Part shown: positions 1 through 64,000 of the stretch, in pieces
Layout: each line of letters starts with the position of its first letter
Position numbering within the stretch: position 1 is the first letter of the stretch
Assembly (NCBI GenBank): GCA_030427405.1
Contig: JAUHXK010000006.1
Span: 186,001 to 250,000 of the forward strand
Direction of reading: 5' to 3'
Length of the DNA stretch: 64,000 nucleotides
Source: Alphaproteobacteria bacterium
Lineage (GTDB): Bacteria; Pseudomonadota; Alphaproteobacteria; Rhodobacterales; Rhodobacteraceae
Position numbers and translations under genes: made by a program
Notes under the pieces: generated by a model
The model's database searches: none
Seen by the model: the letters and a program-made list of their open reading frames with translations, nothing else
What the model was told of the DNA's origin: nothing

Positions 1-1
1 C

Positions 2-2722
2 CTGGCGCAGGCGGGCAGTACATTGATCTGCGACACCACCCGGCGGCTTGTCGAATGGGTGACCGACCTGCGCTTTTTCGGCGAACACCAGATCAAGGGC
101 CTGACCAAGCCGCACAAGCTGTGGCAATTGCAATCCATCCGCAACGCCGCCACCCGGTTTGACGCCTCGCTTGCCCGTGGGCTCAGCAGCTATGTGGGCC
201 GGGTGCCGGAACTCAGGCTGATGTCCGACACGCTGCACCAGCCGCAGGACCTGTCGGTCATCGACCTGGTGGCAGAGCCCGGGCTGGGCAAGACGCGCCT
301 GGTGTTTGAGTTCCTGCAAAGGGTAACGCCCGAGGATGCCGACGTCTTGTCGGGCTATTGTTTCGCCGACAGGCAACAGGTGCCTTTCTTGCCGTTCCTC
401 GAAATCGTCCGCGCCGCGTTTCGCATTCGCGAGGATGACGATCCGGCGGAAATCTCACGTAAACTGGGCAAGGGGCTGCATGGCGCGGGGCTGGGATCGG
501 TCGAAAACCTTGGGCTTTTGCACAACCTTCTGGGTCTGGCGCCGCCCGACGGCGCGCTGGACGGTATGGACGGTGTTCTGATCGGCCTGCACACCCGCGA
601 ATTGCTGCCCGCCTTGCTGAAGGCCAAGTGCAGCCAGGATAAGGTGATCTTGCTGATCGAAGACGCCCACTGGCTGGACCGCGCCTCGGAAGACCTGTTG
701 CGCAGCATCATCGAAAGCGGCGAACATGCGAACCTGCTGATCATCCAGACCCGCCGCCCCGAATACGTTCCGGCCTGGCTGGACGCCCCGTGCGTGACAA
801 CGATTGCGCTTAATCCGCTGGGGCCGGACGACATCGCCTATCTTGCGCAGACACGGCTGGGGGTCGATACCCTGCCCGACGCGCTGTTGAACCAGTTGAC
901 CGAACGGGCCGGAGGCAACCCGCTTTTTGGCGAGGAAATCCTGAGTTTCCTGCTGGATCAGGGTGCCCTGCGTGTCGACGCGGGCCAGGTTGTTTTCGAC
1001 GCCGAAAACGCGGGTCGGGAATTGCCGGTCAGCATGCAGGGGTTGCTGGCCTCAAGACTGGAAAGGCTGCTGCCCGAAGACCGCCGGATATTGCAGGCCG
1101 CCGCCGTGATCGGGCGTCGGTTTGATCCGGGCCTGCTGTCGCATTTGGTCGAAGATGCCGACCAGACCGGCGCGGCGCTGGACCGCCTGCAATCGCAGGA
1201 TGTCATCTATCGCGAGCCCAACGCGTCGGACTATTTGTTCAAGCACGTTCTGCTGCGCGACTCGGTCTATCAAAGCCTTGTGTCTTCGCAACGCGAAAAG
1301 CTGCATCTGGACATCGCCGAAACCCTTGAGAACCGAAATGCGAACCGCCTGCAGGAAGCTGCGGAAACGCTGGCCTATCACTATGGGCACACCGATCGTA
1401 CCGACAAGGCGTTTGCCTATAACGCGATGGCCGGAGAACGCAGCCTGAGCATCTATTCTCTGGATGAGGCCAACAGGTATTTCGAAACCGCGCTGGACCT
1501 GTACCAAGGCGCGCCCGGCTGCGCGACAAACACGCAATTCGCAGCGTTTTTGTCCAACTATGCGCTGTGTTCGAACCTGTCGCTGCGCGTGCTGAAGCTG
1601 ATCGCGCTTGCCGATACGGTACGCCCCATTCTGGACGAGGTCGGGGACAGCCGCCACCACGCGCTGTACCTGCATCACTATGTGTCCTGCCTGGTGTGCA
1701 ACGGCAAATACCGCGAAGCCAACCGGGTTCAGACCCGGCTGACCCAGATGGCCGAACGGCTTGGCGACCCCGAGGCGCTGGCCTATGCCATGATCAATGA
1801 ACTTTCGGTGTCGATCTATTATTCCCCGATCACCAACGAAGCCTTCGAAGCTAAGAAGCGCAAGATCGAGGCCGCCCTGAGCAAGATCGACGACGCCTAT
1901 ATCCAGAATTTCTATCATGCCACCGTCGGCTGGAACGAACTGACGCGCGGCCGGGTGGCCAATGCGCACAAAGCCTCGGACCGCATGATTGCCATCGGCA
2001 CCACCAATAATGATGCCCGTTCGCTGGGCTATGGCACCGCGATGAAAGCGCTTATTGCGATGGTGACCGATGACCACGAACTTGCGCTGAAGATGGCGCA
2101 AGAGGCGCAGCGCGCGTCGCGGGTCGAGTTCGAGCTGGCCATCGCCGAAGCCGCCCGCGTCGGGTCGCTTGTGCCACTGGGCAAGCCCGGCGCGCTTGAG
2201 ACGGTGAAACGGCATGTGCACAGCTGCGATGCAAAGGGCTGGACCCTGTTCACCATCGGGCCCGAAACAATGCTGGGCGTCGCCTATGCCATGAACGGGC
2301 AGATCGCAGAAGGATTGCAGCAGATCCGCAACGTGATCGAACGACGCGATGCAGAAGGTACGCAGGTCTCGGCGGATTGGGGCCGGCTGTTCCTGTGCGA
2401 GATGCATCTTGCCATTCTGTCGGGCGAGGGCGGCGGCTCGGTCGCTGTTCTGTTGCGCAATTTCCGTTCTATCCTGCGGATCATGATCTCTGGAGAAAAA
2501 GAGCTGGTGGCGATGCTGGAGCAGGTGCGGGAAAACCCGCAATTCGACTCAGACGGGCACTACAACGCGCGCTGCGACATGATCATGGGCCTGCTGTGCA
2601 AAGCCCGCAAACGCAATGGCCAGGCGGTCGAATACCTGACCAAGGCGCGCACGGTTGTCGAAATGGCTGGCCAATCGCCGATGCTGGCACGGATCGATTC
2701 CGCGTTGTCCGAACTACGCTGA
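2..2722 (+). CDS. Adenylate-cyclase-domain / AAA-ATPase / TPR regulator, 5' end missing
   Basis: The reading frame is open from the window edge, so the gene begins upstream and 906 codons are visible. The first 40 residues match the end of a class III adenylate/guanylate cyclase domain (the CDTTRRLV and IKGLTKP segments typical of its last helix and strand). An AAA/NACHT-like ATPase follows, with Walker A AEPGLGKT at about 90 residues in and a Walker B-like LLIEDAHWLD near residue 215. The remaining ~450 residues look like TPR-type helical repeats. This is the common bacterial layout of cyclase domain plus ATPase plus TPR, usually a signalling or regulatory protein. Cyclase activity cannot be judged because the catalytic core lies outside the window. 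It converges on the DyP gene with a 21-bp gap. I am confident of the family, not of the ligand or output. Confidence 0.8.
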   Translation: MAQAGSTLICDTTRRLVEWVTDLRFFGEHQIKGLTKPHKLWQLQSIRNAATRFDASLARGLSSYVGRVPELRLMSDTLHQPQDLSVIDLVAEPGLGKTRLVFEFLQRVTPEDADVLSGYCFADRQQVPFLPFLEIVRAAFRIREDDDPAEISRKLGKGLHGAGLGSVENLGLLHNLLGLAPPDGALDGMDGVLIGLHTRELLPALLKAKCSQDKVILLIEDAHWLDRASEDLLRSIIESGEHANLLIIQTRRPEYVPAWLDAPCVTTIALNPLGPDDIAYLAQTRLGVDTLPDALLNQLTERAGGNPLFGEEILSFLLDQGALRVDAGQVVFDAENAGRELPVSMQGLLASRLERLLPEDRRILQAAAVIGRRFDPGLLSHLVEDADQTGAALDRLQSQDVIYREPNASDYLFKHVLLRDSVYQSLVSSQREKLHLDIAETLENRNANRLQEAAETLAYHYGHTDRTDKAFAYNAMAGERSLSIYSLDEANRYFETALDLYQGAPGCATNTQFAAFLSNYALCSNLSLRVLKLIALADTVRPILDEVGDSRHHALYLHHYVSCLVCNGKYREANRVQTRLTQMAERLGDPEALAYAMINELSVSIYYSPITNEAFEAKKRKIEAALSKIDDAYIQNFYHATVGWNELTRGRVANAHKASDRMIAIGTTNNDARSLGYGTAMKALIAMVTDDHELALKMAQEAQRASRVEFELAIAEAARVGSLVPLGKPGALETVKRHVHSCDAKGWTLFTIGPETMLGVAYAMNGQIAEGLQQIRNVIERRDAEGTQVSADWGRLFLCEMHLAILSGEGGGSVAVLLRNFRSILRIMISGEKELVAMLEQVRENPQFDSDGHYNARCDMIMGLLCKARKRNGQAVEYLTKARTVVEMAGQSPMLARIDSALSELR

Positions 2723-2743
2723 ACTAGGCCCCGCCCACACAGA

Positions 2744-4141
2744 TCAGGACGTCAGCCCGGACAGGTACCTGATAGCGGCGATACTCGGCAGAAACGTATA
2801 CGCTCCGCCCCGCGCCCGTATCAGTCGCGGTAAACCGTCCAGCCGGATTTCGCGCCCGTCAGGCAAGTTCAGGTTGAACCAGCTGGTTTCGGGCGTATTT
2901 GCCCCCAAAAGCGGATCGTTCGATCCGGTGATCCGCGGATCATGCAGGCCGAGGTTGATCCAGTCGCACATCACCGCCTCGAACTGCGCCCCGATATTGG
3001 CGCCGATAAAGCTGCCCAGCAATCCGCGTTCCTGATCATCGGGGTTTGCCGGGTCGAAGTCCGGCCCATAGGACATCCCCCGCCGCACCAGCCTGCGGGT
3101 ATAGTTCGCGATGCGTTGTACGATCGGCCCGCCACGCGGGTTTCCCCGCCGCAGATGAGACCCCGCCGGACACCGGGAACTGTGGGTATAATCGAAATTG
3201 GTCAGCGACACCGGCTCGTCGGGAAATTGCGCATCTGGCGACAGCTCGTAGGGCACGCCGTTGCGCCAGCGCCCGCACATCTGCGCCGCCACCACTTCAC
3301 GCAGGGCCCCATGCATGTCCAGCCCCGGGCCGATGCGGTCCAGCCTTGCCGGGTCTGCCAGCAGGTCCCGGTCGGGGTGCCCCATCAACAGGTCGGCAGA
3401 CCGGTCCAGGTAAGCTTCGAAACCCGCCGCGTCCTGCGCCAGCACACGAAACGCGTTGAACGATCCGTTGAACCCCAGGTCATGCGGCGACGGCACGCGA
3501 AACGTCACCCCTTCTTGCCGGGTCGGATAGCCCAGCAAAGCGGTGCCCAGCGGGTCCATCGGTTCGTCGACTCCGGCCTGGTCCGGGTCGATGATGTGTT
3601 TGAACCGGGGCTGGGAAATCCCGTCCACATAGCCGAAAAACACCTTGCCATCCGGCAGGTTGCGCCCGTTGCGCACGCCCAGAACGGTAAAGGCCCGCGC
3701 CACCTGCTCCTGGGCCCGGTCCAACGGCGCTTCGGTATCGGAATGGACCGAGGCGATCAGGTGCACGCGCTCGGGGCGGTCAAAGGGGGCGGGCCAGGTT
3801 TCCGGAGCACTGTCGCCGAAATCCCCGATCTTCATCGCGCGGGCCGTCATGCCCTGCACGAATTCCGTCGGAAAGGTCGCAAGATGTTCGGCGGGCGTTC
3901 GAAGGGCGCGCAGACCCTGAAACGTGATGCCTATGTTGAAACAGACCTCGGGCCGGATCGACCATGTCACATCCCGCGTGATGGCCGGGACATCCGCGCC
4001 GGTGCCATCGACCGCAGCGGCCAGGAACGCGCGCGCAGCGGTCCGGTCGCCGACCTCAAGAACCAGGTGCCGGACAAAGTTGCGGCGATACCCCCGCAGG
4101 ATATTCCCCTGAATGTCGGAAAGATTGAATTCTGTACTCAC
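2744..4141 (-). CDS. DyP-type haem peroxidase
   Basis: The 465-aa protein has the DyP hallmarks: GYVDG (G170-G174, the GxxDG motif with distal Asp173), CPAGSHLRRGNPR with the likely proximal haem ligand His329, and the RRGMSYG segment near residue 354 found in this family. The N-terminal DIQGNILRGY is typical of DyP subfamilies with long N-terminal domains. DyP enzymes use H2O2 to oxidise bulky substrates. No signal peptide is seen, so it is probably cytosolic or carried by a partner. The start is GTG, overlapping the upstream stop by 3 bases, so it is translationally coupled to the preceding gene. It is the last gene of the patatin/catalase-like/DyP group. The physiological substrate is unknown. 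Confidence 0.9.
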   Translation of the reverse strand: MSTEFNLSDIQGNILRGYRRNFVRHLVLEVGDRTAARAFLAAAVDGTGADVPAITRDVTWSIRPEVCFNIGITFQGLRALRTPAEHLATFPTEFVQGMTARAMKIGDFGDSAPETWPAPFDRPERVHLIASVHSDTEAPLDRAQEQVARAFTVLGVRNGRNLPDGKVFFGYVDGISQPRFKHIIDPDQAGVDEPMDPLGTALLGYPTRQEGVTFRVPSPHDLGFNGSFNAFRVLAQDAAGFEAYLDRSADLLMGHPDRDLLADPARLDRIGPGLDMHGALREVVAAQMCGRWRNGVPYELSPDAQFPDEPVSLTNFDYTHSSRCPAGSHLRRGNPRGGPIVQRIANYTRRLVRRGMSYGPDFDPANPDDQERGLLGSFIGANIGAQFEAVMCDWINLGLHDPRITGSNDPLLGANTPETSWFNLNLPDGREIRLDGLPRLIRARGGAYTFLPSIAAIRYLSGLTS

Positions 4142-4854
4142 CAGCCCTGCCCGAATTTGCGGCGCACCTGCGCGGCCGAGACCCCCGGATAGGCGCGATA
4201 ACCCCCACCCAATGAAATATTGCGATTGGCATGCAGCTGCAGGATGAACTCGCGCGGCAACGACCCCAGCATATGTGGCGGATCGTTCGGCGCGCGCCCC
4301 TTGGCGGCATCCTGCAACCCAAACAGATCGGTCGGGAAATCAGGCGCCTGAAACAGGTCATGCGCATGCACCCAGTCGATGAATTCCTCGACGTTTTGTT
4401 CCGTCGGAATCAGATGTTCCGCGTCGTCCACCAGCGAGATCACATCGTTGAAAACGCTGCCGATGGTGGTAATGAAGTCCCTGATATAATTGCTGAAATC
4501 CCCATCATAGACCGAAATCATGCAGATATTGTTGTCGATCAGCAAAAAACGCGCGAAATGCACGGTGCCCACATTGTCGAGCCCCGCAAAGATCTCGTCG
4601 ACATTCTGGGCGATTGCCAGCGTCGCCCGCGCACGCCCCGCCGGCGACGGATCCTTGAGAGGCATGATCAGGTTCATCATGCGCTGAACGTTCTCGCTGG
4701 GCTGCGGTGACGGCCGCGGCCCGCCGGGCAGTTTCGGTTTCGGGTCGCGCCAGATCCAGTAGGGCACGACGACATAACGCGACAAGAAATTGAACCAGCC
4801 CCGTTCCGGCAGGCTGTTCACATAGCGGTTGAGCCAACTGTCCCTGTTTGTCAT
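4138..4854 (-). CDS. DyP-associated hypothetical protein
   Basis: A 238-aa protein lying between the catalase-like and DyP genes and overlapping the latter. The ATG at 4854 is chosen because the longer frame runs into the upstream gene. The central segment THFARF-like VHFARFLLIDNN, then VYDGDFSNYIRDF, resembles the ferredoxin-like alpha/beta segment seen in DyP-associated proteins, but it lacks GxxDG and the proximal His motif, so it is not itself a peroxidase. The C-terminus (GGGYRAYPGVSAAQVRRKFG) is distinctive. No signal peptide or membrane segment is seen. Given the tight coupling it may be a partner subunit or accessory protein of the DyP. Function is unassigned. Confidence 0.6.
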   Translation of the reverse strand: MTNRDSWLNRYVNSLPERGWFNFLSRYVVVPYWIWRDPKPKLPGGPRPSPQPSENVQRMMNLIMPLKDPSPAGRARATLAIAQNVDEIFAGLDNVGTVHFARFLLIDNNICMISVYDGDFSNYIRDFITTIGSVFNDVISLVDDAEHLIPTEQNVEEFIDWVHAHDLFQAPDFPTDLFGLQDAAKGRAPNDPPHMLGSLPREFILQLHANRNISLGGGYRAYPGVSAAQVRRKFGQGW

Positions 4855-4858
4855 CTTC

Positions 4859-5872
4859 TCATTCCTGCGAGAACGGGCACGGCGTACCGCCCCGCCAAGT
4901 ACTTGAAACCTTGTACACATCGGTGCGGATCTGCAGCACCGGATCGTCTGACGCCTCGATCCCATCGGTCAGCAGGCCGGGGTTGAAGCTCAACTTCTCG
5001 GACTGGGCGTCCTGATCCGCAGGCACGGCATCCAGCGTCAGGGTGCCCATCATGATGCGCTTGCGATGTGGTGGCCAGGGGCGGGTCGAGTCGTTGAAGT
5101 CGTCGCCCACCTCGCCAATCATCATCATCAGCGAAAAGCGCGCGGGCTCGGATGCCAGGCGGGTCTTCAACTCGTCCTGCAAATAGTCATCCTCGGGCGG
5201 GGCCGCGGGGTCGGTGCGCAGAACCCCGGCAATGGGCTGCCAGCTGAACCGCACCCAGCGGCGCATGCCGTCCGGGTCGGTCACGATGAACGTATGCACC
5301 GCATGATATGCGGCCCGAACATAGCTGACCGGTGCCCCGATCGTGGCCGCCTGCAACACGCCCAACTGGGCAAAAGGATTGTGATCAGCGAACTCAATCG
5401 CCCCGTCGTCGGGGCTGATGGTTTCGTTGGGATAGGGGTCGCGCTTGGGCAGGATCAACTGCAGCAGGTTCACGATCTTCTGCCAGGGCGTTTCACCGGT
5501 ATAAAGCTTGGGCTTGGCCGCATGGGCAAAGTCCAGAAACGCCTCGGGCGTCGGGGCAAAGAACTCGGGCAGGGTCATGGCGATCAGGTCGGTGTCACGG
5601 TCCGGGGACAGGTGAAACCGTACCGCCAGTCCGCGCACGTCGGACCACCCGTCATGCACCGCCGCACAGCCTGACCCGTTCGAGAACCGGACAATGACGT
5701 TGGTGCGCGCGGCGCTGAAATGTTCGGCCACGCAGAAATTCGCGGCAATTGGCGACGGCTCGAAATAGCCGGTCGCACTGATCCCGATAGTATGTACCGG
5801 ACGTCGGTTAATGTCGCCATCCGGGCGGCGCAGCACATCCACCAGCTTCTCGGCCATGCCGGGCTTACCCAT
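4859..5872 (-). CDS. Catalase-family haem protein (SrpA-like, small)
   Basis: A 337-aa member of the small catalase-like family, well under the ~480 aa of true catalases. The distal His is present in RPVHTIG (His27), followed by GYFEPS, the VRFSNGSG strand (61-68) and DVRGLAVRFH (79-87). The proximal haem-ligand motif R-x3-Y is kept as Arg316-x3-Tyr320. The catalase distal Asn (normally in NNTPxFF) is replaced: the aligned stretch reads AMTLPEFF (98-105). This points to a peroxidase or hydroperoxide-metabolising role rather than efficient H2O2 dismutation; catalase-related allene oxide synthases are another relative. ATG start with a GAGGGGG ribosome site. It sits 4 bp from the next gene. Confidence 0.82.
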   Translation of the reverse strand: MGKPGMAEKLVDVLRRPDGDINRRPVHTIGISATGYFEPSPIAANFCVAEHFSAARTNVIVRFSNGSGCAAVHDGWSDVRGLAVRFHLSPDRDTDLIAMTLPEFFAPTPEAFLDFAHAAKPKLYTGETPWQKIVNLLQLILPKRDPYPNETISPDDGAIEFADHNPFAQLGVLQAATIGAPVSYVRAAYHAVHTFIVTDPDGMRRWVRFSWQPIAGVLRTDPAAPPEDDYLQDELKTRLASEPARFSLMMMIGEVGDDFNDSTRPWPPHRKRIMMGTLTLDAVPADQDAQSEKLSFNPGLLTDGIEASDDPVLQIRTDVYKVSSTWRGGTPCPFSQE

Positions 5873-5890
5873 GCCACCCCCTCGTCTGCG

Positions 5891-5926
5891 TTAACACTTT
5901 GTTAATATCTGTTAAAACAACCTTAA
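5891..5926. promoter_or_regulatory. Two tandem CtrA-type boxes
   Basis: TTAA at 5891, 5902, 5912 and 5923 forms two perfect TTAA-N7-TTAA elements (5891-5905 and 5912-5926) separated by 6 bp. This is the consensus of the alphaproteobacterial cell-cycle regulator CtrA. They lie 18-54 bp upstream of the catalase-like start, in an otherwise GC-rich background. Binding is inferred, not shown. Confidence 0.55.
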
Positions 5927-6005
5927 GCACTTGGCCCCCAAAGGCAACAAAGACCTTACACAGGGGCGGGATGGTCGTGATCTTTCCCGGCAATTGCCGC
6001 CATGG

Positions 6006-7055
6006 TCACCATTTGGCCAACATGTCGATTGCGCGCGCCCATTCACCGCTGTCGCGGGTGGTCCTGAACGCCTCGTCCATCAGGTCGTATGAGGCCGGTT
6101 TATGCGTCGCAAGGCCGACGACCTTGGGCAGGGGCGGGTTCAGGCGCACCAGCCTGTCCTTGAGGACCAGCCGCGCCATCCAGTATTGGTTTTCCGCCGA
6201 CGTGGTCAGCAACAGCTCGATCAGCGCGCCCTTGGTCGCCGCCGACGTGATGCCAAACCATTTCAGCAACCCCCAATCATCGGGATCGCGGATCATTTCT
6301 TCGGAAATATCGGTCGGCTGCTGGCCGGTGCCGATGGAAATCGCTTCGACCTGGTCCAGGCCTGCCGCCCGCTTCGAGGCAATCGCCACGTTGATCCCGT
6401 TCAGGACGGGGTTGTTGGCAAAGGTACCGCCATCGGCGAAATAACCGTAATCGACACCGTCCGCGACAACGAGATGTGGCGGGAAATAGGTCGGCGCGGC
6501 AGAGCTTGCCATGGCCACGTCCAGCAATTTGACCGCGCTCATGTCCAGCCACGCCTCGTGGCCCAGATCCTGGTTGGTGATGGTAAAGGGGGCCCAGCCC
6601 TGCCCGTCGTTGCGATGCAGGCAGACAGTGTTCACCGCCAGAACCAGATCAGGTGACAAGGACCCGACCCGGCGGTCACCGACGATGGAATGGCCGATCT
6701 CGGCCAAACCGGTGGCATTATATTGCGACGCGGTAATGCCCGGACCTCCGCCCAGCTTGAATTTGCGCAGCACCCCGTCCAGAGCCCGGTCGACAATTGT
6801 TCGTTCGTTCTCGCGAAAGATCCGATCAGCATCATCGCGGTAATTGGCGACCAGACCGTCGATCAAGGCGCCCATATCCTTTCCCTGAGACCGCCCATCG
6901 GCCATGGCAACCGCAATCAGCCCACCGGTGGATGTGCCGGCGAAACCATCGGCCTTGTCCAGCATCCCGGTTTCCTGATGAAGGTGCTGCAGGATCAGAC
7001 ATGTGAGATATCCCCTGATCCCGCCCCCATCGCAGGACACCAGCCTGAAGCTCAT
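6006..7055 (-). CDS. Patatin-like phospholipase
   Basis: A 349-aa patatin-fold serine hydrolase. It has the oxyanion-hole motif CDGGGIRG near the N-terminus, the nucleophile elbow GTSTGG (GxSxG, Ser42 from this start) and the catalytic Asp in FADGGTFANNP (Asp208). Patatins cleave acyl groups from phospholipids or related lipids. The ATG at 7055 is preferred to the TTG at 7079 because the family motif starts right after it. No signal peptide, so it is probably cytosolic. It lies 133 bp upstream of the catalase-like gene on the same strand, so it may be co-transcribed or may be a separate unit if the CtrA boxes define a promoter. Confidence 0.88.
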   Translation of the reverse strand: MSFRLVSCDGGGIRGYLTCLILQHLHQETGMLDKADGFAGTSTGGLIAVAMADGRSQGKDMGALIDGLVANYRDDADRIFRENERTIVDRALDGVLRKFKLGGGPGITASQYNATGLAEIGHSIVGDRRVGSLSPDLVLAVNTVCLHRNDGQGWAPFTITNQDLGHEAWLDMSAVKLLDVAMASSAAPTYFPPHLVVADGVDYGYFADGGTFANNPVLNGINVAIASKRAAGLDQVEAISIGTGQQPTDISEEMIRDPDDWGLLKWFGITSAATKGALIELLLTTSAENQYWMARLVLKDRLVRLNPPLPKVVGLATHKPASYDLMDEAFRTTRDSGEWARAIDMLAKW

Positions 7056-7222
7056 CCGACAGTTCCCATTTCTTTGCAATCCGTGACGGCCCGGCCGCCT
7101 GTTTGGCCTTCACATATACAGATTCCATGCGCCAAGGGAACGCGGCCCGGTGTTCGAATTCAGGATCGTTGCCTATCTGCTGACCTGGTCCCGGACCGGT
7201 ACAATACGGCGCGGCAGGGTTG

Positions 7223-8158
7223 TTATTGGGTAAACCCGGGCCAGATCCGGGCAAGATCCTTGCCAAGCAAGTCAGACAGGCCCGCATTTCGGTCAGAAAG
7301 GTGCCGGTTGAGAAATTCCCGCGTGCCCGCACGCATGTCGGATGGCGGCCGGTCCTGCGTCAGAACAAGGGTCTGAACAAGCCGGTACCAGCGTTCATAG
7401 GCTGCGTTTGCCGCCCTGGACCACCGCCCGGCCTGCCCCCCGAAATGGTATGAATATCGATACCGCGCCAGAACCCGCCCAACCCGGTTCAAAGTAAGCA
7501 ACGTCTTTTCGCGGGATGGATAGGTCGTCCGGTTATGCCAGGTTTCGACTGCCTCCAGCGGCAATGGCTCTACCCCGAGAAAGGCCGTGACGGCGTCCAC
7601 CGTCTGTTGCTGGCGCGACCGGAACTCTTCGAACAGAACCACATGCACCCGGTCGGGCCCAAGCGCGGACAGGTATTGCCGCAGCGGCGGCGCATAGGTC
7701 GACCCCAGCATTATCGACGGCTCGTGGCTAAGCGCCTTTTCGAACGGCACACAGGTGCGCCCGCTGCGTACAAGATGCCAATATTGCGAAAAGGCTCTTT
7801 CGACCGGGTCGCGCAGAACAAAGATCATCCTGGCCTCGGGTGCCATTGCCCGGATGCGGAACGCAGCCACATCGGACATCAGGTAGGTGGTCGTATCCTC
7901 GCCGACCAGACAGCCCGGCGGCGCCTCTGAAAACCGGTCGCCGTACCACGCCTGAAACGCCGGGTCCGCCGGGTCGCGCCAGACTAGGTCCGCGTCATCC
8001 ATCGTCAGGAAATCGGCATGCGCCACGGGATCATCGGCGTCAAAGAAATAGACCTCGTTCCTGGCCATCCAGACCTGAGGATGCTGGTCCAGAACCTGGT
8101 GCAGAGATGTCGTCCCGCATTTGGGGGCTCCGCCGATGATGAAATCGGGCACCTTCAT
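7223..8158 (-). CDS. Sulfotransferase (EPS-associated)
   Basis: A 311-aa cytosolic sulfotransferase with the 5'-phosphosulfate loop GGAPKCGTTSL at residues 9-19 and the 3'-phosphate binding segment LRDPVERAFSQYWH near 120-133. It would transfer sulfate from PAPS to a hydroxyl of a sugar or other acceptor. It is the first of two sulfotransferase genes in this EPS locus and lies next to two GT4 genes on the same strand, so a glycan acceptor is likely. ATG start. Confidence 0.87.
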   Translation of the reverse strand: MKVPDFIIGGAPKCGTTSLHQVLDQHPQVWMARNEVYFFDADDPVAHADFLTMDDADLVWRDPADPAFQAWYGDRFSEAPPGCLVGEDTTTYLMSDVAAFRIRAMAPEARMIFVLRDPVERAFSQYWHLVRSGRTCVPFEKALSHEPSIMLGSTYAPPLRQYLSALGPDRVHVVLFEEFRSRQQQTVDAVTAFLGVEPLPLEAVETWHNRTTYPSREKTLLTLNRVGRVLARYRYSYHFGGQAGRWSRAANAAYERWYRLVQTLVLTQDRPPSDMRAGTREFLNRHLSDRNAGLSDLLGKDLARIWPGFTQ

Positions 8159-8224
8159 CCGTTGAATGCTCCTTTGTCCTGCTTAGGGGCGCTGCGGCCC
8201 CGAACCGGGCCCCGCCGTCGCGGA

Positions 8225-9400
8225 TCAGCCTGCCGACCGGGTGTCAGGCTGGGCCGCGATCTCAGCACAGCGCGTCAAGAAGGCCACGTTCTGTGTGTCT
8301 TCGTTGAACTCTTGCTCGACCTTTTCGCGCGCAGCCCGCACCAGCCGCGCGGTCCGGTCCGGGTCCTGCAGCAAGGTGCGTAAATTGTGATACAACCCTT
8401 CGGCATCCCGCTCGTCGCTCAGCATTCCGGTCTTTGCATGGGTCACAAGCTCGGGTATCCCCGAATGCCGTGTGGTGCAGACCGGAGTGCCAAGCGCCAT
8501 CGCCTCCATCAGGGTCACGGGAATGCCTTCCTGATCCCCATCCCGGGCAGTCTGGCTGGGCGCAAGAACGACATCTGCCTGCTGCATCCGCGCCAGCGCA
8601 TCATGATGCGGCAAGGCGCCCAGAAACTGCACCCGGTCCTGCAACCCTGACCGGCGCACTTTGTCCCGCAGGTCATCTGCAAGCGGGCCATCACCGCCGA
8701 TGTCATACCGCCAATCGACCTCGGGCGCGCGGTCGCGCAACAGGGCCAGGGCCGCAAGCGCGCAATCCAGCCCCTTTTTCTCGACCAGTCGGCACACGCT
8801 GAACATTTGTACCGTTGCGCCGACAGGGGACGGCGAAAACGGGTATTCGGCAACGGGAATCCCCAGGTGGCGCGTTTCGACCCGGGCCGCCGGGGCACCA
8901 CATTCGACAAGCTGTCGCGCGAACTGGGCATTGACGGTGACATGCAGATCGCCCTGGGCAAACAGATCGCGATACAGGGCCATTGCGTTATTCTGATACT
9001 CGACACTGACATCGCGACCATGGAACACAGTCACCAGCGGCTGACGCCGGGCCCAGCCCGTCTTGGCCCGTGCCACCTCGACCGCACGATACCCGAAATG
9101 GGTGACAACCACATCGGCATCAATCTGGCGGCGCCATGACCGGCGGTCCAGCCGGGACCCAAGGCGATGCGACAGGCGGTATGGCAGAGTGTTCAGAATT
9201 GGCGGCCGGGGCGGTGGCCAGGTCACGACGCGCAGGTCCTTCAGTGCCTCAGCCTGGTGCGCCGACAGGGGCACATCGCGGTCAAAGGTTTTGCAGGCCA
9301 CTGTTACCTCGTGACCTTGCCCAATGGCATGGACCACCTGAGTGGTCACAAAGGTCTGGGACAGGGTCGGAAAGGTGGATACACAAAAGCAGATCTTCAC
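8225..9400 (-). CDS. Family GT4 glycosyltransferase (WcaL-like)
   Basis: A 391-aa GT-B fold enzyme. The N-terminus MKICFCVSTFPTLSQTF is typical of colanic-acid WcaL-type transferases. The C-terminal donor domain contains FSVCRLVEKKG and the E-x7-E type segment QEGIPVTLMEAMALGTPV. It starts with GTG, preceded by GAGGAG about 8 bases upstream. It should add a sugar from a nucleotide donor to a lipid-linked intermediate. It follows the next GT4 gene with a short gap on the same strand. Confidence 0.85.
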   Translation of the reverse strand: MKICFCVSTFPTLSQTFVTTQVVHAIGQGHEVTVACKTFDRDVPLSAHQAEALKDLRVVTWPPPRPPILNTLPYRLSHRLGSRLDRRSWRRQIDADVVVTHFGYRAVEVARAKTGWARRQPLVTVFHGRDVSVEYQNNAMALYRDLFAQGDLHVTVNAQFARQLVECGAPAARVETRHLGIPVAEYPFSPSPVGATVQMFSVCRLVEKKGLDCALAALALLRDRAPEVDWRYDIGGDGPLADDLRDKVRRSGLQDRVQFLGALPHHDALARMQQADVVLAPSQTARDGDQEGIPVTLMEAMALGTPVCTTRHSGIPELVTHAKTGMLSDERDAEGLYHNLRTLLQDPDRTARLVRAAREKVEQEFNEDTQNVAFLTRCAEIAAQPDTRSAG

Positions 9401-9427
9401 GGGTAGGGGCTCCTCAATAGGTCTGCG

Positions 9428-10516
9428 TCAGGCCGAAGGCTGGCCATTGAACCGGGCCCGCGCCCGATCAAGCACTGCCAGGAAGTCTGCGTGCTGGCGC
9501 CCGAAATCCAGCGCGGGCCGCCGGGCATATTCCAGCGCCTGCCTGCTGAGCGTGTCATATGCCACGGCATCCGACCACAAGCCCCGCAGCGCAGCGACCC
9601 AGTCACCGATGGGCGCATCATGGGCCAGCACAATCCCGCCCGGCCCGATTGCCTGTGGCAGGCCACCGCGGTCGGACCCGATCACCGGGATGCCGCTGCA
9701 ATGCGCCTCGGACGCCACGCGGCCCCAGGCCTCTTGCCACTGGCTGGGGGCCAGCAGCACCTTTGTTTGCCCATAGACCTTGGACATATCGGTCGTGCGG
9801 CGCATGAACGTGACATTGGGCAGCGCCTTGATCTCGTCCGTGGTGCGGGCCAAAAGATCGTCTGGCAAGGTCCAGGCCTCGACAAAAAGAAACGGAATAT
9901 CCGGACAGGCCCGCGCCATCTCGCGGGCGATTTCATAACCCTTGACGGGATGGACGTTGATCAGCGTGGCGTATTCGCGCGTGGTCTGAAAACTGTAGGC
10001 GTCGAATTGGATTGTCGGGGTGATCACCGCACAGTCGATACCATAGGCCGCGCGATAGGTTTCCGCGGTAAAGTCGGAATTGGCGATGAAACTGGCGCCC
10101 GGAATGGCGCTGACATCGCCTTCGTTTTCCTCGAACTCGACATTGCGCAGATACAGGACCACCGGATAGCCCAAGCGGGAAAACGCCTGCCCCAAAGCGG
10201 CGGACTTGCTGGTCTGGATGACGACAACATCGGGGCGAAACCGCGCGGCGGCGGCGGCCACACGGTCGGGGTCGGCCGGGTCCCAGCTGCGCATGACTTC
10301 GTAGCCCTGGCTGCGGTCCACGCTGAACGGCCTGCCGGTCAGCTTACGCTGTGCCCGCATGCGCAGGCCAAAGACACCACGGCCCGACAGCCCGCAATAG
10401 ACCGCGCACTCATGCCCCTGACGGATGCTCTGCCGTATCAGATGGTCGGTGCTGTTCTGGGTGCCGCCGCTCGCCTCGGGCAGCCAGCCATTTCCGCCGG
10501 CAAACAGGATACGCAT
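9428..10516 (-). CDS. Family GT4 glycosyltransferase, paralogue of the gene at 20774
   Basis: A 362-aa GT4 enzyme with MRILFAGGNGWLP at the N-terminus and the donor-site segment APSQWQEAWGRVASEA followed by GIPVIGSDRGGLPQAIG. The ATG at 10516 is preferred to the GTG at 10522 because AAGGGG sits 5 bases before it; the upstream stop ends 2 bases earlier. Nearly every motif recurs in the GT4 gene at 20774-21835, so the two are paralogues flanking the Exo locus. The sugar specificity is unknown. Confidence 0.85.
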   Translation of the reverse strand: MRILFAGGNGWLPEASGGTQNSTDHLIRQSIRQGHECAVYCGLSGRGVFGLRMRAQRKLTGRPFSVDRSQGYEVMRSWDPADPDRVAAAAARFRPDVVVIQTSKSAALGQAFSRLGYPVVLYLRNVEFEENEGDVSAIPGASFIANSDFTAETYRAAYGIDCAVITPTIQFDAYSFQTTREYATLINVHPVKGYEIAREMARACPDIPFLFVEAWTLPDDLLARTTDEIKALPNVTFMRRTTDMSKVYGQTKVLLAPSQWQEAWGRVASEAHCSGIPVIGSDRGGLPQAIGPGGIVLAHDAPIGDWVAALRGLWSDAVAYDTLSRQALEYARRPALDFGRQHADFLAVLDRARARFNGQPSA

Positions 10517-10518
10517 CT

Positions 10519-11256
10519 TCACCCCCTTACCACATGGGGCGTTTGCGCGACCTTGCGGGCAGGTGCCGGGTCCCAGCTTTTGCAGACCTGGTCGAACAGA
10601 ACCGTATCGGCGGCATATAGTCCGCGGATCTGGTCCTGTTGCGCCTGCGTCAGGTCCGACCGCCTTGTGCGCGGCCCTGTGGTCCGGTTTGCGTGCACCA
10701 GGGCACCGGGTTCAAGTCCCGCCACCCTGGTCAGCCCTTCAGCCATGCGTTGAAACGGGATCAGTGTGTCGACCATCACCTTGTCGCGGTCGCAGATATA
10801 GTCCGACTGTCGGCGAAAGTGGAAAAACCGCATCACCGTATGACGATAGGCGTCATCGGCGCCCATCCGCCCGACGAAGGCGTCAATCGGCTGAACCCCG
10901 ATCATCCGTGCGGCGAACCTGCGATCAGTTTCATTGCGCCCCCCGGCCTTCAGATAGTCGAAGGCCGACAGGAAGCGGTCCACCGGGTCACGCAGGATCG
11001 CGATTTTGGGAAGCTTTTGCCACGCCTGCGGGCAGGCGATGCTGATCTCGTGCCAGGTCCGATGCCGAACGCGGTAGCCAAACAGCGCATCCTCGACCGA
11101 GGTTCCCGCGTTCTTGGGAATATGGACCAGCACGAGGCCCCGCCGCAGGTACACCTGTTCAAGGCCCGGATCGGTCCGCGGGCCGGACCGCGCGATCATC
11201 AGGTCCGGTGCAAGCCACCAACCGACCGAGGTGCCGATCTGTCTTACCTGGCGCAT
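10519..11256 (-). CDS. Second sulfotransferase (family 2 type)
   Basis: A 245-aa protein with VHIPKNAGTSVEDAL (the PAPS 5'-phosphosulfate loop of the Gal/heparan-type sulfotransferase family) and LRDPVDRFLSAFDYL (3'-phosphate site). It differs in family from the gene at 7223, so at least two distinct sulfation positions are plausible. The ATG at 11256 is chosen; extending further would overlap the flippase gene. Its C-terminus closes right at the next GT4 start, indicating an operon. Confidence 0.82.
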   Translation of the reverse strand: MRQVRQIGTSVGWWLAPDLMIARSGPRTDPGLEQVYLRRGLVLVHIPKNAGTSVEDALFGYRVRHRTWHEISIACPQAWQKLPKIAILRDPVDRFLSAFDYLKAGGRNETDRRFAARMIGVQPIDAFVGRMGADDAYRHTVMRFFHFRRQSDYICDRDKVMVDTLIPFQRMAEGLTRVAGLEPGALVHANRTTGPRTRRSDLTQAQQDQIRGLYAADTVLFDQVCKSWDPAPARKVAQTPHVVRG

Positions 11257-11332
11257 AACGACTCCTCTGGGGGTTGGACCTCGGCGGAACAGCCGAGGGG
11301 ATGGGCGAGGCGGGAAAGGCAACCGCGTCCGA

Positions 11333-12853
11333 TCATGCCGCCCCCTTCGTTCTGCCCCGGCGCAGGGTTTCGACCCCCTGCACACAAAGCTGCCATGCGG
11401 TCGCCAGGACCGCGCGCCCAAAGGGGCATAGCGCCAGAACCCCGGCGAAAACCGCATAGCTGATGATGAGACCGCCCAGCAGTTGCACTGCCGCGGGGCC
11501 AGACAGGATCGGCCGCAGGATCACCACCGCCGCATAGGTGGTCAGGCCAGAACAGAACAGCGGCAGGATACGGCTGCGAATGGTCCCCGGCCCAACCGGC
11601 CCCTTTCGGCTGACGAGAAACCACAGGGGAAACAGTTTGAGCATCGTGACACCGGCATAGGTCAGGGCCAGTTCGCGGACCCCGAACCGAACGCCCCAGA
11701 CAAAGGCCGCGCAGGTCACGATGGCGGATGCCAACCCCCACCACGCCATTTCGGTCGTACGTCCCTGGCTGACGAACAACCACCCGGTCGGGTTGGCCAG
11801 CGGCTGGGCCAACGCCGCAAGTCCCAGCGCTGCAAATATCGGCGCGCTGTCCGCCCATTGCTGGCCCAGCAGAAACGGAACCGCCGTATCCGCCAGCCCC
11901 GTCATCGCGGCCACACCTGGCAGGATGGCCAGTTGCATCAGACCGAATACGCGGAAAAACGCATGCGCATAGCGGTGCGGTTCATCCTGCAATCGGGACA
12001 GCACCGGCACCATGACCTGCGACAAGGGCTGCGCCACCCGGTTCAGCGGAAACAGGATCAGCTTATAGGCCCGGTCATAGAACCCCAGCGCCGCACCACC
12101 CCAGAACCGGCCGATCAGGATGTTGTCCAGGTTGCGCGACAGGAAATTAGCCAGCTTGAACCCGGTCACACCGGCTCCAAACCCCAGCAGGTCGGCGGTT
12201 CCGGGTGCGATTTCGGGGCGCGCGGGTCTCCAGTCGATCCATGTCCAGACCATCACGGTGCCCGCGCCTGCCCCGACCAGGGTTCCGGCGACCAGCGCCC
12301 ACGGCGTAGGCGAAATCAGTGCCCACAGGATCGACCCTCCAAGTGTGCATATGGCAACAGCCCCCGCATATATGGCGATTTTTCCAAACGCCATCCGGCG
12401 GTTGAGCAGCGCAAAATGCTGCGCCCCGAGGGCCGTCAGGATCATGTTCAGAGCCAATGCCCTGACAAGCCAGGTCAGGCTTGGCTGATGGTAGAACACC
12501 GCAATCAGCGGTGCCGCCAGAAACAGCACAAGCGTCAGGGCGGCGGCAAGTCCCAGGTTGATCCAGAACAGGGTATTGAGCTGTCCATATGTCAGCGTCT
12601 TTCGCTGGATAACCGCCTGCAGCAACCCCATTTCCTGGAAAATCGTCAAAAAGGCGATAACCGGGCCGATCATGGCGACCATGCCGAAATCGGCCGGAAC
12701 AAGCAGGCGCGACAGGATCAGAACCGACCCGATCTGGCAGGCCACCGCCACGGCCTGGCCAAGCCCCGCATAAAGGCTGCCGCGCATGGCGCTGCCGCCA
12801 TAGCTTGCGCGGGCCACGCTTTCGACCAGTTCATGAGATTCGCGCACAGTCAT
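11333..12853 (-). CDS. Wzx-type polysaccharide flippase (MATE/MOP superfamily)
   Basis: A 506-aa polytopic membrane protein rich in hydrophobic segments (about 12-14 predicted by eye). It has the N-terminal SLYAGLGQAVAVACQIGSVLILSRLLVPADFG and AAVIQRKTLTYGQLNTLFWINLG patterns of lipopolysaccharide/EPS translocases of the WzxC type. It would flip undecaprenyl-linked repeat units across the inner membrane. The ATG at 12853 (MTVRESHEL) is chosen; earlier in-frame codons exist but encode cysteine-rich, non-family sequence. It leads a leftward group with the sulfotransferases and GT4 genes. Confidence 0.87.
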   Translation of the reverse strand: MTVRESHELVESVARASYGGSAMRGSLYAGLGQAVAVACQIGSVLILSRLLVPADFGMVAMIGPVIAFLTIFQEMGLLQAVIQRKTLTYGQLNTLFWINLGLAAALTLVLFLAAPLIAVFYHQPSLTWLVRALALNMILTALGAQHFALLNRRMAFGKIAIYAGAVAICTLGGSILWALISPTPWALVAGTLVGAGAGTVMVWTWIDWRPARPEIAPGTADLLGFGAGVTGFKLANFLSRNLDNILIGRFWGGAALGFYDRAYKLILFPLNRVAQPLSQVMVPVLSRLQDEPHRYAHAFFRVFGLMQLAILPGVAAMTGLADTAVPFLLGQQWADSAPIFAALGLAALAQPLANPTGWLFVSQGRTTEMAWWGLASAIVTCAAFVWGVRFGVRELALTYAGVTMLKLFPLWFLVSRKGPVGPGTIRSRILPLFCSGLTTYAAVVILRPILSGPAAVQLLGGLIISYAVFAGVLALCPFGRAVLATAWQLCVQGVETLRRGRTKGAA

Positions 12854-13267
12854 GATGTCCGGATTCCAGGTCATTCGACAAAGTGAAGAATACATAGAGT
12901 ACGGCCATCCACCCGCGCTTTGCAGTTGCAGCATCCTTTTCAGCAACTTCCCGCCACACGTGTATGGGTCCAAGCGGCAAAAATCCTCTCGTTGCACGTA
13001 AATGATGCAAAACCTGATCGTGAACGCGGCGCGTGACAGAGTTTTGAAACCGCCGGGATTTTCCCCGGATCGACGGATTTTTGCTCATTTGCCATTTCGG
13101 TACGGCTTGGTTCCGCCGGTTGTGCCGCGCGCTTTTTGACAACCGGTGGTGTCGCGTCCTAGCTGCTGATGACAGGCGCCTCTGCAACGGGATGTCCGGG
13201 ACATGACGACATATGCGACACGAGCCAACGGGCCACTCGGACGCGCCCAGGACTGCGGTTCAGGGCG
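12854..13267. other. 414-bp divergent intergenic region
   Basis: Lies between the leftward flippase gene and the rightward fusion glycosyltransferase gene, so it should hold both promoters. A weak hairpin, CCGGG-N6-CCCGG (13053-13068), is followed by a short T-run. I could not assign a convincing promoter pair or operator. Confidence 0.5.
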
Positions 13268-16200
13268 ATGACGCATATCCTGTACCTTGCCCACGACCTG
13301 GACGACAGCGCCATCTGGCGGCGGGTCAACATGTTGCAAACCGGCAAAGCGACGGTTTCGGTCGCGGGGTTCCGGCGCCGCACCGGACCGCTGCCGGGAC
13401 CGGCACGGGTGCTTGGACAGACCCATAACGCAAAAATGGCGCAACGTGCGCTGTCGGTTCTGAAACAACGGTTTCGCTTGCGCCCCGCCTCCTTTGACAC
13501 TCGGGCGCCGGATGTCATTCTGTGCCGCAACCTTGAGATGCTGGCCCTTGCCGTCCCGCTTTACCGCGCCTGGTCGCAGGACCGTCCGGTATCTCTGGTT
13601 TACGAGGTTCTGGACATTCATCGCCTGATGGTCGGCCCCTCGCCCATATCGCGGGCCTTGCGTGGATTAGAACGCCGGTTGTGTCGGTATGTCGACCGGC
13701 TTGTCCTGTCCTCACCCGCGTTTCAAACGGAGTATTTTGACGCGTATGGGCAATGCGACGCGCCGGTTCTTTTTCTGGAAAACAAGGTTGTCATCCCTGA
13801 TGCGGAACAGCCGGGCCCGGGCTGCCAGTCCCGGCAGGTTGCGGCCCATTTCCCCTTACGCATCGGCTGGTTCGGAATTCTCAGGTGCCGCTTTTCGCTG
13901 CGGTGCCTGGACAGGCTGACACGGGCACGACCGGGGCGCTACCGGGTGGATATGCGCGGGCGACCGGCGCTTGACGAAATGCCGGACTTTCACCGGATCG
14001 TCGAGGCCAATCCCGACATGACATTCGGCGGGCCCTATACCTATCCGGACGATCTGCCAGAACTTTATGGCGGCGTTGATCTTGCCTGGCTGGTGGATCA
14101 GTACGACACGGGCCGCAACTCGACCTGGCTGCTGCCCAACCGATTGTACGAAAGCGGGATGAACCGGGTGCCCCCGGTCGCGCTGGCGGGAACGGAAACT
14201 GCCCGGCGGTTGGGCGCGCTTGGGATCGGGCTGATCCTGGATGCGGCGGACGAGGCCCATGTGCAAAAGGCGCTTGACCAGGTGTCGGCCAGCAAACTGG
14301 AACAGTTGCGCCAGGCCCAGGACGCGATCCCGCAGGACGTATGGGCCACAACCCCGCAGGATGCCCGCGCCCTGGTCGAAACGCTTGGACCGGCACGCCC
14401 GGCGACCCAATCCGCACTGCACGGTGCCGCGTCGCGGGACGGGGTGCTGATCGTGGTGCCCACATTGAACGAGGCCAACCATATCGGCGCCGTGGTCGAC
14501 GGATTGGCCCCGTTTCTGCAACGCCGCCGGGATGCGCAGGCCCCGGCCCGCCTTGTGGTCGCGGACGGCGGGTCGACAGATGGCACACAAGCCATTGTGG
14601 CGCAGAAGATAGCCGATCTGCCCCAGTACGACATCAGGTTGATGCACAATCCCGCCCGCATCCAAAGCGCGGGGATCAACGCGGCATGCGCGGAACATGG
14701 CGCGGGCATGGGCTGGCTGGCCCGGCTGGACGCCCATTCAATCTATCCCGCCGATTTCGTGGATATCCTGCTGGACGAGGCCGCCCGCACCGACGCCGCC
14801 AGCATCGTGGTTGCCATGCATGCCATCGGCACCACGCCCCTGCAGCAGGCGATTGCCACGACCCAGAATTCCCGTTTGGGTAATGGCGGGGCGGCGCACC
14901 GGACCGGCGGGTCTGGCCGCTATGTCGATCACGGGCACCACGCAGTGATGCGGCTGGACGCCTTTCAATCCGTGGGCGGTTATGATGACAGCTTTTCGCA
15001 TAACGAGGATGCGGAACTGGATTTTCGCCTGGCGCGGGCCGGGCATCGCATCTGGCTGACCGCGCGCACCGGGCTAAAGTACCTTCCGCGCGGGTCTGTT
15101 CCGGCGCTGGCCCGACAGTATTTCAACTTTGGACGTGGGCGCGCGCGCACAACGCTGAAGCACCGGTTGAAACCCCGGCTTCGGCAGCTTGCCATGATCG
15201 CGGTCGCGCCGATATGCGCCCTTGCACTGCTTGTCCCTGTGACGTGGCTGTTTGCCCTGCCCGCCGCCATCTGGCTTGCCGCCTGCCAGAGCGCGGGTGT
15301 GACCCTGGCAATCGGGCGGCGCGATTTGGCTGCCCTGACTGCGGGACCGATCGCCGCGACCATGCATCTTGCTTGGTCCGCCGGGTTCTGGCGACACCTT
15401 CTCTGGCACGACACGCCCACGCGCCATCCGGCCCCGATGCCTGTCACGGACCAATCCGACAAGCCCGCGCCGGACCATGTGGCGGTGGGCATCTGCACGT
15501 TTCGCCGCGCCTCCTTGGGCGACACGTTGCGCAGTCTGGACCAGCAGGACCTGCCCGACGGCACGCGCTTGTCGATCATTGTCGTCGACAATGACGACAC
15601 CCCCAGCGCCCAACCCGTCGTCGATCGGTTCGCGGCCCAATCGCGCCATCAGGTGATCTATCGGTTTGCACCCCAGGGCAATATCTCGATCGCCCGGAAC
15701 GCAGCGCTGGCCGAGGCCGAACAGCGCGGATTTCGCACCTTTGCCTTCATCGACGATGACGAGATCGCGCCCGCCAGTTGGCTGGCATCGCTTGTGTCAC
15801 GACTGGCCGAGACCGGCGTGGCGGCGGTTGTCGGTCCGGTTCGGGCCGTCTATGCGCCGAATGCGCCGCGCTGGATGCAGCAAGCCCGCCCGCATGACAC
15901 CAATCCCGAGTTGCTGGAAAATGGCCAACCGATCGCCGGGCACAGCTGCAATGTCATCATGGACCTGTCGCATGAGACCCTGGCTGGACGTCGCTTTGAT
16001 CTGGCGCGCGGCGTTTCCGGCGGTGAAGACACTGCGTTTTTTCGCGAAGCGATGGCGCAGGGCGCGCAGCTTGGCTTTGCCCCTTCGGCGGTTCTGACCG
16101 AGCCGGTCCCGGCGGCACGCGCAACCCTTACGTGGTTGCTGAAACGCAGGTTCCGCATGGGGCAGACCCATGGCGGCCTGCTGCGCGGCCATGGCGGCCC

Positions 16201-16408
16201 CGGCAGCCGTTTGCGCGCGATGTTTCCAGCCAGCGCCAAGGTTGCCTATTGCCTGGGCGCTGCGGTGCTTTGCGCCCCCTTTCCCGCGCCCCGCAACGCG
16301 CATCTGCTTCGGGGGGCGCTGCATGTCGGAACCCTGGCCGCGCTGATCGGCCTACGCACCGTCGAAATCTATGGGACCGCCGTCGAAGAGACACGGGCCG
16401 CGCCCTGA
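13268..16408 (+). CDS. Three-domain glycosyltransferase fusion (GT4-like / ExoA-like / ExoM-like)
   Basis: A 1046-aa protein in one open frame. Residues 1 to about 380 form a GT4-like GT-B domain (MTHILYLAHDLDD; donor-side LPNRLYESGMNRVPPVA). Residues from about 392 form a GT2 domain of ExoA type: VVPTLNEANHIG, ADGGSTDGT, LDAHSIYPADF, then DDSFSHNEDAELDFRL. Hydrophobic segments follow (~645-720), and from about 737 a second GT2 domain of ExoM type: VGICTFRRASLGDTL, VVDNDDTPS, FIDDDEIAPASW. ExoA and ExoM are separate succinoglycan enzymes, so one chain may carry several consecutive sugar additions at the membrane. ATG at 13268 chosen because the family start is there. Confidence 0.85.
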   Translation: MTHILYLAHDLDDSAIWRRVNMLQTGKATVSVAGFRRRTGPLPGPARVLGQTHNAKMAQRALSVLKQRFRLRPASFDTRAPDVILCRNLEMLALAVPLYRAWSQDRPVSLVYEVLDIHRLMVGPSPISRALRGLERRLCRYVDRLVLSSPAFQTEYFDAYGQCDAPVLFLENKVVIPDAEQPGPGCQSRQVAAHFPLRIGWFGILRCRFSLRCLDRLTRARPGRYRVDMRGRPALDEMPDFHRIVEANPDMTFGGPYTYPDDLPELYGGVDLAWLVDQYDTGRNSTWLLPNRLYESGMNRVPPVALAGTETARRLGALGIGLILDAADEAHVQKALDQVSASKLEQLRQAQDAIPQDVWATTPQDARALVETLGPARPATQSALHGAASRDGVLIVVPTLNEANHIGAVVDGLAPFLQRRRDAQAPARLVVADGGSTDGTQAIVAQKIADLPQYDIRLMHNPARIQSAGINAACAEHGAGMGWLARLDAHSIYPADFVDILLDEAARTDAASIVVAMHAIGTTPLQQAIATTQNSRLGNGGAAHRTGGSGRYVDHGHHAVMRLDAFQSVGGYDDSFSHNEDAELDFRLARAGHRIWLTARTGLKYLPRGSVPALARQYFNFGRGRARTTLKHRLKPRLRQLAMIAVAPICALALLVPVTWLFALPAAIWLAACQSAGVTLAIGRRDLAALTAGPIAATMHLAWSAGFWRHLLWHDTPTRHPAPMPVTDQSDKPAPDHVAVGICTFRRASLGDTLRSLDQQDLPDGTRLSIIVVDNDDTPSAQPVVDRFAAQSRHQVIYRFAPQGNISIARNAALAEAEQRGFRTFAFIDDDEIAPASWLASLVSRLAETGVAAVVGPVRAVYAPNAPRWMQQARPHDTNPELLENGQPIAGHSCNVIMDLSHETLAGRRFDLARGVSGGEDTAFFREAMAQGAQLGFAPSAVLTEPVPAARATLTWLLKRRFRMGQTHGGLLRGHGGPGSRLRAMFPASAKVAYCLGAAVLCAPFPAPRNAHLLRGALHVGTLAALIGLRTVEIYGTAVEETRAAP

Positions 16409-16590
16409 TATGCGCAACCGCCACGCCGCCGATTGTGGCAACTGTTTCGCAGACCCGATCACTCTGTCTGCCAGTTTGCCACAAATGTAACCAATTTTGA
16501 GTGGTGGCACGTAGCGGTTTTGCTGTAGGGTTCATCAAATTGTGGGACGATTTGAGGCTTCGTTCGAGGTTCGCGCCCACTGGGGATGAA

Positions 16591-16842
16591 ATGCGACTGC
16601 CGGTCTTTATCGTTGGGTTATTCCTTTCTGTCGCCTTGGCGGCGGCCATAGGCTATGCTGCGGGCTTTGGTCCGTTAAAGCTGATCCTGTTCTGTGTCGC
16701 GGTCGCCGTGGTCTTACAGCTTGCCTATGTTCTGGTGGTTGCCCTGCTGGCGGCTGAACGCAGCCGCAAAACCCGGCCAAGCCGCCCGGCCGATGCCGCC
16801 GACCCTACCGCGCCTCACGCAACCGGTAAGACAGACGCCTGA
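16591..16842 (+). CDS. exoX: ExoX-like exopolysaccharide production repressor
   Basis: An 83-aa inner-membrane protein: two hydrophobic segments (about residues 2-22 and 27-50) and a charged, Pro/Ala-rich cytosolic tail. Size, topology and location beside ExoY-type genes fit the ExoX/SyrA repressor family, in which a high ExoX:ExoY ratio lowers EPS synthesis post-translationally. The ATG at 16591 follows GGGGAT. Assignment rests on size, topology and neighbourhood more than on a sharp motif. Confidence 0.65.
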   Translation: MRLPVFIVGLFLSVALAAAIGYAAGFGPLKLILFCVAVAVVLQLAYVLVVALLAAERSRKTRPSRPADAADPTAPHATGKTDA

Positions 16843-17027
16843 CGCGCCCCCTGCCTTTCGAATGGCCCGGCAACCGCCCAAAGTTTTGGCAAGGCCGGCA
16901 AAGGTGCGCCGGTCGGAAACCCCAGGAAAACGCATCACTTGGACGACCAGCCCGGATGGGTTAGGCCTTGGGCACCCCAGCGCAGGCGCGCATCGCCCGC
17001 CAGACGCATCCCAGCCAGAGCCCGCAG

Positions 17028-18047
17028 ATGTCCGCCTGTGTCACCGTCATCATTGCCGCCTACAATGCCGCCGACACCCTGTCGCGCGCCATCCAATCGG
17101 CGCTTGTCCAACCGGAAACCGAGCGGGTGATCGTCGTTGACGATGCCTCGGACGACGCCACCTGCAACGTCGCCCTGGCGGCCGCAGACCAGGACCCGCG
17201 CGTCCACCTGATCCGGCAAGCGGTCAACCAGGGCCCAGCCGCAGCGCGCAATAGGGCGCTGGACACGGCCACCTCGGACTATGTCGCGGTGCTGGATTCC
17301 GATGACGTGTTCCTGCCGGGACGGCTTGGGCGTCTGCTGGACGGTCCGCCCGCCGAATTGATTGCAGACAACATTGCCTTTGCCCTGCCGCAAAACCTGG
17401 CAGAGGTCCGCGCGCGAAACTGGTCCGGCATAGCGCCCGGATTTACCCGGATCGGGGCGGCTGAATTCGTGCAGGGCAATCTGCGTCAAAAAGGCGTTTC
17501 GCGCGGCGAGCTGGGGTTTCTCAAACCAATCCTGTCGCGCAGATTTCTTGACCGTCACGCGCTGCGCTATGACCCGGCGCTGCGTTTGGGCGAAGACTAT
17601 GACCTTTATGTCAGGATGCTGCTGGTCGGGGCCCGCATGTACCTGACCCGTCAGCCCGGCTATGCGGCGGTTGTTCGCCCCGATTCGCTCAGCGCGCGGC
17701 ATGGCACCGACGCGCTGGCCCAATTGTACACCGCGCTCGAAGCGCATCTGAAGCTGGCAGAGAAAAACGGACAGATGGCTACCGACCTGTCGGATGCCTT
17801 GCAGGCCCATCTGGCCGATACTCGGCATAAACGCGACCACCGGCAGTTTCTGGATATGCGCCGGGCCCGGGGGGCGTGGCCTGCGCTTGGCTTTCTGTTC
17901 GGCGCGCCCGACCGGGCCTGGCCGGTTGCCTGCCAGATCGTACGCGACAAGCTTGGGCTTGCGGCCTCGGCAGCGGATGCCGCACCGGATCAGGGGGCCC
18001 GGCTGTTGCTGCCGCCGCAGCCCGCGGCGTCAGGCCCCGGCGCCTGA
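17028..18047 (+). CDS. Family GT2 glycosyltransferase (ExoO/ExoW-like)
   Basis: A 339-aa GT-A enzyme: [18 protein letters not shown] at the N-terminus, [23 protein letters not shown] and the metal-binding [20 protein letters not shown] gives the acceptor-side ED motif. These are the hallmarks of the ExoO/ExoW branch that builds succinoglycan side chains. The ATG at 17028 lies directly before the first strand; a longer form from 16968 is possible. The 3' end overlaps the convergent GT2 gene by 18 bp. Confidence 0.83.
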
Positions 18048-19355
18048 CAGCGCGCCAAGCGCGCCATCCCTTGCGGTTGCACCGTCGGAGTTGTCTTGGT
18101 CCGGCACCTGTCGCAGCGACCGCCACGCAGGCAGATAGCCCAGCCCATCCAGCCCCGCGTCGCCAGCGGCGATCACGTCAACCGGGCCCCGACCGGCCAG
18201 CGCGGCCAACTGCCATGCCATGGCACGCCGGGCCCGCCAGTTCTGCGCCCCTGCATCCGGGGCCGGACCAACCGGGACGCGGGCGGCACCGGCCGGGGCG
18301 GTCACCGAACCCACCCGATCAGCCGCGGCGACAACGACAGTTCGGGGATGCGCCGATGGGGTGCCGTGTGCCGCGCCAATGCGACGACGCCACCGGTCGG
18401 TCACGCTGTGGGCCAGATCGGTCATCAACGCCGGGGATCGGAAGACTTTCCGCAAACCATCCCACAGCCTGCCTGCGGTGATGTCGGCAACAAGATGTTG
18501 ATACCTCAACGCCCGCTTCAGCCGCATCCCGCGCCGGGTCAGCTCGGCCGCAAGGTCCCCGTCGTCGGGACATGCGTCCAGAGCCTGTTTAGCCAGATTA
18601 TCATGCGCCGCCGCAAGGTTGGCCAGTACCACTGGCGATAACCGGTGCGATATCGAGGCGCTGTGACGCCGATACAGATAGGTCGGATCGGGGACCACCA
18701 GCATACGCATCCCGCGCATCACCAAGCGACAATACAGGTCAAAATCCTCTCCGACACGCAGCGTTTCGTCATAACGCAGCGTTCCCAGAACATCCCTGCG
18801 TATCATCGGCTTGAGATACCCCAGCGAGGACAGGCCAGAGGATACGCTGTCGCTGCGGATCAGATCGGCAAGGTCCAGAAACCCCGGCCCATGCTCCAGC
18901 CTGCTGCCCTGCAGCAGCATCTGCCCGGCGGTCCCTGCGTTGCCGAAACTCAGAAGATCATCCGCAACTGCCGTGGCGTGCATTCTATCGGCCGCGGACA
19001 GCAACCGGGCGAAGCGGCGCGGATGCAGCAGGTCATCAGCGTCAACGATCGCAACCCAATCGCCGCGGGCCGCGTCCAGGCCCGCATTGCGTGCGACGGC
19101 CGGGCCCTTGTTGGTTGCCAGAAAAACCAAGCGCAGCCTGTGATCGGCCGCAGCCAACCGCCCGAGAATGTCGCGGCTGGTATCCTTTGAAGCGTCATCG
19201 ATCACGATCAGTTCCAGCCGGGAATGGCTCTGCCCCAGCACCGAGCGGATTGCAGGTTCAAGACAGGCCGCGCCGTTGAAGTTTGACATGATCACTGACA
19301 CCAGGGGCGCGTCCGCCCGCCTCTGGTCAGGCGATGCGCCCTGTTCGGGCCGCAT
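18030..19355 (-). CDS. Family GT2 glycosyltransferase (ExoO-like), paralogue of the gene at 17028
   Basis: A 441-aa GT2 enzyme with [52 protein letters not shown] and [12 protein letters not shown]. Its motifs and spacing follow the facing gene at 17028 closely, but it has an extra ~100-aa C-terminal region rich in Ala, Arg and Val that is not obviously catalytic. The ATG at 19355 has GAGG 7 bases upstream and is preferred to the GTG at 19361. It probably extends the same glycan. Confidence 0.83.
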
Positions 19356-19418
19356 GGTCACGCCTCAGGCCCTGCGGTCCGCGCCGGTTTGCGGCTTAGG
19401 GCAGCCCGGCAAGCACCG

Positions 19419-20135
19419 TCACGATGTTTCATCAGACCGCATCGCCGCCGGCAAGGTCTGGGCCAGAATGGCGATATCGACAACCGGGTTGACGCGGGAC
19501 ACATAGGCGCGGTCACAGGCCACCCGGCGCCGATAGGTCGTGCTGTTGCGTCCATTGACCTGCCACAGGCCGGTGATACCCGGACGCGCCCGCAGATAGT
19601 ACCGGCTGGACGCCCCGTACCGGCGCAATTCGTCGCTCAGCACCGGGCGCGGCCCGACAAGGCTCATCTCGCCGCGCAATACGTTGTAAAGCTGCGGCAG
19701 CTCATCCAGGCTGAACTTGCGCAGGACATGACCGACAGAGGTGACACGGGGATCTTCCCGCAGTTTCTGGTTCTGCTCCCATTCGCGACGCGCATCGGGG
19801 CATTGCTGGAGGTGCCGCTGAAGCAACTCGTCGCCGTTCACCGCCATGGTTCGGAACTTGAGACAGGCAAAGGACCGTTTGCCGTATCCGACCCGATTGT
19901 GACGATAGAAAACCGGCCCGGTCGATGTCGACCAGATCAACACGGCCAGCCCTGCCATCAATGGCGACAGGATAACCAGCAGAACCACCGCGACCGTTAC
20001 GTCAAAACTGCGCTTTGCAACGCCGCCAACCGGAACCCTGCGGGGCGCAGGACGCACCCAGATCACATGGCGCGCGCGTCCGGCGGACGCCATCAAACCC
20101 TCGGCAGGGGCGGTTTCTGTCCCTAGTGGTTTCAT
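19419..20135 (-). CDS. exoY: Undecaprenyl-phosphate sugar-phosphotransferase (ExoY-like)
   Basis: A 238-aa bacterial sugar transferase that starts repeat-unit assembly by placing a hexose-1-phosphate on undecaprenyl phosphate. It has one N-terminal membrane segment (VTVAVVLLVILSPLMAGLAVLIW), then VFYRHNRVGYGKRSFACLKFRTM, the conserved RKFSLDELPQLYNVLRGEMSLVGPRP block and the C-terminal RPGITGLWQVNGR. This is the catalytic-domain-only form, as in ExoY, not the long WbaP form. ATG start. A strong 9-bp hairpin lies in its leader. Confidence 0.92.
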   Translation of the reverse strand: MKPLGTETAPAEGLMASAGRARHVIWVRPAPRRVPVGGVAKRSFDVTVAVVLLVILSPLMAGLAVLIWSTSTGPVFYRHNRVGYGKRSFACLKFRTMAVNGDELLQRHLQQCPDARREWEQNQKLREDPRVTSVGHVLRKFSLDELPQLYNVLRGEMSLVGPRPVLSDELRRYGASSRYYLRARPGITGLWQVNGRNSTTYRRRVACDRAYVSRVNPVVDIAILAQTLPAAMRSDETS

Positions 20136-20773
20136 CGCAGTCCATCCTTCTGTCTCGGGCGGCGGGCACCGAAGTCCGGTGCCCGTGCCGCCTATGGTTG
20201 CAAAGACGCTCGCTTGGATGCACCACCATGCACCGGCGAAACTGACCAGATACCGATTGTCATCGCTACGACTTCAATTCTTTCACTTCGACTTAAGAAG
20301 GGTATGACAAATGCTGCGATTGCAAACTTCAAAATGAAACCAAGCGAAGCGCCGCCTATTTTTTGACACTTTTTGCCAGATTTCCGCGCATCGTGCCGGT
20401 GATACCCATGATATTTTGACTTTGCCCGGCCCAAGTGCCCGAATCACGGGCAGATTTCGTGAACAGTTTCAGCACTTGAGAACCAGAGAATCAGCGGCAG
20501 ATCACATGCCACAAGGCCCCAGAGGACGCATGATGGCCAATTCATCCACAGGCGCAAAGGTCGGTTTAGGCCGTTCGGGCGGGCCCTGCCCGGCCGCGCC
20601 ACGATTGCCCTTCGCCTTTTGCAGCGGCATGATTTCGGGGTTTTCCTGCGGCCGAAACGGGGTGATTTCACGCAAGGTTCCCGTGTCATCATTGCAAGCT
20701 ATGAGTGTCCCGCACATCCCCGCCGCGTTACGCAGATACATGCCCCCGGGACCGATGAAAGGTGAATGAACCG
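20136..20773. other. 638-bp divergent intergenic region between exoY and GT4
   Basis: The largest gap in the window and relatively AT-rich for this DNA. It should carry the exoY promoter (leftward) and the GT4 promoter (rightward). It contains the hairpin described separately, a 10-bp-period direct repeat ATGCACC (20218-20234) and two isolated TTGAC-like hexamers (20363 and 20416) without convincing -10 partners. I see no real gene in it. Confidence 0.5.
20163..20185 (-). promoter_or_regulatory. Leader hairpin upstream of exoY
   Basis: CGGGCACCG-aagtc-CGGTGCCCG, a perfect 9-bp stem with a 5-nt loop whose near end is 28 nt before the exoY start codon. If transcription begins upstream of it, the stem would lie in the exoY 5' leader. 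No U-run follows, so a simple terminator is less likely than a protein- or RNA-binding element. Confidence 0.45.
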
Positions 20774-21835
20774 ATGCGAATCCTGTTCGGAAGCGCCCAC
20801 CCCCACCTGCCGCAGATGTATGGCGGCGCGCAGGCCAGCACGCATGAGCTTGTGATACGCCTTAGGGCCCGCGGTCACCATGTCGGGGTCCTGTCCGGGT
20901 TGACGGGCAAGGGGTGGCTCGGGCTGCGTGGCCGGGTCATGCTAAAGATGGGCGGGCGCGGATATGTGCGGGACGACGGGCTTGGCTATCCGGTGTTTCG
21001 CACCTGGTTTGCGCCGCAGGCCGCGCGCCGGGTCGTCAGCGATTTCGGAGCCGATGTCGCGGTCTTTCAATCCATGCAACCGGTGCCGCTGGCCCGTGCC
21101 ATCGACCGCGCCGCAACGCGCACGTTCATCTATCTGCGCAATGTCGAAACCGAAGACCTTGGCGGTTCTCCGACGGGACTGTCTAATTGCGGCTATATCG
21201 CGAACTCGCAGTTTACGGCACAGCGGTTTGCCGACACCCATGATCTGAGGGCCGATGTGATCTATCCGATGATCGAGCCGGAAACCTACCGGGTGGCCCC
21301 GTTGGGGCAAAACGTGACCTTCATCAACCCGCATCCGAACAAGGGCGTTGAAATTGCGCTGAAGGCCGCCGCTGCGTGCCCCGACATTCCCTTTGTCTTT
21401 GTCCGGGGTTGGGGATTGACCCCCGAGCAGGAGGCGCATCTGCAAGACAGCCTGTCCCGGCTGCCCAACGTGTCATTGCGCCCTTCGACCGACGACATGC
21501 GCACGGTTTACCGGGATGCGCGCATCGTTCTGGCCCCCAGCCAATGGGAGGAAGCCTTTGGCCGCATCGCCGCCGAAGCGCAAGTCAGCGGTATACCCGT
21601 CGTGGCCTCGCGGGTGGGCGGGTTGCCCGAGGCGGTAGGCCCCGGCGGCATCCTGCTGGATCGAGACGCGCCAACAGAAGACTGGGCCTATGCCATCCGA
21701 AGGCTATGGTCGGACGATCAAGCCCATGCTCACCTGTCACGCGCGGCGCTGGCCCATGCGGCCCGTCCCGAGATGTCCCCCGACAAACAGATCGACCGCT
21801 TGGTCGAGATATTGGGCGGCCCCGTCGAACCCTGA
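20774..21835 (+). CDS. Family GT4 glycosyltransferase, paralogue of the gene at 9428
   Basis: A 353-aa GT-B enzyme: MRILFGSAHPHLP, GGAQASTHEL, and the donor-site stretch APSQWEEAFGRIAAEA followed by GIPVVASRVGGLPEAVGPGG. The ATG at 20774 is chosen because AAGGTGA, a near-perfect ribosome site, lies 8 bases before it; a GTG at 20762 is in frame but overlaps that site. It is the only rightward gene between exoY and the export genes and is convergent with exoF. Confidence 0.86.
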   Translation: MRILFGSAHPHLPQMYGGAQASTHELVIRLRARGHHVGVLSGLTGKGWLGLRGRVMLKMGGRGYVRDDGLGYPVFRTWFAPQAARRVVSDFGADVAVFQSMQPVPLARAIDRAATRTFIYLRNVETEDLGGSPTGLSNCGYIANSQFTAQRFADTHDLRADVIYPMIEPETYRVAPLGQNVTFINPHPNKGVEIALKAAAACPDIPFVFVRGWGLTPEQEAHLQDSLSRLPNVSLRPSTDDMRTVYRDARIVLAPSQWEEAFGRIAAEAQVSGIPVVASRVGGLPEAVGPGGILLDRDAPTEDWAYAIRRLWSDDQAHAHLSRAALAHAARPEMSPDKQIDRLVEILGGPVEP

Positions 21836-23212
21836 TCAATCCTGCACGGGGCGGGATGCCTGCGCTGCATTCGCGCCCTGCGCAGGCAGCGCGGCACCGT
21901 CAGGTACCAACCTGTGCACAGGGATCGCATCGCCCGGCGCTGGTCGCGACAATACCACCTCAACCACATCGCCGCCTTGAACCGGGTCGTCGCGGTTGAC
22001 GGCAAAGGTCTCGGTTCCCTGTGGGCCGGTTCTGGTGATCTGCAGAACCGGGGTCATCGCTTCGGACAGCGCGACCAGCCCGTTGCCGATCTGGGTAGAT
22101 TCGGCAAACAATGCGGCCTCTGTCTCCATGCGGACGGACAGTTCGGCAATCGCGGCACGCTGGTCCTGCACCCCCTGCACACGCTCGCGGTCGCGTTCAT
22201 TGGTCAGGTCCAACCGGTCGCGGCGGGTTTCATTCAGCTGTTGTTGCGCCGTCAACCGGGCCGTTTCAACCTCAAGCAGGCGCACCTGTTGATCCGTCAC
22301 GGCCCGTTGCAGGTTGCTTTCGCGCGCGACTGTGGACAGGCCCCGTTCCACAAGGCTGGCGGCATTTTCCAGCTCTTCGTTCAGCAGGGCCAATTGTCGT
22401 TGGCGCAACCCGGCCTGTTGTTCCAGCCGTGTGATCCGTTCCTGCAGCAGGGCTTCAAGCTCTTCTATCTGGGCCATGCTCGACTCAAAGGCGGATTTCT
22501 GGGCCACCATGATCCGGCGTTCCTGTTCGATCAACTCGGCCGCCAGCGGCGAGGCCGCCAGATCGGGCGGCACCACGATCTGGCTTCCGGATTCCTCGGC
22601 TTCAAGCCGGGCAAGCCGTGCCAGTCGCCGCATCCGCTCCAGTTCGAATACCCGGTAATTGCCCATCGCCCCAAGCGCATTGCGTTCGCCCCTCAGCAAG
22701 GCCGTCGCTGGCTGCTCCAGACCGCCGGCAAGGCTGAGCGCCTGCAAGACGGTCATCCCCGGCACATGCGGGTAGGCACCGGGCGCACGCACGTCGCCCA
22801 GCACATAGATCGGAGCGAACTCGGAGATTGTAACAACGGCTTGTATGTCGCTGCTCAGGCCCAGCCGGTCCTGAAAACGTTGTGCCAACGCGCGGCCCAG
22901 TTCGTCCGGGGCCAGCCCCGCCGCCTGAACCGAACCGACAAGCGGCAGCGCGATGGTTCCCGTGGCGCTGATCTTGTAGGCCCCTCCGATCGTTTCCCAG
23001 GGCACGAATGCCTCGGCCACGGCGTCCCAGCGGCCAATCCGTATATCAACGGTCTGTTGCGGCCCAAGCAGCTGAACGTCGCGCGGAACAGGTTGCGCCT
23101 GTTGTTGCGCCCGCACCGCATCGCCCGCCGACAAGGACAATGCCAGGGCCAAAGCGCCGACAACACGACACAAAACGGCCATCAGGGGCCCGGATCGCTT
23201 GGTGTCAGGCAT
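21836..23212 (-). CDS. exoF: ExoF-like polysaccharide export protein (Wza/SLBB type with coiled coil)
   Basis: A 458-aa periplasmic/outer-membrane export protein. A signal-like hydrophobic stretch (LMAVLCRVVGALALALSLSAG, cut near AVRA-QQQ) is followed by a polysaccharide-export domain (YKISATGTIALPLVGSVQAAGL), then an SLBB-like segment (PIYVLGDVRAPGAYPHVPGMTVLQALSLAGG) and a long Gln/Glu/Leu-rich coiled coil (~280-400). The coiled coil is characteristic of ExoF rather than of short Wza proteins. ATG at 23212, overlapping the upstream stop by 8 bp. It works with the ExoP-like protein encoded just before it. Confidence 0.87.
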   Translation of the reverse strand: MPDTKRSGPLMAVLCRVVGALALALSLSAGDAVRAQQQAQPVPRDVQLLGPQQTVDIRIGRWDAVAEAFVPWETIGGAYKISATGTIALPLVGSVQAAGLAPDELGRALAQRFQDRLGLSSDIQAVVTISEFAPIYVLGDVRAPGAYPHVPGMTVLQALSLAGGLEQPATALLRGERNALGAMGNYRVFELERMRRLARLARLEAEESGSQIVVPPDLAASPLAAELIEQERRIMVAQKSAFESSMAQIEELEALLQERITRLEQQAGLRQRQLALLNEELENAASLVERGLSTVARESNLQRAVTDQQVRLLEVETARLTAQQQLNETRRDRLDLTNERDRERVQGVQDQRAAIAELSVRMETEAALFAESTQIGNGLVALSEAMTPVLQITRTGPQGTETFAVNRDDPVQGGDVVEVVLSRPAPGDAIPVHRLVPDGAALPAQGANAAQASRPVQD

Positions 23213-25415
23213 TGATTTGGACCTCTTCATAACTGCCGCGGCTGACATAGCGCCGGGCCTTGGCAAGATCGGCCTCTTCCAAGAGTGTCGTCGCAAGGGC
23301 CGCGCTGAACTGCGGGTGATCGCGCAGCACATCGGCCACGAAATCAGGCAGGACCCGGCCCCAGGCGATACGCAACAACGACACGTCATAAGCCCAGGCA
23401 TTGGGGTCGGATTGATCCGACTGCCCCAGGGGCGGCAAATCAACCAGCACATAGCTGTAGCGGCCCCGCAAGTCCTGCGCCAAACGGGACAGATCGCCCT
23501 GCACCGGTTCCGGGCCGCTGGCATTGGTCATGGTATCAATCGCGTGGTGCAGGCTGGCTGTTTCGATCCCGTTTGGCAGGGTATGTGGCCAGGACCCTGC
23601 CTGCCCGTCGTCATGCACGATCAGGATTTCGCCTGCACCGTTCGCAATCAGCTGGCTGGCCAATCCGACCAGCACTTCGTGGGATGCGGTCGCCCCGGGC
23701 GACACCGGCGCGATGCCGACCAGAACACCTTGCGATGGGCTGCGGGCGGCCTCGCACGCCTGTGCAAGGCGCGCGAATGTGCGGGCACGGGTGCGATTGG
23801 CACCCTCATCGCCCTGGCTTTTGCGCCCCGGCAGCATACCGGCACAATTCAAACCGATTTCCTGCCGCAACTCGGTCACGGTGCGCACCGGTTTCGGCGC
23901 CAGTTCCCGCAATGTGCCCAGCAAGGCACCCAACAGGCCGCCCAGGAACAACCCGCCCAGCAAGATGGCCTTTTTACGCGGGCTGGACGGGCTTTTGGGG
24001 ATCTCGGCCGGAGAGATGACTTTGACCGATGCAATCGGGAAATTCTGCTGCTGCATCGCAACCTCAAGCCGGGCCAGGTAATCGCGGTAAACCTGGGCGT
24101 AGGTCTCTGAAATCGCTTCAAGCTGTTGCAGCCGCCCGCGCAGGGCGACATTCCAGTCGGATGTGTCCGTTGTCGCGGCAAGCCCCGCGCGCAGCGACTG
24201 TTCGCGCCCCAGGGCGATGTTGTAGGCCACGCGGGCCGCTTCGGTCGCTTGCTGCAATTCGCGCATCAGGGCGCTTTTCATGGACTGGATGCTTTCGTCC
24301 AGTTGCAGGGCCTGCGGGTGATCGGCGCCGTGTCGACTGACGATCCGGGCATAGTTCTGGCTGGCCTTCAGATAGGTGCGACGCAAGTCCTGGCTGTCGC
24401 CTTCGACCAGTCCTTCGACAAAGGGCACGGCAACAATCTCGGGGTCGCTTTCGGCCCGCTGCAACAGCGACTCGATGCTGGCCAGATAGGCTTCGGCCTC
24501 GGCCGTGGCCGCCGAGGCAGTCACAAGTTCGCTGGCCAGTTCCGATTGCTGCTGTTCCGTCAACAGATCGCCCCGCACCTGCACCAGGTCGTTTTCGGTT
24601 CGAAATTCCTGCAACGCGGCGGCCGCCTCGATGCTTTTCTGTTCAAGAACGACAAGGCGCTCGCGTAACCATTGCTCGGCTTTGGCGGCAACCTCGTTTG
24701 TCGTCACCAGCTGAAACCCTTCGTATGCGGCACCATAACCGCGCGCGATCATCGCAGCGCGGGTCGGATCAAAATCCGCGAACCCGATCTCGATCACCAG
24801 GCTGCGCCCCGACCGCGACACCGTCAGGCGGTCGCGCAGAATCCCTGCTGCGCGATCACGATCCGTCACGGTCAGGTCAAAACCCAGATCTGCGGGGGAA
24901 ATACCGCCGGTTTCGGCCACCGGGTCCGGGTCCTGCCTGTCGGGTGGCGCTGGTGTCAGGACAGCTGCCAGCGGGCGGGTCAGGGCGGAAACCGCGCGGG
25001 CGGCTTTGTCCGTTGCACCCAAAGGCGGAGACAGGAAATCGGCATCTTGATCCAGCCGCAGAAGGTCCACCACCTGATAGGCCAGGGCCCGCGACTTGAT
25101 GATCTCGATCTCGCTTTGCACGGCCGTGTCCGAACGCACCGCATTGGGCAGAGGCGACACCTGGTCCAGCAGCTCGCCGCGCTCTTCGTCCAGCAAAACC
25201 GTTTCGACCGCCGTATAACGCGGCACCGACCCAAGGATCATCAGAACGGCACAGGCCGCGCCAAGCCCGGCAAACGCCATGGCCAGCGGCACCTGCCGCC
25301 GTATGGCTCGCATCATGGCCCCCATGTCGACTCGCGGTTCATCACGATACCCGGCCAGCGGGTGGGCATTGTCCCGGGTCCAGTGGATGCGCCTGTCTTT
25401 CACCGGTTCACTCAT
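23205..25415 (-). CDS. exoP: ExoP-like chain-length determinant with degenerate ATPase domain
   Basis: A 736-aa Wzz/GNVR co-polymerase. It has an N-terminal membrane segment (MAFAGLGAACAVLMILGS, ~40-58), a long periplasmic coiled-coil region with FADFDPTRAAMIARG, a second membrane segment (KAILLGGLFLGGLLGALLGTL, ~475-495) and a C-terminal BY-kinase-like domain. In that domain the P-loop is lost: residues 574-579 read GATASH where GEGKST is expected, while the Walker B-like VLVDLPPL persists. The C-terminal Tyr cluster is reduced to two tyrosines. It probably sets chain length without autokinase activity. ATG start; the exoQ-like gene ends at its start codon. Confidence 0.88.
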   Translation of the reverse strand: MSEPVKDRRIHWTRDNAHPLAGYRDEPRVDMGAMMRAIRRQVPLAMAFAGLGAACAVLMILGSVPRYTAVETVLLDEERGELLDQVSPLPNAVRSDTAVQSEIEIIKSRALAYQVVDLLRLDQDADFLSPPLGATDKAARAVSALTRPLAAVLTPAPPDRQDPDPVAETGGISPADLGFDLTVTDRDRAAGILRDRLTVSRSGRSLVIEIGFADFDPTRAAMIARGYGAAYEGFQLVTTNEVAAKAEQWLRERLVVLEQKSIEAAAALQEFRTENDLVQVRGDLLTEQQQSELASELVTASAATAEAEAYLASIESLLQRAESDPEIVAVPFVEGLVEGDSQDLRRTYLKASQNYARIVSRHGADHPQALQLDESIQSMKSALMRELQQATEAARVAYNIALGREQSLRAGLAATTDTSDWNVALRGRLQQLEAISETYAQVYRDYLARLEVAMQQQNFPIASVKVISPAEIPKSPSSPRKKAILLGGLFLGGLLGALLGTLRELAPKPVRTVTELRQEIGLNCAGMLPGRKSQGDEGANRTRARTFARLAQACEAARSPSQGVLVGIAPVSPGATASHEVLVGLASQLIANGAGEILIVHDDGQAGSWPHTLPNGIETASLHHAIDTMTNASGPEPVQGDLSRLAQDLRGRYSYVLVDLPPLGQSDQSDPNAWAYDVSLLRIAWGRVLPDFVADVLRDHPQFSAALATTLLEEADLAKARRYVSRGSYEEVQINA

Positions 25416-26707
25416 CTGAAACTCTCTGCTGTTCTGGTCGGGGACGGGGACGGCAACACATGGTCCGGCAGCGACAGCCGCATGGCGTGTCGGACGCTGC
25501 GGTTATGGTCGAACAGACGCAGCAGGACATAGGCAACCAGAAAGGAGCCCACAGTGTGCGGCGTGACAAAGTCGACCTCGGCCACGGAGCGCACGACAAA
25601 CAAGACCCCCAGCCCGGAAAACAGCATCAGCGACCCGACACTGCCCCGACCCAGCGCCGCACCAATTGGCATGACGATCAAAAGCAACGACAAGGCCAGC
25701 ACCAGCGCCAGACCCAGCATCCCCGTGCCCACATAGGTTTCGATCAGAAGGTTGTGAAAATGAAACCCCGATCGTGCGGTGATATAGAATTGGTCCCACA
25801 GGATTTCCGCGTCGGGCCGACCATGAACCCAGAACGCGTTGTAACCCAGGCCCAGCGTCGGCTGCTGCGCCCCGATCTCGAACGCTCGGTTCCACAGATA
25901 GGTCCGCCCGGTCAGGGTCGAATCCTTGCCAAAGGCCCCCAAAACCCGGTCGAACGTGCTGAGTTGATAGGCCAGCAACACGACAGCACCGCATGCGGTC
26001 GCGGCCAAGAACACCGTCGCGCGTCGCAACCATGGCGCAAGCAACATCACGAACCCGACAAAGACGATCGCCGAAAAGGCGGCAATCCCCGACAGCAGCG
26101 AGGTTGCGGAATCCGACATCCACAGCATGACCAGGCCCAGAAAACCAGTGCCCGCCGCCAGCGCGACCCAAGCGCCGCGCGACCGGAAAATCCAGCCAAG
26201 CGAAAAGGAAAACAGGATGGCAAGGGTTGCGAAATATCCAAGCTGGTTCTTGGATGAAAATGCACCGTTAAAGGCGTAGGACCCGTCGATATAGTCATAG
26301 GAATAGCCCCCGTTCACTGCCGAATAAAGCAGGACAACAAGGCCACCGATGACCCCACCTGTCACCAGGTTGGCAACCGAAACGATTCGGGCAGCAACCA
26401 GCCCGGCAAAGACCGTAATACCGTATTGAACAGAGGCGCGCAGCGTCACAAAGGGCGCATCGCTCCATAAGGTGGACAGGGCAAAAAAGATCGGAACCAC
26501 CATCAACAGGGCCACCGGCCCCGGACGTGCCAAAATAATGCGCGGCGCCAGCGCGACGGGCACCAGCCAGCATAGATAAAACGCAAGCACCGACAGCGGC
26601 CCGAACCGCACCGAATAGGCGAAAACGACCATCGACAACGCGATGGCTGGAACCGCAAAGGCCGCGTTACGCTCGGGATCTATGATCGAGGACAGTTTGA
26701 TATTCAT
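25412..26707 (-). CDS. exoQ: ExoQ-like EPS polymerase (Wzy / O-antigen ligase family)
   Basis: A 431-aa polytopic protein, about 11-12 hydrophobic segments, with the large periplasmic loop and NRAFEIGAQQPTLGLGYNAFW and FHFHNLLIETYVGTGMLGL segments typical of the Wzy/ligase (PF04932) family. It should polymerise flipped repeat units in the periplasm. The ATG at 26707 is used; a GTG at 26722 is also in frame and neither has a clear ribosome site. The stop overlaps the ExoP-like start (ATGA), so the two are translationally coupled. Confidence 0.85.
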   Translation of the reverse strand: MNIKLSSIIDPERNAAFAVPAIALSMVVFAYSVRFGPLSVLAFYLCWLVPVALAPRIILARPGPVALLMVVPIFFALSTLWSDAPFVTLRASVQYGITVFAGLVAARIVSVANLVTGGVIGGLVVLLYSAVNGGYSYDYIDGSYAFNGAFSSKNQLGYFATLAILFSFSLGWIFRSRGAWVALAAGTGFLGLVMLWMSDSATSLLSGIAAFSAIVFVGFVMLLAPWLRRATVFLAATACGAVVLLAYQLSTFDRVLGAFGKDSTLTGRTYLWNRAFEIGAQQPTLGLGYNAFWVHGRPDAEILWDQFYITARSGFHFHNLLIETYVGTGMLGLALVLALSLLLIVMPIGAALGRGSVGSLMLFSGLGVLFVVRSVAEVDFVTPHTVGSFLVAYVLLRLFDHNRSVRHAMRLSLPDHVLPSPSPTRTAESFR

Positions 26708-26902
26708 CCGGTCAAAACCCACCGTCTTGCCCTGCCGACCGTTGCGGCACGTTCATCCTATCCGGTCGCGCCAATGCGGGGCGCGCTGATGGGGGTTGAG
26801 TGTCCAAAACACAAGGCTCTGACCCGCGATGCACCCGGTGCAGGCGAGGTGATGAATTTTTGGGCAGACCAGAGACGCTCCCGCCGGATTTCCCCTGCCC
26901 TG

Positions 26903-27688
26903 TCATGGTACATCGATCCCGGCCTGGCAAAGCACCGATTGTTCAAAGGCACAGCCCGATCCGGCAGGCGTAAAGCCTACCCAGTCAATCGCAAGAACTT
27001 GTGGGGCAGATGCAGGATCGAACCGTCCCATCCATGCGACCAACCTGTCGGTCGACCATAGGCTAAGGTACAGTTTCTGCGCCTCGTCCGGCAACGCAAC
27101 GCCCTGTTGGTCCCTGATCAGCGTGCCGTCGATATACCACCGCAGGCGCCCCGGCTCCCAGATAAAGGCATAGTCGTGAAACGCCCCGTCATCCGGGCGG
27201 GGGTGCAGTTCCGTATGCGCGCTGTCGCCGCCGAAATGGAAATTGGTTTGCAGAACCGGCCCCTGGGGGGCAATAAATTCAAAATCAATCTCGTTATGCG
27301 GCCGATCCTGCGGCGACCCGATGAAAGTAAACATGTTGGCATTCATGCCGCGCGCATAGGGCACTTTCATGCGAGCCTCGAATGTGCCGTATCCCAGCCT
27401 GTCGCGGGTCTGAACCTCGGCGCAGCTCAGGTCGCGGTCGCCTCGGGCGTCAGCCGTCAGCGACAGCAGCAACACGCCACCGTCCACCGAGACCCGGTCG
27501 CGATGCCACAAGCAGCTTTGGTGATCACCGTTGGCCCAACCGCTGGAGACATACCAACGGCCCTGATCCAGCATCTCGAAATCGTCAAAAAAAGCGGTCC
27601 CCTGCTGGCACAGCGCGCCATATGGCCAAGACAGAAGCCCCACCAATGCAGATGCAGAAAAAAACGCTCTGACGCATTTGGTTTTCAT
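26903..27688 (-). CDS. exoK: ExoK-like secreted GH16 endo-glycanase
   Basis: A 261-aa glycoside hydrolase family 16 enzyme. A signal peptide (FFSASALVGLLSWPYGALC) precedes the domain; the catalytic motif is NEIDFEF with nucleophile Glu133, assisting Asp135 and acid/base Glu137. GTFEARMKVPYARG and FHDYAFIWEPGRLRWYIDG are typical strands. ExoK-type enzymes trim nascent EPS to low-molecular-weight forms. The ATG at 27688 lies before the signal peptide. It is separated from exoQ by 195 bp on the same strand. Confidence 0.9.
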   Translation of the reverse strand: MKTKCVRAFFSASALVGLLSWPYGALCQQGTAFFDDFEMLDQGRWYVSSGWANGDHQSCLWHRDRVSVDGGVLLLSLTADARGDRDLSCAEVQTRDRLGYGTFEARMKVPYARGMNANMFTFIGSPQDRPHNEIDFEFIAPQGPVLQTNFHFGGDSAHTELHPRPDDGAFHDYAFIWEPGRLRWYIDGTLIRDQQGVALPDEAQKLYLSLWSTDRLVAWMGRFDPASAPQVLAIDWVGFTPAGSGCAFEQSVLCQAGIDVP

Positions 27689-27845
27689 ACCCTGCGGACC
27701 CTTTGCCAAAGGAACGATTCGTCAGGACAAGGCTAAATCCCTTAAGGAAAACAGACCAACACCATTCCGCTGACACGCGGTGTTCCGCCGAAACCGACCT
27801 GCCTCGGGCCAGTTTTTGCACCTGCAACAGAGACAGGAAAGCCGG

Positions 27846-28946
27846 TCAGTTGATCTGATACAGAAACGAGAGTTTGCGGCTTTTGCCGCTGGGCGGGCGC
27901 GGAAACGGCGCGGCGTTGCGCACCTGCTGCTTGGCGGCGCGGTCCACCTCGCGCGAGCCTGAACTGTCGGTGACATCGACCCAAGCCAGGCTGCCATCTG
28001 GGTTGATTTCGAAAAACACGCGGGCAAACCCGTGGGCCGCAACATAGACCGGCGGTGTTCGGTTCAGATGCACCAGAACCCGGCCCGCATAATTGGTGAC
28101 TTCCGAATTTCCCGGCCCCCGCGAGGCCGACTGCGTGCCGTTGTTGCCGCTGGATATCCTGTCCACCCCATCCCGCCTGTAAGCGGTCAGGGGCGACTCG
28201 ATCGTTTGCGAAGGAAAGCGCAGAACGCTGAATTCGTCCGATCCGTCCTGCGTGCCGCTACGATCGGTCGAGACGGGGCTGTCGGGCAGGCGCGGGCGCA
28301 ACGAGGCGGTGACGGCGGCGGCAGACCCTTCTGTATCTTGGGCTTCGGTCTCTGATGGCGTCAGGTCGACATCTGCCGTATCGGTTGGGGTCGTGACCGA
28401 AGGCGTCGGCACGGCGGCGAATACCTGCGGCGTGTCGGGCGCATCGGCCGGGGCGGGCTCGGGGTCTTCCTCGGTGGTCGGCGATGACTGGGCCGGGGAA
28501 ACAGGTTCGCCCAGCGGGGTTTGAACCTCCGTGTCCGGCTCGACCGGGGTGGCCGTCTGGTCGGGTTGCGCGGCGGTGTTGTCCTGGGTTTCAGGCTGGC
28601 CCGCCGGATCGGACTGCACGAAATTCGCCGAACCGGTGTCGGGCGCCGCCACCGCCTGCGGATCGACCGACGCCACCAGCGCGTGGCTGGTCGGCAGATC
28701 GGCAGGGTCCGGCGGCGGGCTTTCTTCGACCGGCGTTTCGGGCGGCGGGGCCTGTTCCGGTTCAACCGGGGCGGTTACCGGGTCGGCGATGTCCTCAAAG
28801 GCATTGCCAACGGCAAGGGTTTCGCTTTGCGTCGCACCCGCGGCCTGTTCCGGCTGAATGTCGGCGCTGAACCCAAGGCCCAAAAGATGCACGACCAGCG
28901 ACACCAGGATCGCGATGGCCGCAATGGTCGTGGACCGCCGGATCAT
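27846..28946 (-). CDS. tonB: TonB-family protein
   Basis: A 366-aa periplasm-spanning protein. One N-terminal membrane anchor (IAAIAILVSLVVHLLGLGF) is followed by a very long Pro/Glu/Thr/Asp-rich region (about 30-250) and a C-terminal TonB domain (YAGRVLVHLNRTPPVYVAAHGFARVFFEINPDGSL, with VDRAAKQQVRNAAPFPRPP). TonB transduces the proton-motive force to outer-membrane receptors. ATG start; overlaps the ExbD stop by 4 bp. No TonB-dependent receptor is found in the window, so its clients are elsewhere. Confidence 0.85.
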   Translation of the reverse strand: MIRRSTTIAAIAILVSLVVHLLGLGFSADIQPEQAAGATQSETLAVGNAFEDIADPVTAPVEPEQAPPPETPVEESPPPDPADLPTSHALVASVDPQAVAAPDTGSANFVQSDPAGQPETQDNTAAQPDQTATPVEPDTEVQTPLGEPVSPAQSSPTTEEDPEPAPADAPDTPQVFAAVPTPSVTTPTDTADVDLTPSETEAQDTEGSAAAVTASLRPRLPDSPVSTDRSGTQDGSDEFSVLRFPSQTIESPLTAYRRDGVDRISSGNNGTQSASRGPGNSEVTNYAGRVLVHLNRTPPVYVAAHGFARVFFEINPDGSLAWVDVTDSSGSREVDRAAKQQVRNAAPFPRPPSGKSRKLSFLYQIN

Positions 28947-29320
28947 TCGAGCGCCCGTTCGGTAACCACGATCACCGAGCTCGCCCCCAGCGCCCGCAAT
29001 TGGCCCGAAACCTCGATCAGGCGCGGGCCCGGCGCGTTGCGGTCAGGCACGATACGCACCGGCCCGGCATCGTGGCCGACCATATAGGTCTCAGGATCAA
29101 TGCCCCGCCCCTGAAAGCTGAGGCTTCCATCACGGTGCAACACCAGCGCGTTCGGGGGTTCGCGGCCTTCCAGCCCGGCGGTATCCACAAGCTCAAGGTC
29201 GGGGTCCATCGGCGGTGCCACTGTCCCGGCAATCAAAAAGAAGATCAGCATCAGGAAAACGACGTTGATCAACGGAATGGTCGAGTCTCGTAGCCTGCGG
29301 GGGGACGGAGCGCGGATCAT
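28943..29320 (-). CDS. exbD: ExbD/TolR-family protein (second copy in operon)
   Basis: A 125-aa ExbD-type protein with one membrane segment, STIPLINVVFLMLIFFLIAGTV. At the position of the conserved proton-carrying Asp (usually PLIDV) this copy reads PLINV, an Asn substitution of the key residue. The periplasmic part carries RDGSLSFQGRGID and SVIVVTERALE. The ATG at 29320 is chosen since the family begins there. It lies 4 bp from the other ExbD gene. See the finding on the missing Asp. Confidence 0.83.
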   Translation of the reverse strand: MIRAPSPRRLRDSTIPLINVVFLMLIFFLIAGTVAPPMDPDLELVDTAGLEGREPPNALVLHRDGSLSFQGRGIDPETYMVGHDAGPVRIVPDRNAPGPRLIEVSGQLRALGASSVIVVTERALE

Positions 29321-29324
29321 CGGG

Positions 29325-29690
29325 TCACTCCAGCACAAGGACGGACAAACCGTCCTTGAGGCGCAACTGCACCAGAAGATCCACCAGCCGTTGCGCGGTT
29401 GTGTCCGGGTCAAGGCTGACCAGAACCTGCCCGGCCTCAAGCTGCGCCAGCAACGCGTCCAGCGTGACAGAGGCACCATTCAGGGTCAGACGATCCGGCC
29501 CCAATTGCACAAACATCCGATCCGACGGCGTGTCGGGTGCCGAGGACCCGGACCGGGCCTGGCTCAGCTCGATTTCGCCAAAGGTCGAAAAGGTCGAAGA
29601 CAGCATGAAGAACAGCAACAACAGGAATATGACGTCGATGAGCGGTGTCATCGACATCGGCCGGCGCCGGAAAGGGGCCGGGTTATGCAT
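29325..29690 (-). CDS. exbD: ExbD/TolR-family protein (canonical copy)
   Basis: A 121-aa ExbD-type protein with PMSMTPLIDVIFLLLLFFMLSSTF: the membrane segment keeps the essential Asp of PLIDV. The periplasmic domain has LDALLAQLEAGQVLVSLDPD and LRLKDGLSVLVLE. ATG at 29690, overlapping the upstream ExbB stop by 8 bp. Together with ExbB it forms the proton channel that drives TonB. Confidence 0.87.
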   Translation of the reverse strand: MHNPAPFRRRPMSMTPLIDVIFLLLLFFMLSSTFSTFGEIELSQARSGSSAPDTPSDRMFVQLGPDRLTLNGASVTLDALLAQLEAGQVLVSLDPDTTAQRLVDLLVQLRLKDGLSVLVLE

Positions 29691-30348
29691 GCCGGGGCTC
29701 TGCGGTGACGACCGCTGCCCCTGTTGCCGACGACAGCGCCTGATCGGGCACCAGCACCGTGCGCAACGCCTTGTCGGCGAACACACGCTCGCGCGCCGTC
29801 CGGCTTTCGAGCCAGGCCAGGATCATCGAGGTTGGCATCGCAACCGCCAGGCCCACCGCTGTGGTCATCAGGGCAACCCAGATCCCCCCGGCCAGCAACG
29901 ATGGGTCAACCGATGACCCCGCTGTCTGAAGGCTCTGGAACGCTTCGATCATGCCCAGGACTGTCCCGAACAGACCCAAAAGCGGCGCCAGCTGCGCAAT
30001 CGTGTCCAGCAGCCGGAACCCCCGTTCCAGCCCCGCCAGCGCCAGACCCGCTTCGGCGTCCAGCCGGTTGCTCATGCCCTGGGCATCCGGTGTGTTCATT
30101 GCTGCCGCGACCAGGGGTGCCAGATAGCTGCGGCTGTCGTTCAGCCGCGTCCGCGCACCCGCGTGATCGCCCATATCCCAGGCCTGCAGCGCCTCGGACA
30201 GAATCTTGTGCCGCCCGACGCCCGAGGCCGAGAACTGCCATAGCTTATAGAGCGTGACGGCGACGGTCAGCACCGACATGACCAGCAAAACCGCAACAAC
30301 CGGCCCGCCAAGGGCGAGAATCTCGCGCAAACTACCCAAGGGGCTCAT
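29683..30348 (-). CDS. exbB: MotA/TolQ/ExbB proton-channel protein
   Basis: A 221-aa three-helix channel protein. LALGGPVVAVLLVMSVLTVAVTLYKLW is the first membrane segment; the family signature follows in the C-terminal half: LDTIAQLAPLLGLFGTVLGMIEAFQSL, then GGIWVALMTTAVGLAVAMPTSMILAWL. It pairs with the two ExbD proteins and TonB encoded just downstream. ATG start, overlapping the preceding gene by 4 bp. A plain TolQ role is less likely because tolA, tolB and pal are absent. Confidence 0.87.
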   Translation of the reverse strand: MSPLGSLREILALGGPVVAVLLVMSVLTVAVTLYKLWQFSASGVGRHKILSEALQAWDMGDHAGARTRLNDSRSYLAPLVAAAMNTPDAQGMSNRLDAEAGLALAGLERGFRLLDTIAQLAPLLGLFGTVLGMIEAFQSLQTAGSSVDPSLLAGGIWVALMTTAVGLAVAMPTSMILAWLESRTARERVFADKALRTVLVPDQALSSATGAAVVTAEPRHA

Positions 30349-30779
30349 CCCAGCAACTCCACTTCTATTCGGCTGCCAAGGGACAGCGCGTCATTACAAA
30401 CCTTGCTTTCGGCTCCGTCGACCAGGCAGGTGTTGGACCCGTTGATCAGTGCCTGTCCCACGTCGCTGCACGCCAGACCCTGCAAATCGAACTGACGCAC
30501 CCGCGGCCGGTCAGCCGGCAGATCGCGAAAATCGAAAAGCGACAGGGTGACAACACCCCCCGCAGCGTCAAAGATCACCGTCTCGAACACCGCCTTTTCG
30601 ATGTCTGCCCCGGTGTCGTTGCGCGCCAGAAAGGTCAACCGGCAGGCACCGCCGACATCCTGAAGCGCGTTCAGCTCCAGCGATAGCGCGGGCGCAGCCT
30701 GTGCATCCGACTGCGCAGCCCCCGCAACCGGGACGGCACCGGCCAGAACGGCGGCAAGGGCGAAAAGGCGAATGATCAT
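30345..30779 (-). CDS. Small exported hypothetical protein at head of TonB operon
   Basis: A 144-aa protein with a clear signal peptide (MIIRLFALAAVLAGAVPVAGAAQ, cut near AGA-AQ) and a mostly beta, Asp/Leu-rich mature part containing four cysteines (in GGACRLTF, LACSD, NTCLVD, KVCND) that could form two disulfides. It overlaps the ExbB start by 4 bp, so it is translationally coupled to the channel genes. I do not recognise the family. A periplasmic accessory of the TonB machinery is possible. Confidence 0.7.
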   Translation of the reverse strand: MIIRLFALAAVLAGAVPVAGAAQSDAQAAPALSLELNALQDVGGACRLTFLARNDTGADIEKAVFETVIFDAAGGVVTLSLFDFRDLPADRPRVRQFDLQGLACSDVGQALINGSNTCLVDGAESKVCNDALSLGSRIEVELLG

Positions 30780-31030
30780 AGGCAACGTCCAGAATTTTAT
30801 ATGCGCGGGCAAGAGTATGAGAACGCGACCCCCGCGCGGTTTCATGGCTTGCGCTTCTTCTATCCCACCGGCAATCTCGGTGAAAGAGTTTCACACGGCG
30901 TTGTGCATATAGGTGCAGGCGAATAGTCGCCCAATAACCAATGCGAAAAAATCAGGTCGCGGGTTCTCATGCCCTGCCGAAACGGGCGAAAGCTTGCAGG
31001 TGACGCGCCGCCCTTGACCGATTGGCGGGT

Positions 31031-31687
31031 TTATTCGGCTGCGTCCCTAAGGTTGGCCATGAGGCGGTGAAATTTCTCGCCCTGAATAGCCACATGCCCA
31101 CGCAGACCGTTTGCCGCGGCTTCGGGCGCGCCCTGCTCAAGCGCTGTGACGATGGCCTCATGCTCGGCCATGGATTGCGCCATACGTCCGCGCAGGCGCA
31201 ATTGCTGCCGTCTGAACGGTTGCAGACGACGGTGCAGCGCCTGCGCCTGGGCCGCCAAAAACCCATTGCCGGACTGCTGATAGATCACGCCGTGAAACCT
31301 TTCGTTTTCGCGGTAATAAGCGTCCGGGTCATTGGCGGTGACCGCCGCCTGGCATTTCCGGTTCGCGTCATGCAGTTCAGCCAGGGCCGCGTCGGAAATG
31401 CGGCTTGCCGCCAGCCGACCGCACACGGCCTCGATCTCGGCCATGGCTTCAAACAGTTCAAGCAGTTCCACCGGGCCGGGTTGCCGGACAAAGGCACCGC
31501 GACGCGGGATCAACTCTACCAGACCAGACCGCGCCAGACGTTGCAGGGCTTCACGGAACGGCGTGCGCGATACGCCGAACTGCTCGGCAAGCCGCACTTC
31601 ATCCAGACGGTCCCCGTCGGCAAACGTGCCATCGAAGATGCGTTCTTCAAGGGCTTCGGCAATGGTATCGGCGCGTCTCTGCTCCAT
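31031..31687 (-). CDS. matR: GntR-family (FCD) regulator of malonate operon
   Basis: A 218-aa regulator: N-terminal winged helix (DGDRLDEVRLAEQFGVSRTPFREALQRLARSGLVELIPRRGAFV) and a C-terminal FCD domain with the metal/ligand residues RENERFHGVIYQQSG and MAEHEAIVTALEQG. It is divergent from matPQMAB with 138 bp between starts, and a TTGTATACAA palindrome lies in that gap. By position it is predicted to repress the operon until malonate or a derivative binds. ATG start. Confidence 0.85.
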   Translation of the reverse strand: MEQRRADTIAEALEERIFDGTFADGDRLDEVRLAEQFGVSRTPFREALQRLARSGLVELIPRRGAFVRQPGPVELLELFEAMAEIEAVCGRLAASRISDAALAELHDANRKCQAAVTANDPDAYYRENERFHGVIYQQSGNGFLAAQAQALHRRLQPFRRQQLRLRGRMAQSMAEHEAIVTALEQGAPEAAANGLRGHVAIQGEKFHRLMANLRDAAE

Positions 31688-31711
31688 GCTTATTGTATAG
31701 CCTTGCCGTCA

Positions 31712-31740
31712 TTGAGAACTCAAGAAGTCTATTCTTGTAT
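31712..31740 (+). promoter_or_regulatory. Candidate matP promoter
   Basis: TTGAGA (31712-31717), 17-bp spacer, TTGTAT (31735-31740). The -10-like hexamer is the left half of the operator palindrome, so repressor binding would block it. Moderate match only. Confidence 0.4.
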
Positions 31741-31744
31741 ACAA
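31735..31744. promoter_or_regulatory. GntR/FCD operator palindrome TTGTATACAA
   Basis: A perfect 10-bp palindrome between matR and matP of the form bound by many FCD-type GntR regulators. A partial copy, TTGTATA, occurs at 31693-31699 next to the matR start and could serve autoregulation. Confidence 0.65.
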
Positions 31745-31825
31745 AATAATTGACTCGGAAAACAAGCTATGATTGGCTCCCTCCACAGCCTGGGTGCGCC
31801 GGGCTGGATTCTTTGGGAGGAATAC

Positions 31826-32812
31826 ATGAAAGCCATTCTAAAAACCGCGGTTGCAGCCCTTGCGCTGACCGCTGCCGGTTCGGTTGCGTCCGCAACGGAA
31901 CTGCGCCTGTCGCATCAATGGTCGAACAAGGACATCCGGCACCAGGTTGCACAAATCGTGGCGGATGAGGTCGCCGCGGCGGATGTGGATCTGGAAATCA
32001 AGATTTTCGGCTCGAAATCTCTGTTCAAGCCGCGCGAACAATACAAGCCGCTGAGCCGGGGCCAGTTGGACATGACGGTTCTGCCACTGTCTTATGCTGG
32101 GGGTCAGCAGCCCGCCTATAACCTGACATTGATGCCGGGCCTGGTTAAGAACCACGACCATGCCGCGCGTCTGGCCAATTCGCCGTTCATGGACGCGCTG
32201 GAAGAAAAGATGGCCGAAGATGACGTGATGGTCCTGGTGCATGGCTACCTGGCGGGCGGGTTCGCCGGCAAGGACAAGTGCATCACCAAACCCGAAGACG
32301 TGCAGGGTTTGCAAACCCGTGCGGCAGGCAAGTCCTTTGAACAGATGCTTGCCGGGGCCGGGGCCTCGATCGCGTCGATGGCTTCGTCCGAGATCTATAA
32401 CGCGATGCAGACCGGTGTGCTTCAGGCGGCCAATACCTCGTCGTCGTCCTTCGTATCCTATCGCATCTATGAGCAGGTCGCCTGCTATACCCCCGCCGGG
32501 GACGTGGCGCTGTGGTTCATGTACCAGCCTCTGCTGATGAACAAATCCACCTTTGACGGCCTGACCGAAGAACAGCAGGCCGCCCTTTTGGCCGCGTCGG
32601 AAAAGGCCGAGGCCTATTATCTGGAAGAAGCCAAGAAACAGGACGCCGCGTCCGAACAGGTGTTCCGTGACGCCGGTGTTGAAATCGCCCAGATGAGCCC
32701 CGAGGATTTCGACGCCTGGCTGGCGCTGGCCAAGGAAACCTCGTTGAAAGCCTTTGTCGAAGAAGTGCCAGACGGGCAGGACCTGCTGGACAAGGCACTT
32801 GCCGTCGAGTGA
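31826..32812 (+). CDS. matP: TRAP transporter substrate-binding protein, malonate (MatP)
   Basis: A 328-aa DctP-family periplasmic binding protein: signal peptide (KTAVAALALTAAGSVASA-T), ELRLSHQWSNKD, and the carboxylate-binding region GLQTRAAGKSFEQMLAGAGA where the conserved Arg contacts the ligand carboxylate. By operon context with MatA/MatB the ligand is predicted to be malonate, as for the MatPQM system known from Sinorhizobium. The ATG at 31826 has GGGAGG 5 bases upstream. A strong hairpin follows the stop. Confidence 0.88.
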   Translation: MKAILKTAVAALALTAAGSVASATELRLSHQWSNKDIRHQVAQIVADEVAAADVDLEIKIFGSKSLFKPREQYKPLSRGQLDMTVLPLSYAGGQQPAYNLTLMPGLVKNHDHAARLANSPFMDALEEKMAEDDVMVLVHGYLAGGFAGKDKCITKPEDVQGLQTRAAGKSFEQMLAGAGASIASMASSEIYNAMQTGVLQAANTSSSSFVSYRIYEQVACYTPAGDVALWFMYQPLLMNKSTFDGLTEEQQAALLAASEKAEAYYLEEAKKQDAASEQVFRDAGVEIAQMSPEDFDAWLALAKETSLKAFVEEVPDGQDLLDKALAVE

Positions 32813-32820
32813 CCTGAACC

Positions 32821-32843
32821 GGGGCGGCCGCAATGGCCGCCCC
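32821..32843 (+). promoter_or_regulatory. Intercistronic hairpin between matP and matQ
   Basis: GGGGCGGCC-gcaat-GGCCGCCCC, a perfect 9-bp stem with a 5-nt loop, starting 8 nt after the matP stop. No U-run follows. It may protect the matP end of the mRNA and raise binding-protein yield over the membrane subunits. Confidence 0.6.
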
Positions 32844-32886
32844 CAATGCCCACAACGCCCCCTGCTGAACACTATTGGAGTCGCAC

Positions 32887-33429
32887 ATGGCCGGCCATAG
32901 CTCCGCCATCGCTTCCCATACCGGGAACAATCCTTTTCTGCGCGCCGTTGCGGCCCTGTCGACACTGGCGGGCTGGTGCTCTGCCGCCATGATTGTCGCC
33001 GCCGTCGCCATAACCTGCCAGATGATTTTCATCCGGTTCGTGCTGAACGGTTCGACCATCTGGCAGACCGAAGCGGTCATCTATCTGGTCATTGCGGCCA
33101 CCCTGATTGGCCTGCCCTATGTCCAACGTTTGCGCGGGCATGTGAATGTCGACCTAATACCGCTGGCGCTGGCCCCAAGGGCGCGGTTCTGTCTGGCTCT
33201 GCTGACCTCGGTCCTGTCAATCGCGATCGTTTCTGTCATGCTGTTTCACGGCTATGAATACTGGCATTTCGCCTGGGAACGGGGCTGGAAATCCGACACG
33301 GTCTGGGGCGTCCGGCTGTGGATACCCTATCTGGCGATCCCGGTCGGGTTTGCCCTTCTGTTGCTGCAGCTTGTCGCCGATCTGGTGGCTGTGCTGATCG
33401 GCGTCGACAAACCCTTTGGACTGGAGTAA
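32887..33429 (+). CDS. matQ: TRAP transporter small permease (MatQ)
   Basis: A 180-aa four-helix DctQ-type subunit: hydrophobic segments at about 27-47, 60-80, 98-118 and 142-165, with NGSTIWQTEAVIYLVIAATLIGLPYVQRLRGHVNVDL carrying the family signature. It connects the binding protein to the large permease. The ATG at 32887 has TGGAG just upstream. It ends 5 bp before matM. Confidence 0.88.
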   Translation: MAGHSSAIASHTGNNPFLRAVAALSTLAGWCSAAMIVAAVAITCQMIFIRFVLNGSTIWQTEAVIYLVIAATLIGLPYVQRLRGHVNVDLIPLALAPRARFCLALLTSVLSIAIVSVMLFHGYEYWHFAWERGWKSDTVWGVRLWIPYLAIPVGFALLLLQLVADLVAVLIGVDKPFGLE

Positions 33430-33434
33430 CCCCG

Positions 33435-34751
33435 ATGGATCCGCTTCTTCTGGGTGGCCTCGTCGCCATCGCCACCATCCTGGTCCTGTTTTCCGGGGTT
33501 TCCGTCGCCATCGGACTGCTGATCGTTTCGGCCGGGTTCCTGACAATCTTCGATGGCGCGCGTTCGCTGGAACTGATGCCCGAGATCCTGTTCGGAAAGC
33601 TGGATAATTTCGCCCTGCTGTCCATTCCGATGTTCATTATCATGGGGGCCTCGATCGCCTCGACCCGGGCTGGTGCGGACCTTTACGAGGCGCTCGAACG
33701 GTGGTTGACCCGCGTTCCGGGCGGGCTTGTGGTGTCAAACCTTGGGGCCTGCGCCCTGTTTGCGGCGATGTCGGGGTCGTCCCCGGCGACCTGCGCGGCC
33801 ATTGGCAAGATGGGTATCCCCGAAATGCGCAAACGCGGTTATCCCGATGGCGTCGCTGCCGGGTCGATTGCGGCGGGCGGCACCCTGGGCATCCTTATCC
33901 CGCCGTCGGTCACCATGATCGTCTATGGCATCGCCACCGAAACCTCGATCGGTCGGCTTTTCCTGGCCGGTGTCATTCCGGGCCTGCTGCTGGTTGGGCT
34001 GTTCATGGCCTGGTCGCTGTATTCGACCTGGCGGTCCGGCGATGCTTCGCGGCTGGGTTCAGGCAGCTATACCTGGGCGGAACGGTTCGAGATCCTGCCC
34101 CGCGTGCTGCCGTTCCTCGCAATCATCCTGGGCGTCCTTTACGCCATGTATGGCGGCATCGCGACGCCTTCGGAAACGGCGGCAGTCGGCGCCTTGCTGT
34201 GCCTGCTGATTGCGGTCGTCATCTACAAGCTCTGGCATCCGCGGGCGATCTGGATGGTTTTGCGCGACAGCACCAAGGAAAGCGTGATGATCCTGTTCAT
34301 CATCGCCGCTGCCGGGGTGTTTTCCTATATGCTGTCATCGCTGTTCATCACCCAGTCGATTGCTGAATGGATCGGCACGCTGGATGTGAACCGCTGGGTA
34401 TTGATGGGCGCGGTCAACGTGTTCCTTCTGATTGCGGGGTTCTTTCTGCCCCCCGTTGCCGTGATCCTGATGGCCGCGCCCATCCTGCTGCCGATCATCA
34501 CCACGGCCGGGTTCGACCCCATCTGGTTCGCAGTCGTACTGACCATCAATATGGAAATCGGCCTGATCTCACCCCCGGTCGGCCTGAACCTGTACGTCAT
34601 CAACGGTATCGCGCCAGACATTTCGCTGAGGACAATCCTGACCGGGTCGTTGCCTTTCGTGGCCTGCATGGTTCTGGCAATTGTCCTGCTGTGCCTGTTT
34701 CCTGGCCTGGCAACCTGGCTGCCTAATCTCGTCATGGGGGCCGCGATATGA
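33435..34751 (+). CDS. matM: TRAP transporter large permease (MatM)
   Basis: A 438-aa DctM-type subunit with about 12 membrane segments. Motifs include ALLSIPMFIIMGASIAS, AAMSGSSPATCAAIGKMGIPEM, GSIAAGGTLGILIPPSVTMIVYGI and EIGLISPPVGLNLYVING. It performs sodium-coupled uptake of the substrate delivered by MatP. The ATG at 33435 lies just after the matQ stop. Its stop overlaps the matA start (ATGA), tying transport to catabolism. Confidence 0.9.
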   Translation: MDPLLLGGLVAIATILVLFSGVSVAIGLLIVSAGFLTIFDGARSLELMPEILFGKLDNFALLSIPMFIIMGASIASTRAGADLYEALERWLTRVPGGLVVSNLGACALFAAMSGSSPATCAAIGKMGIPEMRKRGYPDGVAAGSIAAGGTLGILIPPSVTMIVYGIATETSIGRLFLAGVIPGLLLVGLFMAWSLYSTWRSGDASRLGSGSYTWAERFEILPRVLPFLAIILGVLYAMYGGIATPSETAAVGALLCLLIAVVIYKLWHPRAIWMVLRDSTKESVMILFIIAAAGVFSYMLSSLFITQSIAEWIGTLDVNRWVLMGAVNVFLLIAGFFLPPVAVILMAAPILLPIITTAGFDPIWFAVVLTINMEIGLISPPVGLNLYVINGIAPDISLRTILTGSLPFVACMVLAIVLLCLFPGLATWLPNLVMGAAI

Positions 34752-36007
34752 CCTTGCTGGCCGATCTGTTGTCCACCGTATTCGAACGGCGCTATCGCCG
34801 CGACCCGCACAAAAGCGCGCCCGACGGCCGACCGCTGAACGAACTTGCCACCGCGCTTGTGGGATCGGCTGGCGAAACCTCTGGGCTGGCCCTGGCCAAG
34901 GAAATCCTGGCCCGGTTCGAGGCGCTGGACGATGCGGGCAAGCTGGAGTTCTTTCACTTTGTCGCCAGCGCAATGGATATCGATCCCGAAACGGTGCGCA
35001 CGACCCTTGATGACTACGAGCGCAGCCCCTCCAAGACGAGCTATCGCGCGTTTGCCGAAGCTGCCGAGCCGCGCAGGCAAGAGCTGATCCGGCGTCTGAA
35101 CCGCGTGCCGGGCGCAACAGGCGCATTGGTGGACATGCGGGCCGACCTGCTGCGCCTTGGCGGCCACGACCCCAAACTGGCTGCGCTGGATCTGGATTTC
35201 CGGCACCTCTTTGCCTCGTGGTTCAATCGCGGGTTCCTGGTCTTGCGCCCGATCAGCTGGGAAAGCCCCGCGCATATCCTTGAAAAGATCATCGCCTATG
35301 AGGCGGTGCATGCCATCGACAGCTGGTCCGACCTGCGCCGGCGGCTGGAACCCGCAGATCGCCGCTGCTTTGCATTTTTCCACCCTTCGATGCCGGATGA
35401 GCCCCTGATCTTCGTCGAAGTGGCGCTGACAAAGGGCATTCCGGGCTCGGTCCAGGCGCTTTTGGCACAGGACCGCGCGGCCATGCCCGCCGAAGATGCC
35501 GATACGGCAGTGTTCTACTCGATTTCAAACTGTCAGGATGGTCTGGCCAGCATTTCGTTCGGAAACTCTCTGATTAAACAGGTCGCCGCCGACCTGGCCG
35601 CCGAATTGCCCGGGCTCAAGACCTTTGTCACGCTGTCCCCGATCTCGGGTCTGACGCGCTGGCTGGACCAGGAAGGATTGCGCTGGAACCCCGACGATGC
35701 AGACGGGATGAAGGCGCTGGCGGCCTATTACCTGCTGAACGCCAAGTCACGCGGAACCCTGCCCTTTGACCCGGTGGCCCGCTTCCACCTGGGCAACGGC
35801 GCCATTATTCACGCGGTCCATGCCGAAGCCGACACCTCGGAAAAGGGCCGCGACCAATCCGGCGGAACGATGGTTAATTACCTTTACGAACTGGCGCGCG
35901 TCGCGCAAAACCACGAAACCTTTGCCACCACCCGCGAGGTTGCCGCCACAGCTCAAGTCAAAGGCCTGGCGCAGGCAGCCGAACTTTGCCCGACCGAAGA
36001 AAGGTAA
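34748..36007 (+). CDS. matA: Malonyl-CoA decarboxylase (MatA)
   Basis: A 419-aa malonyl-CoA decarboxylase: an N-terminal helical domain (residues ~1-90) followed by the acetyltransferase-like catalytic domain. Family landmarks are WFNRGFLVLRPISWESPAHILEKII, AYEAVHAI, RRCFAFFHPSMPDEPLIFVEVALT, YSISNCQDGLASISFGNSLIKQV and the FVTLSPISGLTRWL segment, with the conserved Ser/His pair (His in FHLGNGAIIHAVHAEAD). It converts malonyl-CoA to acetyl-CoA and CO2, completing malonate breakdown begun by MatB, encoded 4 bp downstream. Confidence 0.93.
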   Translation: MTLLADLLSTVFERRYRRDPHKSAPDGRPLNELATALVGSAGETSGLALAKEILARFEALDDAGKLEFFHFVASAMDIDPETVRTTLDDYERSPSKTSYRAFAEAAEPRRQELIRRLNRVPGATGALVDMRADLLRLGGHDPKLAALDLDFRHLFASWFNRGFLVLRPISWESPAHILEKIIAYEAVHAIDSWSDLRRRLEPADRRCFAFFHPSMPDEPLIFVEVALTKGIPGSVQALLAQDRAAMPAEDADTAVFYSISNCQDGLASISFGNSLIKQVAADLAAELPGLKTFVTLSPISGLTRWLDQEGLRWNPDDADGMKALAAYYLLNAKSRGTLPFDPVARFHLGNGAIIHAVHAEADTSEKGRDQSGGTMVNYLYELARVAQNHETFATTREVAATAQVKGLAQAAELCPTEER

Positions 36008-36011
36008 ACCC

Positions 36012-37526
36012 ATGGCGAACCCCTTATTCGACAGCCTTTTTGGTATCCATGCCGGGAAAACCACGCCTTTTCTGACCCTGCCCGATGACCAGGTCGTCAC
36101 CCATGCAGAGTTTCTGGCCACAAGTGCTCAGATCGCCAATGTCATGGCGCAGGCGGGGCTTACGCCGGGCGACCGCGTCGCCGTGCAGGTCGAAAAATCA
36201 CCCCAGGCGCTTGCGATCTATGCGGCCTGTGCCCAGTCGGGGTTGGTATTTTTGCCCCTCAATACGGCCTATACCGCGGATGAGCTGCGCTATTTCATCG
36301 AAAACAGCGGTGCCGCGCTGATCGTCTGCGATGGGCGCAACGAAAAAAGCCTGACCGCGATGGCCAAGGATCTGGGCGCGCGCGTCGAAACGCTGGATGC
36401 CGATGGCGGCGGCAGCCTGATGGCCAAGGCCGCGACCCAGCCCGACAGTTTCGCGACCGTCCCGCGCGCGGGCGACGATCTGGCGGCATTTCTCTATACC
36501 TCGGGGACAACGGGGCGATCCAAGGGCGCCATGCTGACCCAGGACAATCTTCTGTCCAATGCACGCACCTTGGTGCAGGAATGGCGATTTACCGATCAGG
36601 ACGTTCTGCTGCACGCGCTGCCGATCTTTCACACCCATGGTCTGTTTGTGGCAACCAATATCGCGCTGACCGCCGGGTGCAGCATGATTTTCCTGCCGAA
36701 ATTCGACCTTGACCAGATCATTGCGCGGCTGCCCGCTGCCACCACGATGATGGGCGTGCCGACCTTTTATACGCGCCTGTTGGACGACACACGTTTCACC
36801 CAGGACCTGGTGGCGCATATGCGGCTGTTCGTGTCCGGCTCTGCGCCGCTGTTGGCAGAAACTCATATCCAGTTCGAAACCCGCACCGGGCACCGGATAC
36901 TCGAACGCTATGGCATGACCGAAACCAACATGAACACATCCAACCCCTATGATGGCGAGCGCCGCGCCGGGACGGTGGGCTTTCCCCTGCCCGGGGTCGA
37001 GCTGAGGATCACCAACCCCGAAGACGGTACAGAGCTGCCGCAGGGCGACATTGGCCAGATCGAGATACGCGGCCCGAACGTTTTTCGGGGGTATTGGCAG
37101 ATGCCCGAAAAAACCGCCGCCGAGCTGCGCGACAATGGGTTCTTCATCACCGGCGATCTGGGGCGGGTCGATGCCGATGGCTATGTCCACATCGTTGGCC
37201 GAAACAAAGACCTGATCATTTCCGGCGGTTACAATATTTATCCCAAGGAAATCGAACTGGTGCTGGACGACCAGCCAGCCGTGCTTGAAAGCGCTGTTAT
37301 CGGCGTTCCGCACCCGGATTTCGGGGAAACCGTGCTGGGCGTCATCGTGCCGGAAAAAGGTGCCTCGCCCGATACCGGCGCAATGATGCAGGCGATACAA
37401 AAGTCACTGGCCCGGTTCAAACACCCACGCGAACTGGTCGTGGTCGATGCCTTGCCGCGCAACACGATGGGCAAGGTGCAAAAGAACATCCTGCGGGATC
37501 AGTACAAGGACATGTTTGCGTCGTAA
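36012..37526 (+). CDS. matB: Malonyl-CoA synthetase (MatB)
   Basis: A 504-aa acyl-CoA ligase of the AMP-binding superfamily. The P-loop-like motif AFLYTSGTTGRSKGAM starts near residue 159; LPIFHTHGLFVATN, ERYGMTETNMNTSNP and GDLGRVDADGYVHIVGRNKDLIISGGYNIYPKEIE follow, and the catalytic Lys is in NTMGKVQK near the C-terminus. The TETNMN segment is typical of MatB. It activates malonate with ATP and CoA. ATG at 36012 preceded by AAGGTAAA. Last gene tightly linked in the malonate operon. Confidence 0.93.
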   Translation: MANPLFDSLFGIHAGKTTPFLTLPDDQVVTHAEFLATSAQIANVMAQAGLTPGDRVAVQVEKSPQALAIYAACAQSGLVFLPLNTAYTADELRYFIENSGAALIVCDGRNEKSLTAMAKDLGARVETLDADGGGSLMAKAATQPDSFATVPRAGDDLAAFLYTSGTTGRSKGAMLTQDNLLSNARTLVQEWRFTDQDVLLHALPIFHTHGLFVATNIALTAGCSMIFLPKFDLDQIIARLPAATTMMGVPTFYTRLLDDTRFTQDLVAHMRLFVSGSAPLLAETHIQFETRTGHRILERYGMTETNMNTSNPYDGERRAGTVGFPLPGVELRITNPEDGTELPQGDIGQIEIRGPNVFRGYWQMPEKTAAELRDNGFFITGDLGRVDADGYVHIVGRNKDLIISGGYNIYPKEIELVLDDQPAVLESAVIGVPHPDFGETVLGVIVPEKGASPDTGAMMQAIQKSLARFKHPRELVVVDALPRNTMGKVQKNILRDQYKDMFAS

Positions 37527-37648
37527 CAGGCGCCACCCCTGATCGGGTAAATCCATGCAAGACAGTCCGAACGGCCTTGCGCAGGGTGTTCGTCTGCGCA
37601 ATCGTGCCATCCGACATGCGCCGACCCGGCCCCAAAGGACCAACACCC

Positions 37649-38125
37649 ATGACCATCCAAGACCCATCCAGCCTTGGCACAATCCCACTGGAGACCGCCG
37701 CCAAGCTTTCCGGTGTCGAACTGTTTCGCAAGATGATCGCCAAGGAACTGCCCGCGCCGCCGGTCAGCGCCATCGCGAACATAAGTTTGACCCACGCCGA
37801 TGAGGGCCACGTCCAGTGGCATTGCAGCCCGCCTGCAAATTTCCTGAACCCGATGGGGGGCGTGCATGGCGGCTGGGCTATGACCGTTCTGGACAGTGCA
37901 TTGGCCTGCGCGGTGCATTCTGCCCTGCCCGCGGGCCGCGCCTATACAACAGTCGAGGTCAAGACCAACCTGACCCGCGCCCCTGTGGTCGGCGAAACCT
38001 ATCACGCCGAAGGTCGACTGATAACCTTGGGTCGCCGCACTGGCACTTCCGAGGCAAAGCTGACCGACAGCAAGGGACGTGTCGTGGCTTTTGGCACAAC
38101 GACTTGCCTGATCTTTGATCTGTAG
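37649..38125 (+). CDS. PaaI-family hotdog thioesterase
   Basis: A 158-aa hotdog-fold acyl-CoA thioesterase: NPMGGVHGGWAMTVLDSALACAVHS carries the conserved active-site HGG segment and helix, followed by TTVEVKTNLTRAPVVGETYHAEG. The ATG at 37649 is chosen at the family start. It lies 122 bp after matB on the same strand, so it may be co-transcribed and could recycle CoA from overaccumulated acyl-CoA, but the substrate is not known. Confidence 0.78.
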   Translation: MTIQDPSSLGTIPLETAAKLSGVELFRKMIAKELPAPPVSAIANISLTHADEGHVQWHCSPPANFLNPMGGVHGGWAMTVLDSALACAVHSALPAGRAYTTVEVKTNLTRAPVVGETYHAEGRLITLGRRTGTSEAKLTDSKGRVVAFGTTTCLIFDL

Positions 38126-38148
38126 GCCGTCCGTGGCGACCGGTTCGG

Positions 38149-38170
38149 TTCTGCGCGGCAATCCGCAGAA
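38149..38170. terminator. Candidate bidirectional terminator
   Basis: TTCTGCG-N8-CGCAGAA between the convergent thioesterase and aldehyde dehydrogenase genes. The A/T-rich ends of the stem give short T-runs on both strands. Weak to moderate. Confidence 0.4.
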
Positions 38171-38203
38171 ATCCTCGACCCGGCCGCCCCGGTTTCACAG
38201 ACC

Positions 38204-39715
38204 TCAGGCGGACGGGGTCAGATTCTGCGGGAAGTTCTGATAGCATACCGGGCGCAGGAACCGACGGATCGACAATGTGCCGACCGACGTCGCGCCAAAA
38301 TTGGTCGACGCCGGGTAAGGTCCGCCATGGACCATGCTGTCGGCCACTTCGACCCCTGTCGGAAAGCCATTGACCAGGATGCGACCGGCCTTGCGTTCAA
38401 GCACGGGGACAAGGCCGCGCGCTGCCGCCATGTCGTCGTCATCCATATGCAATGTCGCGGTCAGCTGCCCTTCAAAACCTTTTGCAAGCTCAACCATCTG
38501 CCCGGCATCGCGCACACGGATCGCAAGGCCCACGGGGCCGAATACCTCATCCCGCAGGCTGTGATCGGCCAAAAAGCTGTCCGCATCGGTTTCATAGAGA
38601 TTTGGCAATGCCTGCCGCCCTGAATCCGTGGTCGTGAAAACCGGGCGCACTGTATTTTGCTCGTCAAAACGGGCTTTGCCCCGCCGATAGGCCGCAGCGA
38701 TCCCATCGCTCAGCATCGGTTGTGCGTCTACATTCGCCAGACCTTCGGCGGCGGCTTTAATCACCGCGTCACCGTCCGGCCCGGCGGGAATAATGGCAAT
38801 CCCCGGATTGGTGCAGAACTGCCCTGCCCCCATGGTCAGCGATGCGGCCCACCCTGCGCCAATATCGGCGCCACGGGCGGCGGCGGCGGTCGGCAAGATG
38901 AACATCGGGTTTACGGACCCCAGTTCACCGAAAAACGGAATGGGTTCCGGACGCGAAGCACATAGATCAAAAAGCGCCCGGCCCGCGCCCAGCGAACCGG
39001 TGAACCCAACCGCCGTGATCAACGGATGTTGAACCAGCGCCTGCGCATATTCGACCTGGTCCCCCTGAACCAGGGAAAAGACACCTGGGTGAAGCTTGCA
39101 CCGCGCGATGGCCGCATGAATGGCCTCGGCTACGATTTCACCGGTTCCGGGATGCGCCGGGTGACCTTTGACCACAACCGGGCAGCCTGCGGCCAACGCG
39201 GCGGCCGTGTCGCCCCCTGCGGTCGAAAATGCCAAGGGAAAGTTCGATGCCCCGAAAACCGCGACCGGCCCTACCGGGCGTTGCACCATGCTGAGATCGG
39301 GCCGCGGCAGGGGCTGCCGGTCAGGCAGGGCCGGATCATGGCGCAGGTCAAGATAGGCGTCATCGCGGATATAGTCCGCAAACAACCGCAGCTGTCCGGT
39401 GGTTCGGCCACGTTCCCCTTGCAGCCTTGCGGCGGGCAGCCCGGTTTCAGCGGACCCGACCGCCGTTATATCCTCGGCCCGGGCCTCGATCTCATCCGCG
39501 ATCGCCTCAAGGAAAGCGGCGCGGTCTTCGCGCGAGGAATGGCCGTAGGTCCAGAAAGCGTCCTCGGCCGCGCGAACCGCACGGTCCACGTCTGCGACGG
39601 TTCCCCGTGACACGTCGAACCCTTCGCCCGCATAGGGCGATGACCGAAAGGTCTCGTCGCCCGCGACCCATTCGCCCGCGATCAGGTGTTTTCCGTGGAG
39701 TTTCAAAGTCATCAT
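38204..39715 (-). CDS. 2-oxoglutarate-semialdehyde dehydrogenase (NADP+), KGSADH type
   Basis: A 503-aa aldehyde dehydrogenase of the 2,5-dioxovalerate branch: GASNFPLAFSTAGGDTAAALAAGCPVVVKGHPAHPGT for cofactor binding, catalytic Glu in FFGELGSVNP (~264) and nucleophile Cys in GAGQFCTNPG (~298). The FPLAFS and VKGHPAHPGT variants mark this branch. It oxidises 2-oxoglutarate semialdehyde to 2-oxoglutarate, the last step of the uronate/hexarate pathway encoded on both sides. ATG at 39715 abuts the uronate dehydrogenase stop. Confidence 0.9.
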   Translation of the reverse strand: MMTLKLHGKHLIAGEWVAGDETFRSSPYAGEGFDVSRGTVADVDRAVRAAEDAFWTYGHSSREDRAAFLEAIADEIEARAEDITAVGSAETGLPAARLQGERGRTTGQLRLFADYIRDDAYLDLRHDPALPDRQPLPRPDLSMVQRPVGPVAVFGASNFPLAFSTAGGDTAAALAAGCPVVVKGHPAHPGTGEIVAEAIHAAIARCKLHPGVFSLVQGDQVEYAQALVQHPLITAVGFTGSLGAGRALFDLCASRPEPIPFFGELGSVNPMFILPTAAAARGADIGAGWAASLTMGAGQFCTNPGIAIIPAGPDGDAVIKAAAEGLANVDAQPMLSDGIAAAYRRGKARFDEQNTVRPVFTTTDSGRQALPNLYETDADSFLADHSLRDEVFGPVGLAIRVRDAGQMVELAKGFEGQLTATLHMDDDDMAAARGLVPVLERKAGRILVNGFPTGVEVADSMVHGGPYPASTNFGATSVGTLSIRRFLRPVCYQNFPQNLTPSA

Positions 39716-40510
39716 TTATGTCCTGTAAATCGGTTCGGCGGTAAACTTGCCACCCTGATAGATGCTTTCCGGGGCGTCCTTCGCCGGTTTGGGCGCGGCG
39801 GCCTCGACCTCGGCCCGATAAGCTTCGGAATTGTCTTTGGGGCGCCAGCCGATCAGCCTGGCCGTTTCCGTGTTCCACCACGCTTGGTCATTGTCGGACA
39901 CGCCCCAGATCACCGGGCAACCCAACATCGGAACGCGGAACACGCATTCGACAAGGCTTATGAAATCGTCGGGGGACATCCAGGTGGCCAGCATCCTTCG
40001 GTCACGCGGTTTGTCGAAACACGATCCGATACGGATCAACGCGGTCTCTTGCCCGAATTTGGAATGATAAAGCGCGGCGATCGCTTCGCCAAAACACTTG
40101 GAAACACCATAGAGACCATCTGGCTTGTACGGCACAGTCGTGTCGATCACCTGATCCTGCTGGTAATACCCGATGGTATGGTTGGATGACGCAAAAAAGA
40201 TGCGCGGCATACCGTGGGCGCGCGCGGCTTCGAACAGGTTGTAGACCCCGGTTATGTTGCCCCGCTGGATCGCATCCCAGGGCCGCTCCACCGACACACC
40301 ACCCAGGTGAAGGATGCCATCGCAATCCTTGACCAGATCGAAAACCGCCGCCTCGTCGCCAAGGTCGCATTTCACGACCTCTTCATTCGGCCCTGCCGGA
40401 TCCATGTCGGAAATATCCGACAGGCGCAGGACTTCTGCCATATGCCCCAAGCGCGCCCGCGCCAATTTTCCAAGGTTTCCGGCAGCGCCGGTGATGAGCA
40501 GTCGTTTCAA
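39716..40510 (-). CDS. udh: Uronate dehydrogenase (NAD+)
   Basis: A 264-aa short-chain dehydrogenase/reductase (extended type): NAD loop GAAGNLG (8-14), SSNHTIGYY with the active Ser, and the catalytic pair Tyr134-x3-Lys138 in YGVSKCFGE. The LHLGGVSVERPW and SCFDKPRDRRMLATW segments match uronate dehydrogenases, which oxidise galacturonate or glucuronate to the aldarolactone. TTG start supported by AAGGAG 9 bases upstream. It is flanked by the TRAP importer and KGSADH genes in one operon. Confidence 0.9.
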   Translation of the reverse strand: MKRLLITGAAGNLGKLARARLGHMAEVLRLSDISDMDPAGPNEEVVKCDLGDEAAVFDLVKDCDGILHLGGVSVERPWDAIQRGNITGVYNLFEAARAHGMPRIFFASSNHTIGYYQQDQVIDTTVPYKPDGLYGVSKCFGEAIAALYHSKFGQETALIRIGSCFDKPRDRRMLATWMSPDDFISLVECVFRVPMLGCPVIWGVSDNDQAWWNTETARLIGWRPKDNSEAYRAEVEAAAPKPAKDAPESIYQGGKFTAEPIYRT

Positions 40511-40522
40511 AGCGTCAGCTCC

Positions 40523-41800
40523 TTATTGCAACAGATTGGGTAGAGTCATCGAAAACGCCGGAACATAGGTAACAAGCATCAGCGCGACGAGAATTGCCAG
40601 ATAAAAAGGCCAGATCGTTCGAACGGCCCGGTCGATACGAATACCGCCCACCACACAGCCAACGAACAGACAGGCCCCGACAGGCGGCGTGCACAGCCCC
40701 AGGCCAAGGTTCATCATCATGATGACGCCGAACTGCACAGGATCCATGCCCAGTCCGACGACGACCGGCAGGAAGATCGGGGTGCAGATCAGGATCAGCG
40801 CGGCCATATCCATGACCATCCCCAATACCAGCAGCGTCAGATTCAGCAAGAGCAGGATGACCAGCGGGTTTGACGAAATCGACGTGACAAAAGTGGCAAG
40901 GTTGTCAGGCACGCGGTACAGCGCCAGCAGATACGCAAAGGACGAGGCCGTCGCCACCAGGATCATCACCAATGCCGTCGTTCGCACAGCAGACAGAACC
41001 GCCGTTTTGAACCCGGACCATGAAAGCTCACGGTAGACAAAGATCGTGACAACCAGCGCCCAGATCGCGCCAAAGGCACCGGATTCTGTTACCGTCATGA
41101 CACCGGACAGGACACCGCCAACGATGATGACCGCCGTCAGCAAACCGGGCACAGCGGCCGCAAAGCTGATCAGCAAGGCATGCCAGCCGGGGAACTCTTC
41201 CGAGGGATAGTTGCGTTTCACGGCGATGTACCAGGCAACGAAACCAAGGCACAGGCACATCAGCAAACCGGGTATGATACCCGCCAGAAAAAGCTGCGAT
41301 ACCGAAACGCCACCCGCTGCAACCGCATACAGGATCATGTTGTGGGACGGGGGGATCACGACACCCGCAACCGAGGACGTCACCGTTACGTTGACCGCGT
41401 AATCGGCGTCATACCCCTTTTCTTTCATCACCGGCATCAGAATTGATCCAAGCGCCGAGGTGTCGGCAACGGCCGACCCGGAAATGCCGCCAAACAACAT
41501 CGATGACGCGACATTGACAACGCCAAGCCCTCCGCGCGACTTGCCGACCGCAGATGCCGCCAGTCGGACCAGCCGACCGGCAATACCGCCCTGCATCATC
41601 AGTTCACCCGCGAAGATGAAAAAGGGAATGGCCAAAAGCGAAAAGACGGAAATCCCCGACATGATACGCTGGAAACCGATGAACATCGGCAGACCCTCGT
41701 AGAGGAAACCGCCAACCGTGGCGAGGCCCAGTGCAAAGGCGACCGGCATGCCCGAAAGCAGGCCCAGGGCAAACAGGCCAAAAAGAATATACAGTCCCAT
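40523..41800 (-). CDS. TRAP transporter large permease, hexuronate operon
   Basis: A 425-aa DctM-type permease with about 12 membrane segments: LLAIPFFIFAGELMMQGGIAGRL, MLFGGISGSAVADTSALGSILMPVM, VTVTSSVAGVVIPPSHNMILYAV and NLGLGLCTPPVGACLFVGCV. It imports the substrate of the binding protein at 42380. Context predicts a hexuronate. The ATG at 41800 abuts the small permease stop. Confidence 0.9.
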   Translation of the reverse strand: MGLYILFGLFALGLLSGMPVAFALGLATVGGFLYEGLPMFIGFQRIMSGISVFSLLAIPFFIFAGELMMQGGIAGRLVRLAASAVGKSRGGLGVVNVASSMLFGGISGSAVADTSALGSILMPVMKEKGYDADYAVNVTVTSSVAGVVIPPSHNMILYAVAAGGVSVSQLFLAGIIPGLLMCLCLGFVAWYIAVKRNYPSEEFPGWHALLISFAAAVPGLLTAVIIVGGVLSGVMTVTESGAFGAIWALVVTIFVYRELSWSGFKTAVLSAVRTTALVMILVATASSFAYLLALYRVPDNLATFVTSISSNPLVILLLLNLTLLVLGMVMDMAALILICTPIFLPVVVGLGMDPVQFGVIMMMNLGLGLCTPPVGACLFVGCVVGGIRIDRAVRTIWPFYLAILVALMLVTYVPAFSMTLPNLLQ

Positions 41801-42316
41801 TCAGTATTCCGCCGGGTCTTGGCCACGCACAAGCATGGCGAGGTGATAAAGTGAAAACAGAACGCTCAGGATACCGCAGATCGCCATTGGAACGGCGCGC
41901 CACCCCTCGGCAATTGCCAGCATGGGGATACGGCGTTTCCAGGTTTTCTCTGCCAATTCCCACCCGTACCAGGCCAGGTACGCGGCAAAGACAAGGACCC
42001 CCAGAACCGCAATCCAACGCAGCGGGATGCGCAAGAATGGCGGCATCATTTCACGGACAAATTCGATCGACAGATGGGCCTTGTTCCAAACACCGGCAGC
42101 AGCCCCCAGGAAGGTGATCCAGACGACCAGCATCAGGGCGGCCTGCTCGACCCAGGTCGGCGTGTCATTCAGAACGTAGCGGCCAAAAACCAGCCATCCG
42201 AAGATTGCGATCAGGGTCACAAGCTGGATACCGGCGATGGTCATGCAGATTTTGGCGGTCAGGTCCAGCATCCTGTAAATCAGGCCATGGGTCCCGGTGG
42301 ATTGGTCAGAGGTCAT
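41801..42316 (-). CDS. TRAP transporter small permease, hexuronate operon
   Basis: A 171-aa DctQ-type subunit with four membrane segments; family residues lie in TPTWVEQAALMLVVWITFLGAAAGVWNKAHLSIEFV. The ATG at 42316 is chosen as it leaves the intercistronic hairpin (42335-42365) untranslated. Couples the binding protein to the large permease. Confidence 0.87.
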   Translation of the reverse strand: MTSDQSTGTHGLIYRMLDLTAKICMTIAGIQLVTLIAIFGWLVFGRYVLNDTPTWVEQAALMLVVWITFLGAAAGVWNKAHLSIEFVREMMPPFLRIPLRWIAVLGVLVFAAYLAWYGWELAEKTWKRRIPMLAIAEGWRAVPMAICGILSVLFSLYHLAMLVRGQDPAEY

Positions 42317-42334
42317 CTGGTTCTCCGGCGCGAT

Positions 42335-42365
42335 GATGCCCCAGCCGTTGTCTGGCCGGGGCATC
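42335..42365 (-). promoter_or_regulatory. Intercistronic hairpin between TRAP binding-protein and small-permease genes
   Basis: GATGCCCC (42335-42342) pairs with GGGGCATC (42358-42365); an inner GCC/GGC extends the stem across one mismatch. It lies just after the binding-protein stop, the same position as the hairpin after matP. Confidence 0.55.
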
Positions 42366-42379
42366 GAGTTTCAACATGA

Positions 42380-43354
42380 TCAGCTGCTGGCCTGAATATC
42401 CTTGATCAGGCTTTCCAGATCGGGATTGGCCTCGATGAAGCCCTCGTAAACGGGCGTCATTGCATCCTGGAATGCCTTGGGGTCCTTCACCTCGTTGATC
42501 TGAACACCCGCCGCCTCGACTTTCTCGCGGCTCTGCAATTCGCGTTCCGCCCAAAGCTCGCGCTGAATATTTGCGGCATTGACGGCGGCCGCTTTTACGA
42601 TGGTCTTGTCCGCATCCGACAGCGCATCCCATGTCGCCGTGGACACGCACAGACATTCCGGAATGATCAGGTGGTTGGTGATCGAGTAGTATTTCGCCAC
42701 CTCGAAATGGTTCGAGCTGTCATAGGACGGATAGTTGTTCTCGGCGCCGTCAATGACACCGGTTTTCAGCGATTGATACACCTCGCCATAAGCCATGGGC
42801 GTGGCGTTGCCGCCCAGTTGATCGACCATCTGAACATACAGGTCATTGTTCATGACGCGAAACTTCATGCCCTTGACATCGTCGGGGGTCTCGATCGCCT
42901 GTTTGGTGTTGTAGAATGACCGCGAGCCGCTGTCGAACCACGACAAGGCGACCAGGCCCTCTTTGGCCAGAGCGTCCGAGAAGCGCTGCCCGATCTCGCC
43001 GTCCATGACCACATGCATCTGGTCAACATCCTTGAAGATAAAAGGCAGCGACAGAACATTGGTCGCCGGAACGATTTGCCCCATGGGACCCATGTTGAAA
43101 TTCGCGAAGTCCAGGCCACCGTTGCGCACCTGCTCGATCGCGTCCGGCTGATCGCCCAGCACCGCGTTGTGGTACACTTGGGGCGCAACACGGCCTTCGG
43201 TATTCTCGGTCACTTCGGTCGCAAAACTTTCGAGCGCCACCGAGTTCGGATAATCCTCGGGGTGAATGTTCCAGCCGCGCCATTCATTGGCCATCGCGGG
43301 AACCGCAACCAGCGCCGCCAGGGCGCCTGTCAGTGCAATCCGGGTAAATGTCAT
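42380..43354 (-). CDS. TRAP substrate-binding protein, predicted hexuronate
   Basis: A 324-aa DctP-family periplasmic protein. A signal peptide (TRIALTGALAALVAVPAMA-NEW) precedes WRGWNIHPEDYPNSVALESF. The ligand-carboxylate Arg is in VKGMKFRVMNNDLYVQMVDQLGGNATPMAYGEVYQSLKTGVIDGAENN, a classic DctP block. The ATG at 43354 has GGGAGG upstream. It leads the leftward arm (binding protein, two permeases, uronate dehydrogenase, KGSADH), whose context predicts galacturonate/glucuronate as ligand. Confidence 0.88.
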   Translation of the reverse strand: MTFTRIALTGALAALVAVPAMANEWRGWNIHPEDYPNSVALESFATEVTENTEGRVAPQVYHNAVLGDQPDAIEQVRNGGLDFANFNMGPMGQIVPATNVLSLPFIFKDVDQMHVVMDGEIGQRFSDALAKEGLVALSWFDSGSRSFYNTKQAIETPDDVKGMKFRVMNNDLYVQMVDQLGGNATPMAYGEVYQSLKTGVIDGAENNYPSYDSSNHFEVAKYYSITNHLIIPECLCVSTATWDALSDADKTIVKAAAVNAANIQRELWAERELQSREKVEAAGVQINEVKDPKAFQDAMTPVYEGFIEANPDLESLIKDIQASS

Positions 43355-43411
43355 CTGATTTTCCTCCCAATTGGTATGGCAGCCTTGGCCGCCGATGCCG
43401 GATGTATGGAC

Positions 43412-43443
43412 ATTCATCATACAATTTGTCAATAGGTATGATG
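43412..43443. promoter_or_regulatory. GntR operator in hexuronate divergent region (site 1)
   Basis: ATTCATCATACAATTTGT (43412-43429) contains ACAA-T-TTGT and is 17/18 identical to the site at 44243. It is also the left arm of CATCATAC-N13-GTATGATG (43415-43443), a perfect 8-bp inverted repeat. A leftward TTGACA (43432-43427) overlaps the core, so binding would block the TRAP promoter. Confidence 0.7.
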
Positions 43444-43457
43444 CTTGCGAGGAATAT

Positions 43458-43487
43458 TTGACAAACCCGCCCCTATTCAGCTTATGT
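43458..43487 (+). promoter_or_regulatory. Candidate promoter of the hexuronate GntR gene
   Basis: TTGACA (43458-43463), 18-bp spacer, TTATGT (43482-43487), ending 21 bp before the regulator start. The -35 is perfect, the -10 moderate. Confidence 0.45.
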
Positions 43488-43508
43488 TTCCCTACGGAAG
43501 GACATGAA

Positions 43509-44240
43509 ATGGCTGAATCCCTGAAAAACAAGAAACCTTCGACCGCCAGGCGCAACCTGGTGGCCGAAGTGGTCGCCCAGCTGCGCGCCCGAATCGTCAA
43601 TGGCGAGGCGCAAACCGGCGACCGGCTTCCGTCCGAGGCGCAACTGACCGAAGCCTATTCCGTGTCCCGCACCGTGATTCGCGAGGCGATTGCCGCGCTA
43701 CGAGCGGACGGGCTGGTCGAGGCCAGACAGGGCGCTGGCGTCTTTGTGCTGGAACCAAAAGAGGTTGCGCAACGACCGTTTCAAATTGTGGATGTCGACA
43801 AGATATCCTCAATTATCGAAATGCTTGAGCTGCGCTCGGCGGTCGAAATGGAGGCAGCAGCACTGGCCGCGACACGCCGGTCCCCGGCGCAGGAAGAAGA
43901 GATTTACGAAGCCGAATCGGAAATCAGGGCGCTTGCAACAAAGGGCCTGCCGACCACCGAGGCCGATTTCCGGTTTCATAAATCCATAGCCAAAGCGGCC
44001 AATAACCCCCGGTTTGTCGAGTTCCTGGACGTTCTCGGACAACCGGTCATTCCGCGATCGGCCCTTCAATCCGGCGACAGGCACCGCAGCCCCGAGGCGT
44101 ATATCGCGCTGATTTCAGAGGAACACCGGGCCATTGCCGACGCAATCGCAGCCGGTGACCCTGAAGCGGCACGCGACGCAATGCGCCTGCACCTGAAGGG
44201 CAGCCAGCAACGATATCGCAACATGCTGCGCGGATCGTGA
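43509..44240 (+). CDS. GntR-family (FadR/FCD) regulator of hexuronate genes
   Basis: A 243-aa regulator: winged helix TGDRLPSEAQLTEAYSVSRTVIREAIAALRADGLVEARQGAGVFV, then an FCD domain (IIEMLELRSAVEMEAAALAATRR, FRFHKSIAKAANNPRFVEFL, EEHRAIADAIAAGDPEAARDAMRLHL). It stands between the leftward transport/oxidation arm and the rightward aldarate arm, and near-identical operators flank its gene on both sides, so it likely controls both arms and itself. ATG at 43509. Confidence 0.87.
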   Translation: MAESLKNKKPSTARRNLVAEVVAQLRARIVNGEAQTGDRLPSEAQLTEAYSVSRTVIREAIAALRADGLVEARQGAGVFVLEPKEVAQRPFQIVDVDKISSIIEMLELRSAVEMEAAALAATRRSPAQEEEIYEAESEIRALATKGLPTTEADFRFHKSIAKAANNPRFVEFLDVLGQPVIPRSALQSGDRHRSPEAYIALISEEHRAIADAIAAGDPEAARDAMRLHLKGSQQRYRNMLRGS

Positions 44241-46353
<2,113 letters not shown>

Positions 46354-46357
<4 letters not shown>

Positions 46358-47217
46358 TGCTGGACCGCAAGCTTACCGGAACCCCGCCCTCGATACGCCT
46401 GCCCGCCGGAGCGATCGACACTCAGTGCCACATCTACATGCCGGGCTACCCTGCCCTGCCCGGCGGCCCCGGAAACCCGCCGGACCCGTTGCCGACGCCT
46501 GACATGTACCGCCAGATGGCCGATTGGATCGGCATTTCCCGGGTCGTGGTTACGCAGGGCAATGCCCAGCAAGGTGACAATTCCTGTCTGCTGGCCAGCC
46601 TGGCAGAGCTTGGCGATATGGCGCGGGGCGTCGCGGTTATCGACGGCCAAACCTCGGACCAAGAGATGGACCGGCTCAGCGCGGCGGGCATTGTGGGAAC
46701 CCGGATCATGGATCTGCCCGGCGGCGCCGTTGGCCTGTCAGAGCTTGAAGCCGTGGACGCCAAGGCCGCCGACCGCGGCTGGGTGATGGCTGTTCAGTTC
46801 GACGGCTCGGACATTCTGGAACATCAAGACCGCCTGGCGGCCTTGAAAAGCAACTGGATCCTGGACCACCACGGAAAGTTCTTTCGCGGCGCCACGGCAG
46901 ACGGGCCGGAAATCGACGCAGTCAAACGACTGATCGACGGCGGGCGGTGCTGGTACAAACTGGCGGGCTGCTACGAAAGCTCGCAGACCGGCGCGCCGGA
47001 TTACGCCGATATTGCCGCGACGACCCGTGCAATTGCCGCCTATGCACCGGACCGGTTGGTCTGGGGCACGAACTGGCCGCATAACCTTGCCAAGACGGCG
47101 GACGAGTATCCCGACGATGGGGTGCTGGCCGATACCGTGCTTGGCTGGCTTGACGAGAAAACGCGCGAGTTGACCCTTGTGGACACGCCTGCCCGGCTGT
47201 TTGGCTTCGACACCTAA
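46354..47217 (+). CDS. gli: D-galactarolactone isomerase (amidohydrolase family)
   Basis: A 287-aa TIM-barrel amidohydrolase 2 family protein: IDTQCHIY near residue 22 (a C-x-H variant of the HxH metal motif), VVVTQGNAQQGDN, WILDHHGKFF and the conserved RLVWGTNWPHN near the C-terminus. Sequence and position just after gci match the Agrobacterium galactarolactone isomerase that converts the 1,5-lactone made by uronate dehydrogenase to the 1,4-lactone. The start overlaps the gci stop. Last gene of the rightward arm. Confidence 0.87.
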
Positions 47218-47230
47218 AGGCGCGCGCACC

Positions 47231-47257
47231 GGACCCGCGGGTTACCCGTGCGGGTCC
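47231..47257. terminator. Bidirectional terminator-like hairpin
   Basis: GGACCCGC-N11-GCGGGTCC, a perfect 8-bp stem between the convergent gli and EEP-phosphatase genes; the latter's stop codon lies in the loop. No clear T-run. Confidence 0.5.
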
Positions 47258-48273
47258 CGTGACTGTGCGGGGCTGACCTCAAGCGTGCTCCATACACAAT
47301 CATGATCGGACAAGGGCGTACCGGCAGCCGAAACCGACGTCAGAATCCCCGACTCTACCGGCGCGAAACCCCGCCCAGCCAGCCAGTCCAGCTTCATCTG
47401 CCGATCCGGGTGCGGCGTGATCAGGCTGGGCCGCGTCGTGTCGCCTGCGGCGGTGAACGCCCAGGAATAACCCTGGTTTTCGGCCAGTCCAAACAGCGTT
47501 TCCCGCCGCCAGTCGAAATCGGGGGGAATGTGGTTTCCGGTATTCAAATCACCGCCGATCAGCGCCGGCAATCCGGGGGCGAACCGGTCGATGGCCTGCA
47601 GCAGGCGCGCGAACTGCTGGTGTCGATGCTCGGCACCCGCGTTGCTTTCCAGATGAGTAGACACCACACAGACCGAACCAGCGATGGTGGGAACGACCGC
47701 AGCAATGGCCATGCGGCCCCCGACCCTGGGTTGCTGGGGATCTGCAGCGCCGCCATCCGATGCAAACCAATGTCCATGGTCGTCCAGGCGGATCAGGGCC
47801 GTTCGCTGAAAAGGAACCGAAGACAGGATCGCGTTGCCGTGCCAACCCAGTGCATTGAAATCATCAACACAAAACGCCCGTTCGGTCGGGCCGCCCAGGT
47901 CAAGCTCGTGAAACTCGACCCCAAAGGCATAGACCATACCCAGGGCGTGGGCCATGTCTTGGGTTGTGTGGCGTTGCGCGGTGCGGGCCATGCCGTGATC
48001 AACCTCGGACAGCAGGACGACATCCGGGGCGATCTGACCCAGGTGATCCGCCGTGTCCTGTGGAAACAGGCAGCGTTCCACGTTCCAGGCCGCCACCGTG
48101 AACCGCGCGGGCAACTGAACCAAACCCGCATCGCCCCCCAATTGCAGCGCGTTCATGGCCGCGAGGTCCGACAACAGGTCGCGATGGGCTTGCGCGGTGC
48201 GCGGCGCGGACAGGATGTCGCGCCGTTGGGCTGGCGTTACAACCGCAAGCGCGTTCACCGTTTCTGTAATCAC
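47242..48273 (-). CDS. Endonuclease/exonuclease/phosphatase-family enzyme at end of ugp operon
   Basis: A 343-aa EEP-superfamily phosphoesterase: VAAWNVERC (Asn64), [10 protein letters not shown] (Glu90), [18 protein letters not shown] and the C-terminal PLSDHDCVW give all metal and catalytic motifs. Family members hydrolyse phosphodiesters in nucleic acids, inositol phosphates or sphingomyelin. It starts with GTG overlapping the ugpC stop, so it is translationally coupled to a glycerol-phosphate importer. It occupies the place of UgpQ, and I infer it hydrolyses imported glycerophosphodiesters; no experiment supports that here. Confidence 0.82.
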
Positions 48274-49316
48274 AGCGTTCTTCCCGTTTCCGTATCGAAC
48301 AGGCGCAGCGCTTCGGGTTTCAGCGTGATCCGGTTTTCACCCATCTGCGCGGCATGATCCTTGTTGATCAGAACGGTAAAGGGTTGACCGGCAAGCTGGC
48401 CGTGCAACAGCCGGTGCGCGCCCAGTTCTTCCAGGATATCGACCTGAAACGGAACCGACCCCTGACCATCCAGCTCGATATCTTCGGGTCGGATGCCCAA
48501 GGTCACCGGCCCGTTGGCCGATGTCGGTGCGGGCATGATCCCGTCATAGCCGTTGATCCGAACCTGACCCCGATCCACCTGCGCCGCGATCAGGTTCATC
48601 GGCGGCGCCCCCATGAACGAGGCCACAAAGGTCGAGGCCGGGTTGTGATAGATTTCCGACGGGGTCCCGATCTGTTCAATCCGCCCCGCGTTCAGAACGA
48701 TGATGCGATCGGCCATGGTCATCGCTTCGACCTGGTCGTGGGTGACATAGACCGCCGTCGTGCCCAGGCGGCGTTGCAGTGCCTTGATCTCGATCCGCAT
48801 CTGGTTTCGCAATTTGGCGTCCAGGTTCGACAGCGGTTCGTCAAACAGAAACAGTGCCGGGTCGCGGACCACTGCACGGCCCATGGCGACGCGCTGACGC
48901 TGGCCGCCGGACAGTTGCGCCGGCTTGCGGTCCAGGTAGTCCGTCAGGTTCAGCATCCTGGCGGCGTCTTCCACCTTGGCGGCGATCTCAGACGCCGGGG
49001 TGCCGCGGTTTTTCAGGCCATAGCCGATATTCCTGCGCACCGTCATATGCGGATACAAGGCATAGTTCTGGAACACCATCGCGATGTCCCGGTCCGCGGG
49101 GTCCACGTCATTGACCACCCGGTCGCCGATTTTGAGCGTGCCTTCGGTGATGTCCTCCAGCCCCGCGATCATCCGCAGCAAGGTGGATTTTCCGCAGCCC
49201 GACGGGCCGACCAGAACCACGAACTCGCCATCCCGAATGGTGAAGTCTGTTGCCTCAACGGCCTGAAAGCCGTTGGGATAAACCTTGCGGATGCCTTCCA
49301 AAGAAACCTGAGCCAT
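48270..49316 (-). CDS. ugpC: Glycerol-3-phosphate ABC transporter ATPase
   Basis: A 348-aa CUT1-family ATPase: Walker [10 protein letters not shown] (37-45), signature [19 protein letters not shown], Walker [13 protein letters not shown], then a TOBE/OB-type C-terminal region. MalK/UgpC-type enzymes energise uptake. Its place after ugpB, ugpA and ugpE marks it as UgpC. ATG start; overlaps the downstream EEP gene. Confidence 0.9.
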
Positions 49317-49327
49317 GCGCGTATTCC

Positions 49328-50221
49328 TTATTTGTCGGATTCTGTAAGGCCCTTGACGAACCAGTTCTGGAAAAAGATCACGATGGCCACGGGCGGGATC
49401 ATCGCAACGATGGCCAACGCCAGGGCCTGCCCATGTTCGGGGATCTGGCCGTCGGTATAGGACAGCACGATCTGCTTGATGCCCCGGACCAGCGTGAAAA
49501 AGCTTTCATCGGTGGTGATCAGTGTCGGCCACAGATACTGGTTCCAGCCAAAGACGAACATGATGATGAAAATCGCCGCGATCATCGTTCTGCTGAGCGG
49601 CACGAGGATGTCGATGAAGAATTTCCACGGCCCTGCCCCGTCGATCCGGGCGGCCTCGGCCAGTTCCTCGGGCACGGACATAAAGAACTGCCGAAAGAAG
49701 AACGTGCCGGTGGCGGACGCGATCAGCGGTACGATCAGGCCGGTATAGGTGTTGGTCAGCCCAAGTTTCTGGATGGCCTCGTAAGACGGCAGGATGCGCA
49801 CTTCAAGCGGCAGCAGCAGCGTGGTGAAGATCACCCAGAAGGCCAACGTGGCAAAGCGCAGGCGGAAATAGACAATCGCATAGGCGGCCATCATCGAGAT
49901 GACGATTTTTCCCACTGCAAAACCGATGCCCAGTATCAGTGAATTCATCAGCATCAGCGTGCCATCGACGGTCTGGGTAAAACCGCCCTTTTCGAACATG
50001 GCCGCGTGGAAATTCTTGCCCAGATCATCGCCCAGCGTCAGCTGCAGCCCTTCGCGGTGGATCGTCACCGCATCATGGCTGGCCGTTGTCAGCGCCAGAA
50101 GCGGCGGCAGAATCATCAGCAAGGACCCAAGGATCAGAACAAGATGATCGCCAATCGCATGCCAACGAATTTTGCGCGGGCGGTGCGCGACGGCGGGAGT
50201 TTCAAGCGTTGTATCAGCCAT
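49328..50221 (-). CDS. ugpE: Glycerol-3-phosphate ABC transporter permease
   Basis: A 297-aa MalG-type inner-membrane protein with six membrane segments; the EAA loop reads [26 protein letters not shown]. The sequence [32 protein letters not shown] fits UgpE. ATG start; 11 bp from ugpC and 11 bp from ugpA. Confidence 0.9.
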
Positions 50222-50232
50222 GACGCGCCTCC

Positions 50233-51114
50233 TCAGGTATAGTGGATCCGGCGTTCAACAAGCCGGAACTGAAAGACGGTCAGGATCAGGACCAGCACCA
50301 TCAGGACTACGGATTGCGCTGATGAACCGCCAAGGTCATTGCCGCGGAACCCATCCAGATAGACCTTGTAGACCAGCGTCATCGGGTTGTTGCCCGGCTC
50401 GCCTTTCATCAATGCATCGATGATGCCGAACGTGTCGAACAGGGCGTAGGTGATGTTGATGATCAGCAGGAAGAACGCAGTCGGCGCAAGCAAGGGAAAG
50501 GTCACTTGCCAAAACCGACCCGTGGCCGAGCGATTGTCGATCATGGCCGCTTCGCGCACGGAACGCGGAATGGATTGCAGGCCGGACAGGAAAAAGATGA
50601 AGTTCACCGGGATCTGTTTCCAGACCGAGACGATGATCATCGCCGTGGCGGTCGCATTATAGTCGACGCCCAGTTTGAAATCCCAACCGAACATCTGGAA
50701 AAACCGGGTCATCGGGCCGGTGCTTTGATCAAAGAACAAGATGCCCAGGAACCCGGCCACCGGGGGTGCAATCGCGTAAACCCACATCAGCAGCGTGCGA
50801 TAGGATTTGGCCCCACGGATGATCTTGTCGGCCTTCACCGCCAGCAACAAGGCGATGGCAAGCGAGAAAAAGGTCACGAGCACCGAGAAAACGATCGTGA
50901 ACCAGGCGACGCGCATATATTGCGCATTGCCCAACAGGGTCGTGTAATTGTCGCCGCCCACAAAGGTCGAACCGAACCCGAACGGGTCCTGCAAATAGAA
51001 TGACGATTGCAGCGCCCAGCTCGCGGGCCAATAGAAGAAAATGGCGATAATCATCAATTGCGGCAGCAGCAGCGCCACAGGAAGCCAGATATTGTCGAAG
51101 CCCGCGCGTTTCAT
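50233..51114 (-). CDS. ugpA: Glycerol-3-phosphate ABC transporter permease
   Basis: A 293-aa MalF-type permease with six membrane segments (VALLLPQLMIIAIFFYWPA first). The EAA loop reads SVREAAMIDNRSATGRFWQVTFPLLAP, with Asn-Arg where the common form has Gly-Ala. ATG at 51114 chosen; it leaves two hairpins between it and ugpB untranslated. Confidence 0.9.
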   Translation of the reverse strand: MKRAGFDNIWLPVALLLPQLMIIAIFFYWPASWALQSSFYLQDPFGFGSTFVGGDNYTTLLGNAQYMRVAWFTIVFSVLVTFFSLAIALLLAVKADKIIRGAKSYRTLLMWVYAIAPPVAGFLGILFFDQSTGPMTRFFQMFGWDFKLGVDYNATATAMIIVSVWKQIPVNFIFFLSGLQSIPRSVREAAMIDNRSATGRFWQVTFPLLAPTAFFLLIINITYALFDTFGIIDALMKGEPGNNPMTLVYKVYLDGFRGNDLGGSSAQSVVLMVLVLILTVFQFRLVERRIHYT

Positions 51115-51137
51115 GAGGTGTCCATTGCGAAAAGAGC

Positions 51138-51183
51138 GATGGCCGCGCCTTGACGACGCGACCATCCTGGGGGTGATCCCAGG
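51138..51183 (-). promoter_or_regulatory. Tandem hairpins between ugpB and ugpA
   Basis: First hairpin GATGGcCGCG (51138-51147) with CGCGaCCATC (51157-51166), nine pairs and one mismatch. Second hairpin CCTGGG (51166-51171) with CCCAGG (51178-51183), closing on the end of the ugpB gene. Same gene position as the hairpins in both TRAP operons. Confidence 0.5.
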
Positions 51184-51185
51184 GT

Positions 51186-52490
51186 TTAGCCCTGGGTCTT
51201 TGAGAAGCGGGCCAGCAGTTCGTTGGCTTCTGCTTCAATGGTCTCAAAGGCGGTTTCCACGTCGGTCTCACCGGTCAGGATACGACCATATTCGCGGTTC
51301 ATGATGTCGCGGATCTGGACGTAGAACCCCATGCGATAGCCCTTGGTGTTGTCTCCGGCCTTGGCTTGCAGCTGGTTCACACCAATTTCGGCGGCCGGAA
51401 AGCGGTCATAGTGGCCATCTGCTTTGGCGGCTTCATATGCGGCCTCGGTGATCGGCACATAACCGGTTTCCTGATGCCAGAAATACTGGGTTTCAGGCGC
51501 GGTCAGAAAGCGGAAGAATTCGGCGGTTGCCTTGTTCTCTTCGGCCGATTTACCGGACATGGCAAACAGTGCAGCACCACCGATGAAGGTCTGGGTGGGC
51601 TCCGCCGTCACAGCTTCCCAATAAGGCAGTTCCACCGCGCTGAATTCAAATCCCAGATCTTTCTGCAGCAGCCCGCCAAAGGAACCGGACGAGCCCAGCC
51701 ACATGGCAACCTTGCCTTCTTCGAAAGGCTTGGCATTGTCGCCCCAACCGGTGCCGTACCATTCGAACAGACCGTCATTTTTCCAATCCGACACGGCGGT
51801 GAAGTGCGCCTTGATCGCGTCGTTGTTCACGAGAATCTGAGTGTCGGTGCCGTCATAGCCATTGTTGTTGGTCGCAAACGGCAGGTTGTGGCGCGACATG
51901 AAGTTTTCAGTGAAGATCCACGGCAGGTGCGACTGGCTGAGCGCGATATAGCCCGCGTCCTTAAGCGCCGGAGCGGTGGTCGACTGGAACTCTTCCCAGG
52001 TTTTCGGGGGCGTAACACCTGCGGCTTCCAGCGCATCTACGTTGTAGTACATGATAGGTGTTGACGAGTTGAACGGCATGCCGATCATCTTACCGTCGCT
52101 ATCGGCGTAGAAGTAACGCACGCCGGCGATATAGTCATTGATGTCGAAATCAACGCCATTTTCGGCCAGCAGGTCCTGAACCGGGATGGTTGCGCCCTTG
52201 GCGCCGATCACGGTGGCGGCCCCGGCGTCAAACACCTGCATCACATTGGGTTGCTCACCCGCACGGAAGGCTGCGATACCGGCGGTCAGGGTCTCTTCGT
52301 AGCTGCCCTTGTAGACGGGGGTGATCTTGTATTCGTCTTGCGAGGCGTTGAAATCCTCGGCGATCTTGTTGACGGTCTCACCCAGTTGGCCGCCCATCGC
52401 GTGCCACCAGGTGATTTCGGTTTCGGCAAAAGCTGCGGTCGCGGTCAGGGCGAAAGCAGCAGCTGTTACGCTGAGCTTGTAGTTGGTCAT
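51186..52490 (-). CDS. ugpB: Glycerol-3-phosphate-binding protein
   Basis: A 434-aa periplasmic binding protein: signal peptide (SVTAAAFALTATAAFA-ETE), then ITWWHAMGGQLGETVNKIAEDFN and YKGSYEETLTAGIAAFRAGEQPNVMQVFDAGAAT, the UgpB ligand-binding signature; SSGSFGGLL and TGYVPIT follow. UgpB binds glycerol-3-phosphate and glycerophosphocholine-type diesters. ATG at 52490 with GGAGGAT upstream and a small hairpin (52505-52520) in the leader just before the ribosome site. Confidence 0.92.
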   Translation of the reverse strand: MTNYKLSVTAAAFALTATAAFAETEITWWHAMGGQLGETVNKIAEDFNASQDEYKITPVYKGSYEETLTAGIAAFRAGEQPNVMQVFDAGAATVIGAKGATIPVQDLLAENGVDFDINDYIAGVRYFYADSDGKMIGMPFNSSTPIMYYNVDALEAAGVTPPKTWEEFQSTTAPALKDAGYIALSQSHLPWIFTENFMSRHNLPFATNNNGYDGTDTQILVNNDAIKAHFTAVSDWKNDGLFEWYGTGWGDNAKPFEEGKVAMWLGSSGSFGGLLQKDLGFEFSAVELPYWEAVTAEPTQTFIGGAALFAMSGKSAEENKATAEFFRFLTAPETQYFWHQETGYVPITEAAYEAAKADGHYDRFPAAEIGVNQLQAKAGDNTKGYRMGFYVQIRDIMNREYGRILTGETDVETAFETIEAEANELLARFSKTQG

Positions 52491-52908
52491 TTCGATCCTC
52501 CGGTTCGGGAACGATCCCGAGTATTGGCAGGTATGCCGTGCCGAGGGGCGGCCCCTCATCGTTAAAAGTCAGACGCAAACGGGGGATAGCCCGAGCGCAT
52601 AGCACAGGGTGTGCACAGGTGCTCAGCTACGGGGATCATGTGACAGTTAAGCGAAACTTTTATTACATTATTGAGACCGTGTTACCCGGTTCGATGTTGG
52701 GACCCGGTGACTTCATTCCGCATGGTTTCAGGCACCCGTCTCATGGGCCGCACGACCCTGCCGGGTTACGCCGCACGCTGTGGCCGTCGCGGCCCGTGTG
52801 TCATGTTCCGCCGTGTCGCGCGGCAAATATTTGACAGCCGATGCAATGAAGGGGCCCATGCGGCCATTGTCCGTGGGTGCGGGCTGCGAAAGCAGCCCGC
52901 CCGGATGA
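52491..52908. other. 418-bp intergenic region upstream of ugpB
   Basis: Holds the ugpB promoter and leader (leftward) and the 3' end of the leftward aldo/keto reductase unit. Leader hairpin TCGGGA-acga-TCCCGA at 52505-52520. AT-rich block 52640-52680. A weak Pho-box-like CTGTCAC is noted at 52640-52646 on the minus strand. A strong hairpin lies at 52879-52900. No gene seen. Confidence 0.5.
52879..52900 (-). terminator. Hairpin 3' of the aldo/keto reductase gene
   Basis: GCGGGCTGC-gaaa-GCAGCCCGC, a perfect 9-bp stem with a GAAA tetraloop, 8 bp beyond the stop. No T-run, so termination is plausible but could also be transcript-end protection. Confidence 0.5.
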
Positions 52909-53943
52909 TCATTTCGACTGCAGCATATGCGACCGATACTCGCCTTGCCGTTCAATCATCCAACCTGGGTATTCCGCCGGCAGTTGCGTTACTGTATCAA
53001 GCGCCGCAAGTTCCTCGGGCGAAAGGGCAATCTCGGCAGCTCCGATATTGTCCGCCAGCTGTTCCATGCGCTTTGCCCCCAGGATAATGCTGGTGACGAC
53101 CTTCTGGTGAAGCAGCCAGGCCAGTGCGACCTGCGGTATCGTGCAGGCCTTGTCCGTTGCGATTGCCCGCATCACGTCGATCGCGTCATAGGCCCGGTTT
53201 TTGTCGATCGGTGGGAAATCGAAATTCACGCGGCGCCCTTCGGCAGTTTTGCCGTCCCGGTCGAACTTGCCGGACAGGAAACCACCGGCCAGCGGGCTCC
53301 AGACCATCAGGCCGATCTGCTCGGCTTGCAACATGGGCGCCAGTTCCCGCTCCAGATCGCGACCACCGACGCTATAGTAGGCTTGCAAGGATACAATCGG
53401 TGCAAGCTGTCTTGCCTCGGTTATCCCGACCGCCTTGACAACCTGCCATGCCGCCCAATTCGAAAGGCCGATATACCGGACATGACCTTGCCGAACCAGC
53501 GTATCCAGGGCCTCAAGCGTTTCGACCATCGGCGTAGCCGGGTCAAAGCCATGAATCTGGTAGAGGTCAATGTGATCAAGCTGCAAACGCCTCAGGCTGG
53601 CCTTGGCCTGATCCAGAACGTGACCGCGGGACGATCCGCGCGCATTCGGTCCCGCGCCCATGGGACCATGCACCTTGGTCGCAATCACCACATCTTCGCG
53701 CGAGACACCCAGGTTTTTGAGAGATTGACCGAGGATCTCTTCGCTTTTGCCCGCCGCATAGATATTGGCGGTATCGATAAAGTTAATACCGGCATCCAAC
53801 GCCGTCTTCAGCAGCCCGTCCGCTTCGGCCTGCTGAAGTTTTCCGATTTGACCCCACATATCATCCGATCCACCAAACGTCATGGTGCCGAGGCAAAGCT
53901 CTGAGACAAAAAGGCCGCTGTGACCGAGCCGATTGTAACGCAT
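52909..53943 (-). CDS. Aldo/keto reductase
   Basis: A 344-aa NADPH-dependent aldo/keto reductase with the catalytic tetrad Asp57, Tyr62 (DTANIYAAG), Lys90 (IATKVHG) and His131 (LYQIHGFD). Cofactor-site segments include GLSNWAAWQV, WSPLAGGFLSGKF and SIILGAKRMEQLADN. The ATG at 53943 is at the family start. Divergent from the AraC gene by 170 bp, so it is a likely target. The substrate is not predictable. Confidence 0.9.
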   Translation of the reverse strand: MRYNRLGHSGLFVSELCLGTMTFGGSDDMWGQIGKLQQAEADGLLKTALDAGINFIDTANIYAAGKSEEILGQSLKNLGVSREDVVIATKVHGPMGAGPNARGSSRGHVLDQAKASLRRLQLDHIDLYQIHGFDPATPMVETLEALDTLVRQGHVRYIGLSNWAAWQVVKAVGITEARQLAPIVSLQAYYSVGGRDLERELAPMLQAEQIGLMVWSPLAGGFLSGKFDRDGKTAEGRRVNFDFPPIDKNRAYDAIDVMRAIATDKACTIPQVALAWLLHQKVVTSIILGAKRMEQLADNIGAAEIALSPEELAALDTVTQLPAEYPGWMIERQGEYRSHMLQSK

Positions 53944-54113
53944 GAATTCAATCCTTCGCTGAGAGTGCCGAGGCCGATGCGGCCGGGGCTCGGTAATGAT
54001 ATGCGGCCTGACCGCCTCGCCGTGCCACGCCGATCCTCGCGAAACCTTGCACGATCCTCTCAAACCGCCGGAAATGTTCTGGTCTCAAATGGGCGAACAG
54101 GTAAAGTGGCGAC

Positions 54114-55019
54114 ATGACCGAACCGCATCTTGAAACACTGACAAGCCGCGCGCTCGACCTCTGGCAATGCCATGGGCGCGAAACACCGGTGCCCGGCGTT
54201 TTCCTGGCTGTATCCGATGAACCCACGGGGCCCCTGCATGGTGTTTACCAACCATCTCTTTGCGTGGTTCTTCAGGGGGCCAAAATAAGCCGGGTCGGAC
54301 ACAGGACCTATCACTACGATGCCGGGAAATGCCTGATCGCCTCATTGGACGTGCCAGTGCGTGCGGAAATCACCACGGCCTCAACGGCACGTCCCTATGC
54401 GGCTATGATCGTCAATATTGACCCGGCGATTGTTGCCGAATTACTGCTTGAACACCCGACATCTGAAACGAACTTTGCCACCACGCCGGAAACACTTGCG
54501 GTGCAGCCTCTTTGCCGTGATCTGATCAACCCGCTCGAACGGCTTTTGGATCTGGCTGGGCGTCCCCGTGATATCCCCGTGCTCGCACCAATGATCCAGC
54601 GAGAAATCACTTGGCAGCTTTTGAATGGACCGCAGGCCGGCATGCTGTGCCAGGTCGGTTTGGCCGACAGCCGTGTCGCCCGTATAGGAAAATCCATTGC
54701 CTGGGTCCGGGAAAACTTTGCAGAAGGTCTGAGTGTGCCCCATTTGGCGACGCTCGCCGGGATGAGCCCGGCGACCTTTCACCGCCAGTTCAAGGCGGCG
54801 ACCGCCATGACACCTGTTCAATACCAGAAAAGCATACGCCTTCAGGAGGCGCGCCGGATGCTGCTGTCGGAAGGGGTCGATGTGGCCCAGGTCGGTTTCG
54901 CCATTGGGTATGAAAGCCCCTCGCAATTCAGCCGCGAATACCGCCGGATGTTCGGCGCCCCACCCGGGCGCGACGGGGCACAACTGCGCAGCGCCGTTAC
55001 GGCAGACAGTCACGATTAG
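54114..55019 (+). CDS. AraC-family transcriptional regulator
   Basis: A 301-aa regulator with an N-terminal AraC_N type cupin domain (SLCVVLQGAKISRVGHRTYHYDAGKCLIASLDVPV) and two C-terminal helix-turn-helix motifs: LSVPHLATLAGMSPATFHRQFKAATAMTPVQYQKSIRLQEARRML, then DVAQVGFAIGYESPSQFSREYRRMFGAPP. This subgroup often sits beside oxidoreductase genes that it activates. It faces the aldo/keto reductase. Confidence 0.9.
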   Translation: MTEPHLETLTSRALDLWQCHGRETPVPGVFLAVSDEPTGPLHGVYQPSLCVVLQGAKISRVGHRTYHYDAGKCLIASLDVPVRAEITTASTARPYAAMIVNIDPAIVAELLLEHPTSETNFATTPETLAVQPLCRDLINPLERLLDLAGRPRDIPVLAPMIQREITWQLLNGPQAGMLCQVGLADSRVARIGKSIAWVRENFAEGLSVPHLATLAGMSPATFHRQFKAATAMTPVQYQKSIRLQEARRMLLSEGVDVAQVGFAIGYESPSQFSREYRRMFGAPPGRDGAQLRSAVTADSHD

Positions 55020-55077
55020 GTGACAAGGGCGGGATCTGCGCATCGGCAAGCTGGCAATCCCAGATGATCGCATCCCT

Positions 55078-55548
55078 TCAAAAATCCCCCGGGGCGCATT
55101 GCAGGCAGACCAACCCTTGTGCGCGCCAGAAATCCACCACGGAACTGCGATCATCAAACACGATCCAGGGGTCGAACCCGTCGTTGCGCATCCGGTCCAG
55201 CAACAATTTCTTGACCTCAGGGTCGCTCAGACCGTCGGCGTCCGAGGGGCGCAGATAAATCCCCTCATATGGCAGATCGTTTTGATCCAGCCATGCCCTG
55301 GTGTAGTCCACCCATCCCTCGGGGCGCCCCGAGCACAGCACGACCGTTTCGCCGCCCGCCGCCAACTGCCGGTAGACACGCGCCACCGGTTCGATCAAAG
55401 GGGCCGAGGCCATGGCTTCGTGAAAATGCTGCCATTGCTTGTTCTGGCCATGGACGAGATGACCCAATCTGGCCGCATCGAATTCGGCAAGCGTTCCGTC
55501 GATATCAAAAATCACGCAGCGGCGGCTGCTAGGGGGAATGTCACGCAT
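55078..55548 (-). CDS. HAD phosphatase resembling the T4 polynucleotide-kinase 3'-phosphatase domain
   Basis: A 156-aa HAD enzyme: motif I FDIDGTLAEFD (nucleophile Asp15, acid/base Asp17), VVLCSGRPEGW, and the C-terminal motif FDDRSSVVDFWRAQG (Asp132, Asp133) ending PGDF. Motif order, the DDR-x-x-VV-x-x-W pattern and the closing GDF recall the phosphatase half of T4 Pnkp, which removes 3'-phosphates from nucleic acids; the kinase half is absent. ATG at 55548, overlapping the upstream gene by 8 bp. Last gene of a six-gene operon. Confidence 0.8.
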   Translation of the reverse strand: MRDIPPSSRRCVIFDIDGTLAEFDAARLGHLVHGQNKQWQHFHEAMASAPLIEPVARVYRQLAAGGETVVLCSGRPEGWVDYTRAWLDQNDLPYEGIYLRPSDADGLSDPEVKKLLLDRMRNDGFDPWIVFDDRSSVVDFWRAQGLVCLQCAPGDF

Positions 55549-56098
55549 CAATTTGCTCCTTGTGATGGGTTCCGGTCCAGCGAAACGCATGTGGAACCGC
55601 ATTTTCGGCGCGCGCGCCGACGCTTTTCTGTCCGGTCAACAGGCGGGTGGCCCGGATCACACCCGAGTGACATACGATCACCGCCGGGCGATCGGCAGCC
55701 AGCAGCAAGCAACCACATATCGCACGGTGAACCCGGCGGATCATGGCGGCCCAGTCTTCGCCTTGTTCGGGGTGGCTGTCCCGTGGGGGCAATCGGTCCA
55801 GCGGCAGCCCTTCGTAACACCCCCAGTTACGCTCAACGAGGTCGGGGTGCGGACTGATCGGCACATTCGGAAATCCGATCTGCGCGGTCTCGGTCGCGCG
55901 TCGCATCGGGCTGGCAAACAGGGCGACATCATCGGTCCAGGCATATCGGGAAAGCCCCGCGGCCTGCGCACGCCCCCTAACTGTCAGTTCGACATCCAGA
56001 CACCCGGCGATGATACCGTCGCGGTTGGCCGTTGTCTCGCCATGACGGATCAGAGTGAAACTGCGCGCAGGCAACGGCGGTAGATCTGACAGGGTCAC
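55541..56098 (-). CDS. Histidine phosphatase family protein
   Basis: A 185-aa phosphoglycerate-mutase-like phosphatase: LIRHGETTANRDGIIAGCLDVELTVRGRAQA with the catalytic His19 of RHG, FASPMRRATETAQI, the acid/base Glu in LVERNWGCYEG and a second His in VIVCHSGVIRA. It should dephosphorylate small metabolites. GTG start overlapping the MBL-gene stop (GTGA), and its end overlaps the HAD start. Confidence 0.85.
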   Translation of the reverse strand: MTLSDLPPLPARSFTLIRHGETTANRDGIIAGCLDVELTVRGRAQAAGLSRYAWTDDVALFASPMRRATETAQIGFPNVPISPHPDLVERNWGCYEGLPLDRLPPRDSHPEQGEDWAAMIRRVHRAICGCLLLAADRPAVIVCHSGVIRATRLLTGQKSVGARAENAVPHAFRWTGTHHKEQIDA

Positions 56099-57165
56099 AA
56101 CGCGATCCTTTCATGCAGGAAAACCTCGGTGTCAAAGCCTGCTTCCAGAAAATACTCCTCTGGCAGGGTGCAAAAGGCCGGCGCAAACCGGCGCGCGCCC
56201 AGACGGCGCAGCATGCGGATCTGATCCGACAGTGGCGGATGCACGTTCCAGCGCCGGAAATAGCCACCGTCGACCTTTTCGATGCCGCGGGCATGGGCCG
56301 TCATGTGGCCGGTGAAAACCACGTGCGCATCGCGGCCAAGACGTCCGCCTTCGCGCCAGGCCCGCACATAGCCCCAGGCCGCCCCGCCATCGGCGTTGGG
56401 GGTGTCGCAGACCAGAAACCGCGCCTCGTCAAGATCGCCTCGGCTGAGCAATGGCGCAACTTCCTGCGCGTCCGCACTGACACTGTTGGTTGCCAATGCA
56501 GCCCGCAGGGCCGTGCGACATTCGGGGTCAAGCATCACGCTGTCCGGTCCGTAGCCACGCAACAAGTGCAAAGCCAGCTCGCCAGCCCGCCCGGACGGGG
56601 GAACCGGAAACAGGACCTGGCCAGGCAAGGAGTCAAGAAGCGCATCCAGCGCCGTAAGTCGCATGGCCTGGGTCACGTCATCCAGATGATAGCTGCAATC
56701 GAGTATCGCCGTCGCTGCGGGCGGCGGCGGATCAAAGGCAAACCACTGGGATTCCTCGGACCAGTCACCGGAATAGAACAGCCCGTCGCCCAGACCGAAA
56801 TGCAGCCAGCACCCACCCAGCGCGTGGCCGTTGCGCCCGGTCGTCACCGGCACACCTCCGATCAGTGTGGTTCCCTGTTCCGGCAGGGGGCGCAGGTCGG
56901 CCGAGGGCGGAAGCGCGTTCGCCGTGCGCCGGGTGGCATGAATAGGAAGCCCGGCCTCGACCGCGTGGGCCGCACCGCCGATATGGTCGATGTGGTCATG
57001 GGTGATAAAGACAGCATCGACCCCGTCCAGCCAGGCGGGATCAAAATTCGCGTTGGCTTCGGGGCCAAAGCCGCAATCAAGCAGCCAACGATGGCCGCCG
57101 GTTTCCAGCAGCATACAGGCCGGACCTTTGTCGCCGATCCCGGACAGGACCGTTACATAATGCAT
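56095..57165 (-). CDS. Metallo-beta-lactamase-fold hydrolase, possible beta-CASP relative
   Basis: A 356-aa MBL-fold protein: the metal motif THDHIDHIGG (55-64, HxHxDH), YSGDWSEESQWF, ILDCSYHLDD and a C-terminal FTGHMTAHARG followed by WNVHPPLSDQIRMLRRLGARRFAPAFC. The last block resembles the beta-CASP B motif (serine/alanine-His then a helix and a strand) of RNA-processing nucleases, but the fit is partial and a small-molecule esterase remains possible. It lies 15 bp after the ABC ATPase gene and is coupled to two phosphatases. Confidence 0.72.
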   Translation of the reverse strand: MHYVTVLSGIGDKGPACMLLETGGHRWLLDCGFGPEANANFDPAWLDGVDAVFITHDHIDHIGGAAHAVEAGLPIHATRRTANALPPSADLRPLPEQGTTLIGGVPVTTGRNGHALGGCWLHFGLGDGLFYSGDWSEESQWFAFDPPPPAATAILDCSYHLDDVTQAMRLTALDALLDSLPGQVLFPVPPSGRAGELALHLLRGYGPDSVMLDPECRTALRAALATNSVSADAQEVAPLLSRGDLDEARFLVCDTPNADGGAAWGYVRAWREGGRLGRDAHVVFTGHMTAHARGIEKVDGGYFRRWNVHPPLSDQIRMLRRLGARRFAPAFCTLPEEYFLEAGFDTEVFLHERIAL

Positions 57166-57180
57166 GATTTCCTCGTGACT

Positions 57181-58224
57181 TCAGGTTTCGGCAAAAGCCC
57201 AGGGGGTCGACAGGGTCAGACCCAATTGCTCACCCGGCGCGTGCCGTGCGGGTGATCGCGCCATCAGCTCCGCACCGTCGGTCGTCCGCAATCCAAGGCG
57301 GTATTGGCCCCCCAGATAGGTGCAGCGTTCCACACGTGCCCGCAGCGCGCCCGCCTCGCCCAGCGTAATGTTTTCCGGCCGCAGACAGCTGAGCGTCGGG
57401 GCGGCGCAGTCGCTTTTGACGCGGATGCGCCGATCCAGCAAGGTGACCTCGGCGCCGTCCTCGGTGGGTTTCGGATCGCTGACGGGCACGACACTGCCTT
57501 CACCGATGAACCCCGCGACAAACCGGTTTTGCGGTCGGGCATAAAGCCGTTCGGGCGTGTCGAATTGCACGATGCGACCGGCCTCCATCACCGCGATGCG
57601 ATCCGCCATCGCCATGGCCTCGGCCTGATCATGGGTGACATAGACCATGGTGGCGCCGGTGCGGTGATGAAAATCCGAGAATACGGCCTGCATCGACGCA
57701 CGTAGGGCCACATCCAGATTTGCAAGTGGTTCGTCCAGCAGCACCGCCGTCGGATCCGTGACCAGACAACGGGCCAGAGCGACCCGCTGGCGTTGACCCC
57801 CGGACAGGTCCGAGGGCATCCGATCCGCATAAGGCCCCAGCGCGGTCGCCTCTAGCGCGGCATCGATCCGGCGCGAACGCTCAGCCCTGGGCACGCCGCG
57901 CACCTCGAGCGGATACCCTATGTTGCGCCGCACGTTCATATGCGGCCACAAGGCGTAGGACTGGAAGACGAACCCGATATTGCGCGCCTCGGGGGGCTGC
58001 ATGTGGCCGGTATCGGCATTGGCGACCTCTTGCGGGCCGATGTGGATTTGGCCGGTGCTGGGATGTTCGAACCCGGCCAGCAGGCGCAGAAGGGTGGATT
58101 TGCCACAGCCCGACGGACCAAGCAGCGCGACGAATTCGCCATCGGCAATCTCGGCGGTGATGTCTGCAAGCGCGGGCGTGCCATCAAAGCTTTTGCCGAC
58201 AGAATTAAGCGTCAGTTTTGCCAT
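57181..58224 (-). CDS. ABC transporter ATPase (PotA/FbpC type)
   Basis: A 347-aa importer ATPase: Walker [10 protein letters not shown] (36-44), FVFQSYALWPHMNVRRNIGYPLEV, signature [19 protein letters not shown], Walker B VLLDEPLANLD and a C-terminal TOBE domain (SCLRPENITL). It overlaps the permease gene by 13 bp. ATG start with the family N-terminus. Confidence 0.88.
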   Translation of the reverse strand: MAKLTLNSVGKSFDGTPALADITAEIADGEFVALLGPSGCGKSTLLRLLAGFEHPSTGQIHIGPQEVANADTGHMQPPEARNIGFVFQSYALWPHMNVRRNIGYPLEVRGVPRAERSRRIDAALEATALGPYADRMPSDLSGGQRQRVALARCLVTDPTAVLLDEPLANLDVALRASMQAVFSDFHHRTGATMVYVTHDQAEAMAMADRIAVMEAGRIVQFDTPERLYARPQNRFVAGFIGEGSVVPVSDPKPTEDGAEVTLLDRRIRVKSDCAAPTLSCLRPENITLGEAGALRARVERCTYLGGQYRLGLRTTDGAELMARSPARHAPGEQLGLTLSTPWAFAET

Positions 58225-59918
58225 GGAACTACTCCTTTGGGCAGGCGGCGAGAGGTCAGCTGGATCACACCCATCAAGGCGATCACCACCATGACAACGG
58301 CCATTGCGACGGCCGAGGCCATCACCGTTTCGCCGCTGTCGTCCAGATTGAAGATCACGACGCCCAGCGTTTCAGTCCCCGAAGACCACAGCAGCGCCGA
58401 GACGGTCAGTTCGTTGAACGCCGTCAGAAACACCAGAATGGCCCCGGCGGCGGCAGATGGCGCGGTCAACGGCAGAATGATGTCCCTCAGACGGCGTGGG
58501 AGTGAGGCGCCGACCGATTGCGCCGCCTCGTTCATTGCTGGATCAAGCTGTTTCAGGCTGGATTGAACAGGCCGGAACATCACGGCGAAAAAGCGGGCCA
58601 GATAGGCCAGAAAGATGATCCAGATGGTGCCGTAGAGTGTGAAATCCGTGAACGGCAGGTTGATCAGCAGCAGGATCATGGCGATGGCCAGAACCACACC
58701 GGGCAGGGCATAAGGCAGGTCCAGAAGGTTATCGAACAGGCGGCCCAGCCGGGTTGGATGCCGCTCCATCAGCCACGCCAGAGGCAGGCACAGGGCCATC
58801 AGCAGAACCGCCGCGCCGATCGACAAGCTGAACGAGTTGACAAAGGCGCGTGTGGTGGCGGGCTGGCGGAACAGCGCCTCGTACCAGCCCATCAGCGACA
58901 GCGTGTCCCAGCGCAGGGGCACGCCATAAGCGGGCACCAGCGACGTTGCCAGCAAGCCCAGCAGCGGCAGCACCAGAATGGCAAGAATAACAGACCACAG
59001 CGCGATCTCGATTGGCAGGCGGGCGCGGCCCAACGGGATTGACAATGCGCGTGATGCGCTGCCGACCAGATGCACCTTTTGGCGGCGCTGGATCAGCCGC
59101 TGCAGAAGGATGCCCGCGACGGCCACAACGCCGATCAGGATCGCCAATACCGCGACCTCGGCCAGAACGGTTGTGCCCAGTCCCGCAAGGCGCTGGTAAA
59201 TCAACGTGGGCAAAGTGGAATAACCCGCCGGTATCCCCAGCATGGCAGGAATGCCAAAGTTTCCAAGCGCCGTGACAAAGGTGATGGCGATACCGGCGGC
59301 AAGGCTGGGCAGGCTCAGGGGCAACACGATCTGCCACCAGACGCGCAACCCGTGCGCGCCGGAAATCCGCGCCGCCTCAACCACGTCCTGCGGGACCGAA
59401 CGCAGACCTGCGCGCAGGGTCAGAAAAATGATCGAACTGTGTTGAATGCCCAACAACAGGATGATGCCGCCGGGCGAATACAGCGGCTGGGGCGCGCCAA
59501 GCGGTGGTGCCAGACCCAGTGTTTTCAGCAAAACCGAGGAAGGCCCCATCAGCTGTGTCCATGACAGGGCCGTAATCTGTGGGGGGATCATCATCGGGAT
59601 CATCAGGCAGAAGACCAGCGCCGCCTTGCGCCGGAGATCGGTCAGTGCGACCAGAAACGCGAAAATGCTGCCGATGATCACCGAGATCAGCGTGCCGAAC
59701 CCTGCCGTTACCAGAGAATGACGTAGCGCGGACTGGGTCGCGTTACGCGTCAGAACGTCGTGCAGAAAGACAAGGTTCAGCCCGCCCCCGACAGTAATGC
59801 CTTCGACGAACAATCGCGCTACGGGCGCGAGGGTCAGGAAAATCGCGACCAGCAGCACAAAGGACAGCAGCCGGCCCTCGGACCGGCTGCGTCCCGCATG
59901 TAGCGGCAGGTATGTCAT
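58212..59918 (-). CDS. ABC transporter double permease (FbpB/PhnU type)
   Basis: A 568-aa fused permease with about 12 membrane segments and two EAA loops: VVEAARISGAHGLRVWWQIVLPL in the first half and MNEAAQSVGASLPRRLRDIILPL in the second. Such fused permeases serve iron(III), thiamine, phosphonate or organophosphate importers. The start overlaps the binding-protein stop by 4 bp. Confidence 0.87.
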   Translation of the reverse strand: MTYLPLHAGRSRSEGRLLSFVLLVAIFLTLAPVARLFVEGITVGGGLNLVFLHDVLTRNATQSALRHSLVTAGFGTLISVIIGSIFAFLVALTDLRRKAALVFCLMIPMMIPPQITALSWTQLMGPSSVLLKTLGLAPPLGAPQPLYSPGGIILLLGIQHSSIIFLTLRAGLRSVPQDVVEAARISGAHGLRVWWQIVLPLSLPSLAAGIAITFVTALGNFGIPAMLGIPAGYSTLPTLIYQRLAGLGTTVLAEVAVLAILIGVVAVAGILLQRLIQRRQKVHLVGSASRALSIPLGRARLPIEIALWSVILAILVLPLLGLLATSLVPAYGVPLRWDTLSLMGWYEALFRQPATTRAFVNSFSLSIGAAVLLMALCLPLAWLMERHPTRLGRLFDNLLDLPYALPGVVLAIAMILLLINLPFTDFTLYGTIWIIFLAYLARFFAVMFRPVQSSLKQLDPAMNEAAQSVGASLPRRLRDIILPLTAPSAAAGAILVFLTAFNELTVSALLWSSGTETLGVVIFNLDDSGETVMASAVAMAVVMVVIALMGVIQLTSRRLPKGVVPWQN

Positions 59919-60883
59919 TCAGCACCGAAAAGGTCAGCGAATTTCGCCTTGTTGGTTTCGGCATCCGACAGAGCCTGGGCCGGATCGAACGCCATCAGCT
60001 TGACCTCGTCACGGGCCGGAAAGCCTTCGGGCATGCCCATTCCGTTACGCGCGGGGATATAGCCCATCTCAAGCACCAGATCCTGACCTGGCTGCGACAA
60101 TACGAAATCAACGAATTTCTGCGCGGGTTCAACGTTTTTGGCGCTGTCCAAAATGGCGACCGGCTCGGTCACGTAAGAAACGCCTTCTTTCGGGAACACG
60201 AACTCGACCGGCGAGCCGTCGGCCTTGTTGCGGATGGCCAGAAAATCAACAACGACGCCATAAGGTTTTTCACCCGACGCGACGGCCTTGAACGTACCCC
60301 CGTTGCCGCCCTTGGCGCGCGCCTCGTTCGAAGCCAGTTGGCCGTAATAGTCCCAGCCCAGGTCCGCATCGCCGGTCAGGGTCGCCAGATGGATCAGCGC
60401 CGCACCGGAATACAGCGGCGAGGGCATGGCAATCTGACCTTTCAATGCCGGGTCCGCCAGGTCAGACCAGCTTTCGGGCTGCGCCGCCGCACCGGTGTTG
60501 TAGACGATGCCGCTGGTGATCAGTTTGGTCGAATGGTAATAACCGTCAGCGCTGTAAAGCGCGGGGTCATAAGCCTCAGCCTCGGGCGATTTATAGGCTT
60601 TCAGAAGCCCCTCTTGTGCCATGCCTTCCAAAGTGACGGTATCGGCGATCAGCAATACGTCGGGCTGCGGATTGCCGGCTTCGATCTCGGCGCGCAAACG
60701 GGCCATCAGCTTGGTCGTGCCGTCGCGGACCCAGTCGACCTCGACGCCGGGATGGGCAGCGGTGAATGCATCGACGGTCTTTTGCGCGTCGGCATTGGGC
60801 TGCGAGGTGTAAAGGGTCAGGGTTTCCGCGTAGGACGCAGTTGCGGCAACTACAACGGCGGCGGCAGACAGAAGGGTTTTCAT
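59915..60883 (-). CDS. ABC transporter solute-binding protein (FbpA-like fold)
   Basis: A 322-aa class-II periplasmic protein: signal peptide (LLSAAAVVVAATASYA-ETL), TLYTSQPNADAQKTVDAF, GNPQPDVLLIADTVTLEGM, SPLYSGAALIHLATL and the usual C-terminal YIPARNGM. It lacks the tyrosine pair of ferric-binding FbpA in a recognisable form, so iron is not favoured; the operon's phosphatases suggest a phosphorylated solute. ATG at 60883 with GGAGAG upstream. Confidence 0.87.
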   Translation of the reverse strand: MKTLLSAAAVVVAATASYAETLTLYTSQPNADAQKTVDAFTAAHPGVEVDWVRDGTTKLMARLRAEIEAGNPQPDVLLIADTVTLEGMAQEGLLKAYKSPEAEAYDPALYSADGYYHSTKLITSGIVYNTGAAAQPESWSDLADPALKGQIAMPSPLYSGAALIHLATLTGDADLGWDYYGQLASNEARAKGGNGGTFKAVASGEKPYGVVVDFLAIRNKADGSPVEFVFPKEGVSYVTEPVAILDSAKNVEPAQKFVDFVLSQPGQDLVLEMGYIPARNGMGMPEGFPARDEVKLMAFDPAQALSDAETNKAKFADLFGAE

Positions 60884-60901
60884 CCGAGCTCTCCAGATTG
60901 G

Positions 60902-60915
60902 CTTTCGTACGAAAG
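60902..60915. promoter_or_regulatory. DeoR operator upstream of the ABC operon (site 1)
   Basis: CTTTCGTACGAAAG, a perfect 14-bp palindrome, 18 bp before the binding-protein start. TTTCG/CGAAA half-sites are typical of GlpR/DeoR-family regulators. Twelve of 14 positions match site 2. Confidence 0.65.
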
Positions 60916-60963
60916 GTAAGTGGCGCACTTATGGGATGGGTTTGAAACTGTTTTGTGACGTTT

Positions 60964-60989
60964 TTGGCAAAGTTTTATTACCTTGCCAA
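60964..60989. repeat. Inverted repeat in divergent control region
   Basis: TTGGCAA (60964-60970), 12-bp AT-rich spacer, TTGCCAA (60983-60989). Perfect 7-bp arms in the middle of the ABC-operon/DeoR region; a second regulator site or part of the promoter. Confidence 0.4.
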
Positions 60990-61032
60990 CTTCCACCCCC
61001 GGTTGTTATTTCCGAATGCGAACGACACTTCC

Positions 61033-61046
61033 CTTTCGAAGGAAAG
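61033..61046. promoter_or_regulatory. DeoR operator upstream of its own gene (site 2)
   Basis: CTTTCGAAGGAAAG, 12/14 match to site 1, ending 3 bp before the regulator start codon and overlapping its ribosome site (GAAGGA). Suggests autoregulation. Confidence 0.55.
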
Positions 61047-61049
61047 CGT

Positions 61050-61829
61050 ATGAGGCGGCACGAGATGACCCGACGCAGAGACCAGATCATCGGTCTTTTG
61101 TGTGACCACCCTGAGTTGTCCGCGGCAGAGCTGGCAGAGCGGCTGCAGGTCTCGGTTCAGACCATTCGTACCGATTTGCGTGATTTGGACGAGGCGTTGC
61201 TGGTGCAGCGCCGAAACGGTCTGGTCCGTCTGCGGCAGCAATCCGAGAATGTCGGCTACACCCCTCGGGTCAGTGTTGCCCGGAATGAAAAGCGTCGTAT
61301 TGCCCTTGCCGTCAAGGAATTGGTCCCGGATGGCGCGCGCATTGCCTTGGGCACCGGAACCACTGTTGAAAACTGCGCCCAATTTCTGGCCGTTCGAAAA
61401 AGGTTGTTTGTTGCGACAAACAACCTGCACGCAGTCGTTGCGTTGCAACAGGCGCCAGAGGCTCAGGTAAGTCTGGCGGGGGGCGTCGTGCGGCTGCGTG
61501 ACCTGGACCTGATCGGCGCTGCCAGCACTGGGTTCTTCGCAGGCTACCGGGTGGAACAGGCGATTTTCAGCTGCGGCGGTATTTCGGACAGCGGTGAGGT
61601 CTTGGACTACAACCTCGAAGAAGTAGCGGCCAGAACGGCAATCGCCGATTGCGCAAACCAAAAAGTCCTTGTCGTCGACAGCACAAAATTCGGACGTGAT
61701 CTGCCATGTCGAAACCGCGTTATTTGGGATTATGACGTCGTCGTAACCGGACAGGACCTGTCCGAGCCGCTTCGGGCCGCGTGCGAAGATGCAGGGTGCA
61801 AGGTTATCAAAGTGGCCGTCGACGGATGA
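61050..61829 (+). CDS. DeoR/GlpR-family transcriptional regulator
   Basis: A 259-aa regulator: N-terminal HTH LSAAELAERLQVSVQTIRTDLRDL, linker RLRQQSENVGYTPRVSVARNEKRRIA, then the DeoR C-terminal sugar-phosphate-sensing domain (ALGTGTTVENCAQFL, TNNLHAVVAL, DLIGAASTGFFAGYRVEQAIFSCGGIS, VVDSTKFGRD). The family senses phosphorylated metabolites. It is divergent from the ABC/phosphatase operon and has matching operators in both promoters. ATG at 61050 with GAAGGA upstream. Confidence 0.88.
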   Translation: MRRHEMTRRRDQIIGLLCDHPELSAAELAERLQVSVQTIRTDLRDLDEALLVQRRNGLVRLRQQSENVGYTPRVSVARNEKRRIALAVKELVPDGARIALGTGTTVENCAQFLAVRKRLFVATNNLHAVVALQQAPEAQVSLAGGVVRLRDLDLIGAASTGFFAGYRVEQAIFSCGGISDSGEVLDYNLEEVAARTAIADCANQKVLVVDSTKFGRDLPCRNRVIWDYDVVVTGQDLSEPLRAACEDAGCKVIKVAVDG

Positions 61830-62060
61830 GCCCCTTGACGTGCCCCTGGGTTCCACAGCACCCGCCATTTTCCGTTCCTGGTGTCTGATCGAAAAACCAA
61901 TGCACACTGACGCATGGCAAGACCAACCAAAGAACCCTCACATTCGGTTTTGTAAGCCCAACATTTGCACCAGTGCCAGCCGCTTTTGCCGGAAAATGCA
62001 ACGCATGGTACTCTTGGGATTGAGGCGCAAGCTCATTCAACCGACGTAAGGGAGCACCAG

Positions 62061-62630
62061 ATGAAGCGACTATTCCCCTCGTTGCCGGACAATGCGAGGC
62101 TTGGCGACGTATACCAGGCATTCCCGGAAAAACTTGCGCCGCTCTGCGCCTATGAAAGCCTGGTGATGAGGGGCGAAAGCGATCTTTCAGTTGCGGATCG
62201 GGAGCTGATTGCAGCCTATGTATCAGGGTTGAACGCCTGCGCATATTGCCATGGTGCGCACATCGTTTTCGCGAAGGCCTATGGAATAAAGTTCGAAACC
62301 ATTGAGGCCCTGATGGAGGACCGTGACTCTGCCCCTGTCCGGGACAGTCTGAAGCCGATACTTGCGTATGTTGAAAAGCTCACGGTATCGCCATCGCGCA
62401 TGACAGAAGCGGATGCGCGCGCAGTCTATGCGGCTGGCTGGTCGGAAAGTGCCTTGTTTGATGCGATCCAGGTTTGCGGCGTGTTCAACCTGGTGAACCG
62501 TTTCATCGAAGGAACCGGCGTCCAAAGCCCTGGAACCGATCCAAGAGAGGCCGATGAGGCCACATTGGAGAGGTGTCGAAGCGATACGTTCTACACCGAT
62601 TTCGGCAGGCAAAACGGTCTGGACGTCTGA
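62061..62630 (+). CDS. AhpD-like / carboxymuconolactone-decarboxylase-family protein
   Basis: A 189-aa alkyl-hydroperoxide-type protein with NACAYCHGAH: the redox CxxC pair Cys60/Cys63 and following His67. VADRELIAAYVSGLN precedes it. These peroxidase-related proteins reduce peroxides with a thiol donor. ATG at 62061 after GGGAGC. It stands alone; the DeoR gene upstream is 231 bp away. Confidence 0.85.
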   Translation: MKRLFPSLPDNARLGDVYQAFPEKLAPLCAYESLVMRGESDLSVADRELIAAYVSGLNACAYCHGAHIVFAKAYGIKFETIEALMEDRDSAPVRDSLKPILAYVEKLTVSPSRMTEADARAVYAAGWSESALFDAIQVCGVFNLVNRFIEGTGVQSPGTDPREADEATLERCRSDTFYTDFGRQNGLDV

Positions 62631-62827
62631 CGTACTGAAAAAGTGCCGGCCCCGGGTGGGTCGAGAACACGCAAAGACAAGGGGTGCCAGAGACCCGTGT
62701 GCCGTACACTTTTGCCCCGCTCGAAAAAACGTGAACACGCGAAACGTGGTGTTGTGCGATCCTATGCGCGTGTGTTTGCCAAGGCTGCGGGCTGGATTTC
62801 GCGACTGCCAAGCCGATGATGGCGAGG

Positions 62828-62845
62828 GGATCTGTTGCAAAGTTT
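62828..62845 (+). repeat. IS6-family left inverted repeat
   Basis: GGATCTGTTGCAAAGTTT, perfect mate of 63629-63646. Confidence 0.85.
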
Positions 62846-62912
62846 TGGCCGTTGACGTGCATGGGTGTAGCGTGCGGATGGCTTTCGGTCCCAACTAGTC
62901 GAAAGTCAGCTC

Positions 62913-63593
62913 ATGATCTCCTTTAAAGGCGCACAATATCCCAAGGATGTGATCCTCTTTGCTGTGTTCTTCTACCTTCGATACGGCGTGTCATACCGGG
63001 ATCTGGAAGAAATCATGTACGAGCGAGGCGTTGCGGTAGATCACACAACGCTGAACCGTTGGGTGACTAAATACGCTAGTGCAACTGCCGATGTTGCGCG
63101 CAGGCGAAAGGGACCGTGCGACCGTTCCTGGAGAATGGACGAGACTTACATCAAGGTGAAAGGAGCGTGGGTCTATCTCTATCGAGCCGTCGACAAACAC
63201 GGCAAGACGCTTGATTTCATGCTTTCCCCGCGACGAAACAAACCGGCTGCGACAAAGTTCATTGCCATGATGCTGGAGGTCAACGGGCTTCCGAGGAAGA
63301 TTGTCATCGACAAAAGCGGAGCTAACACGGCTGGTATCAAAGCCATAAACAAGATGCTAAAAGGCTTTGGTTGCCCGATCCCAATCGAGATGGTCAGGCG
63401 GAAGTATCTGAATAACATCGTGGAACAGGACCATCGCTTCATCAAGAGACGCACTCGACCGACGTTAGGGTTCAAAGCTTTTGATTCAGCGGCGGCTGCA
63501 CTGGACGGAGTCGAAGTCGCGCACTTGATCCGCAAAGATCAGCTCACGCCCGGAATCTGTCCGTTTCGTCAGTTTGCGGAACTGGCGGAATGA
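62913..63593 (+). CDS. IS6-family transposase
   Basis: A 226-aa DDE transposase with the IS6 layout: N-terminal HTH (LFAVFFYLRYGVSYRDLEEIMYERGVAVDHTTLNRWV), catalytic Asp in WRMDETYIKVKG, Asp in IVIDKSGANT and Glu in NIVEQDHRFIKRR (DDE). Length and motif order match full-length IS26-type transposases, so the element looks functional. ATG start inside the inverted repeats. Confidence 0.93.
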   Translation: MISFKGAQYPKDVILFAVFFYLRYGVSYRDLEEIMYERGVAVDHTTLNRWVTKYASATADVARRRKGPCDRSWRMDETYIKVKGAWVYLYRAVDKHGKTLDFMLSPRRNKPAATKFIAMMLEVNGLPRKIVIDKSGANTAGIKAINKMLKGFGCPIPIEMVRRKYLNNIVEQDHRFIKRRTRPTLGFKAFDSAAAALDGVEVAHLIRKDQLTPGICPFRQFAELAE

Positions 63594-63628
63594 GCCGCGG
63601 GTTCGGTGTCAACTCTTCGGTCAGTAAG

Positions 63629-63646
63629 AAACTTTGCAACAGATCC
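63629..63646 (-). repeat. IS6-family right inverted repeat
   Basis: AAACTTTGCAACAGATCC, reverse complement of the left end, 18 of 18. Confidence 0.85.
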
Positions 63647-63838
63647 TCCTCGTTCTCGGCATGAAAAACACTCTCCTTCATCAGTGAAAAAATGCCCATC
63701 AAACCGGGGGAACTCCAAGGTGTCCATTCAGTGTTGGCTGACCCGCTTCAAGGCCGCTGTCACAAACCGCAGTACTCGATCGTCAATCCTGTGAAACAAG
63801 CGCTTGGCCGCACTGGCCGCGCCGGACAGGAGACGCCA

Positions 63839-64000
63839 ATGGAACCGATTAAAACGCACAGCTCAGGCCGATGGGGCGAACTGGCACAGCGCCAGTACCT
63901 GCCCTTTTCCACGATCCTCGGAGGCGGGCTTGTTCTGCACGCGATGAACGTCTTTGTCTCGACCACGATTTTGCCGTCGGTCGTGCAGGAAATCGGCGGG
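63839..64000 (+). CDS. MFS transporter, start only
   Basis: The frame runs off the window after 54 codons. LPFSTILGGGLVLHAMNVFVSTTILPSVVQEIGG is the first membrane segment and conserved TTxLPSVVxxIGG motif of major-facilitator drug/solute exporters. The ATG at 63839 has AGGAG 6 bases upstream; the same frame is open back to 63665 but that extension does not look like family sequence. The IS6 element lies 192 bp upstream and could affect its expression. Confidence 0.8.
   Translation, partial: MEPIKTHSSGRWGELAQRQYLPFSTILGGGLVLHAMNVFVSTTILPSVVQEIGG

Follow-up and report, generated by a model that had tools for sequence, protein, structure and literature searches.

A cassette of six leftward genes and a divergent DeoR gene, found in the 64,000-nucleotide stretch of DNA analysed here (the window), is probably (at roughly 75%) a phosphorus-scavenging operon. 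It would be activated by PhoB and repressed by the DeoR regulator, and its products would import an organophosphate, hydrolyse it with an MBL-fold hydrolase (MBL) and then dephosphorylate the product. The cassette is widely conserved yet apparently undescribed and, judging from sequence, seems to be switched on under phosphate shortage. This reading draws on the conserved gene set, a predicted Pho box, the linkage of a candidate operator to the DeoR gene, family memberships and the replacement of phosphatases, from which we infer the reaction order and the substrate. The original prediction had proposed import of a nucleotide, oligonucleotide or other organophosphate followed by dephosphorylation. 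The organophosphate role has gained support from the Pho boxes and from phosphatase swapping, whereas a nucleotide or oligonucleotide substrate is kept as a favoured guess only.

All seven open reading frames were confirmed as real at the positions listed in Table 1. The leftward neighbours overlap by 62, 4, 13 and 4 bp as listed, with a single 15-bp gap between the MBL and ATPase genes. For the HAD phosphatase (HAD), the solute-binding protein (SBP) and DeoR, the listed starts give the longest possible reading frames; the likely starts in the table were chosen from relatives and a signal-peptide-like start. Counted from the likely SBP and DeoR starts, the divergent promoter region is 167 bp long.

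Table 1. Features of the cassette and of the neighbouring ugp-type operon (window coordinates)
Feature	Position	Strand	Basis or remark
HAD phosphatase, Pnkp phosphatase family	55078..55602	-	PF25109 HAD_PNKP; likely start ~55548
Histidine phosphatase, branch 1 (RHG)	55541..56098	-	His_Phos_1, 98.6 bits
MBL hydrolase, predicted compact CPSF/beta-CASP relative	56095..57165	-	profile match, motifs
ABC ATPase with TOBE domain	57181..58224	-	domain matches
Fused double permease	58212..59918	-	BPD_transp_1, two stretches
ABC solute-binding protein (SBP), type II	59915..60928	-	Pfam SBP_bac_8/SBP_bac_6; likely start ~60883
DeoR-family regulator, divergent	60936..61829	+	DeoRC + HTH_DeoR; likely start ~61050
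Predicted Pho box CGTCACAAAACAGTTTCA	60943..60960	-	begins 78 nt ahead of likely SBP start
Candidate DeoR operator CTTTCGTACGAAAG	60902..60915	none	perfect palindrome
Second operator-like copy CTTTCGAAGGAAAG	61033..61046	none	one mismatch; directly ahead of likely DeoR start
ugpBAEC-type importer + Exo_endo_phos protein, separate operon	47242..52559	-	UgpC, PF03372
Pho-box-like site upstream of ugpB	52639..52656	-	14.8 bits; window rank 2

The cassette is conserved more than chance would allow. Among 291 other genomes drawn from the same order, 24 carry the MBL at 57-78% identity, and in all 24 it is surrounded by the cassette (HAD not found in three, SBP not found in one). Permease, ATPase and MBL occur together in 80 of 80 named loci. 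The binding protein and the histidine phosphatase are each found in 79 of these, while 71 have DeoR and 65 the HAD. The gene set is self-contained, as had been proposed. The HAD, which did not turn up in any of the 12 group-B loci (L056-L067), is accessory and therefore cannot alone define the substrate. Many bacteria of the Roseobacter group carry the cassette, and it also occurs on plasmids, as in Phaeobacter inhibens 2.10 (operon PGA2_RS18430-18460, plasmid pPGA2_239); a RepA search bearing on the plasmid nature of contig C16 gave no match on that contig. A literature search, with most subscription journals outside its coverage, met no description of a pathway with this gene set, in agreement with the original prediction, and no experimental evidence on the cassette.

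The new element is a predicted Pho box in the cassette promoters. A motif found de novo is present in 71/71 non-redundant promoters (interquartile range of its start, -97 to -82). Of 26 control loci, 25 also have it as their top site, ahead of a PstS-like gene. These control genes exceed the model cut-off in just one of 25 genomes, and the site in that sole PstS control (L152) is weak, at 10.5 bits. The Pho box of the window, degenerate in its second half, scores 18.4 bits, the best of 128,000 positions (2 x 64 kb); sites of 18.6 and 18.8 bits lie elsewhere among 30 loci of the same genome. For promoters outside motif building, 12 of 16 loci (two places examined per operon) and 15 of 21 loci of a second set had a site ranking 1-2 in the whole locus, with several rank-1 sites scoring only 10-14 bits. 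The rank was 3 or worse in L057, L067, L070 and L071 of the former set and in L214, L216, L220, L246, L247 and L248 of the latter. Genome-wide, the pattern gave 213 matches on both strands vs 151 for the reversed control and is therefore too loose to list the regulon. By its predicted Pho box the cassette promoter has the mark of the Pho regulon, and we infer that PhoB would activate the operon. Na/Pi transporters and PhnCE-type genes lie near some distant copies, in keeping with a role in phosphorus supply. The accessible portions of the S. meliloti Pho-regulon literature yielded nothing relevant on afu genes.

A second promoter element, TTTCGNNCGAAA, occurs in 70 of 77 upstream regions. The palindrome CTTTCGNNCGAAAG accompanies DeoR, being present in 69 of the 70 regions with a DeoR gene vs one of the seven without (raw counts, uncorrected for kinship). 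This candidate operator is linked to DeoR, and DeoR probably represses the operon.

The MBL is, to judge from its profile and motifs, a compact CPSF/beta-CASP relative. The original suggestion of a partial beta-CASP likeness was borne out by a CPSF73 profile match (E 2.5e-28) that extends into the beta-CASP region (profile positions 11-306 of 363), and the best-matching solved relatives are nucleases or RNA-processing proteins. Neither the MBL nor the set of 47 MBLs matched the Pfam beta-CASP domain, and a profile comparison with the RNase J of the same genome aligned only positions 9-231. The beta-CASP motifs were defined from the accessible parts of PMC7458816 and PMC3095777. Motifs 1-4 (D30; H56xH58xD60H61; H114; D134), which include the zinc motifs H56, H58, D60, H61, H114 and D134, are invariant in 47 aligned group-A sequences. 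Motif A, assigned by eye, is D156 followed by C/S-S-Y; D156, S158 and Y159 are invariant in the 47 sequences, and D156 and Y159 in 26. H309, the proposed motif B, is invariant in aligned relatives and lies 22 residues ahead of the proposed motif-C position F331, a spacing matching H396-H418 and H319-V341 in the accessible part of PMC7458816. Motifs B and C rest on this spacing because HMMER aligns the MBL with CPSF73 only up to a point short of motif B; H309 would fall elsewhere according to a second, weak segment of that alignment (i-E 5.8). The residue at the proposed motif-C position is His in CPSF73 and Val in Artemis/SNM1, whereas F331 is invariant in the 47 sequences, so that the motif-C histidine has apparently been replaced by Phe; the MBLs of L070 and L071 have His there. 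The zinc motifs and the motif-A Asp are shared with CPSF73, TTHA0252 and aCPSF1, and so, to judge from spacing, may be the proposed motif-B His. Unlike these, the cassette MBL has about 356 residues and is encoded in an import operon.

As had been suspected from its motifs, the HAD belongs to the Pnkp-phosphatase family (PF25109 HAD_PNKP, 87.3 bits vs a cut-off of 27.6), and its strong PDB matches are three distinct Pnkp sequences and no others. The four motifs pointed out originally (FDIDGT, DDRSSVVDFW and the terminal GDF of the HAD, and HxHxDH of the MBL, which reads HDHIDH) are all present, with their key residues kept in relatives. D33, D35, R93, D127, D150 and D151 are invariant in 19 and 29 sequences and align with D165, D167, R213, D254, D277 and D278 of T4 Pnkp, which we take to be important catalytic acids and phosphate binders. 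T4 R176, presumably a further residue of the phosphatase set, has no invariant counterpart. The HAD shares DxDGT, SGR, DDR and the C-terminal GDF with T4 and bacterial Pnkp 3'-phosphatases; unlike Pnkp, it has no kinase domain, carries another insert after motif I (LGHLVHG..K.W) and usually adjoins a second phosphatase. It is Pnkp-type by family, and 3'-phosphatase activity on nucleic acid is only predicted.

The nearest solved relatives of the histidine phosphatase are CobC/alpha-ribazole phosphatases, and it scored 74.7 bits vs a cut-off of 162.9 with the corresponding model TIGR03162. In distant relatives of the cassette, the importer and MBL are kept and the phosphatase varies among four unrelated kinds (histidine, Pnkp-HAD, dual-specificity and SurE), requiring at least 17 label changes on the tree. 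Two of these, HAD_PNKP and SurE (annotated as 5'/3'-nucleotidase), bear nucleotide or polynucleotide phosphatase names. No phosphatase was seen next to the MBL in L129, L221, L244 and L214.

Under the proposed pathway, PhoB would bind the Pho box when phosphate is short and could activate transcription, and a DeoR-type repressor at CTTTCGNNCGAAAG would keep the operon silent until a (phospho)metabolite derived from the substrate is present. The SBP and ABC transporter would bring in the organophosphate, which the beta-CASP-like MBL would hydrolyse in the cytoplasm, most likely at a phosphodiester, to give a phosphomonoester. The histidine phosphatase, with the Pnkp-type HAD where present, would then free inorganic phosphate. 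It is quite possible that the substrate is of nucleotide type (a short oligonucleotide, a cyclic nucleotide or some other nucleotide diester), and this serves as our tentative first guess. It is rather unlikely that, under phosphate starvation, short nucleic-acid fragments (oligonucleotides or cyclic/diester nucleotides) are imported intact by a dedicated ABC transporter, digested in the cytoplasm by a miniature beta-CASP nuclease and finished by a lineage-recruited phosphatase.

The original prediction had named two findings that would count against it, a non-phosphorylated ligand such as iron and enzyme families with an established unrelated substrate; no such family was matched above its cut-off. 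One RefSeq annotation gives the permease as 'iron ABC transporter permease', adjoining generic hydrolases, and iron-binding proteins are among the PDB relatives of the SBP. However, iron(III) import is very improbable: by a hand-mapped alignment, the SBP has F229-L230 where FbpA-type iron binders presumably carry a tyrosine pair, the operon enzymes belong to phosphoesterase families, and the promoter has a Pho box. Equally implausible is an anti-phage or nucleotide-signal-degrading system, to which a weak match of the MBL to anti-Pycsar Apyc1 might point (E 0.006; E <=0.01 in 10 of 47 MBLs): the 16.6 bits are far below the cut-off of 50, the three enzymes matched no PADLOC family at E 0.01, and an importer and Pho box would be unexpected. 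A phosphonate (2-aminoethylphosphonate-like) importer with unrelated hydrolases is improbable as well. The nearest NCBIfam models of the SBP and permease are the putative 2-AEP models PhnS2 and PhnU2, PhnT2 is second nearest to the ATPase after UgpC (both below cut-off), and PhnCE-type genes lie near L057, L067 and L070 (by eye) and L217 (annotated). Yet scores with TIGR03261/03262/03265 are far under the equivalog cut-offs (150.7/392.75, the SBP against PhnS2; 167.7/593.25; 301.1/457.7). Like AepXVW/PhnS2-T2-U2, the cassette has an SBP_bac_6 (PF13343) protein; unlike the AepX systems, which in the accessible part of PMC8316502 typically accompany phnWX or phnWAY, it has no phosphonate-cleaving gene (phnW, phnX, phnA, phnY).

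Possible, if doubtful, is Pho-controlled scavenging of a substrate not derived from nucleic acid, such as a glycerophosphodiester, a cyclic polyol phosphate or another sugar-type phosphodiester. The regulators of cassette variants belong to DeoR, LacI and SorC-type sugar-binding families, and the best PDB matches of the SBP, 4r72 (AfuA) and 6wce (P5PA), bind sugar-phosphate and pyridoxal-phosphate. According to the accessible parts of PMC4546632 and PMC8427247, the SBP shares its superfamily with AfuABC and P5PAB and partly keeps their phosphate-pocket positions (G70-T71, S174-G175); unlike those systems as described there, the cassette has catabolic enzymes within its operon. However, AfuA Thr150 is replaced by A176, and the sugar-contacting His205 and Asp206 (PMC4546632, same portion) by F229 and L230, as mapped by hand. 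A ugpBAEC-type importer 2.5 kb from the cassette also favours such a substrate; its UgpC is above cut-off (523.1 bits vs 432), and UgpB (377/411), UgpA (292.5/335) and UgpE (296.4/297) are below. This operon is separate and perhaps in the same regulon. The nuclease-like relatives of the MBL and the nucleotide-related names of two phosphatase kinds argue against a substrate of this type.

UgpBAEC-UgpQ, the glycerol-3-phosphate/glycerophosphodiester system, is a Pho-controlled ABC importer with an intracellular phosphodiesterase. The cassette is predicted to pair organophosphate import and phosphodiester cleavage in the same manner. It differs in its binding protein, fused permease, DeoR regulator and added phosphatases, and its beta-CASP-like MBL stands where the GDPD enzyme would.

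In seas poor in phosphate, dissolved organic phosphorus, of which nucleic acids are a part, is an important source of phosphorus. If the phosphorus-scavenging reading is right, the cassette would be a further, unannotated organophosphate uptake route beside PhoX, UgpBAEC and the phosphonate systems. It would also put a beta-CASP-type enzyme to metabolic use and offer a clear example from nature of unrelated phosphatases substituting for each other in one pathway.

The seven open reading frames of the cassette were confirmed in the window at the positions originally given. Pfam searches assigned the solute-binding protein (SBP) to SBP_bac_8, the permease to BPD_transp_1 (matched twice), the ATPase to ABC_tran and TOBE_2, the MBL-fold hydrolase (MBL) to Lactamase_B_2, the histidine phosphatase (HIS) to His_Phos_1, and the regulator to DeoRC/HTH_DeoR. 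The original prediction had also supposed that the HAD protein (HAD) resembles the Pnkp phosphatase and that MBL resembles beta-CASP proteins. Both suppositions were borne out, the former by a HAD_PNKP match of 87.3 bits (cut-off 27.6) and the latter by profile matches to CPSF-type proteins in the PDB. In the RefSeq annotation of P. inhibens 2.10, the cassette genes are named generically only, the permease as an "iron transporter".

A search of 291 other genomes drawn from the order found MBL at 57–78% identity in 24 and, over most of its length, at 31–41% in 17 more. The loci of all 24 close and 16 of the 17 distant genomes were fetched (handles beginning with L denote loci from other genomes). 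The close loci have the order DeoR / SBP-permease-ATPase-MBL-HIS(-HAD); HAD was not found in three of these 24 and SBP in one. Twelve of the 16 distant loci (L056–L067) have the order ATPase-MBL-HIS-SBP-permease, without HAD. From a scan of named genomes, the best 80 loci were retained, some of which end at contig ends; they belong to Rhodobacterales, Thalassospira, Kiloniella, Devosia, Roseibium, Cohaesibacter and Maritalea. Permease, ATPase and MBL are present in all 80, SBP and HIS in 79 each, DeoR in 71 and HAD in 65, split into two pieces in L116. Plasmids also carry the cassette, with 71 records matching MBL, 27 of them from Phaeobacter.

In the 16 genomes listed for the same genus, the matches to MBL were all short (E 5e-7 or weaker) and fell in long frames; the RNase J of the window genome itself gives the same type of match. 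Because MBL was not found in these 16, a recent gain of the cassette by this genome, or its loss elsewhere, is possible. A DDE_Tnp_IS240 transposase lies 1 kb past the DeoR gene (window 62913-63593). A record titled Nocardioides marinus (L081) holds a Rhodobacterales-type copy and is probably mislabelled or contaminated. In Halomonas sp. PA16-9 (L220:4327-5042), the DeoR match falls into two adjoining pieces, as does that of the permease, which suggests frameshifts or sequencing errors. Thioclava indica (L151:3376-6031) has two extra ORFs immediately ahead of the cassette; on inspection they look like a further SBP and permease of the cassette type, and they have tblastn matches in 78-79 of the loci.

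Filtering reduced 77 upstream regions to 71 non-redundant ones, of which the window contributed one. A de novo search of these 71, with the palindrome masked, found the motif TGTCACAAAACTGTTACg in all of them, starting at -97 to -82 relative to the SBP start (interquartile range). The motif repeats TGTYAY directly with an 11-bp period, which is the form of the Pho box. The control comprised 26 loci from 25 of the genomes, selected by a PstS-type model; their genes are mostly PstS-like below the model cut-off, only L152 scoring above it. In 25 of the 26, no site in the whole locus scored higher than the best one upstream of the PstS-like gene, the exception being L176, a longer paralogue; in 24 that best site reached at least 16.8 bits, and the L152 site is weak (10.5 bits). 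When the operon's own intergenic region in the window was shuffled 2000 times, the 18.4 bits of its site was never reached. A loose pattern search of this genome gave 30 loci that include two more sites, at 18.6 and 18.8 bits, so the window site alone would not convince; it is the conservation of the site that convinces.

Two sets of promoters took no part in building the matrix. The first set was L056–L071 (16 loci), where two places were examined, one ahead of the first gene and one ahead of SBP. In 12 of these loci, one of the two places has a site that ranks 1-2 within the locus; the ranks were 3-4 in L057 and L067, and 6-7 in L070 and L071, which are SurE loci. Such a site was also found in 15 of 21 further loci, and not in L214, L216, L220, L246, L247 or L248. 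Scores are only 10-14 bits for several of the rank-1 sites. L059 is a near-copy of L060, as L066 is of L219, and L212 and L239–L241 are close kin of matrix-building loci. Lying 2.5 kb from the cassette, a ugpBAEC-type importer and an Exo_endo_phos protein (window 47242-52656) likely form a second Pho-controlled operon. In L115, positions 3059-6023 directly ahead of the cassette encode a permease, an ATPase and what looks on inspection like a relative of this Exo_endo_phos protein.

The palindrome TTTCGNNCGAAA occurs in 70 of the 77 upstream regions, compared with 0.01 expected from shuffles. Of the 70 regions that have a DeoR gene, 69 contain it, versus one of the seven that have none, a test into which kinship enters because the loci are related; the one palindrome-bearing region without DeoR, L116, is close to a contig end. 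This co-occurrence ties the palindrome to DeoR, which is predicted to bind there and repress.

Candidate regulatory sites in the window
Feature	Position	Score (bits)	Rank in window
Operon Pho-box site	60943-60960	18.4	1 of 2 x 64 kb
Pho-box-like site before ugpB	52639-52656	14.8	2
TTTCGNNCGAAA, perfect copy	60902-60915		
TTTCGNNCGAAA, one mismatch	61033-61046		

The MBL profile matched aCPSF, CPSF73, Ysh1 and TTHA0252 in the PDB (E 2.5e-31 to 3.3e-24), the CPSF73 alignment extending as far as position 306 of 363. MBL carries the family's zinc motifs (H56, H58, D60, H61, H114, D134), which are invariant across 47 aligned sequences, and its motif A is D156. H309 is also invariant and lies 22 residues ahead of F331, the spacing given for H396-H418 of CPSF73 and H319-V341 of Artemis in PMC7458816. 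From this spacing, the motif-C histidine appears to be replaced by Phe in MBL; motifs B and C were placed by spacing rather than from a computed alignment, and the placement is not supported by a second, weak HMMER stretch (i-E 5.8). The motif-C histidine has been tied to RNA specificity (PMC3095777). The apparent Phe would parallel the Val that SNM1 enzymes have in place of this histidine; His is found in L070 and L071 of the SurE group. An MBL relative at L069:9544-10557, without the full HxHxDH, is perhaps degenerate; no cassette transporter genes adjoin it, and a LacI gene is next door.

The strong PDB matches of the HAD profile were three Pnkp sequences only (E 4.7e-17 to 3.8e-15; next 4.4e-4). 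HAD retains counterparts of D165, D167, R213, D254, D277 and D278, which are functionally important in T4 Pnkp, and differs from that enzyme in the insert after motif I. In Paracoccus sp. M683 (L116:6031-6363), the HAD gene appears broken, with two tblastn pieces and a 110-aa ORF. HIS is closest to CobC-type phosphatases, with a score under the equivalog cut-off.

Among the distant relatives, importer and MBL are constant and the last gene varies. HIS and HAD occur together in most of the window group, Thalassospira and L248; HIS alone in L056–L067 and Enterobacter L213; and HAD, with HIS not found, in Halomonas L220 and also in L246 and L247. A dual-specificity-type phosphatase accompanies a LacI regulator in L068, L218, L238, L242 and L243 (labelled from Pfam matches under cut-off in L068 and by annotation in L218), and SurE a SorC-type regulator in L070, L071, L215–L217 and L245. 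No phosphatase was seen at the L129, L221, L244 and L214 loci. In a quick tree built from 62 MBL rows, at least 17 changes of phosphatase label are needed, a large part being HAD gains and losses, while SurE and HAD-only each take one side of a branch. We infer that one chemical step, phosphate removal from the MBL product, is filled by whichever phosphatase is available. Na/Pi cotransporter genes lie near the SurE variant in L216:10972-12636 and L217:14079-19068, the latter locus additionally holding phnE, phnE, phnC and phnD. Opposite the MBL-SurE operon, L071:11448-16322 encodes a further SBP-permease-ATPase importer, accompanied by a histidine phosphatase of its own.

The residues of SBP were mapped by hand from the alignment with PDB relatives, using AfuA and P5PA residues from PMC4546632 and PMC8427247. 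By this mapping, the AfuA phosphate-pocket residues Gly36-Ser37 and Ser148-Gly149 are matched by G70-T71 and S174-G175, and P5PA has Thr at position 37, as does SBP at T71. However, AfuA Thr150 becomes A176, and its sugar residues His205 and Asp206 become F229 and L230. The predicted pocket fits a phosphorylated ligand other than hexose phosphate and, set against the ligands of iron-binding proteins, does not fit iron.

We favor a nucleotide-type substrate, since the solved relatives that match MBL best are nucleases or proteins of RNA processing, and since both HAD_PNKP and SurE are families of phosphatases for nucleotides or polynucleotides; a sugar-type diester would be a close rival. In the proposed mechanism, PhoB would activate the operon, and DeoR, whose family has sugar-phosphate-like ligands, would repress it until a product of that kind builds up. 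SBP, permease and ATPase would import the substrate, MBL would hydrolyse it, and the phosphatase(s) would then free Pi.

No description of this gene set was found in the literature searched, a scope outside which most subscription journals fall. The cassette has a principle in common with the Ugp system, namely a Pho-controlled ABC importer together with an intracellular phosphodiesterase.
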